NCBI RefSeq assembly: GCF_021228795.1
Contig: NZ_CP089309.1
Coordinates: 4,709,501 to 4,773,500, forward strand
Direction of reading: 5' to 3'
DNA length: 64,000 nucleotides
Origin: Thiocapsa bogorovii
Lineage (GTDB): Bacteria > Pseudomonadota > Gammaproteobacteria > Chromatiales > Chromatiaceae
Shown piece after piece: positions 1 to 64,000 of this stretch (the stretch's first letter is position 1; each line of letters opens with the position of its first letter). The translations under genes were made by a program, and so were the position numbers. The notes under the pieces are model-generated. The model was given only the letters and a program-made list of their open reading frames with translations. It was not told where the DNA came from and did not search any database.

Positions 1-270
1 GCACAGCGACGCGCTGCCCTGCATGAAGTAGGCGTTGCCGTAACGGTACACCACGTCGACGAAGTGCTGGGTGATGAGGGGCGCGTCCAATTCCGTGAAG
101 AACTGCTTGACGGCCTCGATGCCGTGGGCCGTCTTCGGGCCGAACTGCAGCGTAATGTCGTCCGCGAAGATGCGGAAGCCGCCGTCTTCAGACAGGTCCA
201 AGTCGTCGATGGACTCGAACAGTTCCAGCATCCAGGCCGGTGTTTCGATCTGCTGCAGCTGGTCTGCCAT
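1..270 (-). CDS. SnoaL/NTF2-like domain protein (3' part off the window)
   Basis: The minus strand is open from an ATG at 270 to the window edge, giving 90 residues beginning MADQLQQIETPAWMLELF. The pattern (aromatic-rich first helix, FADDITLQFG strand, ITQHFVDVVYRYGNAYF) resembles the SnoaL-like/NTF2 cone fold that serves as a small-molecule enzyme or binding domain. The C-terminal part is missing, so no catalytic residue can be judged. It is transcribed in the same direction as the ABC importer genes to its right, and a 17-bp sequence upstream of it recurs upstream of that operon, suggesting common control. Function beyond the fold is unknown. Confidence 0.6.
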   Translation of the reverse strand, partial: MADQLQQIETPAWMLELFESIDDLDLSEDGGFRIFADDITLQFGPKTAHGIEAVKQFFTELDAPLITQHFVDVVYRYGNAYFMQGSASLC

Positions 271-480
271 GTCTCGTCGTCCAATGGTGTTGAGGCTGCT
301 CGCAAAGCCGACTCTGAGCAGGGATAGCGCGGTCTGGGGCAAGAAGCGCCCGACGGGCGCCTTCCACTGAGTGCGGCCGAATTCGTCTCGGACTGCGGCT
401 AGGATCAGCCAGGTCACGTCATCAAGGTGCCATTATCGAGGATCGACTCCCGCGCGTGAGCCCCCGTCGCGTCGCTATTT

Positions 481-497
481 AGGATCAATTCTTGCAC
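481..497. promoter_or_regulatory. Candidate AraC-family binding site, copy 1
   Basis: A 17-base sequence (AGGATCAATTC-T-TGCAC) lies about 210 bases upstream of the SnoaL-like gene. The same sequence with one difference occurs at 3180-3196 between the importer operon and the AraC-like gene. AraC regulators recognise asymmetric sites of about this length, so a shared operator is a reasonable inference. Apart from this and ordinary spacer DNA I see nothing in 271-555. Confidence 0.35.
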
Positions 498-555
498 CCG
501 CGGCCGTCGACCCGGCACGGTCACCCGTTCGGCTCTCGCCGGGTGCCCGCCTCGA

Positions 556-1347
556 CTACGACTCCTCCGGCCCCCACATCGCCGCGCTCTCGACGATTTG
601 CAGCCGCGTGATTCTGGCGAAGACGAGATCGATCATCAGGCCGACCAGGCCCATCGCGAGGATGTAGGCGTAGGCCTCTTCCAGCCGGTAGCGCTCGGAG
701 AGATCCAACACCGCCGCACCGACCCCCGTGCGCCCGCCAATGAGCATCTCCCCGGCGATGCAGACCGCGAAGGCCACGGTGGCGGAGACACGGCTCGAGG
801 CGAGGGCTTGGACCGCGGCACCCGGGGCAACGAAGTGGCGCAAGAAGGCCGGCTTGCTCGCGGACAGGATCAGCGCGAGCTCCCGATAGCGCGCCGCGCT
901 CTCGCGCGCGGCTTCGGCGGTGCCGGGAAACACGTACAGCGCCGAGGCGAGGCCGGCGACGACGCCGATGGACAGACCGCCCGGGCCGATCGCCACCAGG
1001 GCGACCGGGAACAGGGCGATCGGGGGGATCGCGCGCAGATAGCCCAGCAGCGGCAGCAGGATGCGCCAGGCCCGCGCACTGACGCCGGCGGCGAAGCCGA
1101 GCGCGAGGCCGGCCCCGGTGCCGGTGGCGAAGGCCGCGATCCAGACGCCGAGCGTTCGGCCCCAGTTGCGCCAGAATTCCGCGGTCAGCGCCAGCTCGGC
1201 GATGCTTAGGATGACGCCGGTCGGCCGCGGCAGCGCCAACGGCGAAATCCAGCCGATTCGGACTACCACCTCCCAGATGGCCAGAACGAGCCCGATCAGC
1301 AGCAGGCCGATTAGGCTATCGCGAAGACGCGTCTTGCAGATTCCCAT
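556..1347 (-). CDS. ABC transporter permease, sulfonate/taurine/nitrate type
   Basis: This 263-residue inner-membrane protein has about six hydrophobic segments and the binding-protein-dependent transport fold of the SsuC/TauC/NrtB group. The cytoplasmic EAA-type loop that docks on the ATPase is visible around residues 150-190 (AARYRELALILSASKPAFLRH is its core region). It would form the homodimeric channel of an importer whose ATPase and lipoprotein receptor are encoded immediately upstream. Its ATG lies inside the ATPase gene, giving a 37-base overlap that implies translational coupling. The transported substrate cannot be deduced from the permease. Confidence 0.88.
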   Translation of the reverse strand: MGICKTRLRDSLIGLLLIGLVLAIWEVVVRIGWISPLALPRPTGVILSIAELALTAEFWRNWGRTLGVWIAAFATGTGAGLALGFAAGVSARAWRILLPLLGYLRAIPPIALFPVALVAIGPGGLSIGVVAGLASALYVFPGTAEAARESAARYRELALILSASKPAFLRHFVAPGAAVQALASSRVSATVAFAVCIAGEMLIGGRTGVGAAVLDLSERYRLEEAYAYILAMGLVGLMIDLVFARITRLQIVESAAMWGPEES

Positions 1348-2081
1348 AGGGCTTCTACCCGGTGTGCACGGGTCGCGTGCTGGGTCAGGTCGATCTCATC
1401 GGCGATAGTCGCCGGCGGCCCGCTGATGAGACAGGCGCGGTCCACGACACCGGCGAGCTCCCCGACATTGTGACTGACCAGGCAGATGCAGCGGTGTCCC
1501 TGTGCACAAAAATCGCGCAGATAGCCATAAACGCGCTCCCGCTGGACGAAATCGAGCATCGACCAGCCTTCGTCGATCAAGAGCACAGTCGGCGGGTTTG
1601 CGAGCCAACGCGCCAGCGCGAGCAGCTGCTGCTGACCGCCGCTGAGCTGGTGCGGATAGCGATCGGCCAGATGGCCCAGTCCCAGGGCGTCCAGCGTCTG
1701 CGCGGCCTCGCGGCGACTACGGCGGGGGTTGCGCCCCTCGACGCGACTCGGCAGCGCCACGTTGTCCGCGCCGGTGAGCCACGGCAACAAATTGGCCGCG
1801 ACGTGCTGACTGATCATGCCGACGGAAACATCGGCGCCCGCGCGACGCACGGCGCCGCCCGTTGGCCGTAGGATGCCCGCGAGCGTTCGCAGCAGCGACG
1901 TCTTCCCGCACCCATTCGGCCCCAGCAGCCCGATGATCTCTCCCGCGTGCAAGGTCAGGTCGACGCCCGCCACGATCGGGCGGGCATCCGCGTCGGCGCC
2001 GATCCGCAAAGACAGATTATCGGCGCTGAGCAGGCAGCGCGCGCCCTCCCCCGAGGTCTTTCTGCCGCAAGGGCTTCGCAT
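1311..2081 (-). CDS. ABC transporter ATP-binding protein, sulfonate/taurine type
   Basis: A 256-residue ATPase with Walker A GPNGCGKT at residues 54-61, signature LSGGQ at 146-150, Walker B TVLLIDE at 165-171 and an H-loop histidine in LVSHNV. It would energise import through the downstream permease. I chose the ATG at 2081 because the binding-protein gene ends at 2087, leaving a 5-base gap. Longer reading upstream would run into that gene with a non-conserved, arginine-rich leader. The sequence around the D-loop (EGWSMLDF) departs from the common SALD but keeps the Asp. Confidence 0.88.
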   Translation of the reverse strand: MRSPCGRKTSGEGARCLLSADNLSLRIGADADARPIVAGVDLTLHAGEIIGLLGPNGCGKTSLLRTLAGILRPTGGAVRRAGADVSVGMISQHVAANLLPWLTGADNVALPSRVEGRNPRRSRREAAQTLDALGLGHLADRYPHQLSGGQQQLLALARWLANPPTVLLIDEGWSMLDFVQRERVYGYLRDFCAQGHRCICLVSHNVGELAGVVDRACLISGPPATIADEIDLTQHATRAHRVEALWESARRVFAIA

Positions 2082-2086
2082 CCGCG

Positions 2087-3082
2087 TCAGTCCTGATCGA
2101 TGCCGGCGAACAGCGTTCGCACGGCGACCGGCGCCTCGATCATCTGCTCCTGGTACAGCAGGTCGACCGCGGCTTGGATTTGCTCCAGCTCGCTCGCGTT
2201 CGGGTAGGCGACCCAATGGTACAGGGCCGATCGTCCGGCGACAGCCGCATCCGCCCCGGTGCGGCGGGCTAGCACCGCGCGCGACTCGGTATCATGCGTT
2301 TCGATGTAGCGAACCGCTTCGTCCAACGCGCGCAGCAGCTTCGGCACGAGCGTCGGGCGCGCCTTCGCGACCTCCGTGGGGATGGCCGCGGAGCCGAGCC
2401 AGAATGGATCGCTGATGATGGCCGTGCGGACACCGGTCGCAACGGCCCTCGCGCCGTTTTCGAGCGCAATCGAGCTGTAGGGCTCCACCGTGAATAGGGC
2501 GTCGTACGCGCCGCCGAACAGGCCCTGCACCTGCGCGGAGGTCGAGACCTGGATGAGTCGCACGTCTTGCGGGACCCGGTAACCGAGCCGCTCGAGCACG
2601 ATCAGCGCGTAGGCCTTTTGGCTCGGGCCGCTGTAGGTGCCGAGGGTGCGCCCGCGCAGATCGCCGAGGGTTCTGACGGGCGAATCCGGTCTGACGAGCA
2701 CATAGCTGCCCGGGTCCGCGCTGGTTTCGCTGGTCGGGAACAGGAAACGCAAGGTACCTGGTCGTCGCGCCTCGATCGGTATCAGGTTGGCAAAGGTGGA
2801 CAGAATGAGATCCGCTTTACCCGCCGCCACCAGCTTGGCGCCCTGTCCCGGATCGCGGACATCGATCCAGCGTACCGCGAGGCCGTTCGCCTCGAGCATG
2901 CCCTGCTCTTCTGCAACGTAGACGGGCAGTAAGCCCGTGAACGGTGTGTGCGGAATCCTGATTGATATCAGTCTCTTGCCGGTGTGCTCCTGATGCTGCG
3001 TTCCATCGGCGTCGTCGGTGTCCCGGCTGCAGCTGGACACTAGGCAGGTGAGTGCAGCGATGGCAATGATCGAAAGACGCAT
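2087..3082 (-). CDS. ABC transporter substrate-binding lipoprotein, NMT1/SsuA-like
   Basis: A 331-residue receptor. The N-terminus is a lipoprotein signal peptide with lipobox LVSSC (Cys18). The mature part shows the NMT1/THI5/SsuA pattern: GLLPVYVAEEQGMLEANGL near the start, a DLILSTFANL turn, and a ligand-side segment TLGDLRGRTLG. This family captures sulfonates, taurine, nitrate or pyrimidine precursors. It is first in a three-gene operon followed by ATPase and permease, and its promoter region faces the AraC-like gene. The substrate is not recognisable from sequence. Confidence 0.85.
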   Translation of the reverse strand: MRLSIIAIAALTCLVSSCSRDTDDADGTQHQEHTGKRLISIRIPHTPFTGLLPVYVAEEQGMLEANGLAVRWIDVRDPGQGAKLVAAGKADLILSTFANLIPIEARRPGTLRFLFPTSETSADPGSYVLVRPDSPVRTLGDLRGRTLGTYSGPSQKAYALIVLERLGYRVPQDVRLIQVSTSAQVQGLFGGAYDALFTVEPYSSIALENGARAVATGVRTAIISDPFWLGSAAIPTEVAKARPTLVPKLLRALDEAVRYIETHDTESRAVLARRTGADAAVAGRSALYHWVAYPNASELEQIQAAVDLLYQEQMIEAPVAVRTLFAGIDQD

Positions 3083-3179
3083 GGCGATGCCTGTGATCGG
3101 GTAGCGGACACAATGGCCTGGACAACAGCCGGTCCGCGGCGCCTCACTCAGACGTCGGACGCGGTTTGTTCAAGAGTCG

Positions 3180-3196
3180 AGGATCAATTCCTGCAC
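3180..3196. promoter_or_regulatory. Candidate AraC-family binding site, copy 2
   Basis: AGGATCAATTC-C-TGCAC differs at one base from 481-497 and has the same orientation. It lies 97 bases upstream of the importer receptor gene and 75 bases upstream of the AraC-like regulator, a position from which one regulator could control both directions. Functional assignment is inference from position and recurrence. Confidence 0.4.
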
Positions 3197-3270
3197 TGGG
3201 GTTTGGCGCCGGTGGTTTCGGACCGGTTCTTGCCATAGCATAGAACGATGTCGAGCTTCCGGGCTATCCC

Positions 3271-4296
3271 ATGAGCCAGACCCAAGCGAGCCAACTCTCG
3301 TACCTGCTCGCCCCCGCGGGCATCGCGCGCGGTTCGCGCGAGGCGTCGGCTCAGGGCAGCGCGATGCGGGTCGACGAGCGACGGCCGGAGTTCATCTCCG
3401 GTTTGCCGCTGAAGGAGTCCGAGAGCGTCCAACTGGAACCGGGAGACGCCGAGTACGTCTCACGCCGGATGTTCGGACGCGATGTCGTGCTGATGGCCTA
3501 CAACGTGGCGCCGGAGCTACGGGTGCATTCAGTGCCGCACGAGGACTGGTTGATCCTCTTCATGGCCATGAACCCGCGATCCGCATTCGTGATCAACGGA
3601 CGCGAGACCCGTCCCTGGGAGTTGACGCTCGCGGCGGGGCGCGACGGCTATATCACGTCGGGGAAGGACCGCAGGAATCTGGCCGTCGCAGTCCGCAAGC
3701 GCCCTATGGCCCGGGCCTGCGCGGCGCTGGCGGGGATCGGGCCGGAAGACGTTCATCTACAGGACTGCGTTCTGCTGCCTGAACAGGACCCGGACTGGCG
3801 TCTGCGTCGTGCGCTCGTCAACGCCGCCAGACCGACCGACAGTGCATCGTCGCCGGGCGAATTCCCGATGCCGACAGCGGTGGAGAGCGATCTGGTGTCG
3901 CTGCTCGCGGCACAACTGCTGCCCGCGCTGCGCAGCGCCCCCGATGCGAGCCCGTTTCGGCTGGATGCGCTGCGCGTGGTGCGCGCCGCCGCGGCGCTGA
4001 CCAAGACAGACCCGGCGCCCAGCCTCGCCGAGATGTGCGCGGCGGCGGGCGTCAGTCAGCGCTGGCTGCACAAGTGTTTCGTCGATGTGCTCGGCATACC
4101 GCCGTACCGATATGTGCGCTTGGCCCGGCTCTCTAAGGCGCGCGAGCAGCTGTTGGCGTCCGACGGCGACTTGAGGCTGGTGAAGACGCTCTCCCTGTCC
4201 CTCGGCTATCGCCTGAGCGGCCGTTTTGCCGCTGAGTACCGCTCCGTGTTCGGGGAAAACCCGTCCGCAACGCTGCGGTCTCGACTGTGCGCCTGA
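3271..4296 (+). CDS. AraC-family transcriptional regulator
   Basis: A 341-residue protein whose C-terminal 90 residues form a two-helix-turn-helix AraC domain: the first reader helix lies in SLAEMCAAAGVSQRWLHKCF, followed by PYRYVRLARLSKAREQLL and a second motif around SLGYRLSGRFAAEYRSVFGE with the usual G-NP ending. The N-terminal 230 residues would be the sensing/dimerisation part and resemble no fold I can name. It is divergent from the importer operon and probably its local regulator. Its stop codon overlaps the GTG start of the downstream hydrolase, implying co-translation. Confidence 0.85.
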   Translation: MSQTQASQLSYLLAPAGIARGSREASAQGSAMRVDERRPEFISGLPLKESESVQLEPGDAEYVSRRMFGRDVVLMAYNVAPELRVHSVPHEDWLILFMAMNPRSAFVINGRETRPWELTLAAGRDGYITSGKDRRNLAVAVRKRPMARACAALAGIGPEDVHLQDCVLLPEQDPDWRLRRALVNAARPTDSASSPGEFPMPTAVESDLVSLLAAQLLPALRSAPDASPFRLDALRVVRAAAALTKTDPAPSLAEMCAAAGVSQRWLHKCFVDVLGIPPYRYVRLARLSKAREQLLASDGDLRLVKTLSLSLGYRLSGRFAAEYRSVFGENPSATLRSRLCA

Positions 4297-5684
4297 ATGC
4301 GTTGGCCCCGAGCGCCGGCTTGACGGCTCGGCGCACGGGGCTCCTGCTGATCTGCCTGCTGGCAGCGTCCGTGCAGCTCGGCTGCGCCACAAAGGTCCGG
4401 GAGCTGATGCCGACGCCCGCGACCTTCCATCTGCCGGCGGCACGGACCATCTTCGAGCAGGTGCCGGCGGAGCGGCGCACCGACGAGGTTGACCTGCTCT
4501 ACATCACCGACCGGGCACCCGACACCGGTGACGATGCCGAGCTGCCCTACGGTGAGGAGCGCGCGCGCACCACGCGTTTCGGCTCGGCAGACGTTATGCT
4601 GCGGCCATCGATGACCTGGGATGAGCTGCGTCGTCACAGCCTGACCGATCCACGCGACATGCAGATCGGCATGGAGTTGGGCGCCGTCGATGAGCTGGAC
4701 CGCTATCCCGAGGGGCCCTATCGGATCGAGCGCACCGGCACCGGTACGCGGCGCGATCCGTCGGTGATGGACGCTCATCGGCGCGCCGATGCCGCGCTCC
4801 AGGCGGAGGTCCAGCGCCGCCTCGCGCTGGCGCCGACCAAGGAGGTCGTGCTCTATGTGCACGGCTTCAACGAGACCTTCGCCACCGCCGCCTTCACCGC
4901 CGCCGAGCTGTGCCACTTCTTCGGCCGCGCCCATGTCTGCGCCTTTTTCACCTGGCCCGCGTCCAGCACCGGTAACCCGCTGATCTCCTTTACCAGCACC
5001 ACGGAATCGGCGACCTACTCGATCGGCCACCTGAAGCGCACCATCCGCACCCTGGCGCGCACGCCGGGCGTCGAGGGCGTGCACTTGTTGGCCCACAGCC
5101 GCGGCAGCGCGCTGCTGCTCAACGCCGTGCGCGAGCTCAGCATCGAGGCCATCGCCGCCGGCGAGAACCCCAGCGAGACCATGAAGCTCAAGCACCTGGT
5201 CTTGATGTCGCCGGACATCGACGCGCAGGTGGCCCGCGCGCAGTTGGAGATCTTCGCCTCCGACCCGGACCTGACGACGCGCTGGCGATCCGCCGACCTG
5301 CCGAAGTTCCTCAGCGGCCGGTTCACGATCTACGCCTCGCCCAAGGATCGCGCGCTGCTGCTGTCCAAGCTGCTGTTTCGCAGCAGGGAGCGCGTCGGCG
5401 AGCTGACGCCCGACCAGATCTCGGAAAGCACACAGGACTACTTCGCGACCGTGGGCAATGTCGACATCATCGTCTTCGAGGGCAAACGCACCGACTTCTT
5501 CGGCCATTCTTACTTTACGTCCAACCCCCAGGTGAGCGCGGACCTGATCGAGCTGATTCGCAACGGTACGCTGCCTGGGACCCCGCAGCGCCCGCTGGTG
5601 CGAAGCGGCAAGATCACTTGGGAGTTTCCGGTGCACGGTCCAGGTCCGGAAGGACACCAGCCCGTCGAGGGCTTCCCACACTAA
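4287..5684 (+). CDS. DUF900 alpha/beta-hydrolase lipoprotein
   Basis: 465 residues. An N-terminal hydrophobic segment ends in a lipobox-like VQLGC (Cys33), so the protein is probably anchored in the envelope. The alpha/beta-hydrolase core shows VVLYVHGFNETF (oxyanion strand) and the nucleophile elbow LLAHSRGS with Ser at about residue 271; late Asp and His residues are available for a triad. This matches the DUF900 family of unknown substrate. The GTG start at 4287 overlaps the AraC-like stop by 10 bases. The TAA stop is the first three bases of an 84-bp palindromic repeat, so the original 3' end may have been altered by repeat insertion. Confidence 0.8.
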   Translation: MRLNALAPSAGLTARRTGLLLICLLAASVQLGCATKVRELMPTPATFHLPAARTIFEQVPAERRTDEVDLLYITDRAPDTGDDAELPYGEERARTTRFGSADVMLRPSMTWDELRRHSLTDPRDMQIGMELGAVDELDRYPEGPYRIERTGTGTRRDPSVMDAHRRADAALQAEVQRRLALAPTKEVVLYVHGFNETFATAAFTAAELCHFFGRAHVCAFFTWPASSTGNPLISFTSTTESATYSIGHLKRTIRTLARTPGVEGVHLLAHSRGSALLLNAVRELSIEAIAAGENPSETMKLKHLVLMSPDIDAQVARAQLEIFASDPDLTTRWRSADLPKFLSGRFTIYASPKDRALLLSKLLFRSRERVGELTPDQISESTQDYFATVGNVDIIVFEGKRTDFFGHSYFTSNPQVSADLIELIRNGTLPGTPQRPLVRSGKITWEFPVHGPGPEGHQPVEGFPH

Positions 5685-5765
5685 ACCGCGTCTTCGCTAA
5701 GAGCCGTAGATGCGCGCAACGTCGAGCTCACGCGAAAGTGAGCAACTCGCTCCGGACGCGGTTTA
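5682..5765. repeat. 84-bp palindromic repeat, single copy
   Basis: Perfect 11-base terminal inverted repeats (TAAACCGCGTC and GACGCGGTTTA) bound an 84-base unit. It is the only unpaired copy of the family in the window; other copies are at 14385-14576, 20651-20768 and 23755-23946. It begins with the stop codon of the preceding gene. Confidence 0.85.
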
Positions 5766-5806
5766 GCTCTCTATATTTCAAAGTTTTTTGTGCTACGTGC
5801 CTAGCC

Positions 5807-5974
5807 ATGTACATCGACATCGTCCCGAACCGCACATCACGCCCCGCGATTCTGCTGCGCGAGTCGATCCGCGAGGGCACGCGGATCATCAAGCGCACGA
5901 CCGTGTGCGAAAATAGTCTGGCCCCTATTCCCACACTGCCGGATGACGGATGTGCCGGCATCCGCGTACCCTAA
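5807..5974 (+). pseudogene. N-terminal remnant of an IS1634-family transposase
   Basis: The frame from ATG 5807 reads MYIDIVPNRTSRPAILLRES followed by an R-EG-RIIKRT segment, which closely matches the conserved first 30-35 residues of IS1634 (IS4-superfamily DDE) transposases. After about residue 36 the similarity stops and the frame ends at 5974. No DDE domain and no IS ends are visible. It is a relic next to a palindromic repeat. Confidence 0.7.
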
Positions 5975-6004
5975 CGTCGGTACTGCAAGCATCAGGCACC
6001 GCTC

Positions 6005-6463
6005 ATGACCCAAACCACAGGCTATGACACCGATTACCTGCGCTGGCTCGAAGACCAGGCGCGTCATCTCCGTGCAGGCGACCTCGAACGACTCGATCGG
6101 GAACACCTTTCCGAGGAGCTTGACGGCATGAGCCGAAGCGAGCGGCGACAACTGCGCAATCGTCTGATCGTTTTGGTTTTGCATCTTCTCAAGATGCAGT
6201 GCCAACCCGAACGCCATTCCCGCAGTTGGGGAGTGACCGTCATCACCCAGCGGATCGATATCAAGCTTCTACTCAAAGAGAGTCCGAGCTTACGGCCAAC
6301 GCTGGCTGCGACCCTCGGTGAGATCTACGACACGGCTCGGCGCGAGGCAGCGCAGGAGAACGGACTGGCGCTGAACCGCTTTCCGTCGACCTGTCCCTTT
6401 ACCATCGATCAGGTTTTGCACGATGAGTATTGGCCCGGTGCCGGCGAGGGCGACTTCGGATGA
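6005..6463 (+). CDS. DUF29 family protein
   Basis: 152 residues with the typical DUF29 layout: YDTDYLRWLEDQARHLRAGD at the start, the HLSEELDGMSRSERRQLRNRL helix, LLKMQCQPE, and the terminal CPFTIDQVL-D-WPG box. DUF29 proteins are small, helical and of unknown function; they often occur in many copies in cyanobacteria and purple sulfur bacteria. A second paralogue is at 62634-63098. The gene appears monocistronic, with a transposase relic upstream and a long spacer downstream. Confidence 0.85.
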   Translation: MTQTTGYDTDYLRWLEDQARHLRAGDLERLDREHLSEELDGMSRSERRQLRNRLIVLVLHLLKMQCQPERHSRSWGVTVITQRIDIKLLLKESPSLRPTLAATLGEIYDTARREAAQENGLALNRFPSTCPFTIDQVLHDEYWPGAGEGDFG

Positions 6464-7069
6464 ATTGTCGCCGCCGCCAAATCCCGCTAACCCTGCTGTT
6501 CGTCCTAGTAAGCCTCGGTGCGAAGTGAGCCATGCCGTGCAACGGCACGACCTCGAAGACCGATATCGCCAGCGCGTTCCAGGTAGAGTCGATGATTGGC
6601 GCGGTAACCGTAGGTCTCGGTGGGTAACCGATTACGGCCGTGACCGAACCCGGTTACCGGTGTGGCGGTTGATTCGATGGGACCGCCGGACCGTCCGGAT
6701 TCGGTCGATTGGCGTCCACCGGGCCCGATACGCCTCGACAGATCCGACGGGGTCTTCGGTCACGTCCTTTCTTGCGGCGATGAAGCCGCACACCCAGCGC
6801 GCTTCGATCCGGCCGTCGGACGCTTGCATCCGCGTTCGACGGCGACGCGATTTCGAGAGACATCCGATTTCACGAGTGAAATCCGGGCGATCTCGCCGAA
6901 TCGAACATAAGGCGCATCTCCGCGCGAGGGCGAGGCGAATTGAATGCAATGATGAATCGCAATGCTTTTTATGCGATTGTGTGCAGTCGCGGCGATTGAT
7001 CATCGGATCCCGCGGATTCATCGGCATGACAACACGTCACACACCCACCACGCCGGAGGAGCATCCCCT
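6464..7069. other. 606-bp intergenic region upstream of the sulfatase
   Basis: No convincing gene is present: frames on both strands are open over short stretches but lack conserved sequence. A dyad AATCGCA (6955-6961) / TGCGATT (6972-6978) separated by 10 bases lies about 90 bases before the sulfatase start and could be a regulator site. The sequence around 6590-6660 is rich in GGTAACCG-type motifs without clear periodicity. Confidence 0.5.
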
Positions 7070-8662
7070 ATGACTTCGAGACCGACCCGAAGCGCCGCGA
7101 CCGCGGTCCCGGCTCTACTCGCGTTGGCGCTGGCGGCGCCCCTGCATGCGCAGTCTCCCGGTGCGCCCCAGTCGGCATCACCCGCGGGCGACAAGCCCAA
7201 TATCCTGGTCGTCTGGGGCGACGACATCGGCCAATCCAATATCAGTGCCTACACCCACGGTCTGGTCGGATATCGGACCCCGAATATCGACCGCATCGCC
7301 AACGAGGGTGTGACCTTCACCGACTACTACGGCGAGCAATCCTGCACCGCGGGTCGGTCCTCCTTCATCACGGGTCAAAGCGTCTTCCGCACAGGTCTGT
7401 CGAAGGTCGGGCTGCCCGGCGCCAAGGAAGGGATGAGCGAGAAGGATCCGACCATCGCGGGTCTACTCAAGGCGCAAGGCTACGCGACCGGACAGTTCGG
7501 CAAGAACCATCTCGGCGACCGCGACGAGCACCTGCCGACCAACCATGGCTTCGACGAGTTCCTCGGCAACCTCTACCACCTCAATGCGGAGGAGGAACCG
7601 GAAAACGCGGATTATCCGAAGGATCCGGAATTCAGGAAGAAATTCGGTCCGCGCGGGGTCATTCATTCGTGGGCCATGCCGGACGGCACGCAGAAGATCG
7701 AGGACACCGGCCCGCTCACCAAGAAGCGCATGGAGACGATCGATGACGAGACCTCCGACCGAGCCATCGCCTTCATCGAGGAACAGACCGAGGCCGGCAA
7801 GCCTTGGTTCGTCTGGTGGAACGGCACCCGGATGCACTTTCGCACCCACGTGAAGGACGAGTTGCGCGGCATCTCCGGTCAGGACGAATATGCCGACGGC
7901 ATGGTCGAGCATGACCGTCACATCGGAAAATTCCTCAAAACGCTCGACGATCTGGGCCTTGCCGACAACACCATCGTCTTCTACTCGACGGACAACGGTC
8001 CCCACTACAACACCTGGCCGGACGCCGCCGCGACGCCTTTCCGCGGCGAGAAGAACACCAACTGGGAAGGTGGCTGGCGCGTCCCCGCCATGGTGCGCTG
8101 GCCGGGTCACATCAAACCTGGACAGTGGAACAATCAGATCGTCCATCACATGGATTGGCTGCCGACCTTCCTCGCGATTGCCGGCGCGCCGGACATCAAG
8201 GATCAGCTGTTGACCGGTTATCAAGCGAACGGGCGTGATTACAAGGTCCATCTCGACGGTTACGACATCCTGCCGATGCTCGAGGGCGAGACGGATAAGA
8301 GCCCCCGCCACGAGATCTTCTACTTCTCCGACGACGGCGATCTGACGGCACTCAGGTACGACGACTGGAAGATCCTCTTCATGGAACAGAAGACGCCGGG
8401 CACCCTCAGGGTGTGGATGGATCCCTTCGTCCCGCTGCGCGTGCCGCTGATCGAGAATCTGCGACGCGATCCTTACGAGCGTGCCGAGATCACCTCGAAC
8501 ACTTACTACGACTGGGTGCTCGAGCGCGCCTACCTGCTGGTCCCGGCCCAGGCCTACGTGGGCCGCTTCCTGGAGACCTTCCAGGCGTTTCCGCCGCGCC
8601 AAGAGGCCGCCAGCTTCAGTCTGGATAAGGTCCTCAAGACGTTGACACCCGACGGCGGTTGA
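7070..8662 (+). CDS. Secreted arylsulfatase-family hydrolase
   Basis: 531 residues. The start at ATG 7070 is fixed by GGAGGA at 7055-7060, nine bases upstream. A signal peptide ends near APLHA-Q (about residue 24). The alkaline-phosphatase/sulfatase fold is clear: metal site GDDIGQSN, the modification motif CTAGR with the Cys at about residue 92 (a C-x-A-x-R variant of CxPxR that would become formylglycine), STDNGPH and KNTNWEGG. Such enzymes hydrolyse sulfate (or phosphonate) esters in the periplasm and need a formylglycine-generating enzyme encoded elsewhere. It heads a row of secreted proteins (HAD phosphatase, DUF3300, DUF2950). Confidence 0.88.
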   Translation: MTSRPTRSAATAVPALLALALAAPLHAQSPGAPQSASPAGDKPNILVVWGDDIGQSNISAYTHGLVGYRTPNIDRIANEGVTFTDYYGEQSCTAGRSSFITGQSVFRTGLSKVGLPGAKEGMSEKDPTIAGLLKAQGYATGQFGKNHLGDRDEHLPTNHGFDEFLGNLYHLNAEEEPENADYPKDPEFRKKFGPRGVIHSWAMPDGTQKIEDTGPLTKKRMETIDDETSDRAIAFIEEQTEAGKPWFVWWNGTRMHFRTHVKDELRGISGQDEYADGMVEHDRHIGKFLKTLDDLGLADNTIVFYSTDNGPHYNTWPDAAATPFRGEKNTNWEGGWRVPAMVRWPGHIKPGQWNNQIVHHMDWLPTFLAIAGAPDIKDQLLTGYQANGRDYKVHLDGYDILPMLEGETDKSPRHEIFYFSDDGDLTALRYDDWKILFMEQKTPGTLRVWMDPFVPLRVPLIENLRRDPYERAEITSNTYYDWVLERAYLLVPAQAYVGRFLETFQAFPPRQEAASFSLDKVLKTLTPDGG

Positions 8663-8680
8663 GCCTCCACAGAGCGCTCT

Positions 8681-8721
8681 CGACGATCGGCGAGGCTCCA
8701 CACGCGTCTCGCCGATCGTCG
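8681..8721. terminator. Perfect 14-bp stem-loop after the sulfatase gene
   Basis: CGACGATCGGCGAG (8681-8694) and its exact complement (8708-8721) flank a 13-base loop, 19 bases after the sulfatase stop. No T-run follows, so it may be a processing or attenuation hairpin rather than an intrinsic terminator. I see no gene in 8663-8891. Confidence 0.55.
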
Positions 8722-8891
8722 TCACGATCCATTCGAACGTATCCATGTCTCGACGACTTCGATCGAGTACGCGTCAACCCGCGCGCCACCAAGCGATAAT
8801 CCGCCCGACCCTCCAGCCGGCCCGCCAAGCGGCCCATACGGCGGCGCCTTCTTGACCGCGGGGCTGATCCGAAACCATGAGGAGGCTTTCC

Positions 8892-9884
8892 ATGCGCTTG
8901 CATACACTGATCGCGTCAATGCTCGTGGTCGCATCGGCCTGCGCCGATCCGCTGCCCTCCTGGAACGAGGGCCCGGCCAAGCAGGCGATTACCGCATTCG
9001 TGTCGGACGTGACCGATGCATCGGGGCAGGAGTTTGTACCGCCCGCCCGCCGTATCGCGGTATTCGACAACGACGGCACCCTCTGGGTCGAGCAGCCCAT
9101 GTACACCCAGCTTGCGTTCGTCCTGGACCGGCTCCGGACGCTGGCCCCGGCGCACCCGGAGTGGAAGACCGAGCAACCCTTCAAGGCCGCGCTCGAAGGG
9201 GACATGAAAACCCTGGGCGAGGCCGGCATGGATGGCCTGATGCAGTTGCTCATGGCGACCCACGCCGGGATGACCACCGATGAGTTCGCGATGCTCGCGG
9301 CGGACTGGATCGGCGCCGCGCGCCACCCGCGGTTCGATCGGCCCTACACCGAGCTGGTCTACCAGCCCATGCTGGAGCTGCTGACCTATCTGCGCGCGAG
9401 CGGTTTCAAGACCTTCATCGTTTCCGGCGGCGGTGCGGACTTCATGCGTCCCTGGGCCGAGGGTGTCTACGGGATACCGCCGGAGCAGGTGATCGGCTCC
9501 GAGATCGCCCGGCGGTTCGAGCTGCGCGAGGGTGCGCCGGTGATCGTGCGCGAGCCCGAGGTGGCCTTCGTCGACGACAAGGCCGGCAAGCCGGTGGGCA
9601 TCCAACGCCACATCGGGCGCCGTCCGATCCTCGCCTTCGGCAACTCCGACGGAGACATCCAGATGCTGCAATGGACAACCGGCGCGCCGGGCCCGCGGCT
9701 TGGCCTGATCCTCCATCACACCGACGCCGAGCGCGAATATGCCTACGACCGAGAAAGCCATTTCGGAAAGCTCGACAAGGCACTCGAGTTGGCGCCCGAG
9801 AACGGTTGGGTGCTGGTCTCGATGAAGGACGCCTGGTCGAAGGTGTTCCCGCCGTCGCACGAGTCGTCGTCACCGGAGAAGTGA
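8892..9884 (+). CDS. Secreted HAD-superfamily phosphatase
   Basis: 330 residues from ATG 8892, chosen because GAGGAGG sits at 8879-8885, six bases upstream; an in-frame ATG five codons earlier would overlap this ribosome site. The N-terminus is a signal peptide ending ASA-CADP. HAD motifs are complete: motif I FDNDGT (about residues 58-63), motif II SGGG (about 177), and motif III/IV FGNSDGD (about 249). The closest type is the phosphoserine-phosphatase-like group of periplasmic HAD enzymes. It lies between a sulfatase and DUF3300/DUF2950 genes in the same direction. Substrate unknown. Confidence 0.85.
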   Translation: MRLHTLIASMLVVASACADPLPSWNEGPAKQAITAFVSDVTDASGQEFVPPARRIAVFDNDGTLWVEQPMYTQLAFVLDRLRTLAPAHPEWKTEQPFKAALEGDMKTLGEAGMDGLMQLLMATHAGMTTDEFAMLAADWIGAARHPRFDRPYTELVYQPMLELLTYLRASGFKTFIVSGGGADFMRPWAEGVYGIPPEQVIGSEIARRFELREGAPVIVREPEVAFVDDKAGKPVGIQRHIGRRPILAFGNSDGDIQMLQWTTGAPGPRLGLILHHTDAEREYAYDRESHFGKLDKALELAPENGWVLVSMKDAWSKVFPPSHESSSPEK

Positions 9885-9946
9885 GTTTTCGTTGCCTTGA
9901 TCTCAAACCAAGCGCCGGGAGAGCGCACACCATCGCGAGGACATCC

Positions 9947-11515
9947 ATGCGGAACCTAGGGTACCGCCTCGGCCGATCGCTGGCCCCAATCATTGTCGCC
10001 GTCTGCGTCGCCGTCACAGTGCCGTTCGCGCTCGGAGCGGAGTCGACCGCGCCCCCGGACGAGACCTTCCCCGCCGAGCAGATCGAGCAACTCGTCGCGC
10101 CCATTGCACTCTATCCCGATGCGCTGATTGCCCAGATCCTCATGGCCAGCACCTACCCGCTGGACGTGGTGCAGGCGACGCGTTGGCTCGATGACCAGGA
10201 CGATCTCAAAGACGAGGCCCTCGATCAGGCGGTCAAGGAGCAGCCATGGGACGACAGCGTCAAAGCGCTGGTCTTCTTCCCGAGCGTGCTCGAGTTCATG
10301 AGCGACAACCTCGACTGGACTCAAGACTTGGGCGATGCGGTGCTGGCCCAGCAGGGCGAGGTGACCGACACCATTCAGCGCTTGCGGGGCGAAGCCGAGG
10401 AGGCGGGTGCGCTCGCCGACAACGACCAGCAGCGTGTCGAGAAGTCCGGCGACACCATCATCATCCAGCCCGCGGAACCGGAGGTGGTCTATGTGCCCAC
10501 CTACGACCCCGTCAGGGTCTACGGGGAGAGCAGTCCGCCGGCGCAGTCGTATTACCCGGAGGCCTACGCCGATGCGACCGCCAGTTACGAGGCCGGTTTC
10601 GCGGCGGGTCAGGCCGCTGAGGCGTCATCGTCGAGCACGGCCGACACCGGTTCAGGCAGCCTGATCAATTTTGGACTAGGCGCCGTCGCCGGGGGACTCC
10701 TCACCGCCGCCATCATGTGGGACAACGATGACGACTGGAACGACCGGCTCTACTACGGTGGTCCTGGCTATTACGGTGCCCCGAGCTACTGGGGCCGGTC
10801 CGCCTACTGGAACAACAACGGCTGGCGCGAGCCGGTCAACATCAATATCGACCGAACCCGCAACATCGACATCGACCGCAACGTCGAGCGTGGCGACATC
10901 AACGTCAACCGCGGCATTGTCGGCAACGAGGTCAAAAAGTGGGAGCACAACCCCGAGCGGCGCGGCGGGGTGCGTTACCGGGATTCGTCCACCGAGAAGC
11001 GGTTTGCCGCCAAGCGCACCGAGGGCCCCGTGAGTCGGGACCAGGCACGCGGACGCGTGAAGGGCGCAGAGCGCCCGCTCAAGGCCCCCGGACTGGATCA
11101 AGTCAAGCGCGAGGGTGCCGCGAGCGGCAAGATGGCAGAGCTCAAGGACAAGCGCCCGGCCGCGGGCGAGGCCCGTGCCAAGGTGCAGGCCAAGGCCCCG
11201 GCGGTGAAGGCCAAGGCTCCGGCGGCCAAGGTCAAGACCAAACCCAAGGTTCAGGCGGCGGCCGCCAAGAAACGCCCGGTCAACCGCGATGTCAAGCGTC
11301 CGGCGGTCGCGCAGGCGAAGCGCCCGGTCAAGGCCGTATCCAAACCCTTGGAAAAGCGTCCCGCGGCAGGGGGTTCCAAACCCAAGGCGAGCGCCTTCAA
11401 GGCCGGCAAACCGGCGGCGGCGCGTGCGGCCAGCAACCGCGGTGGGGCCAGTCGGGCCAAGGCGGCCAACCGAGGCGGAGGCGGTGCCCGGGCCGGCGGG
11501 ATCAAACGGCGCTGA
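9947..11515 (+). CDS. DUF3300 secreted protein with basic Ala/Lys/Pro-rich tail
   Basis: 522 residues. A signal peptide (residues 1-30, ending FALGAE) precedes the DUF3300 domain, recognised by EQLVAPIALYPDALIAQILMAS, DWTQDLGDAVLAQ and EVVYVPTYDP. A Gly-rich hydrophobic segment and a Tyr/Gly/Asn-rich stretch follow, then NINIDRTRNIDIDRNV and about 180 residues rich in Lys, Ala and Pro that are probably disordered and strongly cationic. DUF3300 proteins are secreted and uncharacterised. The gene is followed by DUF2950, its common neighbour. The cationic tail suggests interaction with cell wall or other polyanions. Confidence 0.85.
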   Translation: MRNLGYRLGRSLAPIIVAVCVAVTVPFALGAESTAPPDETFPAEQIEQLVAPIALYPDALIAQILMASTYPLDVVQATRWLDDQDDLKDEALDQAVKEQPWDDSVKALVFFPSVLEFMSDNLDWTQDLGDAVLAQQGEVTDTIQRLRGEAEEAGALADNDQQRVEKSGDTIIIQPAEPEVVYVPTYDPVRVYGESSPPAQSYYPEAYADATASYEAGFAAGQAAEASSSSTADTGSGSLINFGLGAVAGGLLTAAIMWDNDDDWNDRLYYGGPGYYGAPSYWGRSAYWNNNGWREPVNINIDRTRNIDIDRNVERGDINVNRGIVGNEVKKWEHNPERRGGVRYRDSSTEKRFAAKRTEGPVSRDQARGRVKGAERPLKAPGLDQVKREGAASGKMAELKDKRPAAGEARAKVQAKAPAVKAKAPAAKVKTKPKVQAAAAKKRPVNRDVKRPAVAQAKRPVKAVSKPLEKRPAAGGSKPKASAFKAGKPAAARAASNRGGASRAKAANRGGGGARAGGIKRR

Positions 11516-11622
11516 CGGCGGTGCGCCTGGTTGCGCCGGGACCTTTGTTGTCATGCATGCCGGCGAGATACGAGCGAACCCCCCGATCAGCCTATCTTGC
11601 CTCTCGATGCGGAACGGAGATT

Positions 11623-12588
11623 ATGAAGAAGATCACTTTGCTGCTGGCCGTCTTGATCGCCTCCTGGCTGTGTATCGCCGTCTCGGCCGCGGAGGATGCC
11701 CCGCCCCCGGCGGAGGTGTCCGATGTCGAGGTGCCTGTCCAACCTCCGATGCATTTCGAGACTCCGGACGCCGCCGTGATGGCCTTGATCGACGCGTCCG
11801 AAGCAGAGGGTCGGGATGCCCTCTACGCGGTGCTCGGGTCCGACCTCGACGAGCTGGTGTCCGGCGACCCGGTCGCGGACGCCGCCGATCGCCGGAGCTT
11901 CGTGGAATTGGCGCGCGAGGAGGCTGATCTCGAAGACGAGACCGAGGACAGCGCTATCCTCTCGATCGGACCGGACGACTGGCCGTTCCCGATCCCCTTG
12001 GCCAAGGACGACCAGGGCTGGTATTTCGACACCCGGGCGGGTCTGGAGGAGTTGCTTGACCGCCGCGTCGGCCTCAACGAGCTGCACGCCGTCGCGACCG
12101 CCCGTGCCTTCGTCGATGCCGAGCGCGAGTACGCCGCCGCCGACCCGAACGGCGACGGCATCGGCGTCTATGCATCGCGCTTGTGGAGCACCGAGGGCAA
12201 ACGCGACGGACTCTATTGGCCGACGAAAAAGGGCGAGCCTGATAGCCCGATGGGTCCGCTGGTCGGCGAGGCGGTCGACGAGGGCTACCGGACCGGCGAG
12301 GCAGGGCAGCAGCCGCGTCCCTATCACGGCTATTACTTTAGGATCCTGACGGCTCAAGGGCCCGCTGCGCCCGGTGGTGCCCGGAGCTATCTCGAGGACG
12401 GCCGCCTCGTCGGAGGGTTCGGTCTGGTCGCTTGGCCGGCGAGTTACGGCAACTCCGGCATCATGAGCTTCCAGGTCAACCAACGTGGCGTCGTCTACGA
12501 GGCGGACTTGGGGGACGACACCGCTAGCGTCGCCGCGTCGATCGATGCCTATGATCCCGGCAACGGGTGGGAGCCTGTCGTGGACTGA
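11623..12588 (+). CDS. DUF2950 secreted protein
   Basis: 321 residues with a signal peptide ending AVSAAED. DUF2950 features are present: the FETPDAAVMALIDASEA opening, GWYFDTRAGLEELLDRRVG, the RAFVDAEREYAAADPNGDG core, and the GYYFRILTAQG and GGFGLVAWP boxes near the end. The start is the ATG at 11623 with GGAACGGAG just upstream. Function is not established; pairing with DUF3300 is recurrent, so the two probably act together in the periplasm. Confidence 0.88.
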   Translation: MKKITLLLAVLIASWLCIAVSAAEDAPPPAEVSDVEVPVQPPMHFETPDAAVMALIDASEAEGRDALYAVLGSDLDELVSGDPVADAADRRSFVELAREEADLEDETEDSAILSIGPDDWPFPIPLAKDDQGWYFDTRAGLEELLDRRVGLNELHAVATARAFVDAEREYAAADPNGDGIGVYASRLWSTEGKRDGLYWPTKKGEPDSPMGPLVGEAVDEGYRTGEAGQQPRPYHGYYFRILTAQGPAAPGGARSYLEDGRLVGGFGLVAWPASYGNSGIMSFQVNQRGVVYEADLGDDTASVAASIDAYDPGNGWEPVVD

Positions 12589-12734
12589 TCAATACGGTCG
12601 TTCGGTCCGCGGCACGCCGCGGGCAAGCGACGGCAAGTGTTTTGCTTGTAGTGTTGCCATCAACCGCCACTCTGCCCCATGGTAGGCCCTTCGGCGGCGT
12701 TCCGGGAGCCGCGGTCTCAGGGGAGCCTTGATGG

Positions 12735-14372
12735 ATGATTGACACGATCAGTTGGTTGGCCATCGCCTTCGGGGCCGGTCTGGTGGCGCGGCAGATGGGT
12801 TTGCCGCCGCTCGTGGGTTATCTGGTGGCCGGCTTCGGACTGCACGCTTTCGGTGCGGAGTCGACCCCGATGGTCAACACCCTGTCCGATCTGGGTGTGA
12901 CCCTTCTGCTCTTCACCATCGGTCTGAAGTTGAAGTTGAAGAGTTTGGCCGAGCCTCAGGTCTGGGGCGTGGCCTCGATTCACATGATTGCCTTCGTCGG
13001 CCTGGTCGTTCCCGTTTTGCTGTCCTTGGGTTCGCTCGGCTTGCCCCATCTGGATGCGGTCGGACACCGCGAGGCCATCGTCCTGGCCTTTGCGCTGAGT
13101 TTTTCGAGCACCGTGTTCGCGGTCAAGGTGCTCGAGGAGAAGGGCGAGATGGGCTCGCTCTACGGCACCATCGCGATCGGGATTCTGATCGTTCAGGATT
13201 TGGCCGCGGTGCTGTTCTTGGCCTTCTCGATGGGTAAGGTGCCGACGCTCTGGTCATTGCTGCTCCTGGCCCTGATCCCCTTGCGCGGCGTCATCGGCCG
13301 GGTGCTGGATCGCTCCGGACACGGCGAGCTCCTGCTCCTGTTCGGGATCACCTTCGGCCTTGGTGGTGCCCAGCTCTTCGAGTTTCTGCATATCAAGGGC
13401 GACCTCGGGGCCCTGCTGCTCGGGGTGCTGATCGCTCCCCATGCCAAGTCGGGCGAGTTGGCGAAGACGCTCCTCGGGCTCAAGGATCTCTTTCTGGTCG
13501 GTTTCTTTCTGAGCATCGGATTGACCGCGGCGCCGAGTATGGACATGGCGCCTGTGGTCCTGGTGCTGCTGTTGGTGCTGATCGCGAAGGGATTCTTGTT
13601 CGAGCAACTCCTGTTGGTCTTTCGGCTGCGTGCCCGCACTGCACTGCTCGGGACCCTATCGCTCGCGAGCTACAGTGAGTTCGGTTTGATCGTTGCCGCC
13701 ATCGCCCAGGAGTCGGGCTGGCTGTCCGCGGACTGGCTCGCCATCGTCGCCATCACCGTCGGCTTGTCCTTGGTCATCGCCTCCTGGCTCAACGCGCGCT
13801 CTCATAATCTCTACGAGTTGTTCAGCGATCGGCTGCGACGCCAAGAGCGCAGGGTACGCTTGCCGGTCGAGCGCGAGATCGATCCCGCGGACGCCAACGC
13901 GATGATCATCGGAATGGGGCGCGTCGGCACCGGCGCCTACGACACGCTGACGATGGACAAGGGACTCAAGCCCGTCGGTATCGATGCGGACCCGGATGCC
14001 GTCGCGCGGCACTCGGCAAGCGGTCGCAATGTCGTCCAGGGCAGCGCCACGGACGCCGATTTCTGGCATCGTCTGCATCTGGACGACGGTCATATCAAGC
14101 TGGTGCTGTTGGCAATGCCGCAGGTGTCGGAAAACGTCTTTGCCGCCGAGCACCTGATCAAGGAAGGCTTCGCGGGCACCATCGGTGCCATCGCGAAGTT
14201 TCCCGATGACGAGGCGATCCTGCGCGCCGCCGGCGTCAGCCAGGTCTTCAACCTTTATGCCGAGGCCGGTGCCGGTTTCGCCCAACACGTCTGTACCGGA
14301 CGCGGACGCGAGGTCGAGGATCGAATCTCCCGAATGCCGGGCACGGCGGCCGGCGTCGATGGCGCGAGATGA
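12735..14372 (+). CDS. CPA2-family cation/proton antiporter with TrkA-N domain
   Basis: 545 residues. The first 370 residues hold about 12 membrane helices with the Na/H-exchanger pattern (GLPPLVGYLVAGFGL, LGVTLLLFTIGLKLK, SFSSTVFAVKVLEEKGE, IVQDLAAV). From about residue 385 a soluble Rossmann domain begins with IIGMGRVGTGAYDTL, the nucleotide-binding TrkA-N/RCK module that gates KefB/YbaL-type transporters. It would exchange K+ or Na+ for protons. The gene stands alone; a strong purine run (GGGGAG) precedes the start. A pair of palindromic repeats follows its stop after 12 bases. Confidence 0.86.
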   Translation: MIDTISWLAIAFGAGLVARQMGLPPLVGYLVAGFGLHAFGAESTPMVNTLSDLGVTLLLFTIGLKLKLKSLAEPQVWGVASIHMIAFVGLVVPVLLSLGSLGLPHLDAVGHREAIVLAFALSFSSTVFAVKVLEEKGEMGSLYGTIAIGILIVQDLAAVLFLAFSMGKVPTLWSLLLLALIPLRGVIGRVLDRSGHGELLLLFGITFGLGGAQLFEFLHIKGDLGALLLGVLIAPHAKSGELAKTLLGLKDLFLVGFFLSIGLTAAPSMDMAPVVLVLLLVLIAKGFLFEQLLLVFRLRARTALLGTLSLASYSEFGLIVAAIAQESGWLSADWLAIVAITVGLSLVIASWLNARSHNLYELFSDRLRRQERRVRLPVEREIDPADANAMIIGMGRVGTGAYDTLTMDKGLKPVGIDADPDAVARHSASGRNVVQGSATDADFWHRLHLDDGHIKLVLLAMPQVSENVFAAEHLIKEGFAGTIGAIAKFPDDEAILRAAGVSQVFNLYAEAGAGFAQHVCTGRGREVEDRISRMPGTAAGVDGAR

Positions 14373-14384
14373 AATAACCTTACT

Positions 14385-14576
14385 CAAACCGCGCCCAGAG
14401 CGAGAAACGTCGTTTTGTGGCTTTCTCCAGCTTTGCGCCATGACCGACGTCTCGGTGAGGCGCGGTTTAAGATATTAAAAAATATCAATTTCTAAACCGC
14501 GTCTCACTGGGATCGAGGATATCTCCGAAGCCAAACTGACAATGAAAACGACGCATGTCGTTCTCGACGCGGTTTA
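14385..14576. repeat. Paired 84/85-bp palindromes with 23-nt linker
   Basis: The first unit, 14385-14469, has ends CAAACCGCGCC/GGCGCGGTTTA. The second, 14493-14576, has perfect ends TAAACCGCGTC/GACGCGGTTTA. The linker 14470-14492 is A+T-rich and itself dyad (GATATT-AAA-AATATC). The second unit is about 80% identical by eye to 23863-23946. Its last three bases, read on the minus strand, are the TAA stop of the AhpD-like gene. Confidence 0.88.
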
Positions 14577-15146
14577 GGCACTCATGGCCAGGGGAGGGCC
14601 GTCCAAGGCATCTACGAGATGTGGGATTTGCGACAAGGCCGGTGCGCCGTCCATGAGTAGGGCGATCGGCATGACCTCGAAGATCTCCTCGGGCGGCGCA
14701 CCGAAATCGAGCGCAGCACGTGCGTGCAGGTGGATATGGTCGCGGCGTTGCTCCACGAGCGCGATGCCCAGCGCGATCAGCTCGCGGACATGATGCTGGA
14801 TCGGTCCGCGCCCGAGGACGTATTCACGCCAGGAATCCTCCCAGGAGTCCCACATCTCGCCGCCTTCACGCGGGCTCGCCTTGAGAAAGAGTGCGATCTT
14901 GCGGACCTGCGTGAGCTCGCCGGGCATGACATGCAGCCGGATAGCCTCCTTCGTGTGGATGTCGATGCAGCGTCGGCACTGCTTCGTTAGGGCCATGCCC
15001 AATGTGATCAGCTCTTTGTTTTTCCGATCGATGATGCCCTTGCGGGTACTGACCTGAGACATCTCGCTGATGATCTCGAGGAACTCCTCGAGGCCGTACT
15101 CGCGGGCGCGGGTCAGGGACTGCTTGAAGGTGTCGATACTGCTCAT
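14574..15146 (-). CDS. Carboxymuconolactone decarboxylase/AhpD-like tandem-domain protein
   Basis: 190 residues made of two CMD repeats. The first repeat has the redox motif CRRCIDIH (Cys57, Cys60, His64) typical of AhpD-like alkylhydroperoxidases. The second keeps the helix pattern (IALGIALVEQRRDHIHLHAR) but lacks both cysteines, so only one catalytic site is likely. Its stop codon TAA is contributed by the outer end of a palindromic repeat, so the C-terminus LAMSA may be a replaced ending. It probably handles peroxides or serves as a stress oxidoreductase. Confidence 0.82.
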   Translation of the reverse strand: MSSIDTFKQSLTRAREYGLEEFLEIISEMSQVSTRKGIIDRKNKELITLGMALTKQCRRCIDIHTKEAIRLHVMPGELTQVRKIALFLKASPREGGEMWDSWEDSWREYVLGRGPIQHHVRELIALGIALVEQRRDHIHLHARAALDFGAPPEEIFEVMPIALLMDGAPALSQIPHLVDALDGPPLAMSA

Positions 15147-15319
15147 ATGCGTTGCTGCCGATGTGTGCGTGAAAAGGTGTTGGGACCGTAAGGTCCATTA
15201 GAGAATTAGCAACTATTGTACCGTAAATGGTGCGGTGCAGCAGGGGCCGGCGCATCCGAGGCGAGGTTTTTTCGAGCCGAGCGACGCGAGCGATTCTTTC
15301 TTGCTCCCGCGGGGGGGCG

Positions 15320-15385
15320 GGTGGACGAGCGAGAGCGAAGTCCACCGTCTGCGTCGGTGCTGATGGACTGCGCTGCGCATCGGCG
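15320..15385. repeat. GGTGGAC-type palindromic repeat, partial copy
   Basis: GGTGGACGAGCG...AGTCCACC followed by GGACTGCGCTGCGC matches the element at 62406-62484 in both arms. It lies in the 299-bp spacer between the divergent AhpD-like gene and the metal-efflux genes; I see no gene in that spacer. Confidence 0.6.
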
Positions 15386-15445
15386 ACGTGCCCGTCGATC
15401 GCTATCTCGCTTGCGCGATCCTGGTGCCGGGCCCATATTCACGGC

Positions 15446-15814
15446 ATGCGCCGCGCTCATCCCGCCACCGCCGTTCTGATCCTCTTCTGCCTCCTGGCAT
15501 TCCAGGCGCAGACCTGGGCGCGTGTTGCGCTGCCCTGCGAGCATGCGGCCGAGCTCGTGGATGGTTGTCCCATGCACGGCTCATCCCTCGCCCAAGGCGA
15601 TCCGCGGTCCATGCCGGGAGAGGCGGACGCTTCTCTCTTCGACTGTGCGAAGTGCGCCTTGGCCTATGCGCTCGGTGCGCTGCAGGTCGCCCCGGCCGCT
15701 GATCCGGCACGCCTGGCTCCGTCCGTTTCTGTTCCCGAACTCGGGTCGGATGATCACTTCTACCGATTCTTCCCCGAGGGGCTCGTCCGTCCGCCCCGTC
15801 CTCACCTCGTCTGA
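15446..15814 (+). CDS. Small Cys/His-containing periplasmic protein of a metal-efflux cluster
   Basis: 122 residues with a signal peptide (LILFCLLAFQAQTWA). The mature part has candidate metal ligands CEH (31-33), CPMH (41-44) and CAKC (67-70) and ends in HFYRFFPEGLVRPPRPHLV. This resembles the small DUF2946/CzcI/CopL-like proteins encoded in front of RND metal pumps. It is 114 bases upstream of the membrane-fusion gene. No strong ribosome site precedes ATG 15446, so the start is less certain. Probable role: periplasmic Cu or Ag binding or sensing. Confidence 0.65.
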   Translation: MRRAHPATAVLILFCLLAFQAQTWARVALPCEHAAELVDGCPMHGSSLAQGDPRSMPGEADASLFDCAKCALAYALGALQVAPAADPARLAPSVSVPELGSDDHFYRFFPEGLVRPPRPHLV

Positions 15815-15928
15815 TCTTCGGCCGACCCGGAGTCGAGCCCGCAGTCGACCGCAAACTCCCTGCGGCCGTCTTCCGTTCGATACCCCTTCCGGGCGGCATC
15901 CGTCATTCAGACGTCGGAGGCGACGAGC

Positions 15929-17311
15929 ATGTCTGTTGTCGATCGAACACAAACCCAGGGCCGTATGCGACGGCTCCGGGTCGGGTTTCTTTTCGCACTG
16001 ATCGCCGCCGGTCTTTTGGCCGGCTGCGAAGTGGCCCAGCCGCCGACCCCGTCCGCCGGCGGCACCGAGGGCGAGAACGGGGTCGAGACGCAGGCCGAGA
16101 GCGAACGCCTCGCCGATGCCACGGTTGAGTCCGCCATGGAGCATGCCCTCAAGCACCTGGACCCCAAGTACGTGTGCCCGATGCATCCCCGGATCGTGCG
16201 GGACAAGCCGGGCAGCTGCCCGATCTGCGGCATGGATCTGGTCGAGAAGCTGATGGATCCGACGGTCGGTAAGTACCCGGAGGTCGAGCTCCGTCCTGCG
16301 GTGATGCAGAACCTGGGGGTGCGCACCGGAACGGTGGAGCGCGGGACACTCTGGAAATACATCCGCACGGTCGGACGGGTGGAGTTCGACGAGACCCGCC
16401 TGGCACACATCCACCCGCGCGCCGAGGGTTGGATCGAGGATCTGCAGTTGCGCGCCGAGGGCGAGCGGGTCACCAAGGGTCAGGATCTGGCCGAGATCTA
16501 TGCGCCGGCGATGCTCTCGGCACAGGTGGATTTTCTCCAAGCGCTGGAGCCGCAGCCGCGCGGCGTGTCTCAGGTCAAAGCCGACAAGGCACGCAATCTG
16601 CTGCGTCTGCTGGACATCCCGGAGGATGTGATCCGGGAGATCGAGAAGCAACGCGAGCCACGCAACAGGCTGCCGATCCGCGCCCCGATCGACGGCATCG
16701 TCATCGGGTTGAAGGCCCGCCAGGGTATGTATGTCACGCCCGAGACCGAGATGTTCACCATCGCCGATCTCAGTCGGGTCTGGGTCATGGTCGATGTCTT
16801 CGAGGCCCAGATCGACTGGCTTGCGCCAGGACTGACCGCCGAGATCCGGGTTCCGGCGCGCCCGGGCAAGGTGTGGGAGGGGAAGGTCGACTATCTCTAT
16901 CCGGAGCTCGATCCGAAAACCCGAACGCTGCGCGTACGGTTGGTTTTCGACAACGCCGATCTCGCGCTCAAGCCCAACATGTTCGCCGACGTGGTCATCT
17001 ACGGCGGACCCAAGCGCGACGTGCTCAAGATCCCGGCCGAGGCCATGATCGTCACCGGCGAGCGCGCGACCGTGGTCAAGGTCGTCGAGGAGGGGCGTTT
17101 TCAGCCGGTCGACGTCGTCGCGGGGATGGAGCGTGCCGGCGAGGTGGAGATCCTCTCGGGGCTCGAGGAGGGCGATCGAATCGTCCTCTCGGGTCAGTTC
17201 CTGATCGACTCTGAATCCAGCCTGCAGGCGAGCTTCATGCGCTTCCCCGTCGCAGAGGCCTCGGGGACGGAGCCCTCCGAGACGTCCGGAGGTGGACATG
17301 CGCACCACTAG
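15929..17311 (+). CDS. cusB: Cu/Ag efflux membrane-fusion protein, CusB-type
   Basis: 460 residues. The lipobox LLAGC puts acylated Cys at 33. Residues about 82-105 form a heavy-metal-binding domain with YVCPMHP and CPICGMDL, the hallmark of CusB/SilB-like adaptors. The barrel-sandwich and beta-barrel part follows (RIHPRAEGWIEDL-type strand, LPIRAPIDGIVIGLKARQG, DLSRVWVMVDVFEAQ). It would bridge the RND pump and an outer-membrane channel in the periplasm. CGGAGG at 15915-15920 supports the ATG at 15929. The gene ends in a His-rich GGGHAHH tail, and the pump gene follows after 51 bases. No outer-membrane factor gene is in the window. Confidence 0.85.
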   Translation: MSVVDRTQTQGRMRRLRVGFLFALIAAGLLAGCEVAQPPTPSAGGTEGENGVETQAESERLADATVESAMEHALKHLDPKYVCPMHPRIVRDKPGSCPICGMDLVEKLMDPTVGKYPEVELRPAVMQNLGVRTGTVERGTLWKYIRTVGRVEFDETRLAHIHPRAEGWIEDLQLRAEGERVTKGQDLAEIYAPAMLSAQVDFLQALEPQPRGVSQVKADKARNLLRLLDIPEDVIREIEKQREPRNRLPIRAPIDGIVIGLKARQGMYVTPETEMFTIADLSRVWVMVDVFEAQIDWLAPGLTAEIRVPARPGKVWEGKVDYLYPELDPKTRTLRVRLVFDNADLALKPNMFADVVIYGGPKRDVLKIPAEAMIVTGERATVVKVVEEGRFQPVDVVAGMERAGEVEILSGLEEGDRIVLSGQFLIDSESSLQASFMRFPVAEASGTEPSETSGGGHAHH

Positions 17312-17362
17312 TCGTCGTCTGCGTCGCGATCGCCGCCGGGCCGCCGTCGGGAGTCCGCCGCG

Positions 17363-20300
17363 ATGAAGCAGGTCATCCTCTGGTCGCTGCGCAACCGTCT
17401 CCTGGTGCTGCTCTCGGCGGTGCTCCTCACGGCATGGGGCATTGCGGCACTGAAACAGACCCCGTTGGACGCCATCCCGGATCTGTCGGATGTGCAGGTG
17501 ATCGTGCGCACGACCTTTCCGGGGCAATCGCCTCAGGTGGTCGAGGAACAGGTCACCTATCCCATCACAACGACGATGCTCGCCGTGCCGGGGGCTCGGA
17601 CGGTACGCGGTTACAGCTTCTTCGGGGACAGCTTCGTCTACATCCTCTTCGAGGACGGCACCGACCTCTATTGGGCGCGCTCGCGCGTCCTGGAGTATCT
17701 CAATCAGGCGGCGTCCTCGCTGCCGGACGGCGTGCAGCCGCGGCTTGGACCGGACGCGACCGGCGTGGGCTGGGTCTTCAGCTACGCGTTGGTCGACCGC
17801 AGCGGCCGGCATGATCTCTCTCAACTGCGCAGCCTGCAGGATTGGTTCCTCAAGTTCGAGTTGCAGAGCGTGCCCGGCGTGGCCGAGGTCGCGACCGTGG
17901 GCGGCATGGTGCGCGAGTATCAGATCGTGGTGGATCCGGAGAAGCTGCGGGCCTTCGGGATTCCGCTCTCGCGCGTCTCCGATGCCGTGCGCGATGCCAA
18001 TCAGGAGGCCGGCGGCTCGGTGATCGAGCGCGGCGAGGCGGAGTACATGATCCGCACCCGCGGTTATCTCACCGGTGTTGAGGATATCGAGACCATCCCG
18101 GTGGAGGTGACCGAGGCCGGAACCCCGGTCCTGCTGCGCGACCTGGCGCGGGTGCAGATCGGGCCCGAGATGCGCCGAGCGGTCGCGGATCTGGACGGGG
18201 AGGGCGAGATTACCGGCGGCATCATCGTGATGCGCTACGGCGAGAATGCCCTCTCCACCATCGCTGCAGTCAAGTCAAAGCTCGACGATCTGCGTGCCGG
18301 GCTGCCCGAGGGGGTGGAGATCGTCGTGACCTACGATCGTTCCGAGCTGATCCTCTCCGCGGTGGACAACCTCAAGACCAAGCTGATCGAGGAGTTCATC
18401 GTGGTGGCCCTGGTCTGTTTGGTCTTCCTGTTCCACCTGCGCTCGGCCTTCGTGGCCATCGTCTCGCTGCCGCTGGGCATTCTCATCGCTTTTATCATCA
18501 TGAATGCGCAGGGTATCAACGCCAACATCATGTCGCTCGGCGGTATCGCCATCGCGATCGGCACCATGGTGGATGCGGCCATCGTCATGATCGAGAACGC
18601 CCACAAACACCTGGAGCGGGCAGGGCCGAATCTGAGCTCCGAGCGGCATTGGCAGGTGATCGGCGAGGCCGCGACCGAGGTGGGGCCGGCGCTCTTCTTC
18701 TCGCTGCTGATCGTGACCGTGAGCTTCCTGCCGGTCTTCGCGCTCGAGTCTCAGGAGGGACGTCTGTTCTCGCCGCTGGCCTTCACCAAGACCTACGCCA
18801 TGGCCGCCGCCGCGGGGCTCGCCGTGACCTTGGTTCCGGTGCTCATGGGGTATCTGATCCGCGGACGGATTCCGCGCGAGGATGCCAATCCGCTGAACCG
18901 GCTTCTGATCCGGGTCTATCGTCCCCTGTTGAGCGGCGTCCTGCGCCGTCCCTATCTCGTCATCGGTCTGTCTGTCATGATCCTTTTCAGCACCTTGATC
19001 CCGCTGGCCGGTGTGGGCGGTCTTCTGGCGCCGCTGAAATGGCCGTTTCAGGCGGTCGGGCTCGTTGTCGAGGAAGGGCCGCATCGCGACGCCGAGGCGC
19101 GCATCGAGGGCTGGCAAGCCGACCTGGCGAGCGCTTGGCAAGCGACCTTCCGCGGGGTGCCGGTCCTGGGCGACTGGCATCTGGGGCTCGGCTCCGAGTT
19201 CATGCCCGAGCTCGACGAGGGCGATCTGATGTACATGCCGACGACCTTGCCCGGGATTTCGATCGGCAAGGCCGGTGAGCTGTTGCGGCAGACCGATCGG
19301 CTGATCGCGAGTCTTCCGGAGGTCGAGCGGGTCTTCGGCAAGGTCGGCCGGGCCGAGACTGCGACCGATCCGGCTCCGCTAACCATGATCGAGACCCTGA
19401 TCCAGTTCAAGCCACGCGAGGAGTGGCGCGAGGGGATGACCCTGGACGGACTGATCGCCGAGCTCGATGCGCTGGTCGACGTCCCCGGTTTGGCCAATGC
19501 CTGGGTGATGCCGATCAAGACACGCATCGACATGTTGGCCACCGGCATCAAGACCCCGCTCGGCGTGAAGATCTCGGGTCCGGATCTGGCCGAGATCGAG
19601 CGCATCGGCGGCGAGGTCGAGCAGGCCTTGATGCAGATCGAGGGGACCGCTTCGGCCTATTCGGAGCGGGCCGCGCAGGGGCGCTACATCGAGATCCGAC
19701 CGGATCGGGTGGCGGCCGCGCGCGTCGGTCTGAACATCGGCGATATCAACCGGATCGTCGCGGCCGGCTTGGGCGGCGTCACCGTGACCCGGACGGTGGA
19801 GGGTTTGGAGCGCTATCCGGTGAGCGTGCGGTTCCCGCGCGAGCAGCGCGACGATCTGCAGAAGCTGCGCGAGCTGCCCATCGTCACCCCGACCGGTGCT
19901 CAAATCCCGCTCGGGCAGATCGCCGAGGTGGTGGTCGTGGACGGGGCGGACATGCTGCGCAGCGAGAACGCCCGTCTCAACGGCTGGGTCTTCGTGGACA
20001 TCCGCGGGCGCGATCTCGGGCGCTATATCGCCGATGCACAAGCCGTGGTGCGCGATCGGGTCGCGCTGCCGCCCGGCTACTCGATCGCCTGGTCCGGCCA
20101 GTACGAGTATATGCTGCGCGCACAAGCCAAGCTCATGCAGTTGGTGCCGGTCGCGCTGGCACTCATCTTCCTGCTGCTGTATCTCACCTTCCGCTCGACC
20201 GTCGAGGCCCTGCTGGTGATGCTCTCGCTGCCCTTTGCGCTGGTCGGCGGGTTCTGGCTCATCGATCTGCTGGGCTACAACCTCTCGGTGGCGGTGGCCG

Positions 20301-20653
20301 TCGGGTTCATCGCACTGGCCGGGGTCGCCGCCGAGTTCGGCGTCATCATGCTGGTGTATCTCGACAATGCGGTGAAACAGCGTCGCGAGGAGGGTCGGCT
20401 CCGCAACGAGGCCGACCTGGTCGACGCGGTTATCGAAGGCGCGGTCATGCGGATTCGGCCCAAGGCGATGACCGTCGCCACCATCTTCGCCGGTCTGCTG
20501 CCGATCATCCTGGGCGCCGGTGTGGGCTCCGAGGTGATGCGACGCATCGCAGCGCCCATGGTCGGCGGCATGATCACCGCACCCTTGCTGAGTCTCTTTG
20601 TCATCCCGGCCCTCTTTCTCATCCGACACCGACGGGCGTTTCGCTCCGCATAA
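17363..20653 (+). CDS. cusA: Heavy-metal efflux RND pump, CusA-type
   Basis: 1096 residues with the HME-RND layout: N-terminal TLL helix and [18 protein letters not shown], two sets of membrane helices with a large periplasmic loop after TM1 and TM7, and [17 protein letters not shown] in TM4. The segment [16 protein letters not shown] and [17 protein letters not shown] near residue 715 matches Cu(I)/Ag(I) members rather than the Zn/Co CzcA type. It works with the upstream CusB-like adaptor. Its stop codon TAA (20651-20653) is the first codon of a palindromic repeat, so the terminal residues HRRAFRSA may not be ancestral. Confidence 0.88.
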
Positions 20654-20768
20654 ACCGCGTCCAGAGCGAGATGCTCACTCTCGGTGGAGCTCGACGTTTG
20701 ATGCATCCATGGCCCTTTGCGGGGACGCGGTTTAAATATTTATATTTTTTAATAGTTTAAACTGCGCC
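20651..20768. repeat. Palindromic repeat unit, 23-nt linker and truncated second unit
   Basis: The unit 20651-20734 has perfect 11-base ends (TAAACCGCGTC/GACGCGGTTTA). It is followed by a 23-base A+T-rich linker (20735-20757) and then TAAACTGCGCC at 20758-20768, a degenerate start of a second unit whose right end I cannot find. The first 20 internal bases resemble those of 14385-14469. Confidence 0.8.
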
Positions 20769-20835
20769 GACTCCAGCGGTCGTCAAGTCTGCCGGGGCCG
20801 ATCCCATCCAAAAACATCACATACCGCACCAGGCG

Positions 20836-20846
20836 CTGTTTAACAG
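20836..20846. promoter_or_regulatory. Candidate LexA operator upstream of lexA
   Basis: CTGTTTAACAG is an 11-base perfect dyad 58 bases before the lexA start, next to A+T-rich TATGCTATAAATC that could hold a -10 element. It is shorter than the CTGT-N8-ACAG Escherichia box, so the assignment rests on position and on known LexA autoregulation. Confidence 0.3.
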
Positions 20847-20903
20847 ACAAATGTATGCTATAAATCGTTCATGGGATTCCCCGGATGATCGAGGGTCGAG
20901 GTG

Positions 20904-21539
20904 ATGGGTCGAACACCGACCGGACGGACGCGCGAGCAGGTGTTCCAGCTCGTGCGCGAGCGGCTCCTGGCCGGCCAACCACCGACCGTGCGGGAGGTCC
21001 AGGAGGCGTTTGGCTTTCGGTCCGTGCAGACCGCTCGCGCGCATCTCGAGGCGCTGGTGTCCGAGGGGCGTCTCGACAAGCAGTCGGGTCGAGCACGGGG
21101 CTATCGGCTTGCCGATTCGGCGGTGCTCGTGCCGGGCGAAGACCGGATCGCGCCGCCGCGATTGGTCCCCTTGCTCGGACGCGTCACGGCAGGCGCCTTC
21201 GGATTGGCGGTCGAGGATCTCGAAGGTTATCTCCCGGTGCAGTCGGACCGCGTCGGCGCGAACGAGGAGCTGTTCGGCCTGCGTGTGCGCGGGGAGAGCA
21301 TGCGCGACGCCGGCATCCTGCCCGGCGATATCGTCATCGTGTGGCGTCTCCCCAGTGTCGATGACGGCGCGATCGTCGTCGCCCTGGTGGGCGAGGAGGC
21401 GACGATCAAGCGTCTGCGGCGACGCGGTGACCGGATCGAGCTGCATCCTGCAAACCCCGATTACGCGGTGATGACGCCGGACCCGGATGCGCTTCAGGTC
21501 CTGGGGCGGGTGATCGAGGTGCGGCGTTATCTCGATTGA
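20904..21539 (+). CDS. lexA: LexA repressor (lexA-imuA-imuB-dnaE2 cassette)
   Basis: 211 residues. The N-terminal winged helix (REQVFQLVRERLLAGQPPTVREVQEAFG) recognises DNA. The C-terminal S24 peptidase domain has an Ala-Gly cleavage site in RVTAGAFG (about residue 95), catalytic Ser in RGESMRDAGI (about 132) and Lys in EATIKRL (about 169). RecA-stimulated self-cleavage would derepress the downstream mutagenesis genes. The start could be GTG 20901 or ATG 20904; the ATG is used here. The repressor is atypically short in its linker and belongs to the type linked to imuAB-dnaE2, so another LexA may exist in the genome. Confidence 0.88.
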   Translation: MGRTPTGRTREQVFQLVRERLLAGQPPTVREVQEAFGFRSVQTARAHLEALVSEGRLDKQSGRARGYRLADSAVLVPGEDRIAPPRLVPLLGRVTAGAFGLAVEDLEGYLPVQSDRVGANEELFGLRVRGESMRDAGILPGDIVIVWRLPSVDDGAIVVALVGEEATIKRLRRRGDRIELHPANPDYAVMTPDPDALQVLGRVIEVRRYLD

Positions 21540-21562
21540 TGGGGCTTCCAACCGCCGGCCTC

Positions 21563-21618
21563 CAGCCATCAGCCATCAGCCATCAGCCGTCAGCTAACAG
21601 CTAACAGCTAACAGCTAA
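21563..21618 (+). repeat. Heptamer tandem repeat (8 units)
   Basis: Eight consecutive 7-base units: CAGCCAT three times, CAGCCGT once, CAGCTAA four times. It occupies most of the 102-base lexA-imuA spacer. The same heptamer family occurs at 30598-30723. Confidence 0.9.
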
Positions 21619-21641
21619 CGTCATACGATCGGAGCATCTCG

Positions 21642-22250
21642 ATGAAGGCGGCCTTCTCGGATCTTCAACGCGGGCTCGAGCCGAGCCGGACGCCTGTCTC
21701 TTGGGGGCTGGCGACCTTTCGCGGTCGCTTTGCCGAGATCTCGGGCGGGGAGGCGACGGCGGCGCTGACGCTGACCATGAGTCTGGTGGCCGAGGCTCAG
21801 CAGTGCGAGGAGCCGGTGGCCTGGGTGACGGGACGCGACAGCGGTTTTTTCCCGCCGGATGTCGCGGCGGTCGGGATCGATCTGAGTGCCTTGGCGGTCG
21901 TGTGGGCGCAGGGTGCACTCGAGGCCGCGCGGGCGGCGGACCTGCTGTTGCGCTCGGGTGCCTTCGGTCTCGTCGTGCTCGATCTGGGCACCGACGATGA
22001 CCTGCCGCTTGCCGCTCAGACACGTCTCGCCGCGCTCGCGAAGAAGCACGAGACGGCGCTCCTGTGCCTGACGCGCAAGGAGCGGGAGCGCCCGTCGCTG
22101 GGGTCGCTGATCTCGTTGCGTGCCGATGCGTCGCGCACTGGACGTGCGCCGCCGCTGTTCCGCTGCGAGACGCGCATCCTCAAGGACAAGCGCCAGGGAC
22201 CGGGTCGGACCTTCGCGGAGCTCTGTCATGGACCGGATGGCCTGTCTTGA
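21642..22250 (+). CDS. imuA: ImuA-like SOS mutagenesis accessory protein
   Basis: 202 residues with the RecA/SulA-like fold of ImuA: LTLTMSLVAEAQQCEEPVAWV in place of a Walker region, then SGAFGLVVLDLG and LAALAKKHETALLCLT strands, and a basic end. No intact Walker A motif is present, as usual for ImuA. It is thought to assist ImuB and DnaE2 in translesion synthesis. GGAGC at 21631-21635 precedes the ATG, and its last 23 bases overlap imuB. Confidence 0.85.
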   Translation: MKAAFSDLQRGLEPSRTPVSWGLATFRGRFAEISGGEATAALTLTMSLVAEAQQCEEPVAWVTGRDSGFFPPDVAAVGIDLSALAVVWAQGALEAARAADLLLRSGAFGLVVLDLGTDDDLPLAAQTRLAALAKKHETALLCLTRKERERPSLGSLISLRADASRTGRAPPLFRCETRILKDKRQGPGRTFAELCHGPDGLS

Positions 22251-23712
22251 TCTGCCGGCCTTCCCGCTTCAGCTCCTGCTGCGGCAGCACCCCGAGTGGC
22301 GTGGGTATCCGGTCGCCGTCGTCGACAGCGATCAGCCGCGGGGTATCGTCTTGTGGGTCAATGCGCCCGCGCGTGACGCACGCATCCTCTCGGGCATGTC
22401 CTTTGCCGCGGCTTTGTCGCTGAGCGGGGATCTGCGCGCCGCCCAGGTTCCCGAGGCGCAGATCGATCGGGCCGTCGCGGCCGTCTCCCGCCGGCTGCGC
22501 GAGCACAGCCCGCATGTCGAGCCGTCCGAGGAGGAACCCGGTGTCTTCTGGCTCGATGCGTCCGGGCTCGAGCCGCTTTACGGGTCGCTCGACGCCTGGG
22601 CCGCGGGGATCGAGACGGATCTCTCGGCGATCGGCTTGAGCGCCGTCGTGGTCGTCGGCTTTCGCCGCTTCGCGACCTATGCGCTCGCCAAATCCGGACA
22701 AGGCGTGCGCGTCCTGCACGAGGCAGAGCAGGAGCAGGGCGCCTTGCAGGATGTGCCCTTGGAGCGGTTGGCGATCGCGCCCGGGATACGGGACGCGCTC
22801 GCCAAGCTCGGCGTGCACAGCCTCGGTGAATTTCTCCGGCTGCCGTCCGAGGGTATCCGTCGGCGCTATGGGAAGGCCGCCTTCGACCTGCACCGGATGG
22901 CTTCGGGCGAGCTGAATCTCCCGCTGCAGCCCGAGCGTCCCGTCGCGCCGGTGACGGCGCGTCTGATCCTCGATCGGCCCGAGACCGATGTCGAGCGTCT
23001 CATGTACCTGATCGAGACGCGGCTGCCGCCCCTTCTGGATGCGCTGGGCGAGCGCGGTCAGGCCCTCGAAGAGTTGCGGCTGCTGTTTCGCTTCGAACGC
23101 CTGGGCGAGCACAAGGAGCGCATCCGTCCGGCCGCACCGACCCTGGATGCCCGACAGATCCTGGAGCTGATCCGTCTGCGCTTGTCGGCGGCGCGCCTGC
23201 CGGACGGTGTGGAGGAGCTGCATCTGCTGACCCGTGCCGTCAGCCCCGAGCAGCGCCAGCTCGAGCTGCTCGCCGCCCGGCCGCGCCGCGACCTCGAAGC
23301 GGCTAACCGTGCACTGGCGCGCGTGCGGGCCGCACTCGGTGATCAGTCGGTGGTGCAGGCACGGCTGAGCTCGGGTCATCTGCCCGAGAACAGCTTCGCG
23401 TGGGAGCCCTTGTCCCGACTGGAGCCCGCACGTCCGCGCATGCGTTTGCAGCGGCGTCTGGTACGCCGTCTCTACAGGCGTCCGATCCCCTTGCCGCCGC
23501 GCCCGCGTCACGAGCCGGACGGCTGGATGCTCCACGGTTTGGAGCAGGGACCCGTGACGCGCGTATGGGGTCCCTATGTGGTCGCCGGCGGCTGGTGGGT
23601 GCGTGCTCTGCACCGTGAATATCACTTCGCCGAGACCCGCAAAGGCGAGCTCTTGTGGGTCTTCTACGATCGGGTGCGTCGCGGTTGGTTCGTGCACGGG
23701 CGGGTGGAGTGA
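22228..23712 (+). CDS. imuB: ImuB, Y-family polymerase-like SOS mutagenesis protein
   Basis: 494 residues related to DinB/UmuC: LDLPAFPLQLLLRQHPEWRG at the start, a palm segment with GVFWLDASGLEPLYGS, the helix-hairpin-helix ALAKLGVHSLGEFLRLP and a little-finger region. The acidic residues that catalyse synthesis in active Y-family enzymes are not kept, as is typical of ImuB, which acts as a hub linking ImuA, DnaE2 and the sliding clamp. ATG 22228 lies inside imuA. A mosaic of two repeat families follows the stop and separates it from dnaE2. Confidence 0.88.
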   Translation: MDRMACLDLPAFPLQLLLRQHPEWRGYPVAVVDSDQPRGIVLWVNAPARDARILSGMSFAAALSLSGDLRAAQVPEAQIDRAVAAVSRRLREHSPHVEPSEEEPGVFWLDASGLEPLYGSLDAWAAGIETDLSAIGLSAVVVVGFRRFATYALAKSGQGVRVLHEAEQEQGALQDVPLERLAIAPGIRDALAKLGVHSLGEFLRLPSEGIRRRYGKAAFDLHRMASGELNLPLQPERPVAPVTARLILDRPETDVERLMYLIETRLPPLLDALGERGQALEELRLLFRFERLGEHKERIRPAAPTLDARQILELIRLRLSAARLPDGVEELHLLTRAVSPEQRQLELLAARPRRDLEAANRALARVRAALGDQSVVQARLSSGHLPENSFAWEPLSRLEPARPRMRLQRRLVRRLYRRPIPLPPRPRHEPDGWMLHGLEQGPVTRVWGPYVVAGGWWVRALHREYHFAETRKGELLWVFYDRVRRGWFVHGRVE

Positions 23713-23718
23713 ACCTGG

Positions 23719-23755
23719 CGGGACGCACTCCAGTGGCCGATCAACTGCCGGATCT
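23719..23755. repeat. Fragment of the 249-bp inverted-repeat element
   Basis: GCGGGACGCACTCCAG and TCAACTGCCGGATCTA match the right end of the element at 32686-32934 (32889-32926 region) with two or three differences. The fragment is joined directly to the start of a palindromic repeat at 23755, with no left arm. Confidence 0.75.
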
Positions 23756-23946
23756 AAACCGCGCCCGCTGCGGTATGCGTCATTTATTGGAATGGATTGG
23801 CCGCGCTAGCTCTGACGGCTGCGGAGCTGGCGCGGTTTAAAGTATTAAAAAATATTAAATTTTAAACCGCGTCTCACCAAGATCGAGGACATCTCCAAGG
23901 CCAAACGCAAAATGAAAATTACGCATGTCGCTCCGGACGCGGTTTA
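23755..23946. repeat. Paired 84/85-bp palindromes with 23-nt linker
   Basis: Unit 23755-23839 has ends TAAACCGCGCC/GGCGCGGTTTA. Linker 23840-23862 is AAGTATTAAAAAATATTAAA plus TTT. Unit 23863-23946 has ends TAAACCGCGTC/GACGCGGTTTA. The arrangement is the same as at 14385-14576, including the order of the CGCGCC and CGCGTC types. It ends two bases before the dnaE2 start codon. Confidence 0.88.
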
Positions 23947-23948
23947 GG

Positions 23949-26900
23949 ATGGTTCCGCTCTGGTGCAAGAGTCATTTTTCGTTTCTTGAAGGGGCGAGCC
24001 ATCCCGAGGAGCTTGTCGAGACCTGCGCCGCGCTCGGGCTCGCCGGTCTGGCCCTGACGGATCGCGACGGGGTCTACGGTCTGGTCGAGGCCCATATCAA
24101 GGCGCGCGAGCTGGGCGTGCCGCTGATCGCCGGGGCCGAGGTCTCCATCGAGGACGGCTCGACCCTGATCTTGCTGGCGCAGACCCGCGACGGATACGCC
24201 AATCTCTGTCGGCTGCTGACCCTGGGCCGGCGCCGTTGCGCCAAGGGCGAGAGTCGGGTCGGCTGGCGCGAGGTCTACGCCCATGCCGGCGACCTGATCG
24301 CACTCTGGGGCGGGGAATCCGCCCTGCTGTGCGGAGAGGCCGACCCCTTCTTTATCGCGCACCAGTTGCGCGAGGCCTTCGACGATCGGCTCTATGCCTT
24401 GGCGGCGCGCCATCGTCGCGCGGACGAGCCGGGGCGCGAGACGCTTTTGAGACAACGGGCCGCGCGTTATCGGCTGCCGATCGTCGCCGGCAGCGAGGTG
24501 CTCTATCACGCGCCGAGCCGACGCGAGCTGCAGGACGTGCTGACCTGCATCCGCCAAGGCATCCGGCTTGCCGAGGCCGGGCGCCGGATCAAGCCCAACG
24601 CAGAGCATGCACTCAAGTCCGTTCATGCCTTCGTCAAGCTGTTCGAGGACGACCCGGGCGCCGTCGCTCGCACCCTGGAAATCGCCGAGCGCTGCCGCTT
24701 CAACCTGGATGCGCTGCGGTATCGCTATCCCTCGGAACATCTCCCGGATGGCTCGACCTCCTCGCAATGGCTGAGGCGGCTCACGCTCAAGGGCGCGCAC
24801 GAGCGTTACGGCGCTGTGTTGCCCGAGGCGGTCTCGGCACAGGTGTCGAAGGAGCTGGCGCTGATCGAGGAGCTGGATTACTGCGGATACTTCCTGACCA
24901 TGTGGGAGATCGTCCGGTTCTGCCGCCGCGAGCAGATCCTCTGCCAGGGCCGCGGCTCGGCGGCCAACTCCGCCGTCTGCTATTGCCTGGGGATCACCGC
25001 CGTGGATCCGGTGCGCATGGGACTGCTGTTCGAGCGCTTCCTCTCGCGCGAGCGGGCCGAGCCACCGGACATCGATCTGGATATCGAGCACGCGCGCCGC
25101 GAGGAGGTTATTCAGCACGTCTATGCCAAATACGGCCGGGATCACGCGGCGATGGTCGCCAACATCATCCGGTATCGGGTGCGCTCGGCGGTGCGCGACG
25201 TGGGCAAGGTGCTGGGTCTCTCCGAGACGTCGCTCGATCGTCTGTCGAAGCTGCTGGCACACTCGGGCGATGCGCTGTCGGGCGAGGTGCTGCGCGAGGC
25301 CGGTCTGGATCCCGAGCAGCCGGTGCATCGGCACCTGATCCGGCTCGCGACCGAGATCCTGGATGTGCCGCGTCATCTCTCGATCCATCCGGGCGGTTTT
25401 CTGCTGGGACACGAGCCGGTTTCGACCCTGGTCCCGATCGAGAACGCCGCCATGCCTGAGCGGACGGTGATCCAATGGGACAAGGACAGTCTCGAAGCAC
25501 TGGGGCTGTTCAAGGTCGATCTCTTGGCGCTCGGTGCGCTGCATCAGCTGCATCTCGGCTTCGATCTGATGCGCAGCCATTACGGTCGCGACGAGACCAT
25601 GGCGAGCATCCCTGCCGAGGACGCGCCGACTTTCGAGATGATCCGCCGGGCCGACACACTCGGCGTCTTCCAGATCGAGAGCCGTGCCCAGATGGCGATG
25701 CTCCCGCGTCTGCGGCCGCGGACCTATTACGACCTGGTGATCGAGATCAGTCTCGTGCGTCCCGGTCCCATCACGGGCGGCATGGTGCATCCTTATCTGC
25801 GCCGCCGCGCCGGCCAAGAGCCCGTGATCTACCCCCATCCCTGCCTGGCGCCCGTGCTCGAGAAGACACTCGGCGTGCCGCTCTTCCAAGAGCAGGTGAT
25901 CCGCTTGGCGATGGTGGCCGCCGACTACACGCCCGGCGAGGCCGATCAGCTGCGCCGCGACATGGCCGCCTGGCGCTGCAGCGGTCGGATCGAGCGCCAC
26001 CACACTCGATTGGTGCAGCGCATGATCGCCAAGGGCATCGACGCCGCCTTTGCCGAGCAGGTGTTCGAGCAGATCCGCGGCTTCGGCGAGTACGGATTCC
26101 CCGAGAGCCATGCGGCCAGCTTCGCCCTGATCGCCTACGCCACGGCTTGGATGAAGTGCCGGTTCCCCGATGTCTTTGTCTGCGCCTTGCTCAATGCCCA
26201 GCCGATGGGCTTCTACTCGCCCGCGACCATCATCGCGGACGCCAAGCGCCACGGCATCGAGGTGCGTCCGATCGACGTGGTCCGGAGCGCGTGGGACTGT
26301 ACGCTGGAGTCGGGGCAAGGCGGGACGGGAGCGGAGGCCGATCGGGTCAACGGAGTGGCCGGGCCGGATACGGGGCGCTTCGCCGTGCGAATGGGCGCGC
26401 GTTATGTGAAGGGTCTGGCCCGGGCGCAGTGGGAGCGGCTGACGGAGGCGCGGGCGGAGCGTCCCTTCGTGTCCGTCGAGGATCTGGTGCAGCGCTCCGG
26501 GCTGAATGCCGGCCTGTCGGCACGCCTGGCCGAGTCGGGGGCCTTGAGTGCCTTGGAGCCGCAGCGCCGCTCGGCCCTATGGCAGGTCGCGGGGGCCGTT
26601 CACGAGGAGGATGCACCGCTCGATCCGGGATCCCCGGAACGTGCCGCGGTCTTTGCCGATCTCGATGCCTTCGAGGCTATCGCATGGGATCACCGCACCA
26701 GCCTCCACAGCACGCTCGGGCATCCCTTGGCACCCTTGCGCGAGCGGTTGCGTGCGCAGCGTCTACCCGATGCCGCCGCCGTGCGGGCGATGCCGCATGG
26801 TCGTCGCACGCGCTACGCCGGTCTGGTGATCTGCCGTCAGCGGCCCGCGACCGCATCGGGCGTCCTCTTCATGACCCTCGAAGACGAGACCGGCTTCGTC

Positions 26901-27089
26901 AACCTCGTGGTCTGGAACCAGGTGCTCGAACGCTACTCCCGTCTGATCAAGACCACGAACCTGCTCGGCGTCACCGGACGGATCCAGCAACAGGATGGCG
27001 TGCCGCACTTGATCGCGGACGCCTTCTGGGACCCGCAGTCGCTGCTGAAGGTCCGACTCGAAGCGACCTACAGCCGTGATTTTCATTGA
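23949..27089 (+). CDS. dnaE2: Error-prone DNA polymerase DnaE2 (ImuC)
   Basis: 1046 residues of a C-family polymerase. The N-terminal PHP domain starts [16 protein letters not shown]; the palm carries PDIDLDIEH near residue 372 and a second catalytic Asp after the GRGSAANS motif; an OB fold is at the end ([17 protein letters not shown]). It performs SOS-induced translesion synthesis with ImuAB. I place the start at ATG 23949. The eight codons before it lie within a palindromic repeat, and the usual leader (PPYAELHC-like) is replaced by MVPLWCK, so insertion may have trimmed the N-terminus and the native ribosome site. Confidence 0.9.
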
Positions 27090-27145
27090 GGCCGTTAGCC
27101 GAGCCGCTTGAGATTCGGGCGATCTCCGTAAGGCCGCATACCCCC

Positions 27146-27294
27146 TGTGGGTCGGGCTTTAGCCCGATAAGGACGCAGCAGGCTGCGATACCGCGAAGTC
27201 GGACTCAAGTCCGACCCACTGTGGGTCGGGCTTTAGCCCGATAAGGACGCTGCAGGATGGCGATACCGATGTGTCGGACTCAAGTCCGACCCAC
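27146..27294. repeat. Tandem pair of 74/75-bp inverted-repeat units
   Basis: Units 27146-27219 and 27220-27294 each begin TGTGGGTCGGGCTTTAGCCC and end TCGGACTCAAGTCCGACCCAC-like, so each folds as a hairpin. They sit between the convergent dnaE2 and RND pump genes, where they may act as a bidirectional transcription block. Nothing else is seen in 27090-27364. Confidence 0.85.
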
Positions 27295-27364
27295 AAGGGA
27301 TCCTGTTCGTCGTTCGAGGCGATGCGGTGACTCCGGTCTGGGACAAGATCATCAGGAAAGCGCC

Positions 27365-30300
27365 TTAGGTCTTTACCGGCGTCGCCGTGGGGGCGGCTAC
27401 CACCGTTTGCCTCGACAGATCCCGAGCCGTGCGCCGATCCAACCGCGACCGAATCGCCACGAAGAAGAGCGGCACAAACAGAACGTTGAGCAGGGTGCCG
27501 GCGACGACGCCGCCGAGCACACCCGTGCCGATCGCGTTCTGCGCGCCCGAGCCCGCCCCCGAGCTGATGGCGAGCGGCACCACGCCGAAGCCGAAGGCGA
27601 GCGAGGTCATGAGGATCGGCCGCAACCGCATCCGCGCCGCCTCCAGGGCCGCGGCGACCGCGTTCTTGCCGTGCTCCTGAAGCGTTTTGGCGAACTCCAC
27701 GATGAGGATGGCGTTCTTCGCCGAGAGTCCGATGGTCGCGAGCAATCCGACCTGGAAGTAGATGTCGGCCGGCAGTCCGCGCCAGGTGACGGCGAGCACG
27801 GCGCCCAAGACCCCGAGCGGCACCGCCAGGATCACCGCGAAGGGCACCGACCAGCTCTCGTAGAGCGCGGCCAGTGCCAGGAAGACCACCAGCGCCGAGA
27901 GCGCATAGAGCAAGGGCGCCTGCGCACCGGCGGCACGCTCCTCGAACGACAGCCCGGTCCATTCCAGACCGATTCCCGGCGGGAGCTTGGTCACCAACGC
28001 CTCCACCGCGTCCATGGCCTCGCCCGAGCTCACCCCGGGCGCGGCCTGACCCATCACCTGCGCGGAGGGCAGGCCGTTGTAGCGCTCCAAGCGGGGCGAG
28101 CCGTAGACCCAGCTGCCGCTGGCGAAGGCGGAGAAGGGCACCATCTCGCCGTCGGCATTACGCGCATGCCAGTCGTCCAGGTCCTCGGGCAGCATGCGAT
28201 AGGGCGCGTCCGCCTGGAGATAGACCTTCTTCACGCGCCCCTCGTGGACGAAGTCATCGACATAGGCGCTGCCCCAGGCCGCGGAGAGCGCGGTATTGAT
28301 GTCCGCGAGCGAGAGCCCGAGTGCGCCGGCCTTGGTGCGGTCGATCTCGACCTTGAACTGCGCCTCGTCCTCCCGTCCGTTGGGTCGGACCGCAGCGAGC
28401 GCGGGATCGGCGTTTGCCATCCCGAGGAACTGGCCGCGCGCGGCCATCAGGGCCTCGTGACCCACCCCGGCGCGGTCCTGAAGCTGGGCGTCCCAGCCCG
28501 TGCCGGTGCCGAGCTCGATGACGGCCGGCGGCACGAAGGCAAAGACCTGCGCATCGCGGATCTGCGAGAACGCCTGCATCGCCTGCCCGGCGACCGCCTT
28601 GACCTTGAGGTCCGGTCGGTCGCGCTCGTCCCAGTCCTTCATGCGCACGAATCCGAACGCCATGTTCTGACCCTGTCCGGCGAAGCTGAAGCCGGCCACG
28701 GTGATGAGCTCCTGGACCGCCTCGGACTCGTCTTCGAGAAAATGGCGCTCGACCTCGCGCATCACCTCCAGCGTGCGCTCGCGTGTTGCACCCGCGGGCA
28801 GCATCACCTGCATGATGAGGATGCCTTGGTCCTCGTCCGGCAGAAAGGCGGTCGGCAGGCGCGCATAGGACAGGCCCAAGCCGGCGACGAGCATGAGATA
28901 GACCACAAGGAACAGCTTGCGCCGTCCCAGGATGCCCTTCACGCCCTTGATGTAGCCGCCGGTACCGCGGTTGAAATTGCGGTTGAACCAGCCGAAGAAG
29001 CCGCGTCGCTCGCCCTGATGTCCAGGCTTGAGCAGCGTCGCCGCCAAGGCCGGGCTCAGGGTCAGGGCGACCACCACCGACAGCAGCATGGCCGAGACGA
29101 TGGTGACGGAGAACTGCCGGTAGATGACCCCGGTCGAGCCGCCGAAGAAGGCCATGGGTACGAACACGGCGGACAGTACCAGGGCGATGCCGATCAGGGC
29201 CCCGGTGATCTGATCCATGGAGCGGCGTGTGGCCTCCTTGGGCGGCAGACCCTCCTCGTGCATGACACGCTCGACGTTCTCGACGACCACGATGGCGTCG
29301 TCCACCAGCAGACCGATCGCCAGCACCATCGCGAACAGGGTCAGGGTGTTGATCGAATAGCCGAAGGCCGCCAGCACGCCGAAGGTTCCGAGCAGAACGA
29401 CCGGCACGGCGAGCGTCGGGATCAGGGTCGCGCGCAGGTTCTGCAGGAACAGATACATGACCAGGAAGACCAGGATCACCGCCTCGATCAGGGTCTTGAT
29501 CACCTCGCCGATGGAGATCTGCACGAAGGGTGTGGTGTCGTACGGGAACACCGCCTCGACCCCGGCCGGGAAGAAGGGCGCGAGCTCATCGAGCCGCGCA
29601 CGGACGGCGGCGGCGGTCTCCAGTGCATTGGCCCCGGTCGCGAGGCGGATCGCCATGCCGGCGGCCGGGCTGCCGTTGTGGAAGGCGGCGGTGGTGTAGC
29701 TCTCGCTGCCCAGCTCGATGCGCGCGACGTCGCGCAGATAGACCGTCGAGCCGTCGGCCGCGGTGCGCAGCCGGATGGCGCCGAACGCCTCGGGTGTGTT
29801 GAGACGGCTCTGTACGTTCACGGTCGCATTCAGCCGTTGGCCGGGTTCGGCCGGGACGGCGCCGAGCTGGCCGGCAGAGATCTGGGCGTTCTCGGCCTTG
29901 ATGGCGGTTGCGACGTCGGTCGGTGTCAGACCGAACTGATTGAGCCGGTTCGGGTCGAGCCAGATCCGCATCGCATACTGGGCACCGAAGAGCGTGATCT
30001 CGCCGACGCCGGGGACACGGCTGAGCGGATCCTTGACCAAGCTGGCCATGTAGTCGCTCATGTCCGCGCTCTCGAGCCGCCCGTCACGCGAGACGAAAGC
30101 GACGACCATCATGAAGTTACGCACCGATTTGGCGACCTGCAGCCCTTGCTGGGTCACCTCGGCGGGCAAGAGTGCCGTGGCCGTCTGCAACTTGTTCTGG
30201 ACCTGCATCTGGGCGACGTCGGCATTCGTGCCGTTCTCGAAGGTCAGGGTCACGGTCGCGATCCCGGTCGACTCGCTCGTCGAGGACATGTAGCGCAGCC

Positions 30301-30520
30301 CGTCGAGCCCGTTCATCTGCTGCTCGATGACCTGGGTCACGGAGTCCTGCAGTGTCTGTGCCGAGGCACCCGGATAGTTGGCGGTGATGGAAATCGCCGG
30401 CGGCGCGATGCTCGGATACTGGGAGACCGGAAGGGTCAGAATCGACAGCACCCCGGCAAGCATGATGACGATCGCGATGACCCAGGCGAAGACGGGGCGA
30501 TCGATGAAAAAACGGGCCAT
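27365..30520 (-). CDS. HAE1-type RND multidrug efflux pump
   Basis: 1051 residues with the AcrB/MexB plan: [20 protein letters not shown] at the start, [21 protein letters not shown], two large periplasmic loops, and the TM4 motif [16 protein letters not shown] whose adjacent Asp residues carry protons. It would pump hydrophobic compounds from the periplasm or inner membrane through a tripartite channel. Its adaptor gene lies upstream on the same strand, but the 204-base gap between them is filled with heptamer repeats. No TolC-type gene is adjacent. Confidence 0.9.
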
Positions 30521-30597
30521 GGGGTTGGAGTCCTTGGTTCGGGAGTGGGGGGTTGCGGGGGGAATGGTGCGAGCAGCCCTCGGCTCTTGGGTCTGGG

Positions 30598-30723
30598 CTA
30601 TCAGCTATCAGCTATCAGCTATCAGCTATCAGCCGTTGGCCCGGGGCCATCCGCCGGCACATTTCGTCTGAAAGCTCATAGCTGATGGCTGATGGCTGAT
30701 AGCTGACAGCTAACCGCTGACAG
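30598..30723. repeat. Two opposed heptamer-repeat blocks between adaptor and pump genes
   Basis: Block 1 is five CTATCAG units (30598-30632). Block 2 is six units of CTGATGG/CTGATAG/CTGACAG type (30682-30723), largely the reverse complement of block 1. Transcribed RNA could fold the blocks together into a long hairpin between two operon genes. Confidence 0.85.
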
Positions 30724-30724
30724 C

Positions 30725-31903
30725 TCACCTCACCGCTGCGAAGCCCGGCTGATCGCCGAGGTCCGTCACCCGGACCTGCGTGCCCGGCCGGGCCTTCTGG
30801 CTGCCCTCGACGATGACGCGATCGCCCGGTTCGAGCCCGGCGTCCACCAGCCAGTGATCGCCGATGGTGCGCGTCGTCTCGATCTTGCGCTCCTCCACCG
30901 TGCCCTCGTCGTTCACGACCAAGGCGATCGGGTTGCCGCGACGGTCGTGTTGGACACCCTGTTGCGGAACCAGGATGGCGTCCGGGCGGATGCCTTCCTC
31001 CACCCGAGCGCGGACGAACATCCCCGGCAGAAGCTCTTGCTCGGGGTTCGGGATGGTGGCGCGCAGCGTGACCGTACCGGTTCCCTGATCGACCGTGACC
31101 TCGGAGGATTCGAGGCGTCCGGCATGCGGATGGATCCTGCCGTCCTCCAGGATGAGCGTCACCTTCGCCTGCTCGCCCTCCGGTCTCTCCAGGCCGCCGT
31201 CGGCCAAGGCGCGGCGCAGCTTGAGCAACTGGGTGCTGGATTGGGTGAGGTCGACGTAAATGGGATCGATCTGCTGCACCGTCGCCAGCTCCTCGGCCTG
31301 GTTGGCCGTCACCAGGGCACCTTGCGTGACCCGCGAACGTCCGATTCGTCCGGCAATCGGCGACGCGACCCGACTGTAGGCGAGATCGATCCGCGCGCGC
31401 TCCAAAGCGGCCTGATCGACAGCGACACTGGCCGCGGCCTCTTTGAGCGCCGCCTGGGTATCGTCGTTGTCCTCCTGGCTGACCGCCTTGGACTTGGCGA
31501 GAAGCGCATAGCGATCGGCCTTCAGCCGCGCCCGATCCAAGGTCGCCTGCGAGCGCGCCAGCGCGGCCTCGGCGCTGTCGTAAGCCGCCTGGTAGACGGC
31601 CGGGTCGATTTGATAAAGCACTTGGCCCGCGCTGATCTCGCCGCCTTCGGTGAAGAGCCGTTCCTGGATGAGGCCGCTGACGCGTGGTCGCACCTCCGCG
31701 ATCCGATAAGGTACGGTGCGGCCGGGAAGCTCCGTCGTCAGCGTGGTCGGGCGGGCGACAATCGTGACCGTGCCGACCTCGGGCGGCGGAGGTGCCGCGG
31801 GCGCGGCATTGCCGGCAGGCGTCTGATTGCATCCGGCGAGGAGCAGTGCGATGCCGATCGGCAAGGCGAGGGCGATGCCGATCTGACGGCGGGCGGATCC
31901 CAT
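30725..31903 (-). CDS. RND efflux membrane-fusion (adaptor) protein
   Basis: 392 residues. ATG 31903 is preceded by CGAGG at a suitable distance and starts a lipoprotein signal with lipobox LLLAGC (Cys25). The adaptor pattern is clear: VRPRVSGLIQERLFTEGGEI (lipoyl half), an alpha-hairpin (YDSAEAALARSQATLDRAR to ALERARIDLAYSRV), then APVAGRIGRS-like second half and beta-barrel. It joins the pump encoded next to an outer-membrane channel. Divergent from a TetR regulator, with a palindromic operator between. Confidence 0.88.
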   Translation of the reverse strand: MGSARRQIGIALALPIGIALLLAGCNQTPAGNAAPAAPPPPEVGTVTIVARPTTLTTELPGRTVPYRIAEVRPRVSGLIQERLFTEGGEISAGQVLYQIDPAVYQAAYDSAEAALARSQATLDRARLKADRYALLAKSKAVSQEDNDDTQAALKEAAASVAVDQAALERARIDLAYSRVASPIAGRIGRSRVTQGALVTANQAEELATVQQIDPIYVDLTQSSTQLLKLRRALADGGLERPEGEQAKVTLILEDGRIHPHAGRLESSEVTVDQGTGTVTLRATIPNPEQELLPGMFVRARVEEGIRPDAILVPQQGVQHDRRGNPIALVVNDEGTVEERKIETTRTIGDHWLVDAGLEPGDRVIVEGSQKARPGTQVRVTDLGDQPGFAAVR

Positions 31904-31942
31904 GAGATACCTCGAAGTGCGGTGTCGACCGTTGACTGTTGT

Positions 31943-31960
31943 AGAGTGAACGTTCATTCT
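31943..31960. promoter_or_regulatory. Palindromic operator between efflux operon and TetR gene
   Basis: An 18-base dyad with core TGAACGTTCA (31947-31956) extended by AGA/TCT on both sides, one mismatched pair. It overlaps TTGACT (31932-31937) that could be a -35 element. Position in a divergent tetR/RND promoter region is typical of AcrR/TtgR-like operators. Confidence 0.6.
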
Positions 31961-32094
31961 AGTTCGTGACCGAACTTTAGACCGGCGAGTCGACGAGGTC
32001 AAGGTGTCAGGTGGCGTGCGCGGTTCGAGCCGTTGCGGCGCCGTCATCAAAGAGCGCCCGCGCGACGGCGCGAACAGGCAGCGGAGGAGGCAGA

Positions 32095-32691
32095 ATGCAG
32101 GGGTCGGATCGAGAGCAGGAACCCAACCGCGGTCAGGCGAGGCGCCAACAGATCCTCGATGCGGCGGCCGCCTGTTTCGTGCGCGAGGGGTTTCACGGGA
32201 CCAGCATCGCGAAGATCTCGAAGGTGGCCGGGATGAGTCCGGGCCACATCTATCACTTCTTCGAGAGCAAGGAGGCCATCATCGGCGCCTTGGTGCAGCG
32301 TAAGTTGGAACGCTCGCTCGAGATGGTCCTGCAATTCGAGAGCGAAGACGACCTCTTTCAGGCGATGATCGACCGGGTCGAGTTGGGCCTGAACGAGAAG
32401 ACCGACCTGGACACCGCTGCACTGGAGATGGAGATCCTCGCCGAGGCCGCCCGCAATCCGGCCGTCGCCGAGATCGTCCGCACGGCCGACGCCGCCAAGC
32501 GCGAGCGACTCTGCGCACTGCATCGCGCCGCCCGGAAAGCCCGTGGAATGGAGGTCGAGGATGCCGCCGCGTCGATCGAGGTCATCATGGCCCTCTTCGA
32601 CGGGCTGTCGGGTCGCGCCATCAGCCACCCCGATCTCGACAAGGCGGCCTTGCTGCCGCTGCTGCGGACCGCCTTGCGCACGCTCCTTTAA
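32095..32691 (+). CDS. TetR/AcrR-family repressor of the adjacent RND operon
   Basis: 198 residues. The N-terminal HTH is clear: RRQQILDAAAACFVREGFHG, then TSIAKISKVAGMSPGHIYHFFESKEAI. The C-terminal part is an all-helical ligand domain. GGAGGAGG at 32083-32090 fixes ATG 32095. Divergent arrangement with the adaptor gene and a strong palindrome between them indicate local repression relieved by pump substrates. Its stop codon lies inside the left arm of a 249-bp inverted-repeat element. Confidence 0.88.
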   Translation: MQGSDREQEPNRGQARRQQILDAAAACFVREGFHGTSIAKISKVAGMSPGHIYHFFESKEAIIGALVQRKLERSLEMVLQFESEDDLFQAMIDRVELGLNEKTDLDTAALEMEILAEAARNPAVAEIVRTADAAKRERLCALHRAARKARGMEVEDAAASIEVIMALFDGLSGRAISHPDLDKAALLPLLRTALRTLL

Positions 32692-32934
32692 CCTAGATCC
32701 GGCAGTTGACCGCTTCGTGCTTCATGCAAGGTCTAGACGGCCTTAACGATCGCACTTGTCGAATGGCTCACCGGTTGGGTGAAGGCCGCTACGACCCCTG
32801 GAGCACGCCCCGAGCGGCGCCCGACTGCGTTGCAACGCGTTGTCGTAGAACCACTACGCCGCCTCGTTGCGCCTTGCCGGACACCGCGCGGGACGCACTC
32901 CAGGGGCCGTTCAACTGCCGGATCTAGGTTTAAG
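32686..32934. mobile_element. 249-bp MITE-like element with 24-bp terminal inverted repeats
   Basis: Left arm 32686-32709 (CTTTAACCTAGATCCGGCAG plus TTGA) and right arm 32911-32934 are inverted repeats matching at 23 of 24 positions. The inside has no credible gene. A right-end fragment recurs at 23719-23755, showing that the sequence has moved or recombined. It overlaps the stop of the TetR gene by six bases. Confidence 0.7.
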
Positions 32935-33028
32935 GCTTGGTCCGTCCGGCCGATGTATCGAGCTGAGGCGCCATTCGTCGGAACCGCTTCGGGCGAACCT
33001 CCGGATCTCCGAAGAGGACTTCGGGAGG

Positions 33029-33057
33029 TTGACGGCATCGCGCCCGAAACGTATGAT
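33029..33057 (+). promoter_or_regulatory. Sigma-70 promoter of the tRNA-Met gene
   Basis: TTGACG (33029-33034) and TATGAT (33052-33057) are separated by 17 bases. Transcription would start near 33064, eight bases before the tRNA. Confidence 0.75.
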
Positions 33058-33071
33058 CTCACGTCTTGTTT

Positions 33072-33148
33072 GGCTACGTAGCTCAGTTGGTTAGAGCATC
33101 GCACTCATAATGCGAGGGTCCCCTGTTCGAGTCAGGGCGTAGCCACCA
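33072..33148 (+). tRNA. tRNA-Met (anticodon CAT), elongator type
   Basis: 77 bases including an encoded CCA. The acceptor stem GGCTACG pairs with CGTAGCC, the anticodon loop is CTCATAA, and the T loop is TTCGAGT. Similarity to Escherichia metT in acceptor and D arms supports elongator Met, although a tRNA-Ile(CAT) cannot be excluded without the identity elements being scored. Its 3' 45 bases form the left attachment repeat of the integrated element. Confidence 0.93.
33104..33148 (+). repeat. attL: 45-bp attachment repeat within tRNA-Met
   Basis: Runs from the anticodon loop (CTCATAATGCG) to the terminal CCACCA. Identical to 45135-45179; the flanking bases differ on both sides, which defines the crossover core. 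Confidence 0.92.
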
Positions 33149-33165
33149 CAAAAACAAAGTAAAAC

Positions 33166-33191
33166 AGCCGCTTACTAGAGCGGCTTTTTTG
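33166..33191 (+). terminator. Intrinsic terminator after tRNA-Met
   Basis: AGCCGCT (33166-33172), a six-base loop, AGCGGCT (33179-33185), then a run of T residues. It lies 18 bases after the tRNA, inside the element's left end. Confidence 0.85.
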
Positions 33192-33220
33192 TTTTCAGCG
33201 TTCGCGAAAAGTTCGTAGTC

Positions 33221-33243
33221 ATCTGGGCTACATCTGGGCTACA
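33221..33243. repeat. Arm-type direct repeat, left end of the element
   Basis: Two consecutive copies of ATCTGGGCTAC plus a final A. The identical 23 bases occur at 44979-45001 at the other end. Paired copies inside both ends suggest integrase arm-binding sites. Confidence 0.65.
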
Positions 33244-33321
33244 CCGCACACACTAGACGGAAGGACAAAAAAACCCGCCAAGCGGCGGGCCGAATTCGCG
33301 TTACCGAAACGCCTATCTGCG

Positions 33322-33561
33322 TCAGACCAGGACGGCGACCCCGAAGGCGTCGGGGCCGTCCGGGTTGGCGAGGTGTCCGCAGTCGAACCCCTCGCCCTCG
33401 GGTGCGATCCGATAGCCCATCTCGGACACCAGCAGGACCGCAGACCTCCAATCGAGCGCGGATCCGATCCGCTGCAGATCGCCCATGTTGCCCTCCGCGT
33501 CGAACGGGACCACAACCACGTCGCGCCGGGTGCCGTCCAGATAGGATTGATCGTTGCTCAT
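33322..33561 (-). CDS. Hypothetical protein of the satellite element (79 aa)
   Basis: 79 residues, acidic, reading VVVVPFDAEGNMGDLQRIGS and a Gly/Asp-rich end; no family recognised. The start is well supported: ATG 33561 is preceded by two tandem AAGGAGC ribosome sites and a G+C-rich hairpin, a leader duplicated before 33609-33950. It is the last gene of the minus-strand array, next to the left end. Confidence 0.6.
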   Translation of the reverse strand: MSNDQSYLDGTRRDVVVVPFDAEGNMGDLQRIGSALDWRSAVLLVSEMGYRIAPEGEGFDCGHLANPDGPDAFGVAVLV

Positions 33562-33603
33562 GCTCCTTGCTCCTTGAGGTTGTGCCCGGACGAGCCGGGC
33601 GGG
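33562..33603 (-). promoter_or_regulatory. Duplicated leader A: hairpin plus tandem ribosome sites
   Basis: On the minus strand a GCCCGG/CCGGGC hairpin (33584-33600) is followed by two AAGGAGC units immediately before ATG 33561. The same module, with three AAGGAGC units, lies at 33951-33996. Confidence 0.65.
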
Positions 33604-33608
33604 CGTGG

Positions 33609-33950
33609 TTAGTTTAGAGACTCCACACTGATGACCAACGTGCGCGGGTTGTTGTCGTCGCCGAATCCTAGGACAACCTCGTTGCTGGATGACTCGGGAA
33701 CACTGGGCCAGCGCAACCCATCCGAGCCAAAGGTGTCAGGATCGAAGTATATCGGCTCGGCTCCAATAAACATGACAGGAATCAATCGGCGCAGAACAGC
33801 ATCGACAGCGGCTTGATGCGCGTCCGCCGATTCGAGTTCGGCCGTTTCGGTGTGCGGATCGACGTAGTCATCCCACGGGTCGACCCCGCCATATCCGGGA
33901 TAGCTGGCGGTTACGCGAAATGACTTCATTTCGATCTGTTGTGGTTTCAT
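33609..33950 (-). CDS. Hypothetical protein of the satellite element (113 aa)
   Basis: 113 residues starting MKPQQIEMKSFRVTASYPGY, with an acidic middle and a hydrophobic VVLGFGDDNNPRTLVISVES end. No family recognised. The start at ATG 33950 is chosen because three tandem AAGGAGC sites precede it directly; the frame continues further upstream but without a credible start. It shares its leader architecture with the downstream 79-aa gene. Confidence 0.6.
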   Translation of the reverse strand: MKPQQIEMKSFRVTASYPGYGGVDPWDDYVDPHTETAELESADAHQAAVDAVLRRLIPVMFIGAEPIYFDPDTFGSDGLRWPSVPESSSNEVVLGFGDDNNPRTLVISVESLN

Positions 33951-33996
33951 GCTCCTTGCTCCTTGCTCCTTGCGTTGCGCCCGGACGAGCCGGGCG
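33951..33996 (-). promoter_or_regulatory. Duplicated leader B: hairpin plus three ribosome sites
   Basis: Minus-strand hairpin GCCCGG/CCGGGC (33979-33995) followed by AAGGAGC three times, ending at ATG 33950. The extra unit compared with leader A suggests slippage variation of ribosome-site number. Confidence 0.65.
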
Positions 33997-34002
33997 GTTG
34001 GG

Positions 34003-34299
34003 TCAGTGTCTCGTGCCATCCATGTCGAACTCATCCACGAAGACGTGAGCATCCCACATGTCGAGTCCGGCCTCTGTCACGGTCACGGTCCAATCCTCGG
34101 CATTGCAAGGGATCCCGGTCGGATGGGTCGGCCTTATGATCTCGATCCAGCCCAATCTCTCAAGTTGGTCGAGAACATCGGGCTCAGTCGTTTCGGTGAA
34201 GTGGGGGCCGGCTTCGTCGCGGGTGCACAGGTCCACCAGTGCGCGGACAAGTGCGTCCAAGCGGTCGTTTAGGTCGCCTTCGATGTATCGCTCGGTCAT
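34003..34299 (-). CDS. Hypothetical protein of the satellite element (98 aa)
   Basis: 98 residues beginning MTERYIEGDLNDRLDALVRA. The region LDQLERLGWIEIIRPTHPTG and TVTVTEAGLDMW has the feel of a winged-helix C-terminal wing (reader helix, then beta hairpin), but the match is loose. Its ATG overlaps the TGA of the interrupted gene upstream (ATGA), implying translational coupling. Confidence 0.6.
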   Translation of the reverse strand: MTERYIEGDLNDRLDALVRALVDLCTRDEAGPHFTETTEPDVLDQLERLGWIEIIRPTHPTGIPCNAEDWTVTVTEAGLDMWDAHVFVDEFDMDGTRH

Positions 34300-34475
34300 G
34301 CTGTCGCCTCCATCGGTTTGGGATAACCAAGTTCCTTGAGTGCCGCGGAGAGTTCATCACCATTGATGGGCTCGATCTTGGCGCAGCCCTTGAGCTTGGC
34401 GCTGGCACCGCGTTGAAAATCAGCTCTAGGTTTCGCGCGCAGTGTGGGGTCGGCGCTGAGTCAAGTGTTGGCCAT
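34296..34475 (-). pseudogene. Small satellite gene interrupted by an in-frame TGA at codon 5
   Basis: From ATG 34475 the frame reads MANT, a TGA, then LSADPTLRAKPRADFQRGAS and KLKGCAKIEPINGDELSAA to a TGA at 34296 that overlaps the next gene's ATG. The part after the first stop looks protein-like (Lys/Arg-rich then an amphipathic LKELGYPKP end) and keeps correct spacing to both neighbours. Either a single nonsense change has disabled the gene, translation restarts at CTG/GTG-type codons, or the stop is read through. No family recognised. Confidence 0.5.
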
Positions 34476-34478
34476 ACC

Positions 34479-34988
34479 TTATGCTTCTTCTGGTATCTCG
34501 CCTGTCTTAAGCATCTCTCTAAATTGTAGTTCGCTCATTACGACCACACCTTGATGCCGAGACTTCTCGATCTTTTTGGGGCCGGCGTTGTAACCGCAGC
34601 AAAGAAACGCTAGGTTTGATGTAACGGCTGAGCGCACCACCATATCAAAGGAATTTGCCAGAGCGATCAAATCTTCTTTATCGTCTTTCTTGAACCCCGT
34701 AAAACAGACTTCCGGAGCGCCATCTAGGTTAGGCGCGCGACGGCGAATATAGGCGCTGCTAGTCAATGGCTGCGGGTTTATCGAGAGATAGTGCTCTAGT
34801 TTGGTGTTGATGTTTTCATCGTCTACAGCATCGTCAAGAATTCTGTCTTTTCGGAATGTTCTTAACGCATTAGACGAAGTACATACACCCTGAATGTACT
34901 GCTCTGATTCAGAAACATTGATAACTTTTCGTGCAGTTATCGATCCTTTTGCGTCTTGGTAGATGAAAAGTCTGACTCCTCTAGACAT
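34479..34988 (-). CDS. WYL-like plus BRCT domain protein
   Basis: 169 residues. Residues about 1-60 (RLFIYQDAKGSITARKVINV, YIQGVCTSSNALRTFRKDRI) match the small-barrel WYL domain, which binds nucleic acid or nucleotide ligands. Residues about 90-165 are a BRCT domain: EVCFTGFKKDDKEDL, a second strand VVRSAVTSNLAFLCCG, GPKKIEKSRHQGVVV and SELQFREML. BRCT domains bind DNA ends or phosphoproteins. I chose ATG 34988 because GGAGG lies five bases upstream; an ATG four codons earlier contains that site. The gene is clearly A+T-richer (about 38-45% G+C in lines counted) than the rest of the window, pointing to recent acquisition. Confidence 0.75.
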   Translation of the reverse strand: MSRGVRLFIYQDAKGSITARKVINVSESEQYIQGVCTSSNALRTFRKDRILDDAVDDENINTKLEHYLSINPQPLTSSAYIRRRAPNLDGAPEVCFTGFKKDDKEDLIALANSFDMVVRSAVTSNLAFLCCGYNAGPKKIEKSRHQGVVVMSELQFREMLKTGEIPEEA

Positions 34989-35170
34989 GCCTTCCTCCAT
35001 TTTTGAACGTTTATGGCTAACGTGGCCTTCAGTCGCGAGCCAAGCGGTCTCGACTCCGCGTGCACCCAGTCAGTCACCGACACAAACCCTTCAGCTCGCA
35101 TGCGTTCACGGCATTCAGCCATGCGAACATGGGTAGGTTTGCCCTTCTCGGTATCGGTAGCGTGTGACAT
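34937..35170 (-). CDS. Hypothetical basic protein of the satellite element (77 aa)
   Basis: 77 residues from ATG 35170: MSHATDTEKGKPTHVRMAEC, then RERMRAEGFVSVTDWVHAES and a basic end. No family recognised; the composition (Lys/Arg-rich, short helices) would suit a nucleic-acid-binding phage protein. It overlaps the WYL-BRCT gene by about 50 bases in another frame. Confidence 0.5.
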   Translation of the reverse strand: MSHATDTEKGKPTHVRMAECRERMRAEGFVSVTDWVHAESRPLGSRLKATLAINVQKWRKACLEESDFSSTKTQKDR

Positions 35171-35647
35171 AGGTAGAGCATCGACGCCAGAACACGGTTT
35201 GCACAATCGCCTGATCCGATTCCTTGGCGATCGGCGATAGGCGCCGATCCGATGCCGATCCGATTGCGCCAATGGTCGCGCCACGTCAGCAGCAGTGCGC
35301 CTTCGATGCCGTACACGCTCCAACAGCCCGGCCGATGGATCGACAACGCCTATCAGGCGCGGATTTTGCGCCTACTGCGGATCAGCATGTTGGGCGATTA
35401 AAGCAAAGGTTGCGCCCGATAGGCTGCGACGATAAAGAGGCTCGGGCATGGGGTTTGCTTAGGGGCTCGCCCCAAGTTTGGGGCCGGCTCCCTGTTGGGG
35501 TTTGAGTGCCGGTGGTGGTCGACCTGCAGGATCATCTCGACGCGCTTCGATTATGACGCTCCACGCGGGCCTGTCGGCACGCCGATGCACTCGCCAGCCG
35601 AGCCGGTGCCGCGGGCTCTGCGGGGCGCTGATGCGACGTGGTAGGGC
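35171..35647. other. 477-bp gene-poor region inside the satellite
   Basis: Open frames here have only TTG starts and no recognisable protein. It contains tandem GCCGATCCGAT units (35243-35253, 35254-35264) with a related GATCCGAT nearby, and a hairpin AGGCGC/GCGCCT (35355-35373). Such features could belong to a replication origin, packaging site or promoter block; this is inference. Confidence 0.45.
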
Positions 35648-35803
35648 TTACGGGTTGGAGTCGGGAGACTGGATCAGATCCAGTTGCGCACGAAGATCGT
35701 CCATGTCGATTTCGGGTGCTGCGGCGATCTCCGCGGCGAGCGATTCGACCATGCCGGCAGGGATTTTGAGCAGATCGGCTAGGGCTTCCAGGTCTTCACT
35801 CAT
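35648..35803 (-). CDS. Small hypothetical protein downstream of the terminase small subunit (51 aa)
   Basis: 51 residues, MSEDLEALADLLKIPAGMVE then an acidic amphipathic helix ending SPDSNP. ATG 35803 overlaps the stop of the Nu1-like gene by eight bases (ATGAGTGA), which supports translation. No family recognised. Its helical, acidic nature would suit a partner of the terminase small subunit. Confidence 0.55.
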   Translation of the reverse strand: MSEDLEALADLLKIPAGMVESLAAEIAAAPEIDMDDLRAQLDLIQSPDSNP

Positions 35804-36299
35804 GAGCGGCGCCGGTGCCCTCAACGATCTGGCGATAAAGACTTTCGCGCATTCGATCGACCACGGCGATAACGCGCTCGACTGCGGCGCCATCGATACC
35901 GGCGTCTCGCTCAAGCAAGTCAGGCAAACTTTCGAGCCCGGTCGCGATCGGCTTGATCGTCTCGGACAGGACGCGCTCGAAATCGGCTGCGGTAATCAGC
36001 TCTCCGCGGACCTTCCCGAGCTGCGTTTCCGCCAGATCCGCCCGAGCTGCGTCGAGTCTGGCTCGTTCACGCTGCGGGTCGAGCGTGCCGGGCTCGGTGG
36101 CTGCGTCGGGCTTGGGAGTGAACCGCCACTCGGCGACGGCGAGTAGGTCAAACTGCCACGGGCGCCCCGAGTCGCCTCGCTCGATCACCGGGCATCCGCC
36201 GTTTCGGGTCCAGGTGTCGACGGTCGGCAAACTGACGCCGAAAAACGCGGCGACGCCAGAACGGTTGGCGATTCGCGACGGATGCGGGGTTGTTTTCAC
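35796..36299 (-). CDS. Nu1/DUF1441-like terminase small subunit
   Basis: 167 residues from a GTG start. Residues about 8-50 are a MerR-like winged helix (IANRSGVAAFFGVSLPTVDTW, then GGCPVIERGDSGRPWQFDLL) as in lambda Nu1 and DUF1441 DNA-packaging proteins. Residues 75-110 form a long charged helix (RERARLDAARADLAETQLGK) with the usual RGELI turn. The protein would recognise a cos or pac site for packaging. No large terminase gene is present in the element, so it would have to work with a helper phage's motor. Confidence 0.75.
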   Translation of the reverse strand: MKTTPHPSRIANRSGVAAFFGVSLPTVDTWTRNGGCPVIERGDSGRPWQFDLLAVAEWRFTPKPDAATEPGTLDPQRERARLDAARADLAETQLGKVRGELITAADFERVLSETIKPIATGLESLPDLLERDAGIDGAAVERVIAVVDRMRESLYRQIVEGTGAAHE

Positions 36300-36375
36300 T
36301 TATGCGGTTATAAAATCAAGTTATGAGGTGAGAAAACGATAGCGCCCCGAGCTGCGCGAAACCTGCGGTATACAG

Positions 36376-36397
36376 GTTCCGGCACAGGACCCGGAAC
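36376..36397. promoter_or_regulatory. Dyad between the Mor-like activator and terminase genes
   Basis: GTTCCGG (36376-36382) and CCGGAAC (36391-36397) are perfect inverted repeats around eight bases, with weaker symmetry further out (GTATAC/GTGTAC). It may be an activator site for late genes or a terminator of the activator gene. Confidence 0.4.
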
Positions 36398-36433
36398 GTG
36401 TACGACACACGCAACACCCTGAACCGTAAGCAC

Positions 36434-36691
36434 TTATAGCCATCTGCTCTGGCGTCTGCGTATCGTAGAAGTCGAGCATCCGACGCGACGCGCCACGTCT
36501 TCCAGGCTCTCCCCTTTCGCCAGCAGCTCTCGGGCCTCACGGTCTCGATGCTCTCGGTCAATCGCCTGGATGTAATACTCGGCGCCTCCCCATCGGTGCC
36601 GGACCTCCGCGACCGCAGCGGTCACGGCGGCTTCGGCCAACCCGAGACGGATACAGGTTTGCTTCGTGTCGGTCAAAATGTCTTCGGCCAA
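36434..36691 (-). CDS. Mor-like transcription activator
   Basis: 85 residues with a TTG start preceded by GAGG. Residues 20-50 (AAVAEVRHRWGGAEYYIQAIDR) match the dimerisation part of Mor/C-type activators, in which a G-G-Y-Ile pattern recurs. Residues 55-85 form the HTH (GESLEDVARRVGCSTSTIRRRQS). Mor proteins switch on middle or late phage genes. Its position just upstream of the terminase small subunit suggests it controls the packaging module. Confidence 0.6.
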   Translation of the reverse strand: MAEDILTDTKQTCIRLGLAEAAVTAAVAEVRHRWGGAEYYIQAIDREHRDREARELLAKGESLEDVARRVGCSTSTIRRRQSRWL

Positions 36692-36739
36692 TGCACAGAC
36701 CTCGACAGGTGGTGTGAGGTTGCCGGTCGGCGCCTCGCG

Positions 36740-36973
36740 TTATTCCCAAGCCCCGCCATTCGGTGGCGCGACACTGAGACTATCGAAGCCCCGCAACATC
36801 GAACAAAGCAGCGTTGCGGCGCTGCTGCGGTTTAGGGTGTGTTCCAGCTCGTCCAGCTCGTCACGCTCGCTCGCGCAAAGCTCGGGCTCGTGACGCAGAA
36901 GCCGTACATACCTCTCGGCGTCTGCGATCAAGCGGCCTGGATCCCTCACGAATCGCGGCGCGTGCTCGGTCAT
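36740..36973 (-). CDS. Hypothetical protein of the satellite element (77 aa)
   Basis: 77 residues starting MTEHAPRFVRDPGRLIADAE, mostly alpha-helical (YVRLLRHEPELCASERDELD) with a looser end. The start lies four bases after the stop of the coiled-coil gene. No family recognised. Confidence 0.55.
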   Translation of the reverse strand: MTEHAPRFVRDPGRLIADAERYVRLLRHEPELCASERDELDELEHTLNRSSAATLLCSMLRGFDSLSVAPPNGGAWE

Positions 36974-36977
36974 CGTT

Positions 36978-37607
36978 TCACGCGGCCATGTCTTCGTTGC
37001 GGATCCAACCATGACTGGTCCACTGGTAAGCATCCTCTCCACTCGGCGCCTTCTCTGCGGGTGTGGTGTCAACGGTGACGCCAGCGGCCTCGAGTGCGCT
37101 GGTGAGATCCGCAATCTCGCCTCGCAACAGATCCGCTTGCGCGTCCAGCTCTTGGACCTTGGCCCGACGCGCGGCGACCGGGAGACCCGCATCCGCGGAA
37201 GGTTTGACGCTGCTGAGCTTGAGCATCGCATCGGCGATCGTTTCGGCTGGCAAGATCGCGCACAGCAGATCAATCGAGACCTTGCCGCCGGGCACGCCAT
37301 ACAGCGCTGCATCTGAGCCGTGCGCAGTCTCGGCGCTGGCGGCTTGCTTGTGCAGCTCTTTCAGCAATTGGTCGACCTCCGCTTGAGCCTCGATCGCGCG
37401 GCGCCGGATGTTGGCAACCAGGATGCCCCGGACATCTTCAGGTGCGGTCGGCGCACTCAAGATCCGCTCGCGCTCGGCGAGCACGCTATCCAAGCGTGCA
37501 CGGGTTTCGGCGAGTCGATCGCGGGCGCTGCTGATTTGCGCTTGAACCTCTTTCGCCATTTGGGCGAGGCTCGACGGGGATGCTGCGGGCACTTGCTTAG
37601 CTGGCAT
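36978..37607 (-). CDS. Coiled-coil protein of the satellite element
   Basis: 209 residues. Residues 15-95 are a long heptad-patterned helix (LAQMAKEVQAQISSARDRLA and RRRAIEAQAEVDQLLKELHK), followed by a globular part (GKVSIDLLCAILPAETIADA) and a second helix ending near residue 185. It could be a scaffold-like, size-redirecting or inhibitory protein; the sequence gives no family. It overlaps the upstream gene by 11 bases. Confidence 0.6.
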   Translation of the reverse strand: MPAKQVPAASPSSLAQMAKEVQAQISSARDRLAETRARLDSVLAERERILSAPTAPEDVRGILVANIRRRAIEAQAEVDQLLKELHKQAASAETAHGSDAALYGVPGGKVSIDLLCAILPAETIADAMLKLSSVKPSADAGLPVAARRAKVQELDAQADLLRGEIADLTSALEAAGVTVDTTPAEKAPSGEDAYQWTSHGWIRNEDMAA

Positions 37608-37896
37608 GGCGATAGACTCCGGTGAATTGATCCATGATGCGCTGCTGCGCTTCGGCGACCTGTTGCTTGCGCTTATCGTCTTCGCGGGCCTGGATAAAGC
37701 CGACTCTCACGGCTTCATTGATTCGGCGCTGCGACTCGGAGATAACCGGCGCCGGGGTTTGTTCGGGCTCATCTTTCGCGCGTGCGAGGTTCAACGGCGC
37801 TAGGTCGCCACGGCGAAGCGGTCCAGGCCAATTGCAAGCCTGCTCCGACTGCTCACCGAAAAAGACGGCGCGATTCATAAAACGTGGAACTTTCAT
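37597..37896 (-). CDS. Hypothetical protein of the satellite element (99 aa)
   Basis: 99 residues, MKVPRFMNRAVFFGEQSEQA, with a Pro-rich middle (DEPEQTPAPVI) and an amphipathic helical end rich in Lys and Gln. No family recognised. Its ATG shares one base with the stop of the upstream Cys-rich gene (TAATG). Confidence 0.55.
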   Translation of the reverse strand: MKVPRFMNRAVFFGEQSEQACNWPGPLRRGDLAPLNLARAKDEPEQTPAPVISESQRRINEAVRVGFIQAREDDKRKQQVAEAQQRIMDQFTGVYRHAS

Positions 37897-38105
37897 TATT
37901 CGGTCCTCGGGTGGTGGTCAATACGGGTTTCGCGGCGGATCTGGTCAATCTCTTTGCGGTAATCAAACCATCCGCTTGCACGTCGCGTCGGCGGATTGGG
38001 TTTCTGCAATACGCAGCGGTGACACTCCGGGTCGGTCAATCGATCCTCATACCGGCATATCTCGCGGGTGTCGTTCGTCGTGCGGTGGCAGCTCTTTAGA
38101 GGCAT
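37896..38105 (-). CDS. Small Cys-rich protein of the satellite element (69 aa)
   Basis: 69 residues beginning MPLKSCHRTTNDTREICRYE, with cysteines at C6, C17, C29 and C32 (CHRC), enough for one zinc site. The end is basic with the EIDQIRRETR helix. It may be a zinc-finger regulator of the Ogr type in size, but the spacing does not match Ogr well. It starts within the preceding gene by a 10-base overlap. Confidence 0.5.
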   Translation of the reverse strand: MPLKSCHRTTNDTREICRYEDRLTDPECHRCVLQKPNPPTRRASGWFDYRKEIDQIRRETRIDHHPRTE

Positions 38106-38335
38106 GACGCCCCCGTCGCTCGCGGCGCGTTCAGCTCCGCGCACAGACTGCGCCACGTCGCGGCGAAGTCGAGAAAGAGCGGCGGCGCTCGGGATAGGTC
38201 GGATTCAGCGGCCATGAAAGCGAGCGCCACTAATACAGCGTGCTCCGTCTCCGTGAGCCCATATTGCGCTCCCCGCGGGGCCTCGCATGGTGCGCGCGGT
38301 GCGGGTGTTGGATCTGGCAAGGTTTCGTCGCTCAT
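38096..38335 (-). CDS. Hypothetical protein of the satellite element (79 aa)
   Basis: 79 residues: a Pro-rich start (TLPDPTPAPRAPCEAPRGAQ) then a helical part (LTETEHAVLVALAFMAAESD). No family recognised. Its ATG overlaps the TGA of the RHH gene (ATGA), so it is probably co-translated with it. Confidence 0.5.
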   Translation of the reverse strand: MSDETLPDPTPAPRAPCEAPRGAQYGLTETEHAVLVALAFMAAESDLSRAPPLFLDFAATWRSLCAELNAPRATGASCL

Positions 38336-38532
38336 CTGGTCATCAGCGGCGCTACGGGGCCGGTTGGCGCGGAGCGATTGAGTAGACGCGCACGTCGTTG
38401 CAAGTCGCGCTGTAATGCTTCGATCACGATTGAGCGAATAGACGCACCTGAAGATGCGGCAATGCTTTTCAATGCCCGGTGATCGGCTTCTGGTAGGTCG
38501 ACAACCAATCTTTTTGGTGTGGTGATTCTCAT
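38332..38532 (-). CDS. Ribbon-helix-helix DNA-binding protein
   Basis: 66 residues with the RHH pattern: strand KRLVVDLPEADHRALKSIAA, then SSGASIRSIVIEALQRDLQR helix. Dimers of this type insert a beta ribbon in the major groove and act as small repressors or antitoxins. No toxin-like partner gene is adjacent, so a regulatory role in the element is more likely. It lies downstream of the helicase gene in the same direction. Confidence 0.7.
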   Translation of the reverse strand: MRITTPKRLVVDLPEADHRALKSIAASSGASIRSIVIEALQRDLQRRARLLNRSAPTGPVAPLMTR

Positions 38533-38617
38533 GTGTACAAATCTACAGGAACGAATGAGGATGTCAATTCGAATCGGATGATCTCCGCACGATTGCGGAG
38601 ATCTCCACAGCTTCCAC

Positions 38618-40090
38618 TTATGCCGCTCGACGCTTCGCCGATCTGATCTGATAGTGACGAATCCATCTGGCCTGTTCGTCGCTCGGCTGGATCCCTGGAA
38701 AGAGCTTCCAGGCGAACGGCGGCTTCATTCCTCCGAACTTCGCAAGGAACGCATGGAACGCCCATCCATCCTTCCATCCTCGACGCTCGGCATACCATCG
38801 AAACGCCTGATACCATCCTCGTCGATCCTCGACGCTGAATACCGCGGTTCCGTCGTCGCCTGATCCGTATTCGACGAGACGCCCGTCTCGATAGACGACT
38901 TTCGACTTGCGACCCGGCCGATCGATGCCGCACGACGAGCAGGTGAATTGATCCGACTCCATGACGGCTCCGCAGTGCGAACAGGCGACCATGCGCTTTT
39001 CGGCCTTCTTCTTCGATGCGGCTTGATGTTCGCCCTTCCCGAGATCGGGAACCTCGAAGTGAATCGGCAGACCGAATCGAAGGGTATTCCCCGCATGGTC
39101 CAGAATCAGGGCGTCGGCTTTTCCATCGGCACGCCGTATGACCCGCCCGAGCTGTTGCATATGCAGAGCTTCCGATAGCGTAGGTCGAGCTAGAATTGCG
39201 CACGATGCGCCTGGATAGTCGAAGCCGATGCCCAACACGTTGACGCTCGATAAGACGCGGATCTCGCCGGCCTTGAACGATGCAATGATGTCCTTGCGCT
39301 CGTCGGGCCGGGTGTAGGCGTCGATGTGCGCTGCGGACACGCCAGCGTCGACGAAGTCGGCTATCACCGATTTGCTGTGCGCAATGTCGACGGCGAATAC
39401 TAGAGTCGGGCGGTCGATCGCCTTTTCCGTCCAGGTTGCGATGATGTCGCCGATCAAGGCTTTCGTATTCATCGCGTCCGCCAGCTCCGACGAGACGAAA
39501 TCGCCGCGCTTGAGCTTCACTCCCGAGATTGCCCGCTCGATCGACTCACTCCCCGGGCAGAACGCACGAGCCGGTGTCAGGAACCCTTGCTCGGTCAACC
39601 ATGCGACCGTAGGGCCTCGCACCAGGTTGGTGAAGTGTCCCCCGAGATCCGGTCTTAGAGGAGTTGCCGATAGGCCGATGAAGGGAACCCTGTTCCATGC
39701 TTCCATCAGCTTGATGTGGTCCTTCGCCAGAACATGGGCCTCGTCGATGATGGCGAATCCAGCGGGCGGAACTCCGCGGGCGGCGAACGTCTGGCGAGTG
39801 CCGACGATGACCTCGTCGTCGCAGTGCAACCAGGTGTTGCCGGCCTGCATGACTCCGACGCGAAGGCCTACGGCTTGCAGCGTGTCGGCAGCCTGATTCA
39901 CCAGTTCGATGCGGTCGACGATGAAAATCGACCTGTTGCCCTTCGCCGATGCCGATCGGATCAGGTGTGAGGCAACCACGGTTTTTCCGCCGCCTGTCGC
40001 AAGAGCACACATCTGACGTCGATGTCCGGCCGCATAGCCTTGACGCAGCTCTCGGATGATGTCGCCTTGAAAGGGATGCAGCTCAAACAT
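38618..40090 (-). CDS. SF2 DEAD/DEAH helicase with C-terminal zinc ribbon
   Basis: 490 residues. Helicase motifs: Q-like FELHPFQGDII, Walker A ATGGGKT (31-37), DEAH (116-119), SAT (141-143), motif V VNVLGIGFDYP and motif VI QLGRVIRR. A C-x2-C ... C-x2-C zinc ribbon (CSHCG, CSSCG) lies near residues 370-390. It resembles the ResIII/UvsW-like helicases of phages and satellites and probably unwinds DNA for the primase encoded just upstream. Its ATG overlaps the primase stop by eight bases. Confidence 0.85.
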   Translation of the reverse strand: MFELHPFQGDIIRELRQGYAAGHRRQMCALATGGGKTVVASHLIRSASAKGNRSIFIVDRIELVNQAADTLQAVGLRVGVMQAGNTWLHCDDEVIVGTRQTFAARGVPPAGFAIIDEAHVLAKDHIKLMEAWNRVPFIGLSATPLRPDLGGHFTNLVRGPTVAWLTEQGFLTPARAFCPGSESIERAISGVKLKRGDFVSSELADAMNTKALIGDIIATWTEKAIDRPTLVFAVDIAHSKSVIADFVDAGVSAAHIDAYTRPDERKDIIASFKAGEIRVLSSVNVLGIGFDYPGASCAILARPTLSEALHMQQLGRVIRRADGKADALILDHAGNTLRFGLPIHFEVPDLGKGEHQAASKKKAEKRMVACSHCGAVMESDQFTCSSCGIDRPGRKSKVVYRDGRLVEYGSGDDGTAVFSVEDRRGWYQAFRWYAERRGWKDGWAFHAFLAKFGGMKPPFAWKLFPGIQPSDEQARWIRHYQIRSAKRRAA

Positions 40091-41126
40091 GACTGCGCCC
40101 TCCCTGGAATGCCGCAGTGCAGTAGGCGTCGGCGTCACCGAGACTCGCAACGACATCTGCGATCGTCCGACCTGCACAAGATCCATGATGACAATGGAAT
40201 CCGGGCCACCGTCCGGGATTAACGAAGACGACGGCGCCGGTGCGTCCGTGCGGCGTCGAGTGCCCATCGCGCCACGGACACCAGACCGAGTGAGTCGTCG
40301 AGTCGACGGCGTGCCTGTAGAGCCCGTGAGCGGTCAACCAGGCGACCACGTCGAGTGTGGTGTAGTCGCCTTTGCCGCCGATGCGCGGGCCGGCCTGACG
40401 CGGCTCCGACGACGTCACGGCGGGTGTCGAGCGACGGGCGTAGAAGTTCGCTAAATCCTCGACGAGACGACGCTCGACCTGACGCCACGGCGCCGGGATC
40501 CAACACGCCGAGTCACGATGCGGTCGTTCGGGCGTATCCGGTCCCTTTCGATTTCGCGTGCCGTACAGGCGGAAAATCCTTCCGGGATTCTTCACGCTGC
40601 GGTCAAAGTCGACCTCGTCGTCGGCGAACTCCGCGGCGAGTCCCGAGTAGATCGACCTGAACATCTCGGTCGTCTCGTCGTTGCTCGGCAGTCTGACGCG
40701 GTAGACGGCGTGATAGCCGTTGCCGCTGAGTCCATGCAGCGGTATGGGCCAGTCGAGTTTGCGCAGCATCGCGACCAGGGCGTCACGGCGCCCGAGTGCG
40801 GCTTTCAGCTCGTCGGCGGTCGACGAGACACCTGTCGGTCGACAAGGATCGAAGTCGAACGGAATCCGAGTTACCCATGCAACATCGCCGTTGCAGATCG
40901 GCGAGCCGGTCATGCCGTTGCCGACGTGCCGCGGCTTCGGGCCGTTGAGCGACGTGAACAGGTTGCCGCGGTCCCGAAGGCGGTCGACCTGACGAACAAG
41001 TCGATCCAGGTCGTCGAACCATCCTGTCGTCCAGCGTTCGCCGATCTGATGCCGCAGCTCGATTGAGCCGTTATCGCTGATCTGTGCCGCCAGATAGTCG
41101 CGCGTCGATGTCAGCGTCGGAGTCAT
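40083..41126 (-). CDS. Archaeo-eukaryotic-type primase with C-terminal Zn-binding segment
   Basis: 347 residues. AEP motifs are in order: motif I IPFDFDP with the two metal-binding Asp residues (91 and 93), motif II SGNGYH (134-139), and motif III DFDRSVKNPGRIFRLYGT (173-190). A C-terminal segment with WCPWRDGH and FHCHHGSC looks like a CHC2-like zinc site. It would lay primers for element replication together with the adjacent helicase. ATGA overlap with the winged-helix gene upstream supports the start. Confidence 0.82.
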   Translation of the reverse strand: MTPTLTSTRDYLAAQISDNGSIELRHQIGERWTTGWFDDLDRLVRQVDRLRDRGNLFTSLNGPKPRHVGNGMTGSPICNGDVAWVTRIPFDFDPCRPTGVSSTADELKAALGRRDALVAMLRKLDWPIPLHGLSGNGYHAVYRVRLPSNDETTEMFRSIYSGLAAEFADDEVDFDRSVKNPGRIFRLYGTRNRKGPDTPERPHRDSACWIPAPWRQVERRLVEDLANFYARRSTPAVTSSEPRQAGPRIGGKGDYTTLDVVAWLTAHGLYRHAVDSTTHSVWCPWRDGHSTPHGRTGAVVFVNPGRWPGFHCHHGSCAGRTIADVVASLGDADAYCTAAFQGGRSHV

Positions 41127-41722
41127 GCCGCACCTCCGAGCCGGATCTCGACGAGCTTGCCGCCGTCCGGGCCGTCCGGGGGGTTGCCTACCCTTCGGGC
41201 AACTGTAGATGTAGTTGTCCCTTGGGGGGTCCCTTGAGTAGGGGCTTGGCAAGGGGCTACCGAAGGGGCTTCGGTAGGGGCTTGGCAAGGGGCTTGGGTA
41301 GGGGCTTCATCCGATCGGAAGATGGGCCAGCGGTCGAGAAACATCCGCACCAGCGGCGATTCGGGTAGGCTGGCAATGTGGCGCTTTGCCTCGACGAGCC
41401 GATAGTCTTCGGCTTTGGGCTCGCCTTTCTTCCAGGCGAATTGAGCCGCACACTGATTCGGCAGATAGACCAGTCCCGCCGCCGAGTCGCGCAGCAACAG
41501 GCCGACGGCTTCCAGGTCATCAAAAGCGTCGTCGACGGTCTCGCGATCCTCGAAGATGATCTCGGCGATCGTCCCTGACGCGACGAAGTGAATCCCGGTG
41601 CGGTGCGACTCGGGGCCGCACTCGCAATAGAGCAGGACCTTAAAGGCAACATCCGACAGGCGAAGGGCCGCGCGATACTCGCGAATCCAGCGCGCCGGCT
41701 CGATATGGGCGTCCTTACGCAT
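41123..41722 (-). CDS. Winged-helix protein, possible replication initiator, with Ala-Pro repeat tail
   Basis: 199 residues. Residues 1-125 look like the helix-rich replisome-organiser type: WIREYRAALRLSDVAFKVLL, TIAEIIFEDRETVDDAFDDL and LEAVGLLLRDSAAGLVYLPN form HTH and wing. Residues about 148-172 are a tetrapeptide repeat (APTQ-APCQ-APTE-APSV-APCQ-APTQ) encoded by six 12-base DNA repeats. Being directly upstream of primase and helicase, it is a candidate origin-binding or loader protein; no family could be named. Confidence 0.6.
   Translation of the reverse strand: MRKDAHIEPARWIREYRAALRLSDVAFKVLLYCECGPESHRTGIHFVASGTIAEIIFEDRETVDDAFDDLEAVGLLLRDSAAGLVYLPNQCAAQFAWKKGEPKAEDYRLVEAKRHIASLPESPLVRMFLDRWPIFRSDEAPTQAPCQAPTEAPSVAPCQAPTQGTPQGTTTSTVARRVGNPPDGPDGGKLVEIRLGGAA
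41240..41311. repeat. Six 12-bp tandem repeats inside the winged-helix gene
   Basis: Consecutive units AGGGGCTTGGCA, AGGGGCTACCGA, AGGGGCTTCGGT, AGGGGCTTGGCA, AGGGGCTTGGGT and AGGGGCTTCATC. The length is a multiple of three, so copy-number change keeps the frame. Repeats inside an initiator gene can also act as iterons of the origin. Confidence 0.85.
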
Positions 41723-42338
41723 GGGGCGCCTCCGTGCTATCATTCTTCGCGAACATGCCTTGCTCGTCGCCTTCACCGATCGAGCCGTTCGCCGCGGCTC
41801 GATCGGTATCCATCATCAGTTCATCTAACCTGATTGCCTGCTCGAATTGCGCTCGACATTCCGGGCCGATTCCCCATTCGATTGATCTCGGGTCAGTCAA
41901 CGCACGGCCGCAGAATCCGCAGTTCAACGCACCGAAGGCAATCGCGCGCTTCGGATCGTCGACGAATCGCCGCAGTGTCTCAGTCACCAGGTCGACAGCC
42001 GCACCAGTGCGGGCGTCGTCGCGTTGCCATCTCATCAGGTGCAGTGCGCAATCGGGCAAGATGCGGACCTTGATCTCGGTCTTGGCGTTGACCGAAGTCA
42101 CCAGCTTTGCCTCGATGTTGTAGATCGTCCATCCGGTTGGTGAGCTGTGCAGTATCGGCCTGATCTCGATGTTGAACCGCTCGCGATCTGCGACCAGATG
42201 CAGTTTCGTCGGCGGGCGTCGACGGTCCAGTTCATGACCCGCCAGTCGTGCCGATGCAATTCGATGCAGTAGGGAATGGGCGTCGAAGTCGAGCGGGATC
42301 GGCTTCAGCCATGTTTCGCGGGTGTATTCGGCGCTCAT
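41715..42338 (-). CDS. DUF6011-domain protein of the satellite element
   Basis: 207 residues from ATG 42338. The C-terminal third has NCGFCGRALTDPRSIEWGIG followed by PEC, the zinc-ribbon signature of DUF6011 proteins common in phages and conjugative elements. The N-terminal part is a beta-rich domain (LHLVADRERFNIEIRPILHS, TGWTIYNIEAKL). Probably nucleic-acid associated. Overlaps on both sides (ATGA upstream, eight bases downstream) mark it as part of one operon. Confidence 0.65.
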   Translation of the reverse strand: MSAEYTRETWLKPIPLDFDAHSLLHRIASARLAGHELDRRRPPTKLHLVADRERFNIEIRPILHSSPTGWTIYNIEAKLVTSVNAKTEIKVRILPDCALHLMRWQRDDARTGAAVDLVTETLRRFVDDPKRAIAFGALNCGFCGRALTDPRSIEWGIGPECRAQFEQAIRLDELMMDTDRAAANGSIGEGDEQGMFAKNDSTEAPHA

Positions 42339-42553
42339 GACTGCACCGCCTGGGTCCAACGCACGACGCGCGCAAGGTTGCCGTTCGGGGTCACGTCAAA
42401 TTCGCCGGTGACGACGGGTTGCATGCCGGCGGCTTTAGCCTGTTCTTCGCAAAAGCGATCGAACGCTTCCCAATTGGAAACGCCTGTCGGGTGCATGGCC
42501 AGCGGGTCAATGCCGTGCTCCACCAGAAATGCATGGGCGGTTGATTCGTTCAT
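42335..42553 (-). CDS. Hypothetical protein of the satellite element (72 aa)
   Basis: 72 residues, MNESTAHAFLVEHGIDPLAM, then NWEAFDRFCEEQAKAAG and a beta-rich end (VVTGEFDVTPNGNLARVVRW). No family recognised. ATGA overlaps on both sides place it between the AlpA-like regulator and the DUF6011 gene in a coupled operon. Confidence 0.55.
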   Translation of the reverse strand: MNESTAHAFLVEHGIDPLAMHPTGVSNWEAFDRFCEEQAKAAGMQPVVTGEFDVTPNGNLARVVRWTQAVQS

Positions 42554-42756
42554 GCCGCCGCCCTCCCGGTGATCGATTCGGCCTGTTTCCGCTCGATCCA
42601 CTCCGATTCATCCCGGTCGACGATGCGAAGCTGTCCGCCGATCTTGATCGTTCTGGGCATATCCGAGCGGCGCCTGTAGAACGTTGGCTCACTGATCCCG
42701 TGACGCTCGCAGAAGTCGGCGACTGAGGATGATGTCGGTCTTGATGGGGTTTTCAT
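42550..42756 (-). CDS. AlpA-like helix-turn-helix regulator/excisionase
   Basis: 68 residues. The winged helix is SSVADFCERHGISEPTFYRR with the wing IKIGGQLRIVDRDESEWIER, as in MerR-like AlpA and Xis proteins. In P4-like satellites and PICIs such proteins regulate the lifestyle switch or aid excision. AGGTGAA precedes ATG 42756. It is the first gene after a terminator and a 175-base A+T-richer spacer (42757-42931), so that spacer probably holds the main early promoter of the element. Confidence 0.72.
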   Translation of the reverse strand: MKTPSRPTSSSVADFCERHGISEPTFYRRRSDMPRTIKIGGQLRIVDRDESEWIERKQAESITGRAAA

Positions 42757-42896
42757 GTATTCACCTTTTCGTATCGGTGCAATCGGTTGACTGCGTTTAA
42801 TTGCCGATGCGATGGGCTTAGTGAACAGCGAAGTGAAAACCGATAAAACGCGATGAATCCGACGAACGTTAATCGGGATTAATCGGATCGACAGGC

Positions 42897-42922
42897 ATAA
42901 AAAAACCGCCGTGATGGCGGTT
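42897..42922 (-). terminator. Intrinsic terminator after the 205-aa gene
   Basis: On the minus strand AACCGCC-ATCAC-GGCGGTT is followed by seven T residues. It ends the integrase transcript ten bases after the 42932-43549 gene, separating it from the AlpA operon. Confidence 0.85.
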
Positions 42923-42931
42923 CGATGTGGG

Positions 42932-43549
42932 TTACTGCGTTGGCTTCTTTCGTTCTCGCCCGATGTATGTCTCAAGCGTTTTTCCCTGGACGAGCGGATC
43001 GAGCCCGAACCTTTCAGCGGCCATCATGCCGGCTTCCTTCTTTGTTCTCGCTTCGCGGCTCGTATAGAGCTGTCGAACAAGATCGATCGCCTCGTCCGGG
43101 ATTTTGATCGGCGCTCCCGGCTTCGCCTTGATCGGCTCCGACTCCGACACTCGTGCCGCGGCCGTCTCGGGAAACAGCTCGACTCCACGCTCGGCGGCGA
43201 AGCGGATCAGGTCGGCTTGGTAGATCCATCTGTTGAGCTTTGGCCCATTGTCGACGGTCGCGACGGGCACCTGATTCGGCTCGGTATAGCCGTTGCGCAA
43301 GAGGGTGGTGCCGTCCAGCCACGTCGATCGTCGACGACGGATAACAGGACCTCTCGGTGGTCCTTCCTCGGACTTCACCAGATGATTCAGGTCGGCGGCG
43401 GCGTCTCGCCGTGCGATCTTGTAGTCCCGACTCCCGTTCGGCACGCCGTAAGGAAAACCATAGGCGACGTGCAACCAGATAGAGACGGCCGTCTCGACGC
43501 TGTACTTGCCGCCTTCCGGGTTGGTGAGTGCGATCGGTAGGCCGTTCAT
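42932..43549 (-). CDS. Hypothetical protein co-transcribed with the integrase (205 aa)
   Basis: 205 residues. Start region SVETAVSIWLHVAYGFPYGV, basic middle (PVIRRRRSTWLDGTTLLRNG), and a C-terminal helical part KKEAGMMAAERFGLDPL with TLETYIGRERKK. The last part could be an HTH. No family recognised. Its ATG overlaps the integrase stop (ATGA) and a terminator follows, so integrase and this gene form one transcription unit; a role in recombination directionality or in immunity is possible. Confidence 0.6.
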   Translation of the reverse strand: MNGLPIALTNPEGGKYSVETAVSIWLHVAYGFPYGVPNGSRDYKIARRDAAADLNHLVKSEEGPPRGPVIRRRRSTWLDGTTLLRNGYTEPNQVPVATVDNGPKLNRWIYQADLIRFAAERGVELFPETAAARVSESEPIKAKPGAPIKIPDEAIDLVRQLYTSREARTKKEAGMMAAERFGLDPLVQGKTLETYIGRERKKPTQ

Positions 43550-44907
43550 GCCGCCGCTCCCGAACGCAGTTCGACCACATTGTTTGCTGGCGGATCGGCG
43601 AGCCGCAGAATGTAGTCCTCGACCTGCTGCATCAGCGGACGAAGATCATCGGTGTCGAGCTGGACGTAGTTCGTCCCGGTGACGTCGCCGGTCGTCGCAT
43701 GGTTCAACGCGGCCTTGATCGCGTATCCGCCGATGCCGGCTCGCTCGGCGAAGCTGGCCCATGACCGACGCAGATCATGCGGCGTGACGGTTAAGCCGGT
43801 TGTCTTCTCGATCCTGACGAGTTGCTTGCGGACTTCGGATGTCCCGATGACATAGTCGGCTGGCTTGCGTTCTTCATCCGTCTCGACGACTTTCTCGTTC
43901 TCCGCGTCTCTGGCACGCTTGCGAGCTTCCAGGATCTCCCGGACGCGAGCCGTCATCGGTAAGGTGTGATCCTTGCCGTTCTTCGTCTCACGGACCTTGA
44001 TCGTCCCTCGCTTGAAATCGACATCCGACCAAAGCATGAATCCGGCTTCACGTCGGCGTAGGCCAGTGAGCAGCAGAAGCTCAAGATATGCCGCCATGCG
44101 CTCGGGGTCGCCCTGGGGTTGGTCGATCGGCAGTCGCCGGACAGCTTCCAGCCACGGCCGAACGTCATCGGTCCCGAGCTTGCGCGTCCGAGCGTCCGAC
44201 CGGCTCCACTTGCGCTGTACCCGATTCACCTTGTCGACCGGGCATCGGCCGAACGGCAGTTCATCCTCGTCGTCGCCGTAGAACTCCGACGCAAATCGAT
44301 GGACAGCTCTTAGGACCTGCATCGCGCGCATAGCGACGCTGCGGCTCGTCTGACTGATCTCGGCGTGACGAGTGACGGCCATCGCGCCGGTGATCTCGCG
44401 CAGCGGCTTATCCTTCCAGTCGACGAGATCCCGGTCGATGATGAGTTGATAGCCCTCGATCGTGCGCGGGCGTAGGGCTTTGGTCTTCAGGTAGGCTTGA
44501 TATGCTTTCTTCAGCGTGACGCCTGCCAGCTCGTCGGCTTGCGCCTGAACCGCCTTGTCGGCTCGCAGTTGGCGTGCCGTTTCGTTCGGATTCTCCCCGG
44601 CTCGCAGTTGCGCAAGGATCTCGTCGACGCGACCACGCACGGACGCCTGACCCTTGAGCGCCGTCAAGGGCAGTTCTCCGACCTCGCAGATCGTGACGCG
44701 GATCGGCGCCGTGATGCCTTTCGCGCGACCGTAGACCTGAAGGACGCGGCGCCCATCGGGATACTTGCGTCCCGGTGGGCTCACTCGACAGATCAAGCCG
44801 GGTTGTTGGGTGTCCCGAACTTCATACCGGGTCGACTCGAAGGGCAGGGCGTCGAGCTTCGCCTGCGTGAATTTGAAAGGAGGATGGGCTACAGTTGCTT
44901 CAGTCAT
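43546..44907 (-). CDS. int: Tyrosine-recombinase integrase of the satellite element
   Basis: 453 residues with the P4/phage-type plan: arm-binding N-terminus (KLDALPFESTRYEVRDTQQP, the DUF4102-like opening), core-binding SAM-like domain, and catalytic domain with Arg284 (TGLRRREAG), Lys312, His377-x-x-Arg380 (PHDLRRSW), His403 (LNHATTG) and Tyr414 (TNYVQ). All catalytic residues are present. It would catalyse recombination at the 45-bp core in tRNA-Met. It lies next to attR, with two arm-type repeats (44979-45001) upstream of its start. Confidence 0.93.
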   Translation of the reverse strand: MTEATVAHPPFKFTQAKLDALPFESTRYEVRDTQQPGLICRVSPPGRKYPDGRRVLQVYGRAKGITAPIRVTICEVGELPLTALKGQASVRGRVDEILAQLRAGENPNETARQLRADKAVQAQADELAGVTLKKAYQAYLKTKALRPRTIEGYQLIIDRDLVDWKDKPLREITGAMAVTRHAEISQTSRSVAMRAMQVLRAVHRFASEFYGDDEDELPFGRCPVDKVNRVQRKWSRSDARTRKLGTDDVRPWLEAVRRLPIDQPQGDPERMAAYLELLLLTGLRRREAGFMLWSDVDFKRGTIKVRETKNGKDHTLPMTARVREILEARKRARDAENEKVVETDEERKPADYVIGTSEVRKQLVRIEKTTGLTVTPHDLRRSWASFAERAGIGGYAIKAALNHATTGDVTGTNYVQLDTDDLRPLMQQVEDYILRLADPPANNVVELRSGAAA

Positions 44908-44978
44908 GGCACGCTACCTGTCAGCGGGTTGTGACGAGAAGCCGGGCGGGTGGACTAGACCCTTCCGGCTTCGCTTTT

Positions 44979-45001
44979 ATCTGGGCTACATCTGGGCTAC
45001 A
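44979..45001. repeat. Arm-type direct repeat, right end of the element
   Basis: Identical 23 bases to 33221-33243 (ATCTGGGCTAC twice plus A), located 72 bases upstream of the integrase start and 134 bases before attR. Confidence 0.65.
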
Positions 45002-45134
45002 GAATTGTGCAATTCGGTGCGACTCGATGCATGTTCATGATAGTCGATAATTGAGCGGAAATCAAAGCGGGAACAGGCATTTAGGTGAGGTTTGCGAGTA
45101 GGGTCAAGGAGTTGCAATACAGGGCTTAACCGTT

Positions 45135-45179
45135 CTCATAATGCGAGGGTCCCCTGTTCGAGTCAGGGCGTAGCCACCA
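45135..45179 (+). repeat. attR: 45-bp copy of the tRNA-Met 3' end
   Basis: Exact copy of 33104-33148. It is a tRNA fragment from anticodon to CCA without the 5' half, so it is not a functional tRNA. Confidence 0.92.
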
Positions 45180-45199
45180 AATCCGATAAGAGAAAGTCG

Positions 45200-45222
45200 A
45201 ACCGGCCTTGAGCTGGTTTTTT
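45200..45222 (+). terminator. Intrinsic terminator just beyond attR
   Basis: AACCGGC (45200-45206), five-base loop, GCTGGTT (45212-45218) with one G-T pair, then a T run. Before integration it would have ended the tRNA transcript. Confidence 0.65.
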
Positions 45223-45242
45223 CTTGTCTGCGGTCCGGGCTC

Positions 45243-45254
45243 CACCTGGGCTAC
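45243..45254. other. Arm-like site outside attR
   Basis: CACCTGGGCTAC matches the arm repeat CATCTGGGCTAC at 11 of 12 bases but lies outside the element, 64 bases past attR. Its spacing from the attachment core resembles that of the left-end arm (73 bases), hinting at an older element in tandem. Confidence 0.45.
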
Positions 45255-45346
45255 CGATTGCAAATCGGCTCGACTCGTCGGCCCGGTGTGATGTCGCGGT
45301 AAATCTCAGGCCCGTCCATCGGCCGCGGGCCTCGGCCCGCAAGGGT

Positions 45347-46078
45347 TCAAAGCACGACATGCCGCCCGCCGTGCTCCGCCAGCCAAGTCTTGCGTTGCTC
45401 GTACTCCGGCAGCGCCCGCCCCAGTCGTCGCCAGAATGCGGGCGTGTGGTTCGGCTCGACGAGGTGAGTCAGTTCATGGACGATGACGTAGTCTACGATG
45501 CTGCAGGGCAACAGGATCGTGGCCCAGTGGAAGTTCAGGTTCCCGCCCCGACCGCAGGAACCCCAGCGGAACCCGAGGTCGCGGACCTCGACGCCTTTGG
45601 GCTCGACACCCATACGGGCGGCCCAGTCCTTCACCCGCCGTTGCAGCCAGCGCCTCGCGTGCTCGGTGTACCAGCGCACGAACTGCTCCCGACCTTCGGC
45701 CGCCAGGGGCCGCAGCAGCCTGAACCGTCCCGCCTCCAATTTGAGCGGGGTGGCCTGCGCATCGACGAGCAGCAGCCGATAGCTTCGCCCCAGGTAGAGG
45801 AAGCCCTCGCCGGTGACGAACTCCTTGGCGTCCGGAGTCCGATTGCGGGTCTCCTGCTCGGCCATCTTGGTGTAGAGCCAGAACCGCTTCTCGCGGACGA
45901 ACTCGGCCAGCTGCGTCCCGGCGGTCTCGGGCGGGGCCGAAATGATCAGCTCGCCGCCACGATCCAGGGTGATCCCCAACGTCTTGCGACGCGGGCTGCG
46001 GCGGACCTCGAAAGTCAGTTCGTCGACGGCCAAATACTCGGCCGGATGCTCGGTCGGATGTACGGTCTGCGGGTCCAT
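45347..46078 (-). CDS. YgjP/SprT-like M48-type metallopeptidase in the hsd operon
   Basis: 243 residues. The zinc protease motif HELTH (201-205) with a further His in EPNH and the preceding LGFRWGSCGRGGNLNFHW box are diagnostic of YgjP-like (DUF45) metallopeptidases. ATG 46078 overlaps the hsdR stop (TGATG), so it belongs to the type I restriction operon, where genes of this family are often found. Its target is unknown; a role in proteolytic control of the restriction enzyme is a reasonable guess. Confidence 0.85.
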   Translation of the reverse strand: MDPQTVHPTEHPAEYLAVDELTFEVRRSPRRKTLGITLDRGGELIISAPPETAGTQLAEFVREKRFWLYTKMAEQETRNRTPDAKEFVTGEGFLYLGRSYRLLLVDAQATPLKLEAGRFRLLRPLAAEGREQFVRWYTEHARRWLQRRVKDWAARMGVEPKGVEVRDLGFRWGSCGRGGNLNFHWATILLPCSIVDYVIVHELTHLVEPNHTPAFWRRLGRALPEYEQRKTWLAEHGGRHVVL

Positions 46079-49000
46079 CACTCCGTCAGCCGATGATGGT
46101 TCGCCTTCGCCAGATCCATCAGCGTGTCCGCCACCGCGTCCAGCCGCCCGAAGGGCAAGACCTCGGCGTCGTCCAGGGTCTGGAAGATCCAACCCCGCAG
46201 CCCCTCGCGCGCGTGAGCCCGTTGCCAGAAACCGACCAGCGCGATCTCCTGACGGATGTGATCGACCAACTCGACGACCACCTCGCGGAGCCGGGCGGTG
46301 GTCTCGGCCTCCACAGTCACGTCTCTGGCCAACTGCACGAGCAGGACGTCGAGGAAGGCCTGGGTCGCGGGATCGAGGCCGGTGCTGTCGTCGCGCTGCC
46401 GGCCCTGCGCCGCCTCCTCGACGAGCGTCTTGAGCGCCTCGGCTAGCGCGTCCCAGCGGCCCTCGAATTCCTTGAGAATGTCCCGCAGACGCTCCGAGAG
46501 CTTCTCGTAGTGCGTGGGGTCCTCGTCGAGGTGCTTGCGGATGTGGTAGCGCAGGGCATGTTCCATCTCGCTGGCCTTTGCGCGCGACGAGCGCTCCTGC
46601 TCGACGTGCGTTTCGAACTGGATCGAGGTGATTTCGATGGGCGGGATCCGTGGATCGATGCCGAGTGAGAGGACGTGGTCGTCGATCAGCTTGCGGACCT
46701 TCTCGCCCACCTCTTTGCCGATCAGCCGCTCGCTGCCGCGGTAGCGGTTGCGGGCCCTCGCCTGAATATGTGCGAGGGTCTTGGCGTCGTTGACGAAGGG
46801 CAGGCCCTCGGGTCTCGGGAGCACCAGATCCAGCGTGACCAAGAACTGCTTGAGCTTGACGTGAAACTCGGCCCGCAGTTTCTCGTCCTTCAAGAGCTGC
46901 ACACAGGCCTCGGTCTCGGCGATATCCTCGATGCCGCGCGAGAGAAACACCTCCAGCGCCCGGCGGTGCCGGTCCCGCAGCTTGGGGATCTCGTCCTTCA
47001 GGCTCTCGAGCGCACCCTCCACGTCCTCGGCGCTGTAGGCCGCCAGCGCATCCTTCAGGTGCCTGGCCACCCCGTAGTAGTCCACCACGATGCCGCAACT
47101 CTTCTCGCCCCCGCCGCCGGCACCGCCACGCGAATAGGTACGATTCACCCGGGCGATGGCCTGGAGCAGCTCGGCCTCCTTGATGTGACGGTCGAGATAC
47201 ATCACCTGCTCGACCGGGGCGTCAAAGCCGGTGAGCAGCATCGATTTGACGATCAGAAAGGCGAGCGGATCGGCCTTGTCGCCGACGAAGGTATTCGGAC
47301 CATCCGCGAACAGCGGCTTTTTGAAGCGGGCGATGCGGGCATCGATCTTGGCGCGGCTCGACCATTCGCGCTGGGGGTCCACGCTGTCGTTGTGCCCACC
47401 GGAGATCACCGGGGCAAAGTCCAGGGCCGCGATGGTCGGCAGGAATCGGTGGGCCCGGATCAGGAAGGCCTTCTCCGGGGCGAGCCGGTTCACCGCGTCG
47501 TCGTCCAGACCGAGCAGGTTCGGGTGCAAGGCCGCCAATTCGTCGACCAGCGCGTCCCGCGCCTCAAGGAAGGCCCTATAGTAGCGAATGGTCGCCCGCC
47601 GGCTGACCGCTACCACTTGCGCCTTGAAACCGTTGGGCAGGATGTTCTCGACATAGTGGCGCAGCATGTTGCGGGCCTTGGCGGCGATGAGCCGCTCGGC
47701 CTCCATGACATGGCCCTTGGTCGCGTACTTCTGCTTGATCGCCTCCAATTCCTCGGGCGTCCGACCCACCAGCATGTCCTCGAAGACCTCGTCGAGCGCA
47801 CGCCCGTCCTTCACCGCGGCGCCGGTGGTGCGGCCCTCGTAGCGGATCGGCACCGTCGCCCCGTCGGCCTCGGACTCGCGCAGCGTGTAGCGGTCGATGA
47901 AGGCGCCGAAGATCCGCGCCGTTTGCCCCTTGGCCCGCATGATGATCGGCGTGCCGGTGAAGCCGATCCGCACGCAATTGGGCAGTGCCTGCATCAGGTT
48001 GGCGTGGGCGCTGTTGGTGTGGCTGCGGTGGGCCTCGTCGACCAGCACCAGGATGTCCTCGTCGGTGTTCAGCTCCGGGAATGGCCGGGTCTTGGTCGGC
48101 GCCCGGCCCGCCGTGTCCTCTGCGTCCTCGTCGGCCCCGTTCGTATCGTCCGATGCATCGGCGTCGAGCAGCTCGCCCCGATACTTCTGGATCATCGCGA
48201 AGACCAGATCCTTGCCCTTGCGCGCAAGCGTCTCCTGCAGGACCTCGGCGGACGACACCGTTTTCGCGCCTCGCCGCTCGGGCTTGACGATGGTCAGCAC
48301 CTCGTCGGTCAGCGCCGCGGTGTCGGCGAGCTGTTTCTGCAGATCCCGCCGGTCGGTGACGACGATGACCTTGAAGCGGCGCAGCGTCGGGTCCGAGCGC
48401 ATCTTGCGGATCAGGAAGACCATGGTCAGGCTCTTCCCGCTGCCCTGGGTGTGCCAGACGATGCCGCCGCGGCGGTCCTGCTCGCCGTCCTCGCGCCGGG
48501 TCTTGCCGGTGAGCATGCGCCGGATGGCCAGCTGCACGGCACGGAACTGCTGGTAGCGGCAGACCAGTTTCACCCGGCGCCCACCCAGCTCCATGAACAA
48601 GGTGAAGTGGCGCACGATGTCGAGCAGATGCGCGGGCCGCAGCATCCCCGCGACCAGCCTTTCCTGGCTGGTGAGCGCGGTGGCGACCTGACCCAGTTCT
48701 TCCGCCACCTCCGCGATGGGCCTGGGGCTGGTGTCCTTCCATTCGAGAAAGTGGACCGCCAGCGACGAGAAGGTGCCCGCCCGTGCCTGCTCGCCGCAGG
48801 TGGCGACGACGAACTGGGAGTAGTGGAAGAGCTGCTCGTTGCCCTCGCTCAGGTCCACCAGGCCCAGCTCCCGGCGGCGGTTCGCGTAACGTTGGAGCTG
48901 GTCGACCGCGTCCTCCAGCGGCGTGGCTGCATAGGGGCTCTTGCACTCGACGATCACCAGCGGGATGCCGTTGACGAAGAGCACGATGTCGGGCCGGATA

Positions 49001-49340
49001 TGCTTGTCGGCCTGGCCCGCCGGGCAGGCGACCTGGAACTGATTGACGACCCGGAAACAGTTGTTCTGCGGGTTGTCCCAGTCGATGAAGTGGACGGTCC
49101 GCCCGCGGCCCTGTTCCCAGCCCGCGACGCCGTCGACCACGGTCCCTTTGAGCAGCAGCTCGGTGGCCGCCTGGTTGACCTCCAGCTGCTTGCCGGCGCC
49201 GAGCCGCGCGCGTTCACGGCCTGCATGATGCGCCCCTCATCCAGCCAGGGCCCGCCCTCCGGGTCCAGGTTGATCCGGTGCAGGGCCTCCTTCAGGTCAT
49301 CGAGCAGCAGGACCTCGCGGAAACTCCCTCGACCCGTGAC
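46078..49340 (-). pseudogene. hsdR: Type I restriction enzyme R subunit HsdR, frameshifted and 5'-truncated
   Basis: The long frame (46078 to 49140) encodes about 1020 residues with nuclease motif PDIVLFVNGIPLVIVECK (catalytic Asp, Glu, Lys), translocase Walker A TQGSGKS, VDEAHRSH and SAT-like GFTGTP. It opens at a GTG inside conserved sequence. The missing upstream homology continues in another frame: SFREVLLLDDLKEALHRINL and PWLDEGRIMQAVN (49340-49214). The switch falls in a CG-rich run (CGCGCGCG, about 49204-49212), a plausible one-base slip. Even the combined frames lack the first 30 or so residues and a start codon. Activity is doubtful unless GTG 49140 is used. Confidence 0.75.
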
Positions 49341-49414
49341 CTGACGCGCCACTGGAGTATGGGCGCCAGATGTGGCAAGAGCGGCGCTACCCCGGGCACT
49401 CAGTACCTGGGCCG

Positions 49415-49615
49415 TCAGGCTGCATCCGCCACGACCCGCTCGATCTGCAGCGGGTACATGCCGCTCTTCTTGGCATCCAGAATGGTGATCTCGCCGATGC
49501 CGGTCGCCGTGTAGCCGATGTTGACGTTCCAATCCACCGACTCGTCGCGCACGATCTCACCCTTGGTGAATTCGATGAACAGGATGTCATCGTCCTCGTA
49601 GTACTGGATCTTCAT
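49415..49615 (-). CDS. DUF2283 protein
   Basis: 66 residues: MKIQYYEDDDILFIEFTKGE, then SVDWNVNIGYTATGIGEITI and LDAKKSG, a typical DUF2283 small beta-rich protein. Its ATG overlaps the TGA of the DUF4258 gene (ATGA). DUF2283 proteins often follow DUF4258 genes, a pairing reminiscent of toxin-antitoxin modules although activity has not been shown. It sits between the S and R subunit genes. Confidence 0.82.
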   Translation of the reverse strand: MKIQYYEDDDILFIEFTKGEIVRDESVDWNVNIGYTATGIGEITILDAKKSGMYPLQIERVVADAA

Positions 49616-49884
49616 TGGGAGCCTCGCTCTCTCCAGTTGACCATAACGGTCTTGATGATCACCGCCTGGGCCTCGACGATTGCCGCGCAGACCAAGTTGT
49701 CGTTGCGCGTCGGGAAACGGTGCGAGATCCAGCTGTGCCCCGCTGATTTCTGCGCCAAGGTACCCTGCTCGATCAACACCTGCACCTCGTTCAGGGTTAC
49801 CTGCCGCTTCGCCATCGACTCGATGGCGTGATTGGTCAGCCAGACGGTCTTGCCAAACCGCTGGCTTTCGAAGGAGTCACTCAT
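49612..49884 (-). CDS. DUF4258 protein
   Basis: 90 residues. VWLTNHAIESMAKRQVTLNE and VQVLIEQGTLAQ followed by VIIKTVMVNWRERG match DUF4258 (RelE-like BECR-type small fold, with the conserved H-x2-x-R region HAIESMAKR). It would be the toxin-like member of a pair with DUF2283. Its ATG overlaps the stop of the frameshifted DUF2281 gene by eight bases. Confidence 0.8.
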   Translation of the reverse strand: MSDSFESQRFGKTVWLTNHAIESMAKRQVTLNEVQVLIEQGTLAQKSAGHSWISHRFPTRNDNLVCAAIVEAQAVIIKTVMVNWRERGSQ

Positions 49885-50048
49885 TGCCGGCCCGCGGAGC
49901 CGGCGCTTGCGCTGCCATCAGATCCCGGTCTTTGACCGACTTCAGGTGGTATTTGGTCTCGATGTAGCCGATGAAGTCCAGGACCTCTTGGGCAAGCTCG
50001 TCCGGGAGTGCCCTGTGCCTCTCGATAGATCTGCTCGGCGATGGTCAT
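49877..50048 (-). pseudogene. DUF2281 gene with a frameshift
   Basis: ATG 50048 reads MTIAEQIYREAQ. The expected continuation ALPDELAQEVLDFIGYIETK and KDRDLMAAQAPAPRAGNE is in the next frame and ends at 49877 overlapping DUF4258. The shift lies in CACAGGGCACTCC (about 50011-50017), consistent with a one-base indel. DUF2281 proteins resemble small antitoxin-like partners. Three overlapping small genes (DUF2281, DUF4258, DUF2283) thus form one module. Confidence 0.72.
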
Positions 50049-50100
50049 GGGTGAGATCTCCAATGCCATGTGGAGGTTCGCGGCTCGTTGGCGTCGCTGG

Positions 50101-51387
50101 TCATGCCTCGGCATCCTCGGGGACGGGAACGCGGACACGGCCGGTGAGGAGGTCGTCCATGAGGCCTTGTTTGAGCGTTCGCAGCTTTTCTACGTTCACC
50201 CTCTCCTGTCGAATGCGTACGTCATGGTCGTCCAGAATGCCTGCGATACTCACCTGCTCGGACGTTGCAGGCAGTGCAACTCGCAGCCTCCCCACAGCTG
50301 GTAAGTTCAGGCCAGATTTTGCGCCCTGATCGTTCAGGCGCTCGAACTGTTGTTGCCCTGCTCGGCCCGCAAGGAAATGTCCGATCCAGCGCGGATGGGC
50401 ACACGCTTGGTCCAATCGGATCAAGGCGACATGCTGGTTTACGTAGGCTTCGTCCAGGTCACTGGGAACTATACCGATGATTCCAAGGTCGGCCGTGATG
50501 GAGATGAGAAGGTCGCCTTCCTCCACGCTGGTGCGCTGGCCCTCGCTCCCACTGGGGGGCCGCACATGCGCAACCGACTCAAGACGCAGATTGATGTGGT
50601 CCCGCGTGAGGTTGCCGATTCGCAGGAACAGCGGTCCGGTGTCCGAGTAAAAGGTAGCCCATCCGCGAGAACCTGATGTGATGAAAACCGCGATTTCTCC
50701 CAAATGGCGCAACGCCCATCCCCTCGGCATCCGCCCCAGCGGCGAGTCCTTGAACTGCTCCGGGTTGCGCTCGGGGTCGCGCAGCTCGCCGTTGTCGTCG
50801 ATGCCGCGGGTCAGCAGGTCGTGGAGCAGCCCCTGCTTCATCTGCTGGAGCTTGGCGATGACCTGCTCGGTCTTGCGGATGGCCTCGTCGAGGGTGTCGA
50901 GGATTTCGGCGATGCGGCGTTGTTCGGGGAGGGGTGGCAGGTCGAGGGTCAGGGAGAGAATTTGAGCCTGCCCGAGGCTTGCCTGATTGATGGCGGATTT
51001 GGCCTCTCGTCGCGCGTGAGCGCGGCCTTTGTTGGACTGGAGGACACGAAAACAGAACCTCGGGTCGACCTTCAGCCTATCGAAGCGCAGCAGCATAAGG
51101 TTCATGCCATGGAAGAGCATTCGCTGTTCATCGAATAGCGCGACTTTCCCGATATGTTACAGGGAGTTGATGTGACTATAAAGAACGTCACCGGGTTGTA
51201 GGTCGTAGGATGAGGCGGGCGCATTCAGGTAACCTACGCGGTTCCAGTCGATACTGCCTTCCGCAATGGTTTCGATCCTCGATACTGGGTACGCAGTCGG
51301 TCTGGTCGTTTGGGAAGCCGTGGTTCCATTTCGGACGGCAGAAACAACATCCTTAAGCTCTATCCCGACCCAGCCGTCAACTGACAT
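50101..51387 (-). pseudogene. hsdS: Type I specificity subunit HsdS with an in-frame stop
   Basis: ATG 51387 overlaps the end of hsdM by 11 bases. Translation reads VGIELKDVVSAVRNGTTASQ to DVLYSHINSL, then TAA at 51157-51159, and continues in the same frame HIGKVALFDEQRMLFHGMNL to the end. Two target-recognition domains and the spacer helices (PLPEQRRIAEILDTLDEAIR and QVSIAGILDDHDVRIRQE) are otherwise intact, about 428 codons. The stop removes nearly all of the protein, so DNA recognition is probably lost. Confidence 0.85.
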
Positions 51388-53275
51388 AACCCAGCTCCTG
51401 AAGAAACCCATCCAACCGCCCCTTCGCCGTATTCCGCTCACGCTCGATATCCCGCAGCGTCACCCGGTACTTCGCCCACCAGCCTTCGACCGCCGACACC
51501 ACAGCCTGTCGGTGGGCGGCGACCCGTCGGTCCAGCTCCCGGCGCAGGTCGGCCTTGAGGATGCCGAGCACCAGCGCGCGGGCCTGCTCGGCGGTCAGCC
51601 CGGCCTGGGCGTCCTCCAGATGGTCGGTGAAGCCCTTTTGCAGGGTCTTGAGCCTGGTCTTGGCCGCGGACAGCTTGCGCTTCAGCTCCTTGAGATCGCT
51701 CGCGGACAGGGCCTCCTCGTCGCCGCCTTCGTTCTCTTCCTCGCCGTCTCCTTTGGTCGTGGCGGCCTTGATTGTGGCGTCCAGCTCGGCGACCTGGCCC
51801 TCGGCTTCGGCGATCCGGTCGAGGAACTGGGGCAGCAGGGCCTTGACCAGTTTGTGGTCCAGCGGGTCGGCGCCTTTGGCACCGGGCCCGCCTTCCTCCA
51901 GCGCGGTGACGATGGTGGTGGCCCAGCCCTCGACCACGCCCTCGAAGCCGCGGGCCAGCAGGGTCTTGAGGTCGTAGACCACCTCGTTCCACCAGGTCGC
52001 GACCGCACCGGCGATCTGGAAACGGTCGAGCAGGCCGACGGGCAACAGGGCCTGCTCGAAGGAGGTCGCCAGCTCGGCGCGCAGGGTCATCAGGGCCTGG
52101 GTGCCGGCCTCGGGATCGGCAAGCCGGGCGATGCGCTGCTCCTGGCCGATCCACCAGGCGTTGAGCAGGTCGTCCTGGATGAGGCCCTTGCGGATCTCGC
52201 GCTCGGCCCCGCCGCGGAACAGCACGCCGTGGGGCATCACGGTGCAGACCATGCCGCCCCCTTGTCCACCGGTCCGCAGCACCGAGACCATGTGCTGCAC
52301 GAACATCAGGTCGGCCTTTTTGCCGGACTCGGGGCAGAATCCATAGGGGAAGCGCTCGGGATAGGGGATGCCGTCGGCGGCGTAGTTCTGCGAGAAGGGC
52401 GGATTGGTGATGACCCGGTCGAAGCGCATCAGCTCGCCGCCTTCGACGTGCAGGGGTTCGGCCAAGGTGTCGCCGTTGCGCAGATCCGCGTCGGCGATCC
52501 CGTGCAGGATCATGTTCATCTTGCTGATGGACCAGACCCCGCCGTTGTCCTCCTGCCCGTAGAGGCCGAGGTTGCGCGGGTTGCCGCCGTGCTCGCGCAC
52601 ATGCTCGGCGGAGAGGATCAACATGCCGCCCGAGCCGGAACAGGGGTCGTAGACGCGCATGCCCTCCTCGGGGTCTGCCAGGCGGACCATCATGCGCACC
52701 ACGGCGCGCGGGGTGTAGAACTCACCGCCCTTCTTGCCGGCGGAGTCGGCGAACTCGCCGACCAGGTATTCGTAGGCGGCGCCGAGCAGGTCGGGGAACT
52801 CGAAGTCCTCGTTGCGCAGCCGGTAGCGGTTGAAGTGGGCGATCAACTCGCGCAGCTTCTTGTCCGGCAGCTTGGACTTGCCGACGTTACGGGTGAAGTC
52901 GATGTGGTGGAGCACGCCTTCCAGGCCGGTGTTCTCCTCCTCCCGCGCGCCCAGGGCCTTGTTCAACCCGTCGCCGACGTTGTGGTGCAGCGTGTCGCGC
53001 AGGTGCTCCCAGCGGGCGCGCTCGGGGACGAAGAAGGTGTCCTGGTAGTAGCCCTTGGCGTTGGCCCGCTGCTCGGCCTCCGCCTGTGTGCGGCCCCTGG
53101 CGCGCTGCTCGGCGACGATCTCCTGACGGCGGGCTTCGAACACATCCGAGCAGCGCTTGAGGAACAGCATCCCGAAGATGTATTCCTTGAACTCGGAGGC
53201 ATCCATCTTGCCCCGCAGCACGTCGGCCGCACCGAACAGGTGGCGCTCGAGTTGGGCCAGGGTGAGTTTGCGCAT
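51377..53275 (-). CDS. hsdM: Type I DNA N6-adenine methylase subunit HsdM, probably internally deleted
   Basis: 632 residues. The helical N-terminal domain ([20 protein letters not shown]) and the methyltransferase core with SAM motif [10 protein letters not shown] (near 211) and catalytic NPPF (near 291) are present. After [12 protein letters not shown] the usual LPPNLFYGTGIP-like segment is absent and the sequence jumps to [20 protein letters not shown], which looks like a far C-terminal part. An in-frame deletion of perhaps 150-200 residues is inferred. It is first in the operon. Confidence 0.8.
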
Positions 53276-53473
53276 CGTGTCTCGATTCCTAATCCTTGCG
53301 CGTTTCCGTTTTCATCGGCGGCGCGGCGAACGGGCTCGACGCGTTGGCGACGCGTCCGGCCAGGGCGCCCGAGCCCGCAGTCGAAAGACGACCGTGTCCG
53401 CGTCCGGCAGACACCGGGTCGCGCATGCGGGGTTCGGACGGGTATGAGCGAGTCGCCGTCGCTCGGTGGCGAC

Positions 53474-54226
53474 TTATTCCAGAACGACCCGTGCATTGAG
53501 CGGTTGAAGCGGCCGATCATTCGAGTGGCCCATTGCCCGTGCAAACTTCACGAGCTGCCCGTGAGAGGCGCTCACCGGATGTTTCATGACCAGCCAGGTC
53601 ACGCCCTCGCTGCAGGGCGGCGTGGTGAGGGAGCCGTCGAAGCGGTAGTAAGCACGATCGGCGGGCAGCAGCGCCTCGGCGGAGGCCTCCCGCGCGAGGT
53701 GCGCCGTATGGCCCTGCGCCTGCGGCATGGCTGCCCAAGGCGTGGCGAGTGCCAGGTTCTCGGGGCCTTCTTCGAACATGACCGCGATGACCGCCAGATG
53801 GCCCTCGGCGTCCGCGTGCACCAGATGTGCCTCCATCGGGAACTCGTGGCCGTCGATGTGGTTTTCGCTGGGGGTGTGAAAGTGGAACTGCTTCAGGGTG
53901 AACTCGCGCCCGTCCAGCGTGATGGTGCTGCCGTCGTCATAGTCCACCAGGATGGTGTGTCCGTTGTGGATCTCGTCATGCCCGCCCGGCTTGTAGTGGA
54001 AGCCGATGCGCGGCAGATCGATGTCGACGCGGTTGGTGATGTCGATCGGCGTTTGGGCATGGCCTGACTGGCAGGCGACGAAATGCGGGTCGATCTCGCC
54101 CCAATGCTCCGGACCGTGGGGGCCTGAGTAGTCCCAGTGTGCGCTCTCGCCCGCGGAGGCGGACCCGGCTCCGATGACTCCGGAGCCGAGGAGGAAGGTC
54201 AAGGTCGCGATCGTTGTCCGCTTCAT
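53474..54226 (-). CDS. Secreted alpha-carbonic anhydrase
   Basis: 250 residues with a signal peptide ending GSASAGE. Alpha-class features are complete: QTPIDI near residue 60, zinc histidines in FHFHTPSEN and EAHLVH, and the LTTPPCSEGVTWLV substrate-pocket segment. It hydrates CO2 in the periplasm. The gene is divergent from hcp, and no operon partner is visible downstream; 53276-53473 contains no gene I can recognise. Confidence 0.92.
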   Translation of the reverse strand: MKRTTIATLTFLLGSGVIGAGSASAGESAHWDYSGPHGPEHWGEIDPHFVACQSGHAQTPIDITNRVDIDLPRIGFHYKPGGHDEIHNGHTILVDYDDGSTITLDGREFTLKQFHFHTPSENHIDGHEFPMEAHLVHADAEGHLAVIAVMFEEGPENLALATPWAAMPQAQGHTAHLAREASAEALLPADRAYYRFDGSLTTPPCSEGVTWLVMKHPVSASHGQLVKFARAMGHSNDRPLQPLNARVVLE

Positions 54227-54404
54227 CGTGTATCTCGTTATGAAAGGGTGAATCGGGCGCCGGCCCGGTCGCTGATGGCCGGCGTGGATGGCGTCGGTGT
54301 CGGTCGACTCGACAGCGCCCTAAAGCATAACGGCGTTGCTGCCCGGAAAGCGATGCTCGGGTGCGGCTTGTAGCCGCGCTTGGCCGACCTCGTGGCGACG
54401 CGCC

Positions 54405-54418
54405 TTGATCCAAGTCAA
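54405..54418. promoter_or_regulatory. FNR/DNR-type box upstream of hcp
   Basis: TTGATCCAAGTCAA fits the CRP/FNR-superfamily consensus TTGAT-N4-ATCAA at all but one position. It lies 118 bases before the hcp start in the divergent region with the carbonic anhydrase gene. Low-oxygen or NO control of hcp is known in other bacteria. Confidence 0.65.
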
Positions 54419-54535
54419 GGAGACGCCGGTAAGCCCTCGCCAGACTACCGGTCCCCTTGATCGGCACCGCGGATCGACAGCGGTTCGAGAAGCGCGACAA
54501 GGGCTCATTGATCCCGATCCGATTCAGAGGCACCC

Positions 54536-55828
54536 ATGCACTGCAACCAATGCGAACAGACCTTCCGTAAGACCGGCTGCGTCACCTCCCCGGGGATGTG
54601 CGGCAAGGACGCCGATGTCCAGTCCCTGCAAGAGATGTTGCTCTACGGTCTGAAGGGGATGGCCGCGTATGCCCACCACGCGCGGCGCTTGGGCAAGTCC
54701 GACGAGACCGTGTCCGCCTTCATCGAGGAGGCGCTGTTTGCGACCATGACGAACGTCAATTTCGACGTGAAGAGCCTGCTCGAATACTGTCTCGAATGCG
54801 GGCGGATGAATCTGCGGGTCATGCAGATGCTCGACGAGGGCCATGTCGAGGCCTTCGGCAAGCCGACTCCGACCAAGGTGCAGGAGGGGACGCAAGCGGG
54901 CCGCGGGATCCTCGTCACGGGCCACGATCTGGCTGACCTGCGGGACCTGCTCGAGCAGCTCGAAGGCACCGACATCAAGGTCTACACGCACGGCGAGATG
55001 CTGCCCGCCCACATGTACCCCTTCTTTCAAAACCACCCGAATCTGGCCGGCCATTACGGCAGCGCCTGGCAGAACCAAAAGCGCGAGTTCGCGGCCTTCC
55101 CCGGCCCTGTGGTGGCGACGACCAACTGCGTCTTGATTCCGCCGCAGAGCTACAAGGGCCGACTGTTCACGACCCGCGGCACGGCTGTGCCCGGCGGTCA
55201 GTGCATCCGCGACGGTGATTACAGCGCAGTTCTCGCCGAGGCGCTGCGGTGCGCGCCCTGCGAGGAGCAGATCACGGGCGAGTCGACCGTCGGATTTCAC
55301 CGCAGCGTACTGCTCGATCACGCACAGACGATCGTCGATGCCGTGAAGGCAGGCCAGATCAGCCGCTTTTTCGTGATCGGTGGATGCGACGGGGCGGATC
55401 CGGGCCGCAACTATTTCAGCGACTTTGCGCAGGGCACGCCGGATGACTCATTCATCCTGACCCTGGGCTGCGGCAAGTACCGAATCCGAGATCACGCGTA
55501 CGGCGAGCATCTGGGCTTCCCGCGCTTGATGGACATGGGGCAATGCAACGATGCCTACGGCGCCATCGCAGTGGCGTCCGCCCTGGCCGAGGCCTTCGAG
55601 TGCAGCGTGAACGAGCTGCCGCTGACACTGGTGATCAGTTGGTTCGAGCAGAAGGCGGTCGCCGTCCTGCTGACCCTACTCAGCCTCGGGGTCAAGGGCA
55701 TCACCCTGGGTCCGAACGCGCCGGCCTTCGTCTCGCCGAACGTCTTTGCGATCCTGCAGGAGCGGTTTGACCTGCGCTTGAGCGGGAATGATGCCGAAGG
55801 GGATCTCCGCCTCGCGATGAGTGCTTGA
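54536..55828 (+). CDS. hcp: Hybrid cluster protein (hydroxylamine/NO reductase), class III-like
   Basis: 430 residues, about 120 shorter than usual. The N-terminal iron-sulfur ligands are C3, C6, C15 and C22 (C-x2-C-x8-C-x6-C). These are followed by only one three-helix bundle (VQSLQEMLLYGLKGMAAYAH), so the other is missing, as in class III Hcp. Hybrid-cluster ligands are all visible: TGHDL, THGEMLPA, TTNC, GGCDGAD, LGCGKYR, GQCNDAY and WFEQKA. It would reduce hydroxylamine or NO in the cytoplasm. No hcr reductase gene is adjacent. Confidence 0.9.
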   Translation: MHCNQCEQTFRKTGCVTSPGMCGKDADVQSLQEMLLYGLKGMAAYAHHARRLGKSDETVSAFIEEALFATMTNVNFDVKSLLEYCLECGRMNLRVMQMLDEGHVEAFGKPTPTKVQEGTQAGRGILVTGHDLADLRDLLEQLEGTDIKVYTHGEMLPAHMYPFFQNHPNLAGHYGSAWQNQKREFAAFPGPVVATTNCVLIPPQSYKGRLFTTRGTAVPGGQCIRDGDYSAVLAEALRCAPCEEQITGESTVGFHRSVLLDHAQTIVDAVKAGQISRFFVIGGCDGADPGRNYFSDFAQGTPDDSFILTLGCGKYRIRDHAYGEHLGFPRLMDMGQCNDAYGAIAVASALAEAFECSVNELPLTLVISWFEQKAVAVLLTLLSLGVKGITLGPNAPAFVSPNVFAILQERFDLRLSGNDAEGDLRLAMSA

Positions 55829-55963
55829 CCCCTGTTCGGCGCCGCTGCTCGCTCGGCCGGGTGGCGGAGGTCGCGCGTTCCCCACATCGGGTCGGTCAAC
55901 GTCCGCCGATGGTTTATCCTGTCTTGACTGAGGTGCTCGCATTGGTCAAGGGAGGCCAGGAAC

Positions 55964-58363
55964 ATGGATCTCGGGCGGCGATCTCGACGCTTCTTCAAGG
56001 TCCCTTCATTGAATACGCTGCGGTTGCGTCCTTACGGCGACAGCCTCATCACGCCTGCCGTTGCCGTTTGGCTCGGCTTCGCCTGGGTCGTCATCCTGTT
56101 GATGGCCAGCATCGAAGGTATCGTCTGGGGTTTCGTCGGGGCCTCGATCGTACCGCAGGCCGCGGCCTGGCTTCGACCGGTCGCCGGTCTCTTCATGTTC
56201 GTGCTCATGTTCGCGATCATCTGGATCGTCGATGCCTCCCTGATCATGTCCGAGCGTCCGAGCCGCGCCCGCGGTGCACTCGGGGGCGCTCTTCGGGACG
56301 CCCGGCTCGACGAGCGAGGCGCGGGCGTCCGCTGGTTTTTCGGTCTGCTGGTCCGGGTGCTGATCGTGGCGGTCTCGCTCTATGTGACCGCGCCCTTTCT
56401 GGCCAAGCTGATCCGGGCCGACGATATCGAGAGCTACCACCAGCGCCTGGTCGAGCAGTATTACTCCAGGCGTGATGCGGCCTTCCAGTCGCAGGTCGCC
56501 GCGCGCGCCCAAGAGGTCGAGACCCGATACGGGGGGCTGACCGCGCCTTTGGAGGAAGAGGTCGAGCGTCTGAACCGGTCGCTCGACGCCGAGCGGCAAC
56601 GTCGTGATCGAATCGCGGCCGAGTACACCCCCGAGATCACGGTGCTGCGCACCGAGCTGGCCGCCGCACAGGAGCGCCTCGGCGACGAGATCCACGGACG
56701 TGGCGACCGTCCGGAGGGCTATGGACCGGAAGCGCGCAAATGGGATGCTCGGGTGCAGACCCTGGTCGCCGAGTTGGCCGACAAACAGGCCGAGATCGAT
56801 CGGCGCATCGCCGAGGTCGCGCAGACGATCGCGGACCAGGAAGAGCGCCTGCGTGCGCGAACGGATGAGCTCCAACGTCTGCGCCTGGAACAGCAGGAGC
56901 GCATGGACCGCATCCGGGCCGAAGTGGCCGCCGCCCAGCCCGAGGAACTGCCGCCGCGGTTGACCTTCGCGGCGCGCTCCAAGGCCTTGCAGGCACTGCG
57001 CGAGAGCCCGGACGAGGCGGGCGTGCCCCATTTCGAGACGGTCGACGGCTTTGCGCAGGCGGCGCTGGCGATCCTCTTCTTCTCGTTGATCGCGCTGAAG
57101 TTGTTCGAGCCGGCCGCGGTGCGGGCCTATTTCAGCGAATCCCTGCAGTTCCAATACCGTAAATACCTCGACGGTGCGCTGTCCGGGATCCCCGGCTTTG
57201 CCTGTCCGGAGGATCCCGCGCAACGTCTGAGTCCGGTCGAGTTCGCGCGCCAGTGGTGGCGCTACGAGCGCGATCCGGAGGGTCATTTCGCCGAACAGGA
57301 GGCGCGGTTGGCGGCCGCCGAGCCGATGCGCATGCGCTTGGCCGAGGAGTCGTTCGCCGAGACACTCGTCGAGCGTCGTCGCGAGAATCTCGATCAGGAG
57401 CTGGATCTGGCGCGCCGCCGCCGCGAGATCGAGGTGGCGGCCTACGAGAACGAGCAGCGTTTGCGTGCCGGCGAGCTGCGTGCCCAGTTGGCCGACGAGA
57501 CACGCGCCAAGCATCATCATCGGCGTGCCGAGCTCGAGCATGAGCTGCAGCAGGCGCGCGAGTCCTGGGCGCTGCAGAAGGCCCACGACGAGGAGGACAT
57601 GCGCGAGCGCATGGCCGCCTTCGAGCGCTCCATCGAGCTGGCCCGCGAGGACCGACGTTTGCGCGAGAAGGAGATGGAGATCCGCCGCGCTCAACGCGAG
57701 GAGGAGCTGCGTCAGGCCGATGTGCAGCGCCTGCACCGTCATCGGGTCGAGACCGCGGAGCTCGAAGCCCGGCGCCGCCGCGAGGACCGTCTCGAGCGGA
57801 TTGCCGGGATGCGCGACGAGCTGAGCCGTCTGCGCGAGCTGGAGACGCGCGACACGAACGAGGCCGCGACCCTGCGCGAGGCCGGCTATCGGCTGAAGGA
57901 CGCCATCGAGTCATTGAACGGGAAGATCGGATCGGCCGAGAGCGGGTCGGCATCGGCCCGCGCGCGGATGGCCGAGCTGCAGCGGATCGCGGATCGCCCG
58001 AACGGGGGCAGCGGAGAGAGCGCCGGATCCTCCGGCGGCGGCTTCTGGTCGCGCAGGGGACGGCCCGATGACGGAATGAGTGCTCGCGAAGCGAGGCGGG
58101 AGATGAAATCGCTCGAGAAGTGGCTGCGCGATGAGGGCGAGCGCCTTGCCGGCTTGCGCGACGAGCGACGGGCCTTGGAGTTGCGTCGGATTACCCACGA
58201 GGATCAACTTCGCGCCATCGAGGATCGACTCTCCGGGATCCGATCGCGCATCCTCTTCCACGAAGATGCGATCGGCACCCTGTTGACTCGCGAGGTGTCG
58301 GGTCCGGACGATGCCTTACCGAGCGACCGGCCGTACGACCAGCCGAGCCAACTGCCCGCCTGA
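55964..58363 (+). CDS. DUF4407-like membrane protein with long coiled coils
   Basis: 799 residues. Four membrane segments occur before residue 150 (AVWLGFAWVVILLMASIEG, the LFMFVLMFAIIWIVDASLIM region, and FFGLLVRVLIVAVSLYVTAP) and one near 370 (FAQAALAILFFSLIALKLFE). Between and after them lie long charged coiled coils (residues about 190-330 and 450-720). The layout fits DUF4407 proteins of unknown function. GGAGG at 55951-55955 supports ATG 55964. The C-terminal region contains a Gly/Ser-rich linker then another helical hairpin. Possible role: envelope scaffold or sensor. Confidence 0.7.
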   Translation: MDLGRRSRRFFKVPSLNTLRLRPYGDSLITPAVAVWLGFAWVVILLMASIEGIVWGFVGASIVPQAAAWLRPVAGLFMFVLMFAIIWIVDASLIMSERPSRARGALGGALRDARLDERGAGVRWFFGLLVRVLIVAVSLYVTAPFLAKLIRADDIESYHQRLVEQYYSRRDAAFQSQVAARAQEVETRYGGLTAPLEEEVERLNRSLDAERQRRDRIAAEYTPEITVLRTELAAAQERLGDEIHGRGDRPEGYGPEARKWDARVQTLVAELADKQAEIDRRIAEVAQTIADQEERLRARTDELQRLRLEQQERMDRIRAEVAAAQPEELPPRLTFAARSKALQALRESPDEAGVPHFETVDGFAQAALAILFFSLIALKLFEPAAVRAYFSESLQFQYRKYLDGALSGIPGFACPEDPAQRLSPVEFARQWWRYERDPEGHFAEQEARLAAAEPMRMRLAEESFAETLVERRRENLDQELDLARRRREIEVAAYENEQRLRAGELRAQLADETRAKHHHRRAELEHELQQARESWALQKAHDEEDMRERMAAFERSIELAREDRRLREKEMEIRRAQREEELRQADVQRLHRHRVETAELEARRRREDRLERIAGMRDELSRLRELETRDTNEAATLREAGYRLKDAIESLNGKIGSAESGSASARARMAELQRIADRPNGGSGESAGSSGGGFWSRRGRPDDGMSAREARREMKSLEKWLRDEGERLAGLRDERRALELRRITHEDQLRAIEDRLSGIRSRILFHEDAIGTLLTREVSGPDDALPSDRPYDQPSQLPA

Positions 58364-58532
58364 GAATGAACCCTGCGGTCCTGCGGGTCGAGGCTGGCCT
58401 GCCCGGTGCTGCGTGGGCGATGCATCGGTCGCTTCACGCGTGCCTAAACCCGATGCCTGCGCTCTGTCGGAACGCGGAATCTCGGGTTACGCTGCGCTGA
58501 CCCGACCGACGAGGCCTCCCGGTTCGACATCC

Positions 58533-60182
58533 ATGACGACGCTCGACAGCTACGATCAAATCCCCTACGAGAGCTTTGCGATCCCGGAGACCCATCCGGA
58601 CTATCTGGCGACGCTCGGTCGGTTGCTCGGTCTGACCACGGCGGATCCGGAGCACTGCCGGGCGTTGGAGCTGGGTGCGGCGAGCGGCGGGAATCTGATC
58701 CCGATGGCCTTTCATCTGCCTTGGAGCGAATTCGTCGGGGTCGAGCTCTCCGCCGAGCAGGCCCGGCGCGGCCAGGCCATGATCGCCGAGCTAGGACTGA
58801 CCAATCTGCGTCTGCTCCATCAGGACATCCTCGATGTCGACGCCACGCAAGCCCCGTTCGACTTTATCCTGGTCCACGGCGTCTATTCCTGGGTCCCGGA
58901 GGCGGTGAAGGAGCACATCCTGCACCTTTGCGGTCGGCTCCTGAGCGCGCGCGGGATCGCCTATGTCAGCTACAACGTGCTGCCCGGTTGGCGTCAGCGG
59001 GGCATGTTGCGCGATATGCTGCTGTTCCACTGTCGCGGCGCAAGCTCCCCCGGCGAGCGTTTGAGCCGCGCGCGCGATCTGCTCGATCGGCTTGCACGAG
59101 GGGTCTCGACCACGCACCCGGACGGGCAGGCGCGACCCGAGGCCGAGACGCTGCGGCGCGAGGTCGAATATCTGCGCACCGCCCGCGCGAGCTATCTCTA
59201 TCATGAGTACCTGGAGGAGACGAACAGTCCGGAGCTGTTCAGCGACGTCATGGCGCGGGCGCACCGACACGGGCTCGCCTTCCTCGCCGAGTCCAAGCTG
59301 CACACCATGTTTGCCTCCACGCTCGGGGCGGCGGCCGAGGCCGCGCTCGACGGGCTCGGCGATCAGCTCGTGCAGGAGCAGTACATGGATTTCCTGCGCC
59401 TGCGGGCCTTTCGGCAGACCCTGTTCGTGCGCGCGGACGCGCGGCCCTGTCTGGAGATCGATCTGGAGCGTCTGCACGACTTCTCTCTCCATGCCGACCT
59501 GACGCCCTTGCAGCGGGTCCATCTGAACCGCGTGAAGCGCCAGGAATACGCCACGGCCGACGGAAGTCGCCTGCAGGTGGAGCATCCCTTGACCAAGGCC
59601 GTTTTGGAAGGTCTTGCGGTGGTGTATCCGAATGCGCTGCCCTTGGGGCCACTCCTGGACGCGGCCGCGAAGGAGGTCGCCGGGGCCGGCGGGCGGCGCT
59701 ATGCGGATGAGCGGGATGCCTGTTTGGTCGAGCTTTTCAACCTCTACATCTCGCAGGGGATCGGCCTGACCGGGCGCGCCGCCCGCTGGCCGCACCAGGT
59801 CGGCGCTCGTCCCAGGGCCACGCCCTTGGCCCGTGCTCAGGCCGCGTCCGGAGAGGGGCATGTCGCGAGCGTGCGGCACCGCAGCCTCGGGCTTGACGCC
59901 TTATCCACCCGGCTGCTCATGCTGCTCGACGGCACCCGCGATCTGAACCTCTTGTTGACGGACCTCGCCGCCGAGATTCGGACCGACCCGAAATTGGCCG
60001 CGGCGCTGGGTTCCCCGGACGAGGGCGAGGTCCGGTCGGAGCAGGTCGCACCGGCCAGTCTCGAGCGACTGCTCGGCATCTTCGCGCGCGCGGGTCTGCT
60101 TGTCGCAGAGGTGCAGCCTCGCGATTCCGATCTCGGGGACCTGGGGCGCGACGGGCGGCTGACGGAGGAGGTTCCGCCGTGA
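58533..60182 (+). CDS. SAM-dependent methyltransferase with regulatory domain
   Basis: 549 residues. A class I Rossmann methyltransferase occupies residues 20-200: motif I ALELGAASGGN, acidic loop VGVELS, motif post-I LHQDILDV, and motif IV FDFILVHGVYSWVP. Residues about 220-300 fit the methyltransferase regulatory domain (MethyTransf_Reg), and a winged-helix-like PKMT C-terminal region follows (LTKAVLEGLAVVYPNALPLG). These proteins methylate proteins such as surface antigens in some bacteria; the substrate here is unknown. The gene ends 10 bases before pbpC. Confidence 0.83.
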   Translation: MTTLDSYDQIPYESFAIPETHPDYLATLGRLLGLTTADPEHCRALELGAASGGNLIPMAFHLPWSEFVGVELSAEQARRGQAMIAELGLTNLRLLHQDILDVDATQAPFDFILVHGVYSWVPEAVKEHILHLCGRLLSARGIAYVSYNVLPGWRQRGMLRDMLLFHCRGASSPGERLSRARDLLDRLARGVSTTHPDGQARPEAETLRREVEYLRTARASYLYHEYLEETNSPELFSDVMARAHRHGLAFLAESKLHTMFASTLGAAAEAALDGLGDQLVQEQYMDFLRLRAFRQTLFVRADARPCLEIDLERLHDFSLHADLTPLQRVHLNRVKRQEYATADGSRLQVEHPLTKAVLEGLAVVYPNALPLGPLLDAAAKEVAGAGGRRYADERDACLVELFNLYISQGIGLTGRAARWPHQVGARPRATPLARAQAASGEGHVASVRHRSLGLDALSTRLLMLLDGTRDLNLLLTDLAAEIRTDPKLAAALGSPDEGEVRSEQVAPASLERLLGIFARAGLLVAEVQPRDSDLGDLGRDGRLTEEVPP

Positions 60183-60192
60183 CACGGACCGG

Positions 60193-62316
60193 ATGGTCTC
60201 GGGGAAAGGCGTGCTGATTAAGCCGCTTGCGGCCCTCGGCGCCCTCTTGCTCCTGTTGGTGGGCGGCCGAGCGGGGTTGGATGCGCTGATCGAGACCACG
60301 CCGCCGCCGGAGATGCGGACCTCCACCTCGACCCTGATGCTGGATCGCGACGGGCGTCTGCTGCGCGCCTTCACGGTCGCCGACGGACGCTGGAGACTGC
60401 CGGTCGATCTGAATACGGTCGATCCGACCTATGTGGCGATGCTTCTGGCCTACGAGGATCGCCGCTTCGCGTCGCATCCGGGTGTCGATGTACTCGCCCT
60501 GGTGCGTGCCGGCTGGCAGCTCCTGAGTCAGGGAAGGATTCGTTCAGGCGGCTCGACCCTGACCATGCAACTGGTGCGGCTGCTGGAGACGCGCTCGACG
60601 CGCAATGCAGGCGGCAAGCTTCGGCAGATCCGCGCCGCGATCTGGCTGGAGCGACGGCTCGATAAAGACGCCATCCTGGAAACCTATCTGACCCTCGCCC
60701 CTTACGGCGGCAATCTCGAAGGTGTGCGCTCGGCCTCGCTCGCATGGCTCGGCAAGGAGCCGCGCCGCTTGACACCGGCCGAGGCGGCGTTGCTCGTCGC
60801 CTTGCCCCAATCACCCGAGACACGCCGGCCGGATCGGCACCCCGAGGCCGCCCGTCGGGCGCGTGACCGCGTGCTCGAGCATGTGCGTTTGGCCGGGATC
60901 ATCGACGCGGACGAGGCGGCGAGGGCCCGTGCCGAGCCCATCCCGACCACACGCCTGGATGCCCCGATGTTGGCGGCGCATCTCACCGATCGACTCAGGC
61001 GCGCGCAGCCCGAGCGCCCGGTCCATCGCTTGACCCTGGATGCGGGTCTGCAGGAGCGCCTCGAGCAGCTCGCGAACGCGCGTGCCGCCACGCTCGGTCC
61101 GCGGGTGTCGATGGGGATCCTGGTCGCCGATCACGGGCGCGGCGAGGTCCTCGCCAGCGTGGGTTCCGCCGGTCTTTTCGAGACGGCTCGACAGGGTCAT
61201 GTCGACATGACGCGCGCCGTGCGTTCCCCGGGCTCGACGCTGAAGCCGCTCATCTACGGGCTGGCCTTCGAGGACGGCCGGGCCCATCCGGAGAGCCTGA
61301 TCGAGGACCGCCCGAGCGCCTTCGGCGGCTATGTCCCGGCCAACTTCGACCTGGGCTTTCAGGGTACGGTCACGGTGCGTCGGGCTCTGCAGCTCTCGCT
61401 CAACATCCCGGCGGTGAAGCTGCTGGATGCGGTCGGGCCTGCGCGGCTGGTCGCGCGCATGCGCCGCGCGGGTGCGCATCCGGTGCTTCCCGATCTTTCG
61501 CCGCCCGGGCTCGCGGTCGGCCTGGGCGGCGTCGGCGTGTCCTTGACGGACCTCGTCGGCATCTATGCCGCCATCGCCCGGGGCGGTCGACCGGTGATCT
61601 TGCGGGAGACGCTCGACGAGGAGGGCGCGGGCTCCGGATCGCTCGGCGTCGTCGGCGTCCCTGCCGATACCGGAGCGGACGCCGGGGCACCCGTGCTCGA
61701 TGCGCGTGCAGCCTGGTATGTCGCCTCGATCCTCGCCGGCGCCCCGGCACCGACCAACAGCGCGCCGGGCGTTCTCGCATTCAAGACCGGGACCTCCTAC
61801 GGTTACCGCGATGCTTGGGCGATCGGGTTCGACGGGCGTCATGTGGCCGGGGTCTGGGTCGGTCGTCCCGACGGTGCTCCCGTGCCCGGCCTCGCCGGCA
61901 TCGATGCCGCCGCGCCCGTGCTGGTCGAGGTCTTTGCACGTCTCGGCCCGACGACGCCGCTGCCTCCCGCGCCACCCGGCATCCTGAGCAGCACCTCCGC
62001 GGAGCTGCCGCCGCCGCTGCGCCGCGTTCAGGATCCGCGTGCGGCCTCGCGCGGTGGTGCCGACGCGCCGCAGATCGCCTATCCACCCGAGGGTGCGCGT
62101 GTCGAGTTGGGACTCGGTGGAGGTCGGGCCGCCGATCTGGTCTTGCGGGTTCGCGACGGTGTTCCGCCCTTCACCTGGTTCATCGACGGCGCGCCGGTCG
62201 CGCGCGAGCCTTACGCCCGCACCGCCCGTTGGACGCCCCGGGGCCCCGGATACGTCGCCATCTCGGTCGTCGATGCCCGCGGCGGTGCATCGAGGGTGAA
62301 TGTCTTTCTACAATGA
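60193..62316 (+). CDS. pbpC: Penicillin-binding protein 1C
   Basis: 707 residues. Membrane anchor at residues 8-28. The glycosyltransferase (GT51) domain has EDRRFASHPGVD and GGSTLTMQL; the transpeptidase domain has SPGSTLKP (active Ser about residue 345), SLN and KTGTS (about 531). A C-terminal immunoglobulin-like BiPBP_C domain (IAYPPEGARVEL to VVDARGGASRVNVFLQ) completes the PBP1C layout. The usual alpha-2-macroglobulin partner (yfhM) is not adjacent. It polymerises and cross-links peptidoglycan on the periplasmic face. Confidence 0.9.
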   Translation: MVSGKGVLIKPLAALGALLLLLVGGRAGLDALIETTPPPEMRTSTSTLMLDRDGRLLRAFTVADGRWRLPVDLNTVDPTYVAMLLAYEDRRFASHPGVDVLALVRAGWQLLSQGRIRSGGSTLTMQLVRLLETRSTRNAGGKLRQIRAAIWLERRLDKDAILETYLTLAPYGGNLEGVRSASLAWLGKEPRRLTPAEAALLVALPQSPETRRPDRHPEAARRARDRVLEHVRLAGIIDADEAARARAEPIPTTRLDAPMLAAHLTDRLRRAQPERPVHRLTLDAGLQERLEQLANARAATLGPRVSMGILVADHGRGEVLASVGSAGLFETARQGHVDMTRAVRSPGSTLKPLIYGLAFEDGRAHPESLIEDRPSAFGGYVPANFDLGFQGTVTVRRALQLSLNIPAVKLLDAVGPARLVARMRRAGAHPVLPDLSPPGLAVGLGGVGVSLTDLVGIYAAIARGGRPVILRETLDEEGAGSGSLGVVGVPADTGADAGAPVLDARAAWYVASILAGAPAPTNSAPGVLAFKTGTSYGYRDAWAIGFDGRHVAGVWVGRPDGAPVPGLAGIDAAAPVLVEVFARLGPTTPLPPAPPGILSSTSAELPPPLRRVQDPRAASRGGADAPQIAYPPEGARVELGLGGGRAADLVLRVRDGVPPFTWFIDGAPVAREPYARTARWTPRGPGYVAISVVDARGGASRVNVFLQ

Positions 62317-62405
62317 TCGGATGTCCCTTTTTCGCGGATGAGCATTGCCCTTGCGCGGCGCACTGGCATTCAGCAAGATTCACCATCACACTTCAGACTA
62401 GCGCT

Positions 62406-62484
62406 GTAGGGTGGACAAGCGAAGCGCAGTCCACCAGCGCCGTCGCGGGATTCGGTGGACTTTGCTTGCGCTCGTCCACACTAC
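62406..62484. repeat. 79-bp palindromic repeat of the GTGGAC type
   Basis: Left arm GTAGGGTGGACAAGCG and right arm CGCTCGTCCACACTAC are inverted with two mismatches; inner GTCCACC and GGTGGAC add a second dyad. A partial copy is at 15320-15385. No gene is evident in 62317-62633. Confidence 0.75.
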
Positions 62485-62633
62485 GGCCGGTACTATGAAC
62501 AACGCCGTTGTCGTCATCGACGATCGATGCGACCACGATGACGACAACGACGACCTCATTGATATCCGACGGTTTCGGAATCTCTGCACCGCAACACTCG
62601 CCGAGGTTGGCGCCAATCCCGGAGCCCGTCATC

Positions 62634-63098
62634 ATGTCTCAAACGCTTTACGATCAGGATTTGTACGACTGGTCCATGCAAACAGCCCGCCTGTTGCGAG
62701 AAGGGCGCTATGCCGAGATCGACGCGCTGCATCTCGCGGAGGAAGTGGAGTCGATGGGCAAGAGTGAGCGCCGAGCCTTGGAGCATCGTCTCGTGGTGTT
62801 GCTCGTTCATCTCCTGAAATGGGAGCACCAGCCGGAACAACGCTCGAAGAGCTGGCAGCGGACCTTGATCGAACAGCGCAAGCAGGTCGCCAAACTCCTG
62901 GACGACAGCCCGAGCCTGAAGCCTCGTCTGCTTGACCTGCTCGTCGATGCCTACGACAGCGCAGTTCGCTGGGCGGCCGATGAAACCGGGATGGACGAGA
63001 GCGATTTCCCGCAGGATTGTCCCTATGGCGGGGAGCAGGTCCTCGATCCTTCATTTTTTCCTGGCCCCGAAGCAAACGATGTGCCCCGACGTGTCTGA
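62634..63098 (+). CDS. DUF29 family protein, second copy
   Basis: 154 residues: LYDQDLYDWSMQTARLLREG, ALHLAEEVESMGKSERRALE, LLKWEHQPEQRSKSWQRT and the end CPYGGEQVLDPSFFPG. This is a clearer family match than the copy at 6005. Function unknown. Its end overlaps the start of the next gene by 20 bases. Confidence 0.87.
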   Translation: MSQTLYDQDLYDWSMQTARLLREGRYAEIDALHLAEEVESMGKSERRALEHRLVVLLVHLLKWEHQPEQRSKSWQRTLIEQRKQVAKLLDDSPSLKPRLLDLLVDAYDSAVRWAADETGMDESDFPQDCPYGGEQVLDPSFFPGPEANDVPRRV

Positions 63099-63582
63099 CA
63101 CCTCCTCGCCGCGACGGACCACGGCCCTGCTCTGGGTCATCGCCGTCCTGCTGCTCGTTGCCGTTGTCGCGGTGGCCGTCTACAAAGCCTGGCCTCTGCT
63201 GAACCCAACGCTGGCCGAGGTCGCACAGCTTGATCCGAGCTGCGATCTGCGCGCCGGACCCTGTGATGCGCGGTTTGCCGGCGGGGAGAGCGTGCGCTTT
63301 GCGATCGAGCCGCAGACTATCCCGGTCGTGACGCCGTTGCGGCTTCTCGTGCAGACGACCGGCTTCGAGGTTCGTGCGGTGGAGGTCGATTTCGCCGGTG
63401 TGGACATGAACATGGGGTACAACCGCACTGGCCTGGAGTCGGTCGGGCCGGGCCTTTACGAAGGGCAGGGGACCTTGCCGGTGTGCGTGCGGGCGCGCAT
63501 GGAGTGGGAGGCGCGGGTGTTGGTTCACACGGCCGAGGGGATCTCGGCGGCGCCGTTTCGATTCGAGACGCGGAGGGATTGA
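63079..63582 (+). CDS. Membrane-anchored hypothetical protein
   Basis: 167 residues. A single N-terminal membrane helix (LLWVIAVLLLVAVVAVAVYK) precedes a periplasmic beta-rich domain with two cysteines in DPSCDLRAGPCDARF and a third in LPVCVRAR; FAGVDMNMGYNRTGLESVGP is a distinctive middle segment. The MNMGYN-like pattern recalls small periplasmic metal-handling domains, but I cannot assign a family. ATG 63079 overlaps the DUF29 gene. Confidence 0.65.
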   Translation: MCPDVSDTSSPRRTTALLWVIAVLLLVAVVAVAVYKAWPLLNPTLAEVAQLDPSCDLRAGPCDARFAGGESVRFAIEPQTIPVVTPLRLLVQTTGFEVRAVEVDFAGVDMNMGYNRTGLESVGPGLYEGQGTLPVCVRARMEWEARVLVHTAEGISAAPFRFETRRD

Positions 63583-63917
63583 GTCGCGTTCGGGGTTTCC
63601 TGAGTCGTTCGCGTGCGGGATTGGACTGGTCGCCTTGACAGGTGGTTGGAGACGCGATCCAAGCGTTTTTTCGTTTTTCGGATCGGCACGGTCAAAATAA
63701 GACGGTGTCTAGACGACTCGATACCCGTAGGTTGTGCTGACGATAGGAAGCACCACTTGCGACGACGGTTGGTTGTGCCTTGCACGGCTCGGCAAGACCT
63801 GCATCGCCGGGGTGAGATTGCGAAACCTGGCAGGGCGCCGACGCCGGGGATGCCGGGGTTCGCTCTGCTCACCCCAGCCTACCCGTAGATCAAGGTGTTC
63901 ACCTTGTTTCTTGATCG
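63583..63917. other. 335-bp spacer between convergent genes
   Basis: No gene recognised. It holds a weak inverted repeat around GTTGTGCT (63732-63739) and AGCACCAC, and a perfect 16-base palindrome CAAGGTGTTCACCTTG (63886-63901 region) inside a larger GATCAAG/CTTGATC dyad just after the aguB-like stop, probably a terminator-like hairpin for the minus-strand gene. Confidence 0.5.
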
Positions 63918-64000
63918 TTACGACCGGTCCCGATAGCGGCGGGTCAGGTCGCCGTAGGCGTCGATGCGGCGGTCGCGCAGGAAGGGCCAGAGACGGCGAA
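63918..64000 (-). CDS. Probable N-carbamoylputrescine amidase, C-terminal end
   Basis: Only 27 residues are visible before the TAA at 63918: RRLWPFLRDRRIDAYGDLTR then RYRDRS. The WPFLRDRRIDAYG pattern is characteristic of the end of nitrilase-family AguB enzymes, which convert N-carbamoylputrescine to putrescine. The rest lies outside the window, so the assignment is tentative. Confidence 0.5.
   Translation of the reverse strand, partial: RRLWPFLRDRRIDAYGDLTRRYRDRS

Follow-up and report, generated by a model that had tools for sequence, protein, structure and literature searches.

A probable phage satellite at a tRNA-Met gene of Thiocapsa bogorovii, with a predicted replication origin inside its initiator gene

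Described satellites and the element in the window

Gram-negative PICIs are portrayed in PMC6092414 as islands of 12–15 kb with int, AlpA, a replication module and sometimes terS, with no structural or lytic genes, and with att sites that prophages never occupy. For the PICMIs of Vibrionaceae, PMC10803314 gives the order int with an overlapping next gene, alpA and then primase, with the int overlap in 21 of 35 subfamilies (ATGA in 14), a fis-adjacent site, DUF3987/DUF5906 primases and, for PICMI115, six listed genes without terS. cf-PICIs encode their own capsid, portal, connectors and TerL (PMC10690885), and in SaPIs either TerS (pac type) or the capsid-protein homolog Ccm (cos type) redirects the helper (PMC8569155; PMC5052747).

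The window, a 64-kb stretch of the T. bogorovii chromosome to which all positions refer, holds a tRNA-integrated element that would work like a PICI or P4 and does not match any of the four families compared (Gram-negative PICI, cf-PICI, PICMI, P4-like), as anticipated by the original prediction, which had found no satellite family to name for it. With good confidence, it is regarded as an integrated phage satellite outside these named families. Set against Gram-negative PICIs (EcCICFT073 type), size, int, AlpA, replication module and terS agree, as does the order of int, replication module and master regulator, but the AlpA match is weak and replication relies on a different gene set. An AEP primase, a DnaD-like initiator and a separate SF2 helicase take the place of a Pri-Rep protein, judging from the AEP fold and the lack of any Pfam family for the primase; the scanned proteins of the window copy gave no convincing structural or lytic family, and capsid genes occur in the relatives L047, L097 and L098. 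Likeness to PICMIs lies in the gene overlapping int (ATGA in five of six elements examined, GTGA in L097), but the site in the window is tRNA-Met and no DUF3987 or DUF5906 Pfam match was obtained there. Some relatives carry capsid genes of their own, as cf-PICIs do, but portal, connectors and TerL were not detected in the family of the window element. SaPIs, from other hosts, resemble it in the use of TerS or a capsid-protein homolog. Autonomous replication, predicted for the window element, is common to P4-like satellites, but Pfam and PHROG scans of the window proteins returned no match named P4 alpha, Psu, Delta or Sid.

Ends, gene content and candidate helper

The predicted 12-kb element with perfect 45-bp ends at the 3' end of tRNA-Met was recovered: attL (33104..33148, plus strand) lies within the 3' end of an intact tRNA-Met (CAT; 33072..33148, plus strand; ARAGORN, Rfam), the attachment site, and a repeat search placed an identical attR at 45135..45179 (plus strand), giving an element length of 12,076 bp and a repeat spacing of 12,031 bp. 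The 45-bp sequence had just these two matches in the 64 kb with up to 3 mismatches allowed (shuffles, 0.00). Direct repeats of an 11-bp unit at 33220..33243 and, as copy 2, at 44979..45001 (both unstranded; repeat search, TRF) are likely integrase arm-type sites; the window element and L097 have repeats of this type on both sides, L045 has them just on the int side, and none were found in L046. Among ten further genomes of the genus, eight had nothing matching the primase, G110 gave a 21-bit trace and G114 a full relative, and one tRNA-Met match was found at each of the nine loci read (same-genus genomes, G114 excluded).

Every predicted gene between the repeats lies on the minus strand, to which all gene coordinates below refer, in agreement with the near-uniform orientation and repeated ATGA overlaps claimed beforehand; 11 overlaps were counted among the listed pairs, five of them ATGA. 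The tyrosine integrase (43546..44907; Phage_integrase 1.9e-20) is full length, in line with the intact integrase proposed, with a weak arm-binding match below cut-off and identities of 84, 61, 58, 55 and 64% to five relatives. Overlapping int by ATGA (overlap listing), where PICMIs have iolg, is a gene (42932..43549) that clusters with genes of L047 and L049 and matches an L097 gene at 26%, the predicted model of its protein being poor (pLDDT 67). The AlpA-like regulator/excisionase (42550..42756) retains its label through a weak HTH match to phrog_66 (0.0025), and one BLASTP cluster of the gene spans 5 of 16 elements. A small protein with ATGA overlaps (42335..42553; ORF) and a DUF6011 protein (41715..42338; PF19474 6.3e-13) follow.

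The Nu1-type terminase small subunit (TerS; 35796..36299), overlapped by a small gene (35648..35803; overlap listing), was confirmed by DUF1441 (1.9e-14) and phrog_141 (3e-25). For the HTH protein at 36434..36691, earlier called a Mor-like activator, the Mor match itself is weak and below the Pfam cut-off, while a late-activator-like identity is backed by 46% full-length similarity to a protein encoded beside TerL in L060, a lambda-like phage in the family, and by 36% to L061. The TerS of L060 matches that of the window at 54%, and the helper of the window element is probably a lambda-like phage resembling L060, judging from these sequences. The host genome was searched for TerL three times, using phrog_2, PF03237 and the TerL of L060, and no match was obtained; the helper is apparently not resident there.

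The remaining genes comprise a coiled-coil protein (36978..37607; weak coiled-coil and Rz matches), a purely hypothetical candidate for a capsid-redirecting factor, whose Rz-spanin match is weak (0.0018) and which aligns at 18–26% (MAFFT) with look-alikes in L047, L059 and L061 that BLASTP did not match to it; a small gene (36740..36973; ORF); three small genes with overlapping ends (37597..38335; ORFs); and a ribbon-helix-helix (RHH) protein (38332..38532), real as predicted on a ParD match just below cut-off (2.2e-5) and 42% over 33 aa to an L061 RHH protein. The proposed 'WYL-BRCT' protein (34479..34988) was kept as a phage-type BRCT-like protein, best labelled phrog_2561 (phage family, DNA ligase; 4.4e-46), its WYL match being below the Pfam cut-off. 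The three terminal accessory genes (33322..34299; ORFs) matched no defence family in PADLOC; a defence role for the helicase was not adopted, the PADLOC matches covering helicase segments. Pfam and PHROGs scans of 20 window proteins (the ORFs at 33322-33561 and 36740-36973 lay outside this set) gave no convincing TerL, portal, capsid, protease, tail or lysis family, as the original prediction had it; a 0.11 match of the helicase to a TerL family, arising via its ATPase, was rejected.

Replication module and predicted origin

In phage lambda, the origin iterons are internal to the O gene. The window element resembles this arrangement, with iterons inside the gene for its putative initiator, but differs in its 12-bp units, the DnaD-like protein and the satellite context. 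The DnaD-like protein (41123..41722; phrog_1701 4.5e-6, weak), presumed to be the replication initiator, falls into one cluster in 13 of 16 elements. The next gene encodes an AEP primase with a C-terminal Cys/His motif (40083..41126), assigned by homolog motifs and predicted fold: F-D-x-D, SGNG-x-H and F-D are invariant across 16 homologs and the predicted model matches AEP structures, in line with the earlier assignment, although no Pfam family was matched at E 1 and the profile found nothing credible among PDB sequences. Tblastn with the primase gave matches at 24–35% in two phage records and in a single plasmid record. The SF2 helicase (38618..40090) was likewise upheld by ResIII/Helicase_C (2.6e-16) and phrog_16 (1.2e-80).

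The 12-bp iterons at 41240..41307 (unstranded; TRF and repeat, k-mer and codon tests) are the predicted replication origin, and in-gene iterons of this kind are new here. Their core 8-mer occurs five times in the initiator gene and not at all in the rest of the element, and by the k-mer test the iterons are present in 9 of 9 initiators grouped with that of the window. The codon-pair test gave 17/24 against 8/185 and 16/23 against 7/156, with p-values that are optimistic because the repeat units are not independent. No such array was found in the initiator genes of L059 and L097, the best repeat in the L056 initiator was a Ser-codon run, and L049 has two core copies inside the initiator gene and two outside. 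The in-gene iterons are apparently under DNA-level constraint.

Relatives, alternative readings and proposed cycle

Sixteen copies of the initiator-primase-helicase backbone were detected, spread over 15 of the 210 family genomes and over several tRNAs, with matches in 12 of 61 genera; of the tRNA-bearing loci examined, 8 of 12 had att repeats. Purifying selection acts on the core genes (dN/dS against L045: int 0.17, primase 0.19, helicase 0.09, alpA 0.10). TerS is carried by four of the 16 copies in three families, namely Nu1 (window and L047), phrog_309 (L054, 3.6e-42) and Terminase_4 (L059, 9.9e-9); the other 12, some broken or cut by contig ends, lack a recognised TerS, and six of them have a DUF5681-type protein. 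Scans of 98 cargo proteins from relatives gave no TerL, portal, tail or lysis family, and two phage TerL and two portals gave no tblastn match in 17 elements. The relatives show a conserved, selected and mobile family, as read from their sequences, and not a one-off remnant.

Capsid genes occur in L047, L097 and L098; neither portal nor TerL was seen in L047 and L097, L098 being a 5.8-kb fragment too short to judge. Of the deletion-derivative scenario named beforehand as refuting, capsid genes in relatives were found, but in three different families, suggesting that they were acquired repeatedly and are not what deletion from one phage left behind. No tRNA-Met-like core was found near the L047 element, whose ends are unproven; a 17.6-kb repeat pair around it was rejected as att, being partly group II intron sequence.

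L097, a 10.25-kb contig from a virus collection, has a 127-bp terminal overlap, one tRNA-Met-like half core, a helicase that reads through the joined ends, TerS and a capsid gene, and is read as the excised form of a relative. Its core resembles the L046 type (41/45 by eye), and the window att core had no match in it with up to 5 substitutions allowed. In scans of viral contigs, the helicase gave no relative and the integrase profile confirmed only L097; a broader primase profile hit 204 contigs, and the top 80 were retained, nearly all at ≤32% identity. Only L097 among these 80 had a terminal overlap, many others being contig parts; genes were read in L097-L100 only and the rest of the 80 were left out of the family. 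In the 43.9-kb contig L099, the primase-helicase pair lies by eye amid phage-like genes and thus also occurs outside satellites.

An unlikely reading is that of a phage-independent, self-replicating integrative element or plasmid-like island with TerS as a passenger, which would suit the seemingly complete replication module, the 12 copies without recognised TerS and the short relative L046 with little cargo; against it, the scanned proteins (window and 98 cargo proteins) contained no relaxase or conjugation family and so revealed no other means of transfer, genes for TerS, YqaJ and late-activator-like proteins are found repeatedly and RecT-like genes are also present, and the free L097 came from a virus collection with TerS and a capsid gene. 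Improbable still more is a defective prophage decaying in the tRNA after losing its structural genes, since the closeness of the TerS and Mor-like genes to those of a lambda-like prophage, the capsid genes of some relatives and the broken or truncated helicases of L046 and L048 are outweighed by a backbone common to many genera, purifying selection, the joining of one backbone to differing TerS and capsid families, and the unit-length L097. The satellite reading first proposed is supported by the several tRNAs, the att repeats, dN/dS of 0.09–0.19, TerS with no detected TerL and the unit-length contig. Somewhat favoured beyond this is a satellite family of its own, to date mainly in purple sulfur bacteria, in which one replicon (initiator with in-gene iterons, AEP primase and SF2 helicase) repeatedly swapped TerS and capsid genes of differing phage families without TerL and portal, its members ranging between hijackers equipped with TerS alone and makers of a partial shell that would still depend on a helper's motor and portal.

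Packaging, induction and helper use are what we infer from sequence for this satellite. Infection by the helper would raise AlpA, which with Int and the product of the int-overlapping gene would release the island as a circle of 12,031 bp. Replication would begin with the initiator binding the 12-bp iterons in its own gene, after which the helicase would open the DNA and the AEP primase would begin copying. Satellite TerS with helper TerL would steer satellite DNA into helper heads. Delta of P4 and Ogr of P2 couple the late genes of satellite and helper, and by analogy the late-activator-like protein may link those of both partners here.

Measured against the open-access literature, the in-gene iterons are new here. 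If true, these findings would add phototrophic sulfur bacteria to the hosts of phage satellites, make the steps between TerS-only and capsid-forming satellites visible on a single backbone, offer a directly testable replication origin within an initiator gene, and name an L060-type phage as the helper to try.

The element and its tRNA-Met site

A single tRNA, tRNA-Met (33072–33148), was predicted in the window with ARAGORN. Its last 45 bases (33104–33148) recurred as a second perfect copy at 45135–45179, as the original prediction had stated; the copies are 12,031 bp apart, and no third was found in the window at ≤3 mismatches. All predicted genes between the repeats were located on the minus strand, bearing out the near-uniform gene orientation claimed for the element (33104–45179, 12,076 bp), whose G+C content was 60.2% vs. 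65.7% in the remainder of the window. The gene identities first proposed stand, with cautions: the Mor and WYL matches fell below the Pfam cut-off, and the AlpA-like match was weak. Adjoining the tRNA, a short dispersed MITE-like element with 28-bp inverted arms was located at 32685–32935; a query containing it gave 41 matches in the own genome, and among the matches listed most were to the MITE-like part, which was matched in 10 of 11 genus genomes.

Beyond attR, a type I restriction system was found along with further genes (45347–53275); inspected by eye, the stretch from attR to the syntenic host genes (45180–53466) also held a small toxin–antitoxin-like pair. The tRNA-Met locus was read in nine other genus genomes (3.4–13.9 kb each), with one tRNA-Met match per locus; six of these showed no difference over 77 bases, and the other three were at 88–90%. 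Since homology to the right flank of the window started only at approximately 53467–53490 in seven of these nine loci, 45180–53466 likewise seems not to belong to the ancestral site. In one further locus (L205) homology started at approximately 54405, in another (L210) none to the right flank was found, and no third att copy marks the end of the stretch. The proposed search for the same element near tRNA-Met in relatives gave a relative at tRNA-Met in a tenth genus genome (G114); in eight of the nine others no primase match was obtained, and in the ninth (G110) a 21-bit trace. In the related locus L045, type I restriction-like genes also adjoin the att end. The tRNA-Met appears to be an insertion hot spot in which elements have become stacked.

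Replication module and predicted origin

The primase model (pLDDT 82) matched AEP structures, the best being S-2L PrimPol (E 1.2e-4; TM 0.64 by target length, 0.37 by query length), with RepB' among the top three. Within the gene of the DnaD-like initiator (41123–41722, minus strand), six 12-bp units were located at 41240–41307. In a set of nine elements, whose initiators were grouped with that of the window by eye from protein sequences, an 8-base core occurred in 2–5 copies in the initiator gene and 0–2 copies elsewhere per element (window 5 and 0; L049 2 and 2). Both orientations of the core were seen, with the 12-bp phase unchanged, so that one DNA word gives Ala-Pro or Gly-Ala protein repeats; across the nine elements, its codon pairs were used in 17 of 24 and 16 of 23 cases, vs. 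8 of 185 and 7 of 156 elsewhere.

In a codon-shuffle test, 0 of 200 shuffles reached the observed score in 14 of 16 genes, those of L059 (118/200) and the viral contig L097 (43/200) not standing out. Among the 14, the L056 repeat is a Ser-codon run and L046 is barely above the null. In L051 and L059 the tested stretch overran the stop codon, past which the L051 repeat lies. A different unit was found in L045 (4 copies in the gene, 1 elsewhere), and L053 and L054 weakly share a third word (2 and 1 copies). We read the 12-bp units as a predicted iteron origin inside the initiator gene.

Related elements and a probable free form

Both the 'order' search and the family search covered 210 genomes. 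The primase query matched in 20 of these at E 1e-3, and a profile built on 16 copies in 22; the 16 copies, at approximately 1e-72 or better, lay in 15 genomes. In a class sample of 369 genomes, two matches besides the own genome were obtained at 1e-20. Relatives were named in Thiocapsa, Halochromatium and Thiorhodococcus, which suggested Chromatiaceae as the family. A helicase match followed the primase in all 15 related loci (in pieces in L046, short in L048). dN/dS values (Nei–Gojobori) of the window vs. L045 were 0.17 for the integrase, 0.19 for the primase, 0.09 for the helicase and 0.10 for alpA, and vs. L047 0.11–0.31 with dS near saturation.

Of 12 loci bearing a tRNA or tmRNA, eight had att repeats: at Met in four loci (48 bp; 55 and 32 bp; 53 bp; 21 bp), at Ser (36 and 19 bp), Thr (50 bp), Leu (17 and 15 bp) and, weakly, tmRNA (14 bp). 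None were found in L047, L048, L054 and L061, the latter two being cut by contig ends. Elements with both ends measured 6.8–15.7 kb. The same primase–helicase pair also occurs outside the family, in another one of the class, where it lies near a tRNA-Met with tail- or lysin-domain genes (L102, 1–18153); an att repeat was looked for there and not found. Beside the integrase gene of the relative L058, the int-alpA RNA (RF02996; L058 8861–8928) was matched at 66.7 bits; Rfam gave no such match in window 30000–50000.

The viral contig L097 (10,379 bp) shares an identical 127 bp at both ends, and its helicase ORF is continuous across the joined ends. Its integrase and AlpA are 63% and 68% (60 aa) identical to those of the window. 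Upstream of int, one tRNA-Met-like half core is flanked on both sides by 11-bp direct repeats, which likewise occur at both ends of the window element; ARAGORN predicted no whole tRNA there. We read L097 as a probable unintegrated relative of unit length, either circular or with terminal redundancy.

Packaging genes, candidate helper and classification

Four of the 16 copies have a recognised TerS, which belongs to the Nu1 type in the window and in L047, to the phrog_309 type in L054 and to the Terminase_4 type in L059. The search for structural genes in relatives yielded capsid proteins in L047 (major capsid protein E, 9.2e-71, with a lambda-D-like decoration protein, 3.1e-15, and a head maturation protease, 4.4e-40) and, of other kinds, in two IMG/VR relatives (primase 41–43%), namely L097 (phrog_4523, 6.9e-26; TerS, 7.8e-8) and the 5.8-kb fragment L098 (phrog_10, 2.3e-29). 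In a further viral fragment (L100), the helicase is followed by a stretch resembling TerS (30%). When 98 of 160 non-core proteins were scanned with Pfam (E 1e-4), none matched a TerL, portal, tail or lysis family; the scan omitted 17 proteins of the window, 10 of L061 and 35 more (AlpA/DUF5681 copies, duplicates, short ORFs). A tblastn search of 17 elements with two TerL and two portal proteins of phages gave no match, while phage capsid and decoration proteins matched L047 only. These absences hold for known families and the two phage queries. None of the unassigned ORFs in L097 is the size of a TerL. Six elements without recognised TerS (L051, L052, L053, L055, L056 and L057) share, after the helicase, a DUF5681-type protein that may have a packaging role so far unrecognised.

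TerS matches were found in five of the 210 genomes, two of which carry lambda-like phages (G072, L060/L067; G186, L062) with gpA-type TerL, lambda-type portal, ClpP or S49 protease and capsid protein E (Pfam). A tail protein was found in L067, approximately 7 kb of other genes separate portal and protease in G072, and no W was recognised in the small gene that separates the Mor-like gene from the portal. The TerS proteins of the window and L060 are 54% identical, with matches in both halves (36/63 and 48/95), and the window Mor-like protein is 46% identical, full-length, to the product of the gene adjoining L060 TerL; dN/dS was 0.37 and 0.25, respectively. In lambda, the halves of TerS serve TerL binding and DNA binding. 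A second satellite-like locus beside tRNA-Asn (L061, 7320–13109, in G049) combines a replication gene of DUF927 type with TerS, RHH and Mor-like genes; no TerL was seen up to the contig end, which falls inside the element, so that one may lie beyond it. Its TerS has the presumed TerL-binding half in common with the window (41/96) and not the presumed DNA-binding half (7/52).

In the own genome, no TerL match was obtained with phrog_2, PF03237 or L060 TerL; in the control, phrog_2 matched 11 of 14 and PF03237 6 of 14, and the L060 query matched 18 of 210 family genomes. Genomes may carry such elements without any possible helper, according to a section of a review (PMC11389934).

The element was likened to a PICI or P4 satellite in its way of working, whereas a defining feature of each named family tested is absent, in line with the mismatch originally claimed; it is therefore filed among the phage satellites as a variant form. 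Judged by its gene content, the element would quite probably depend on a helper for packaging.
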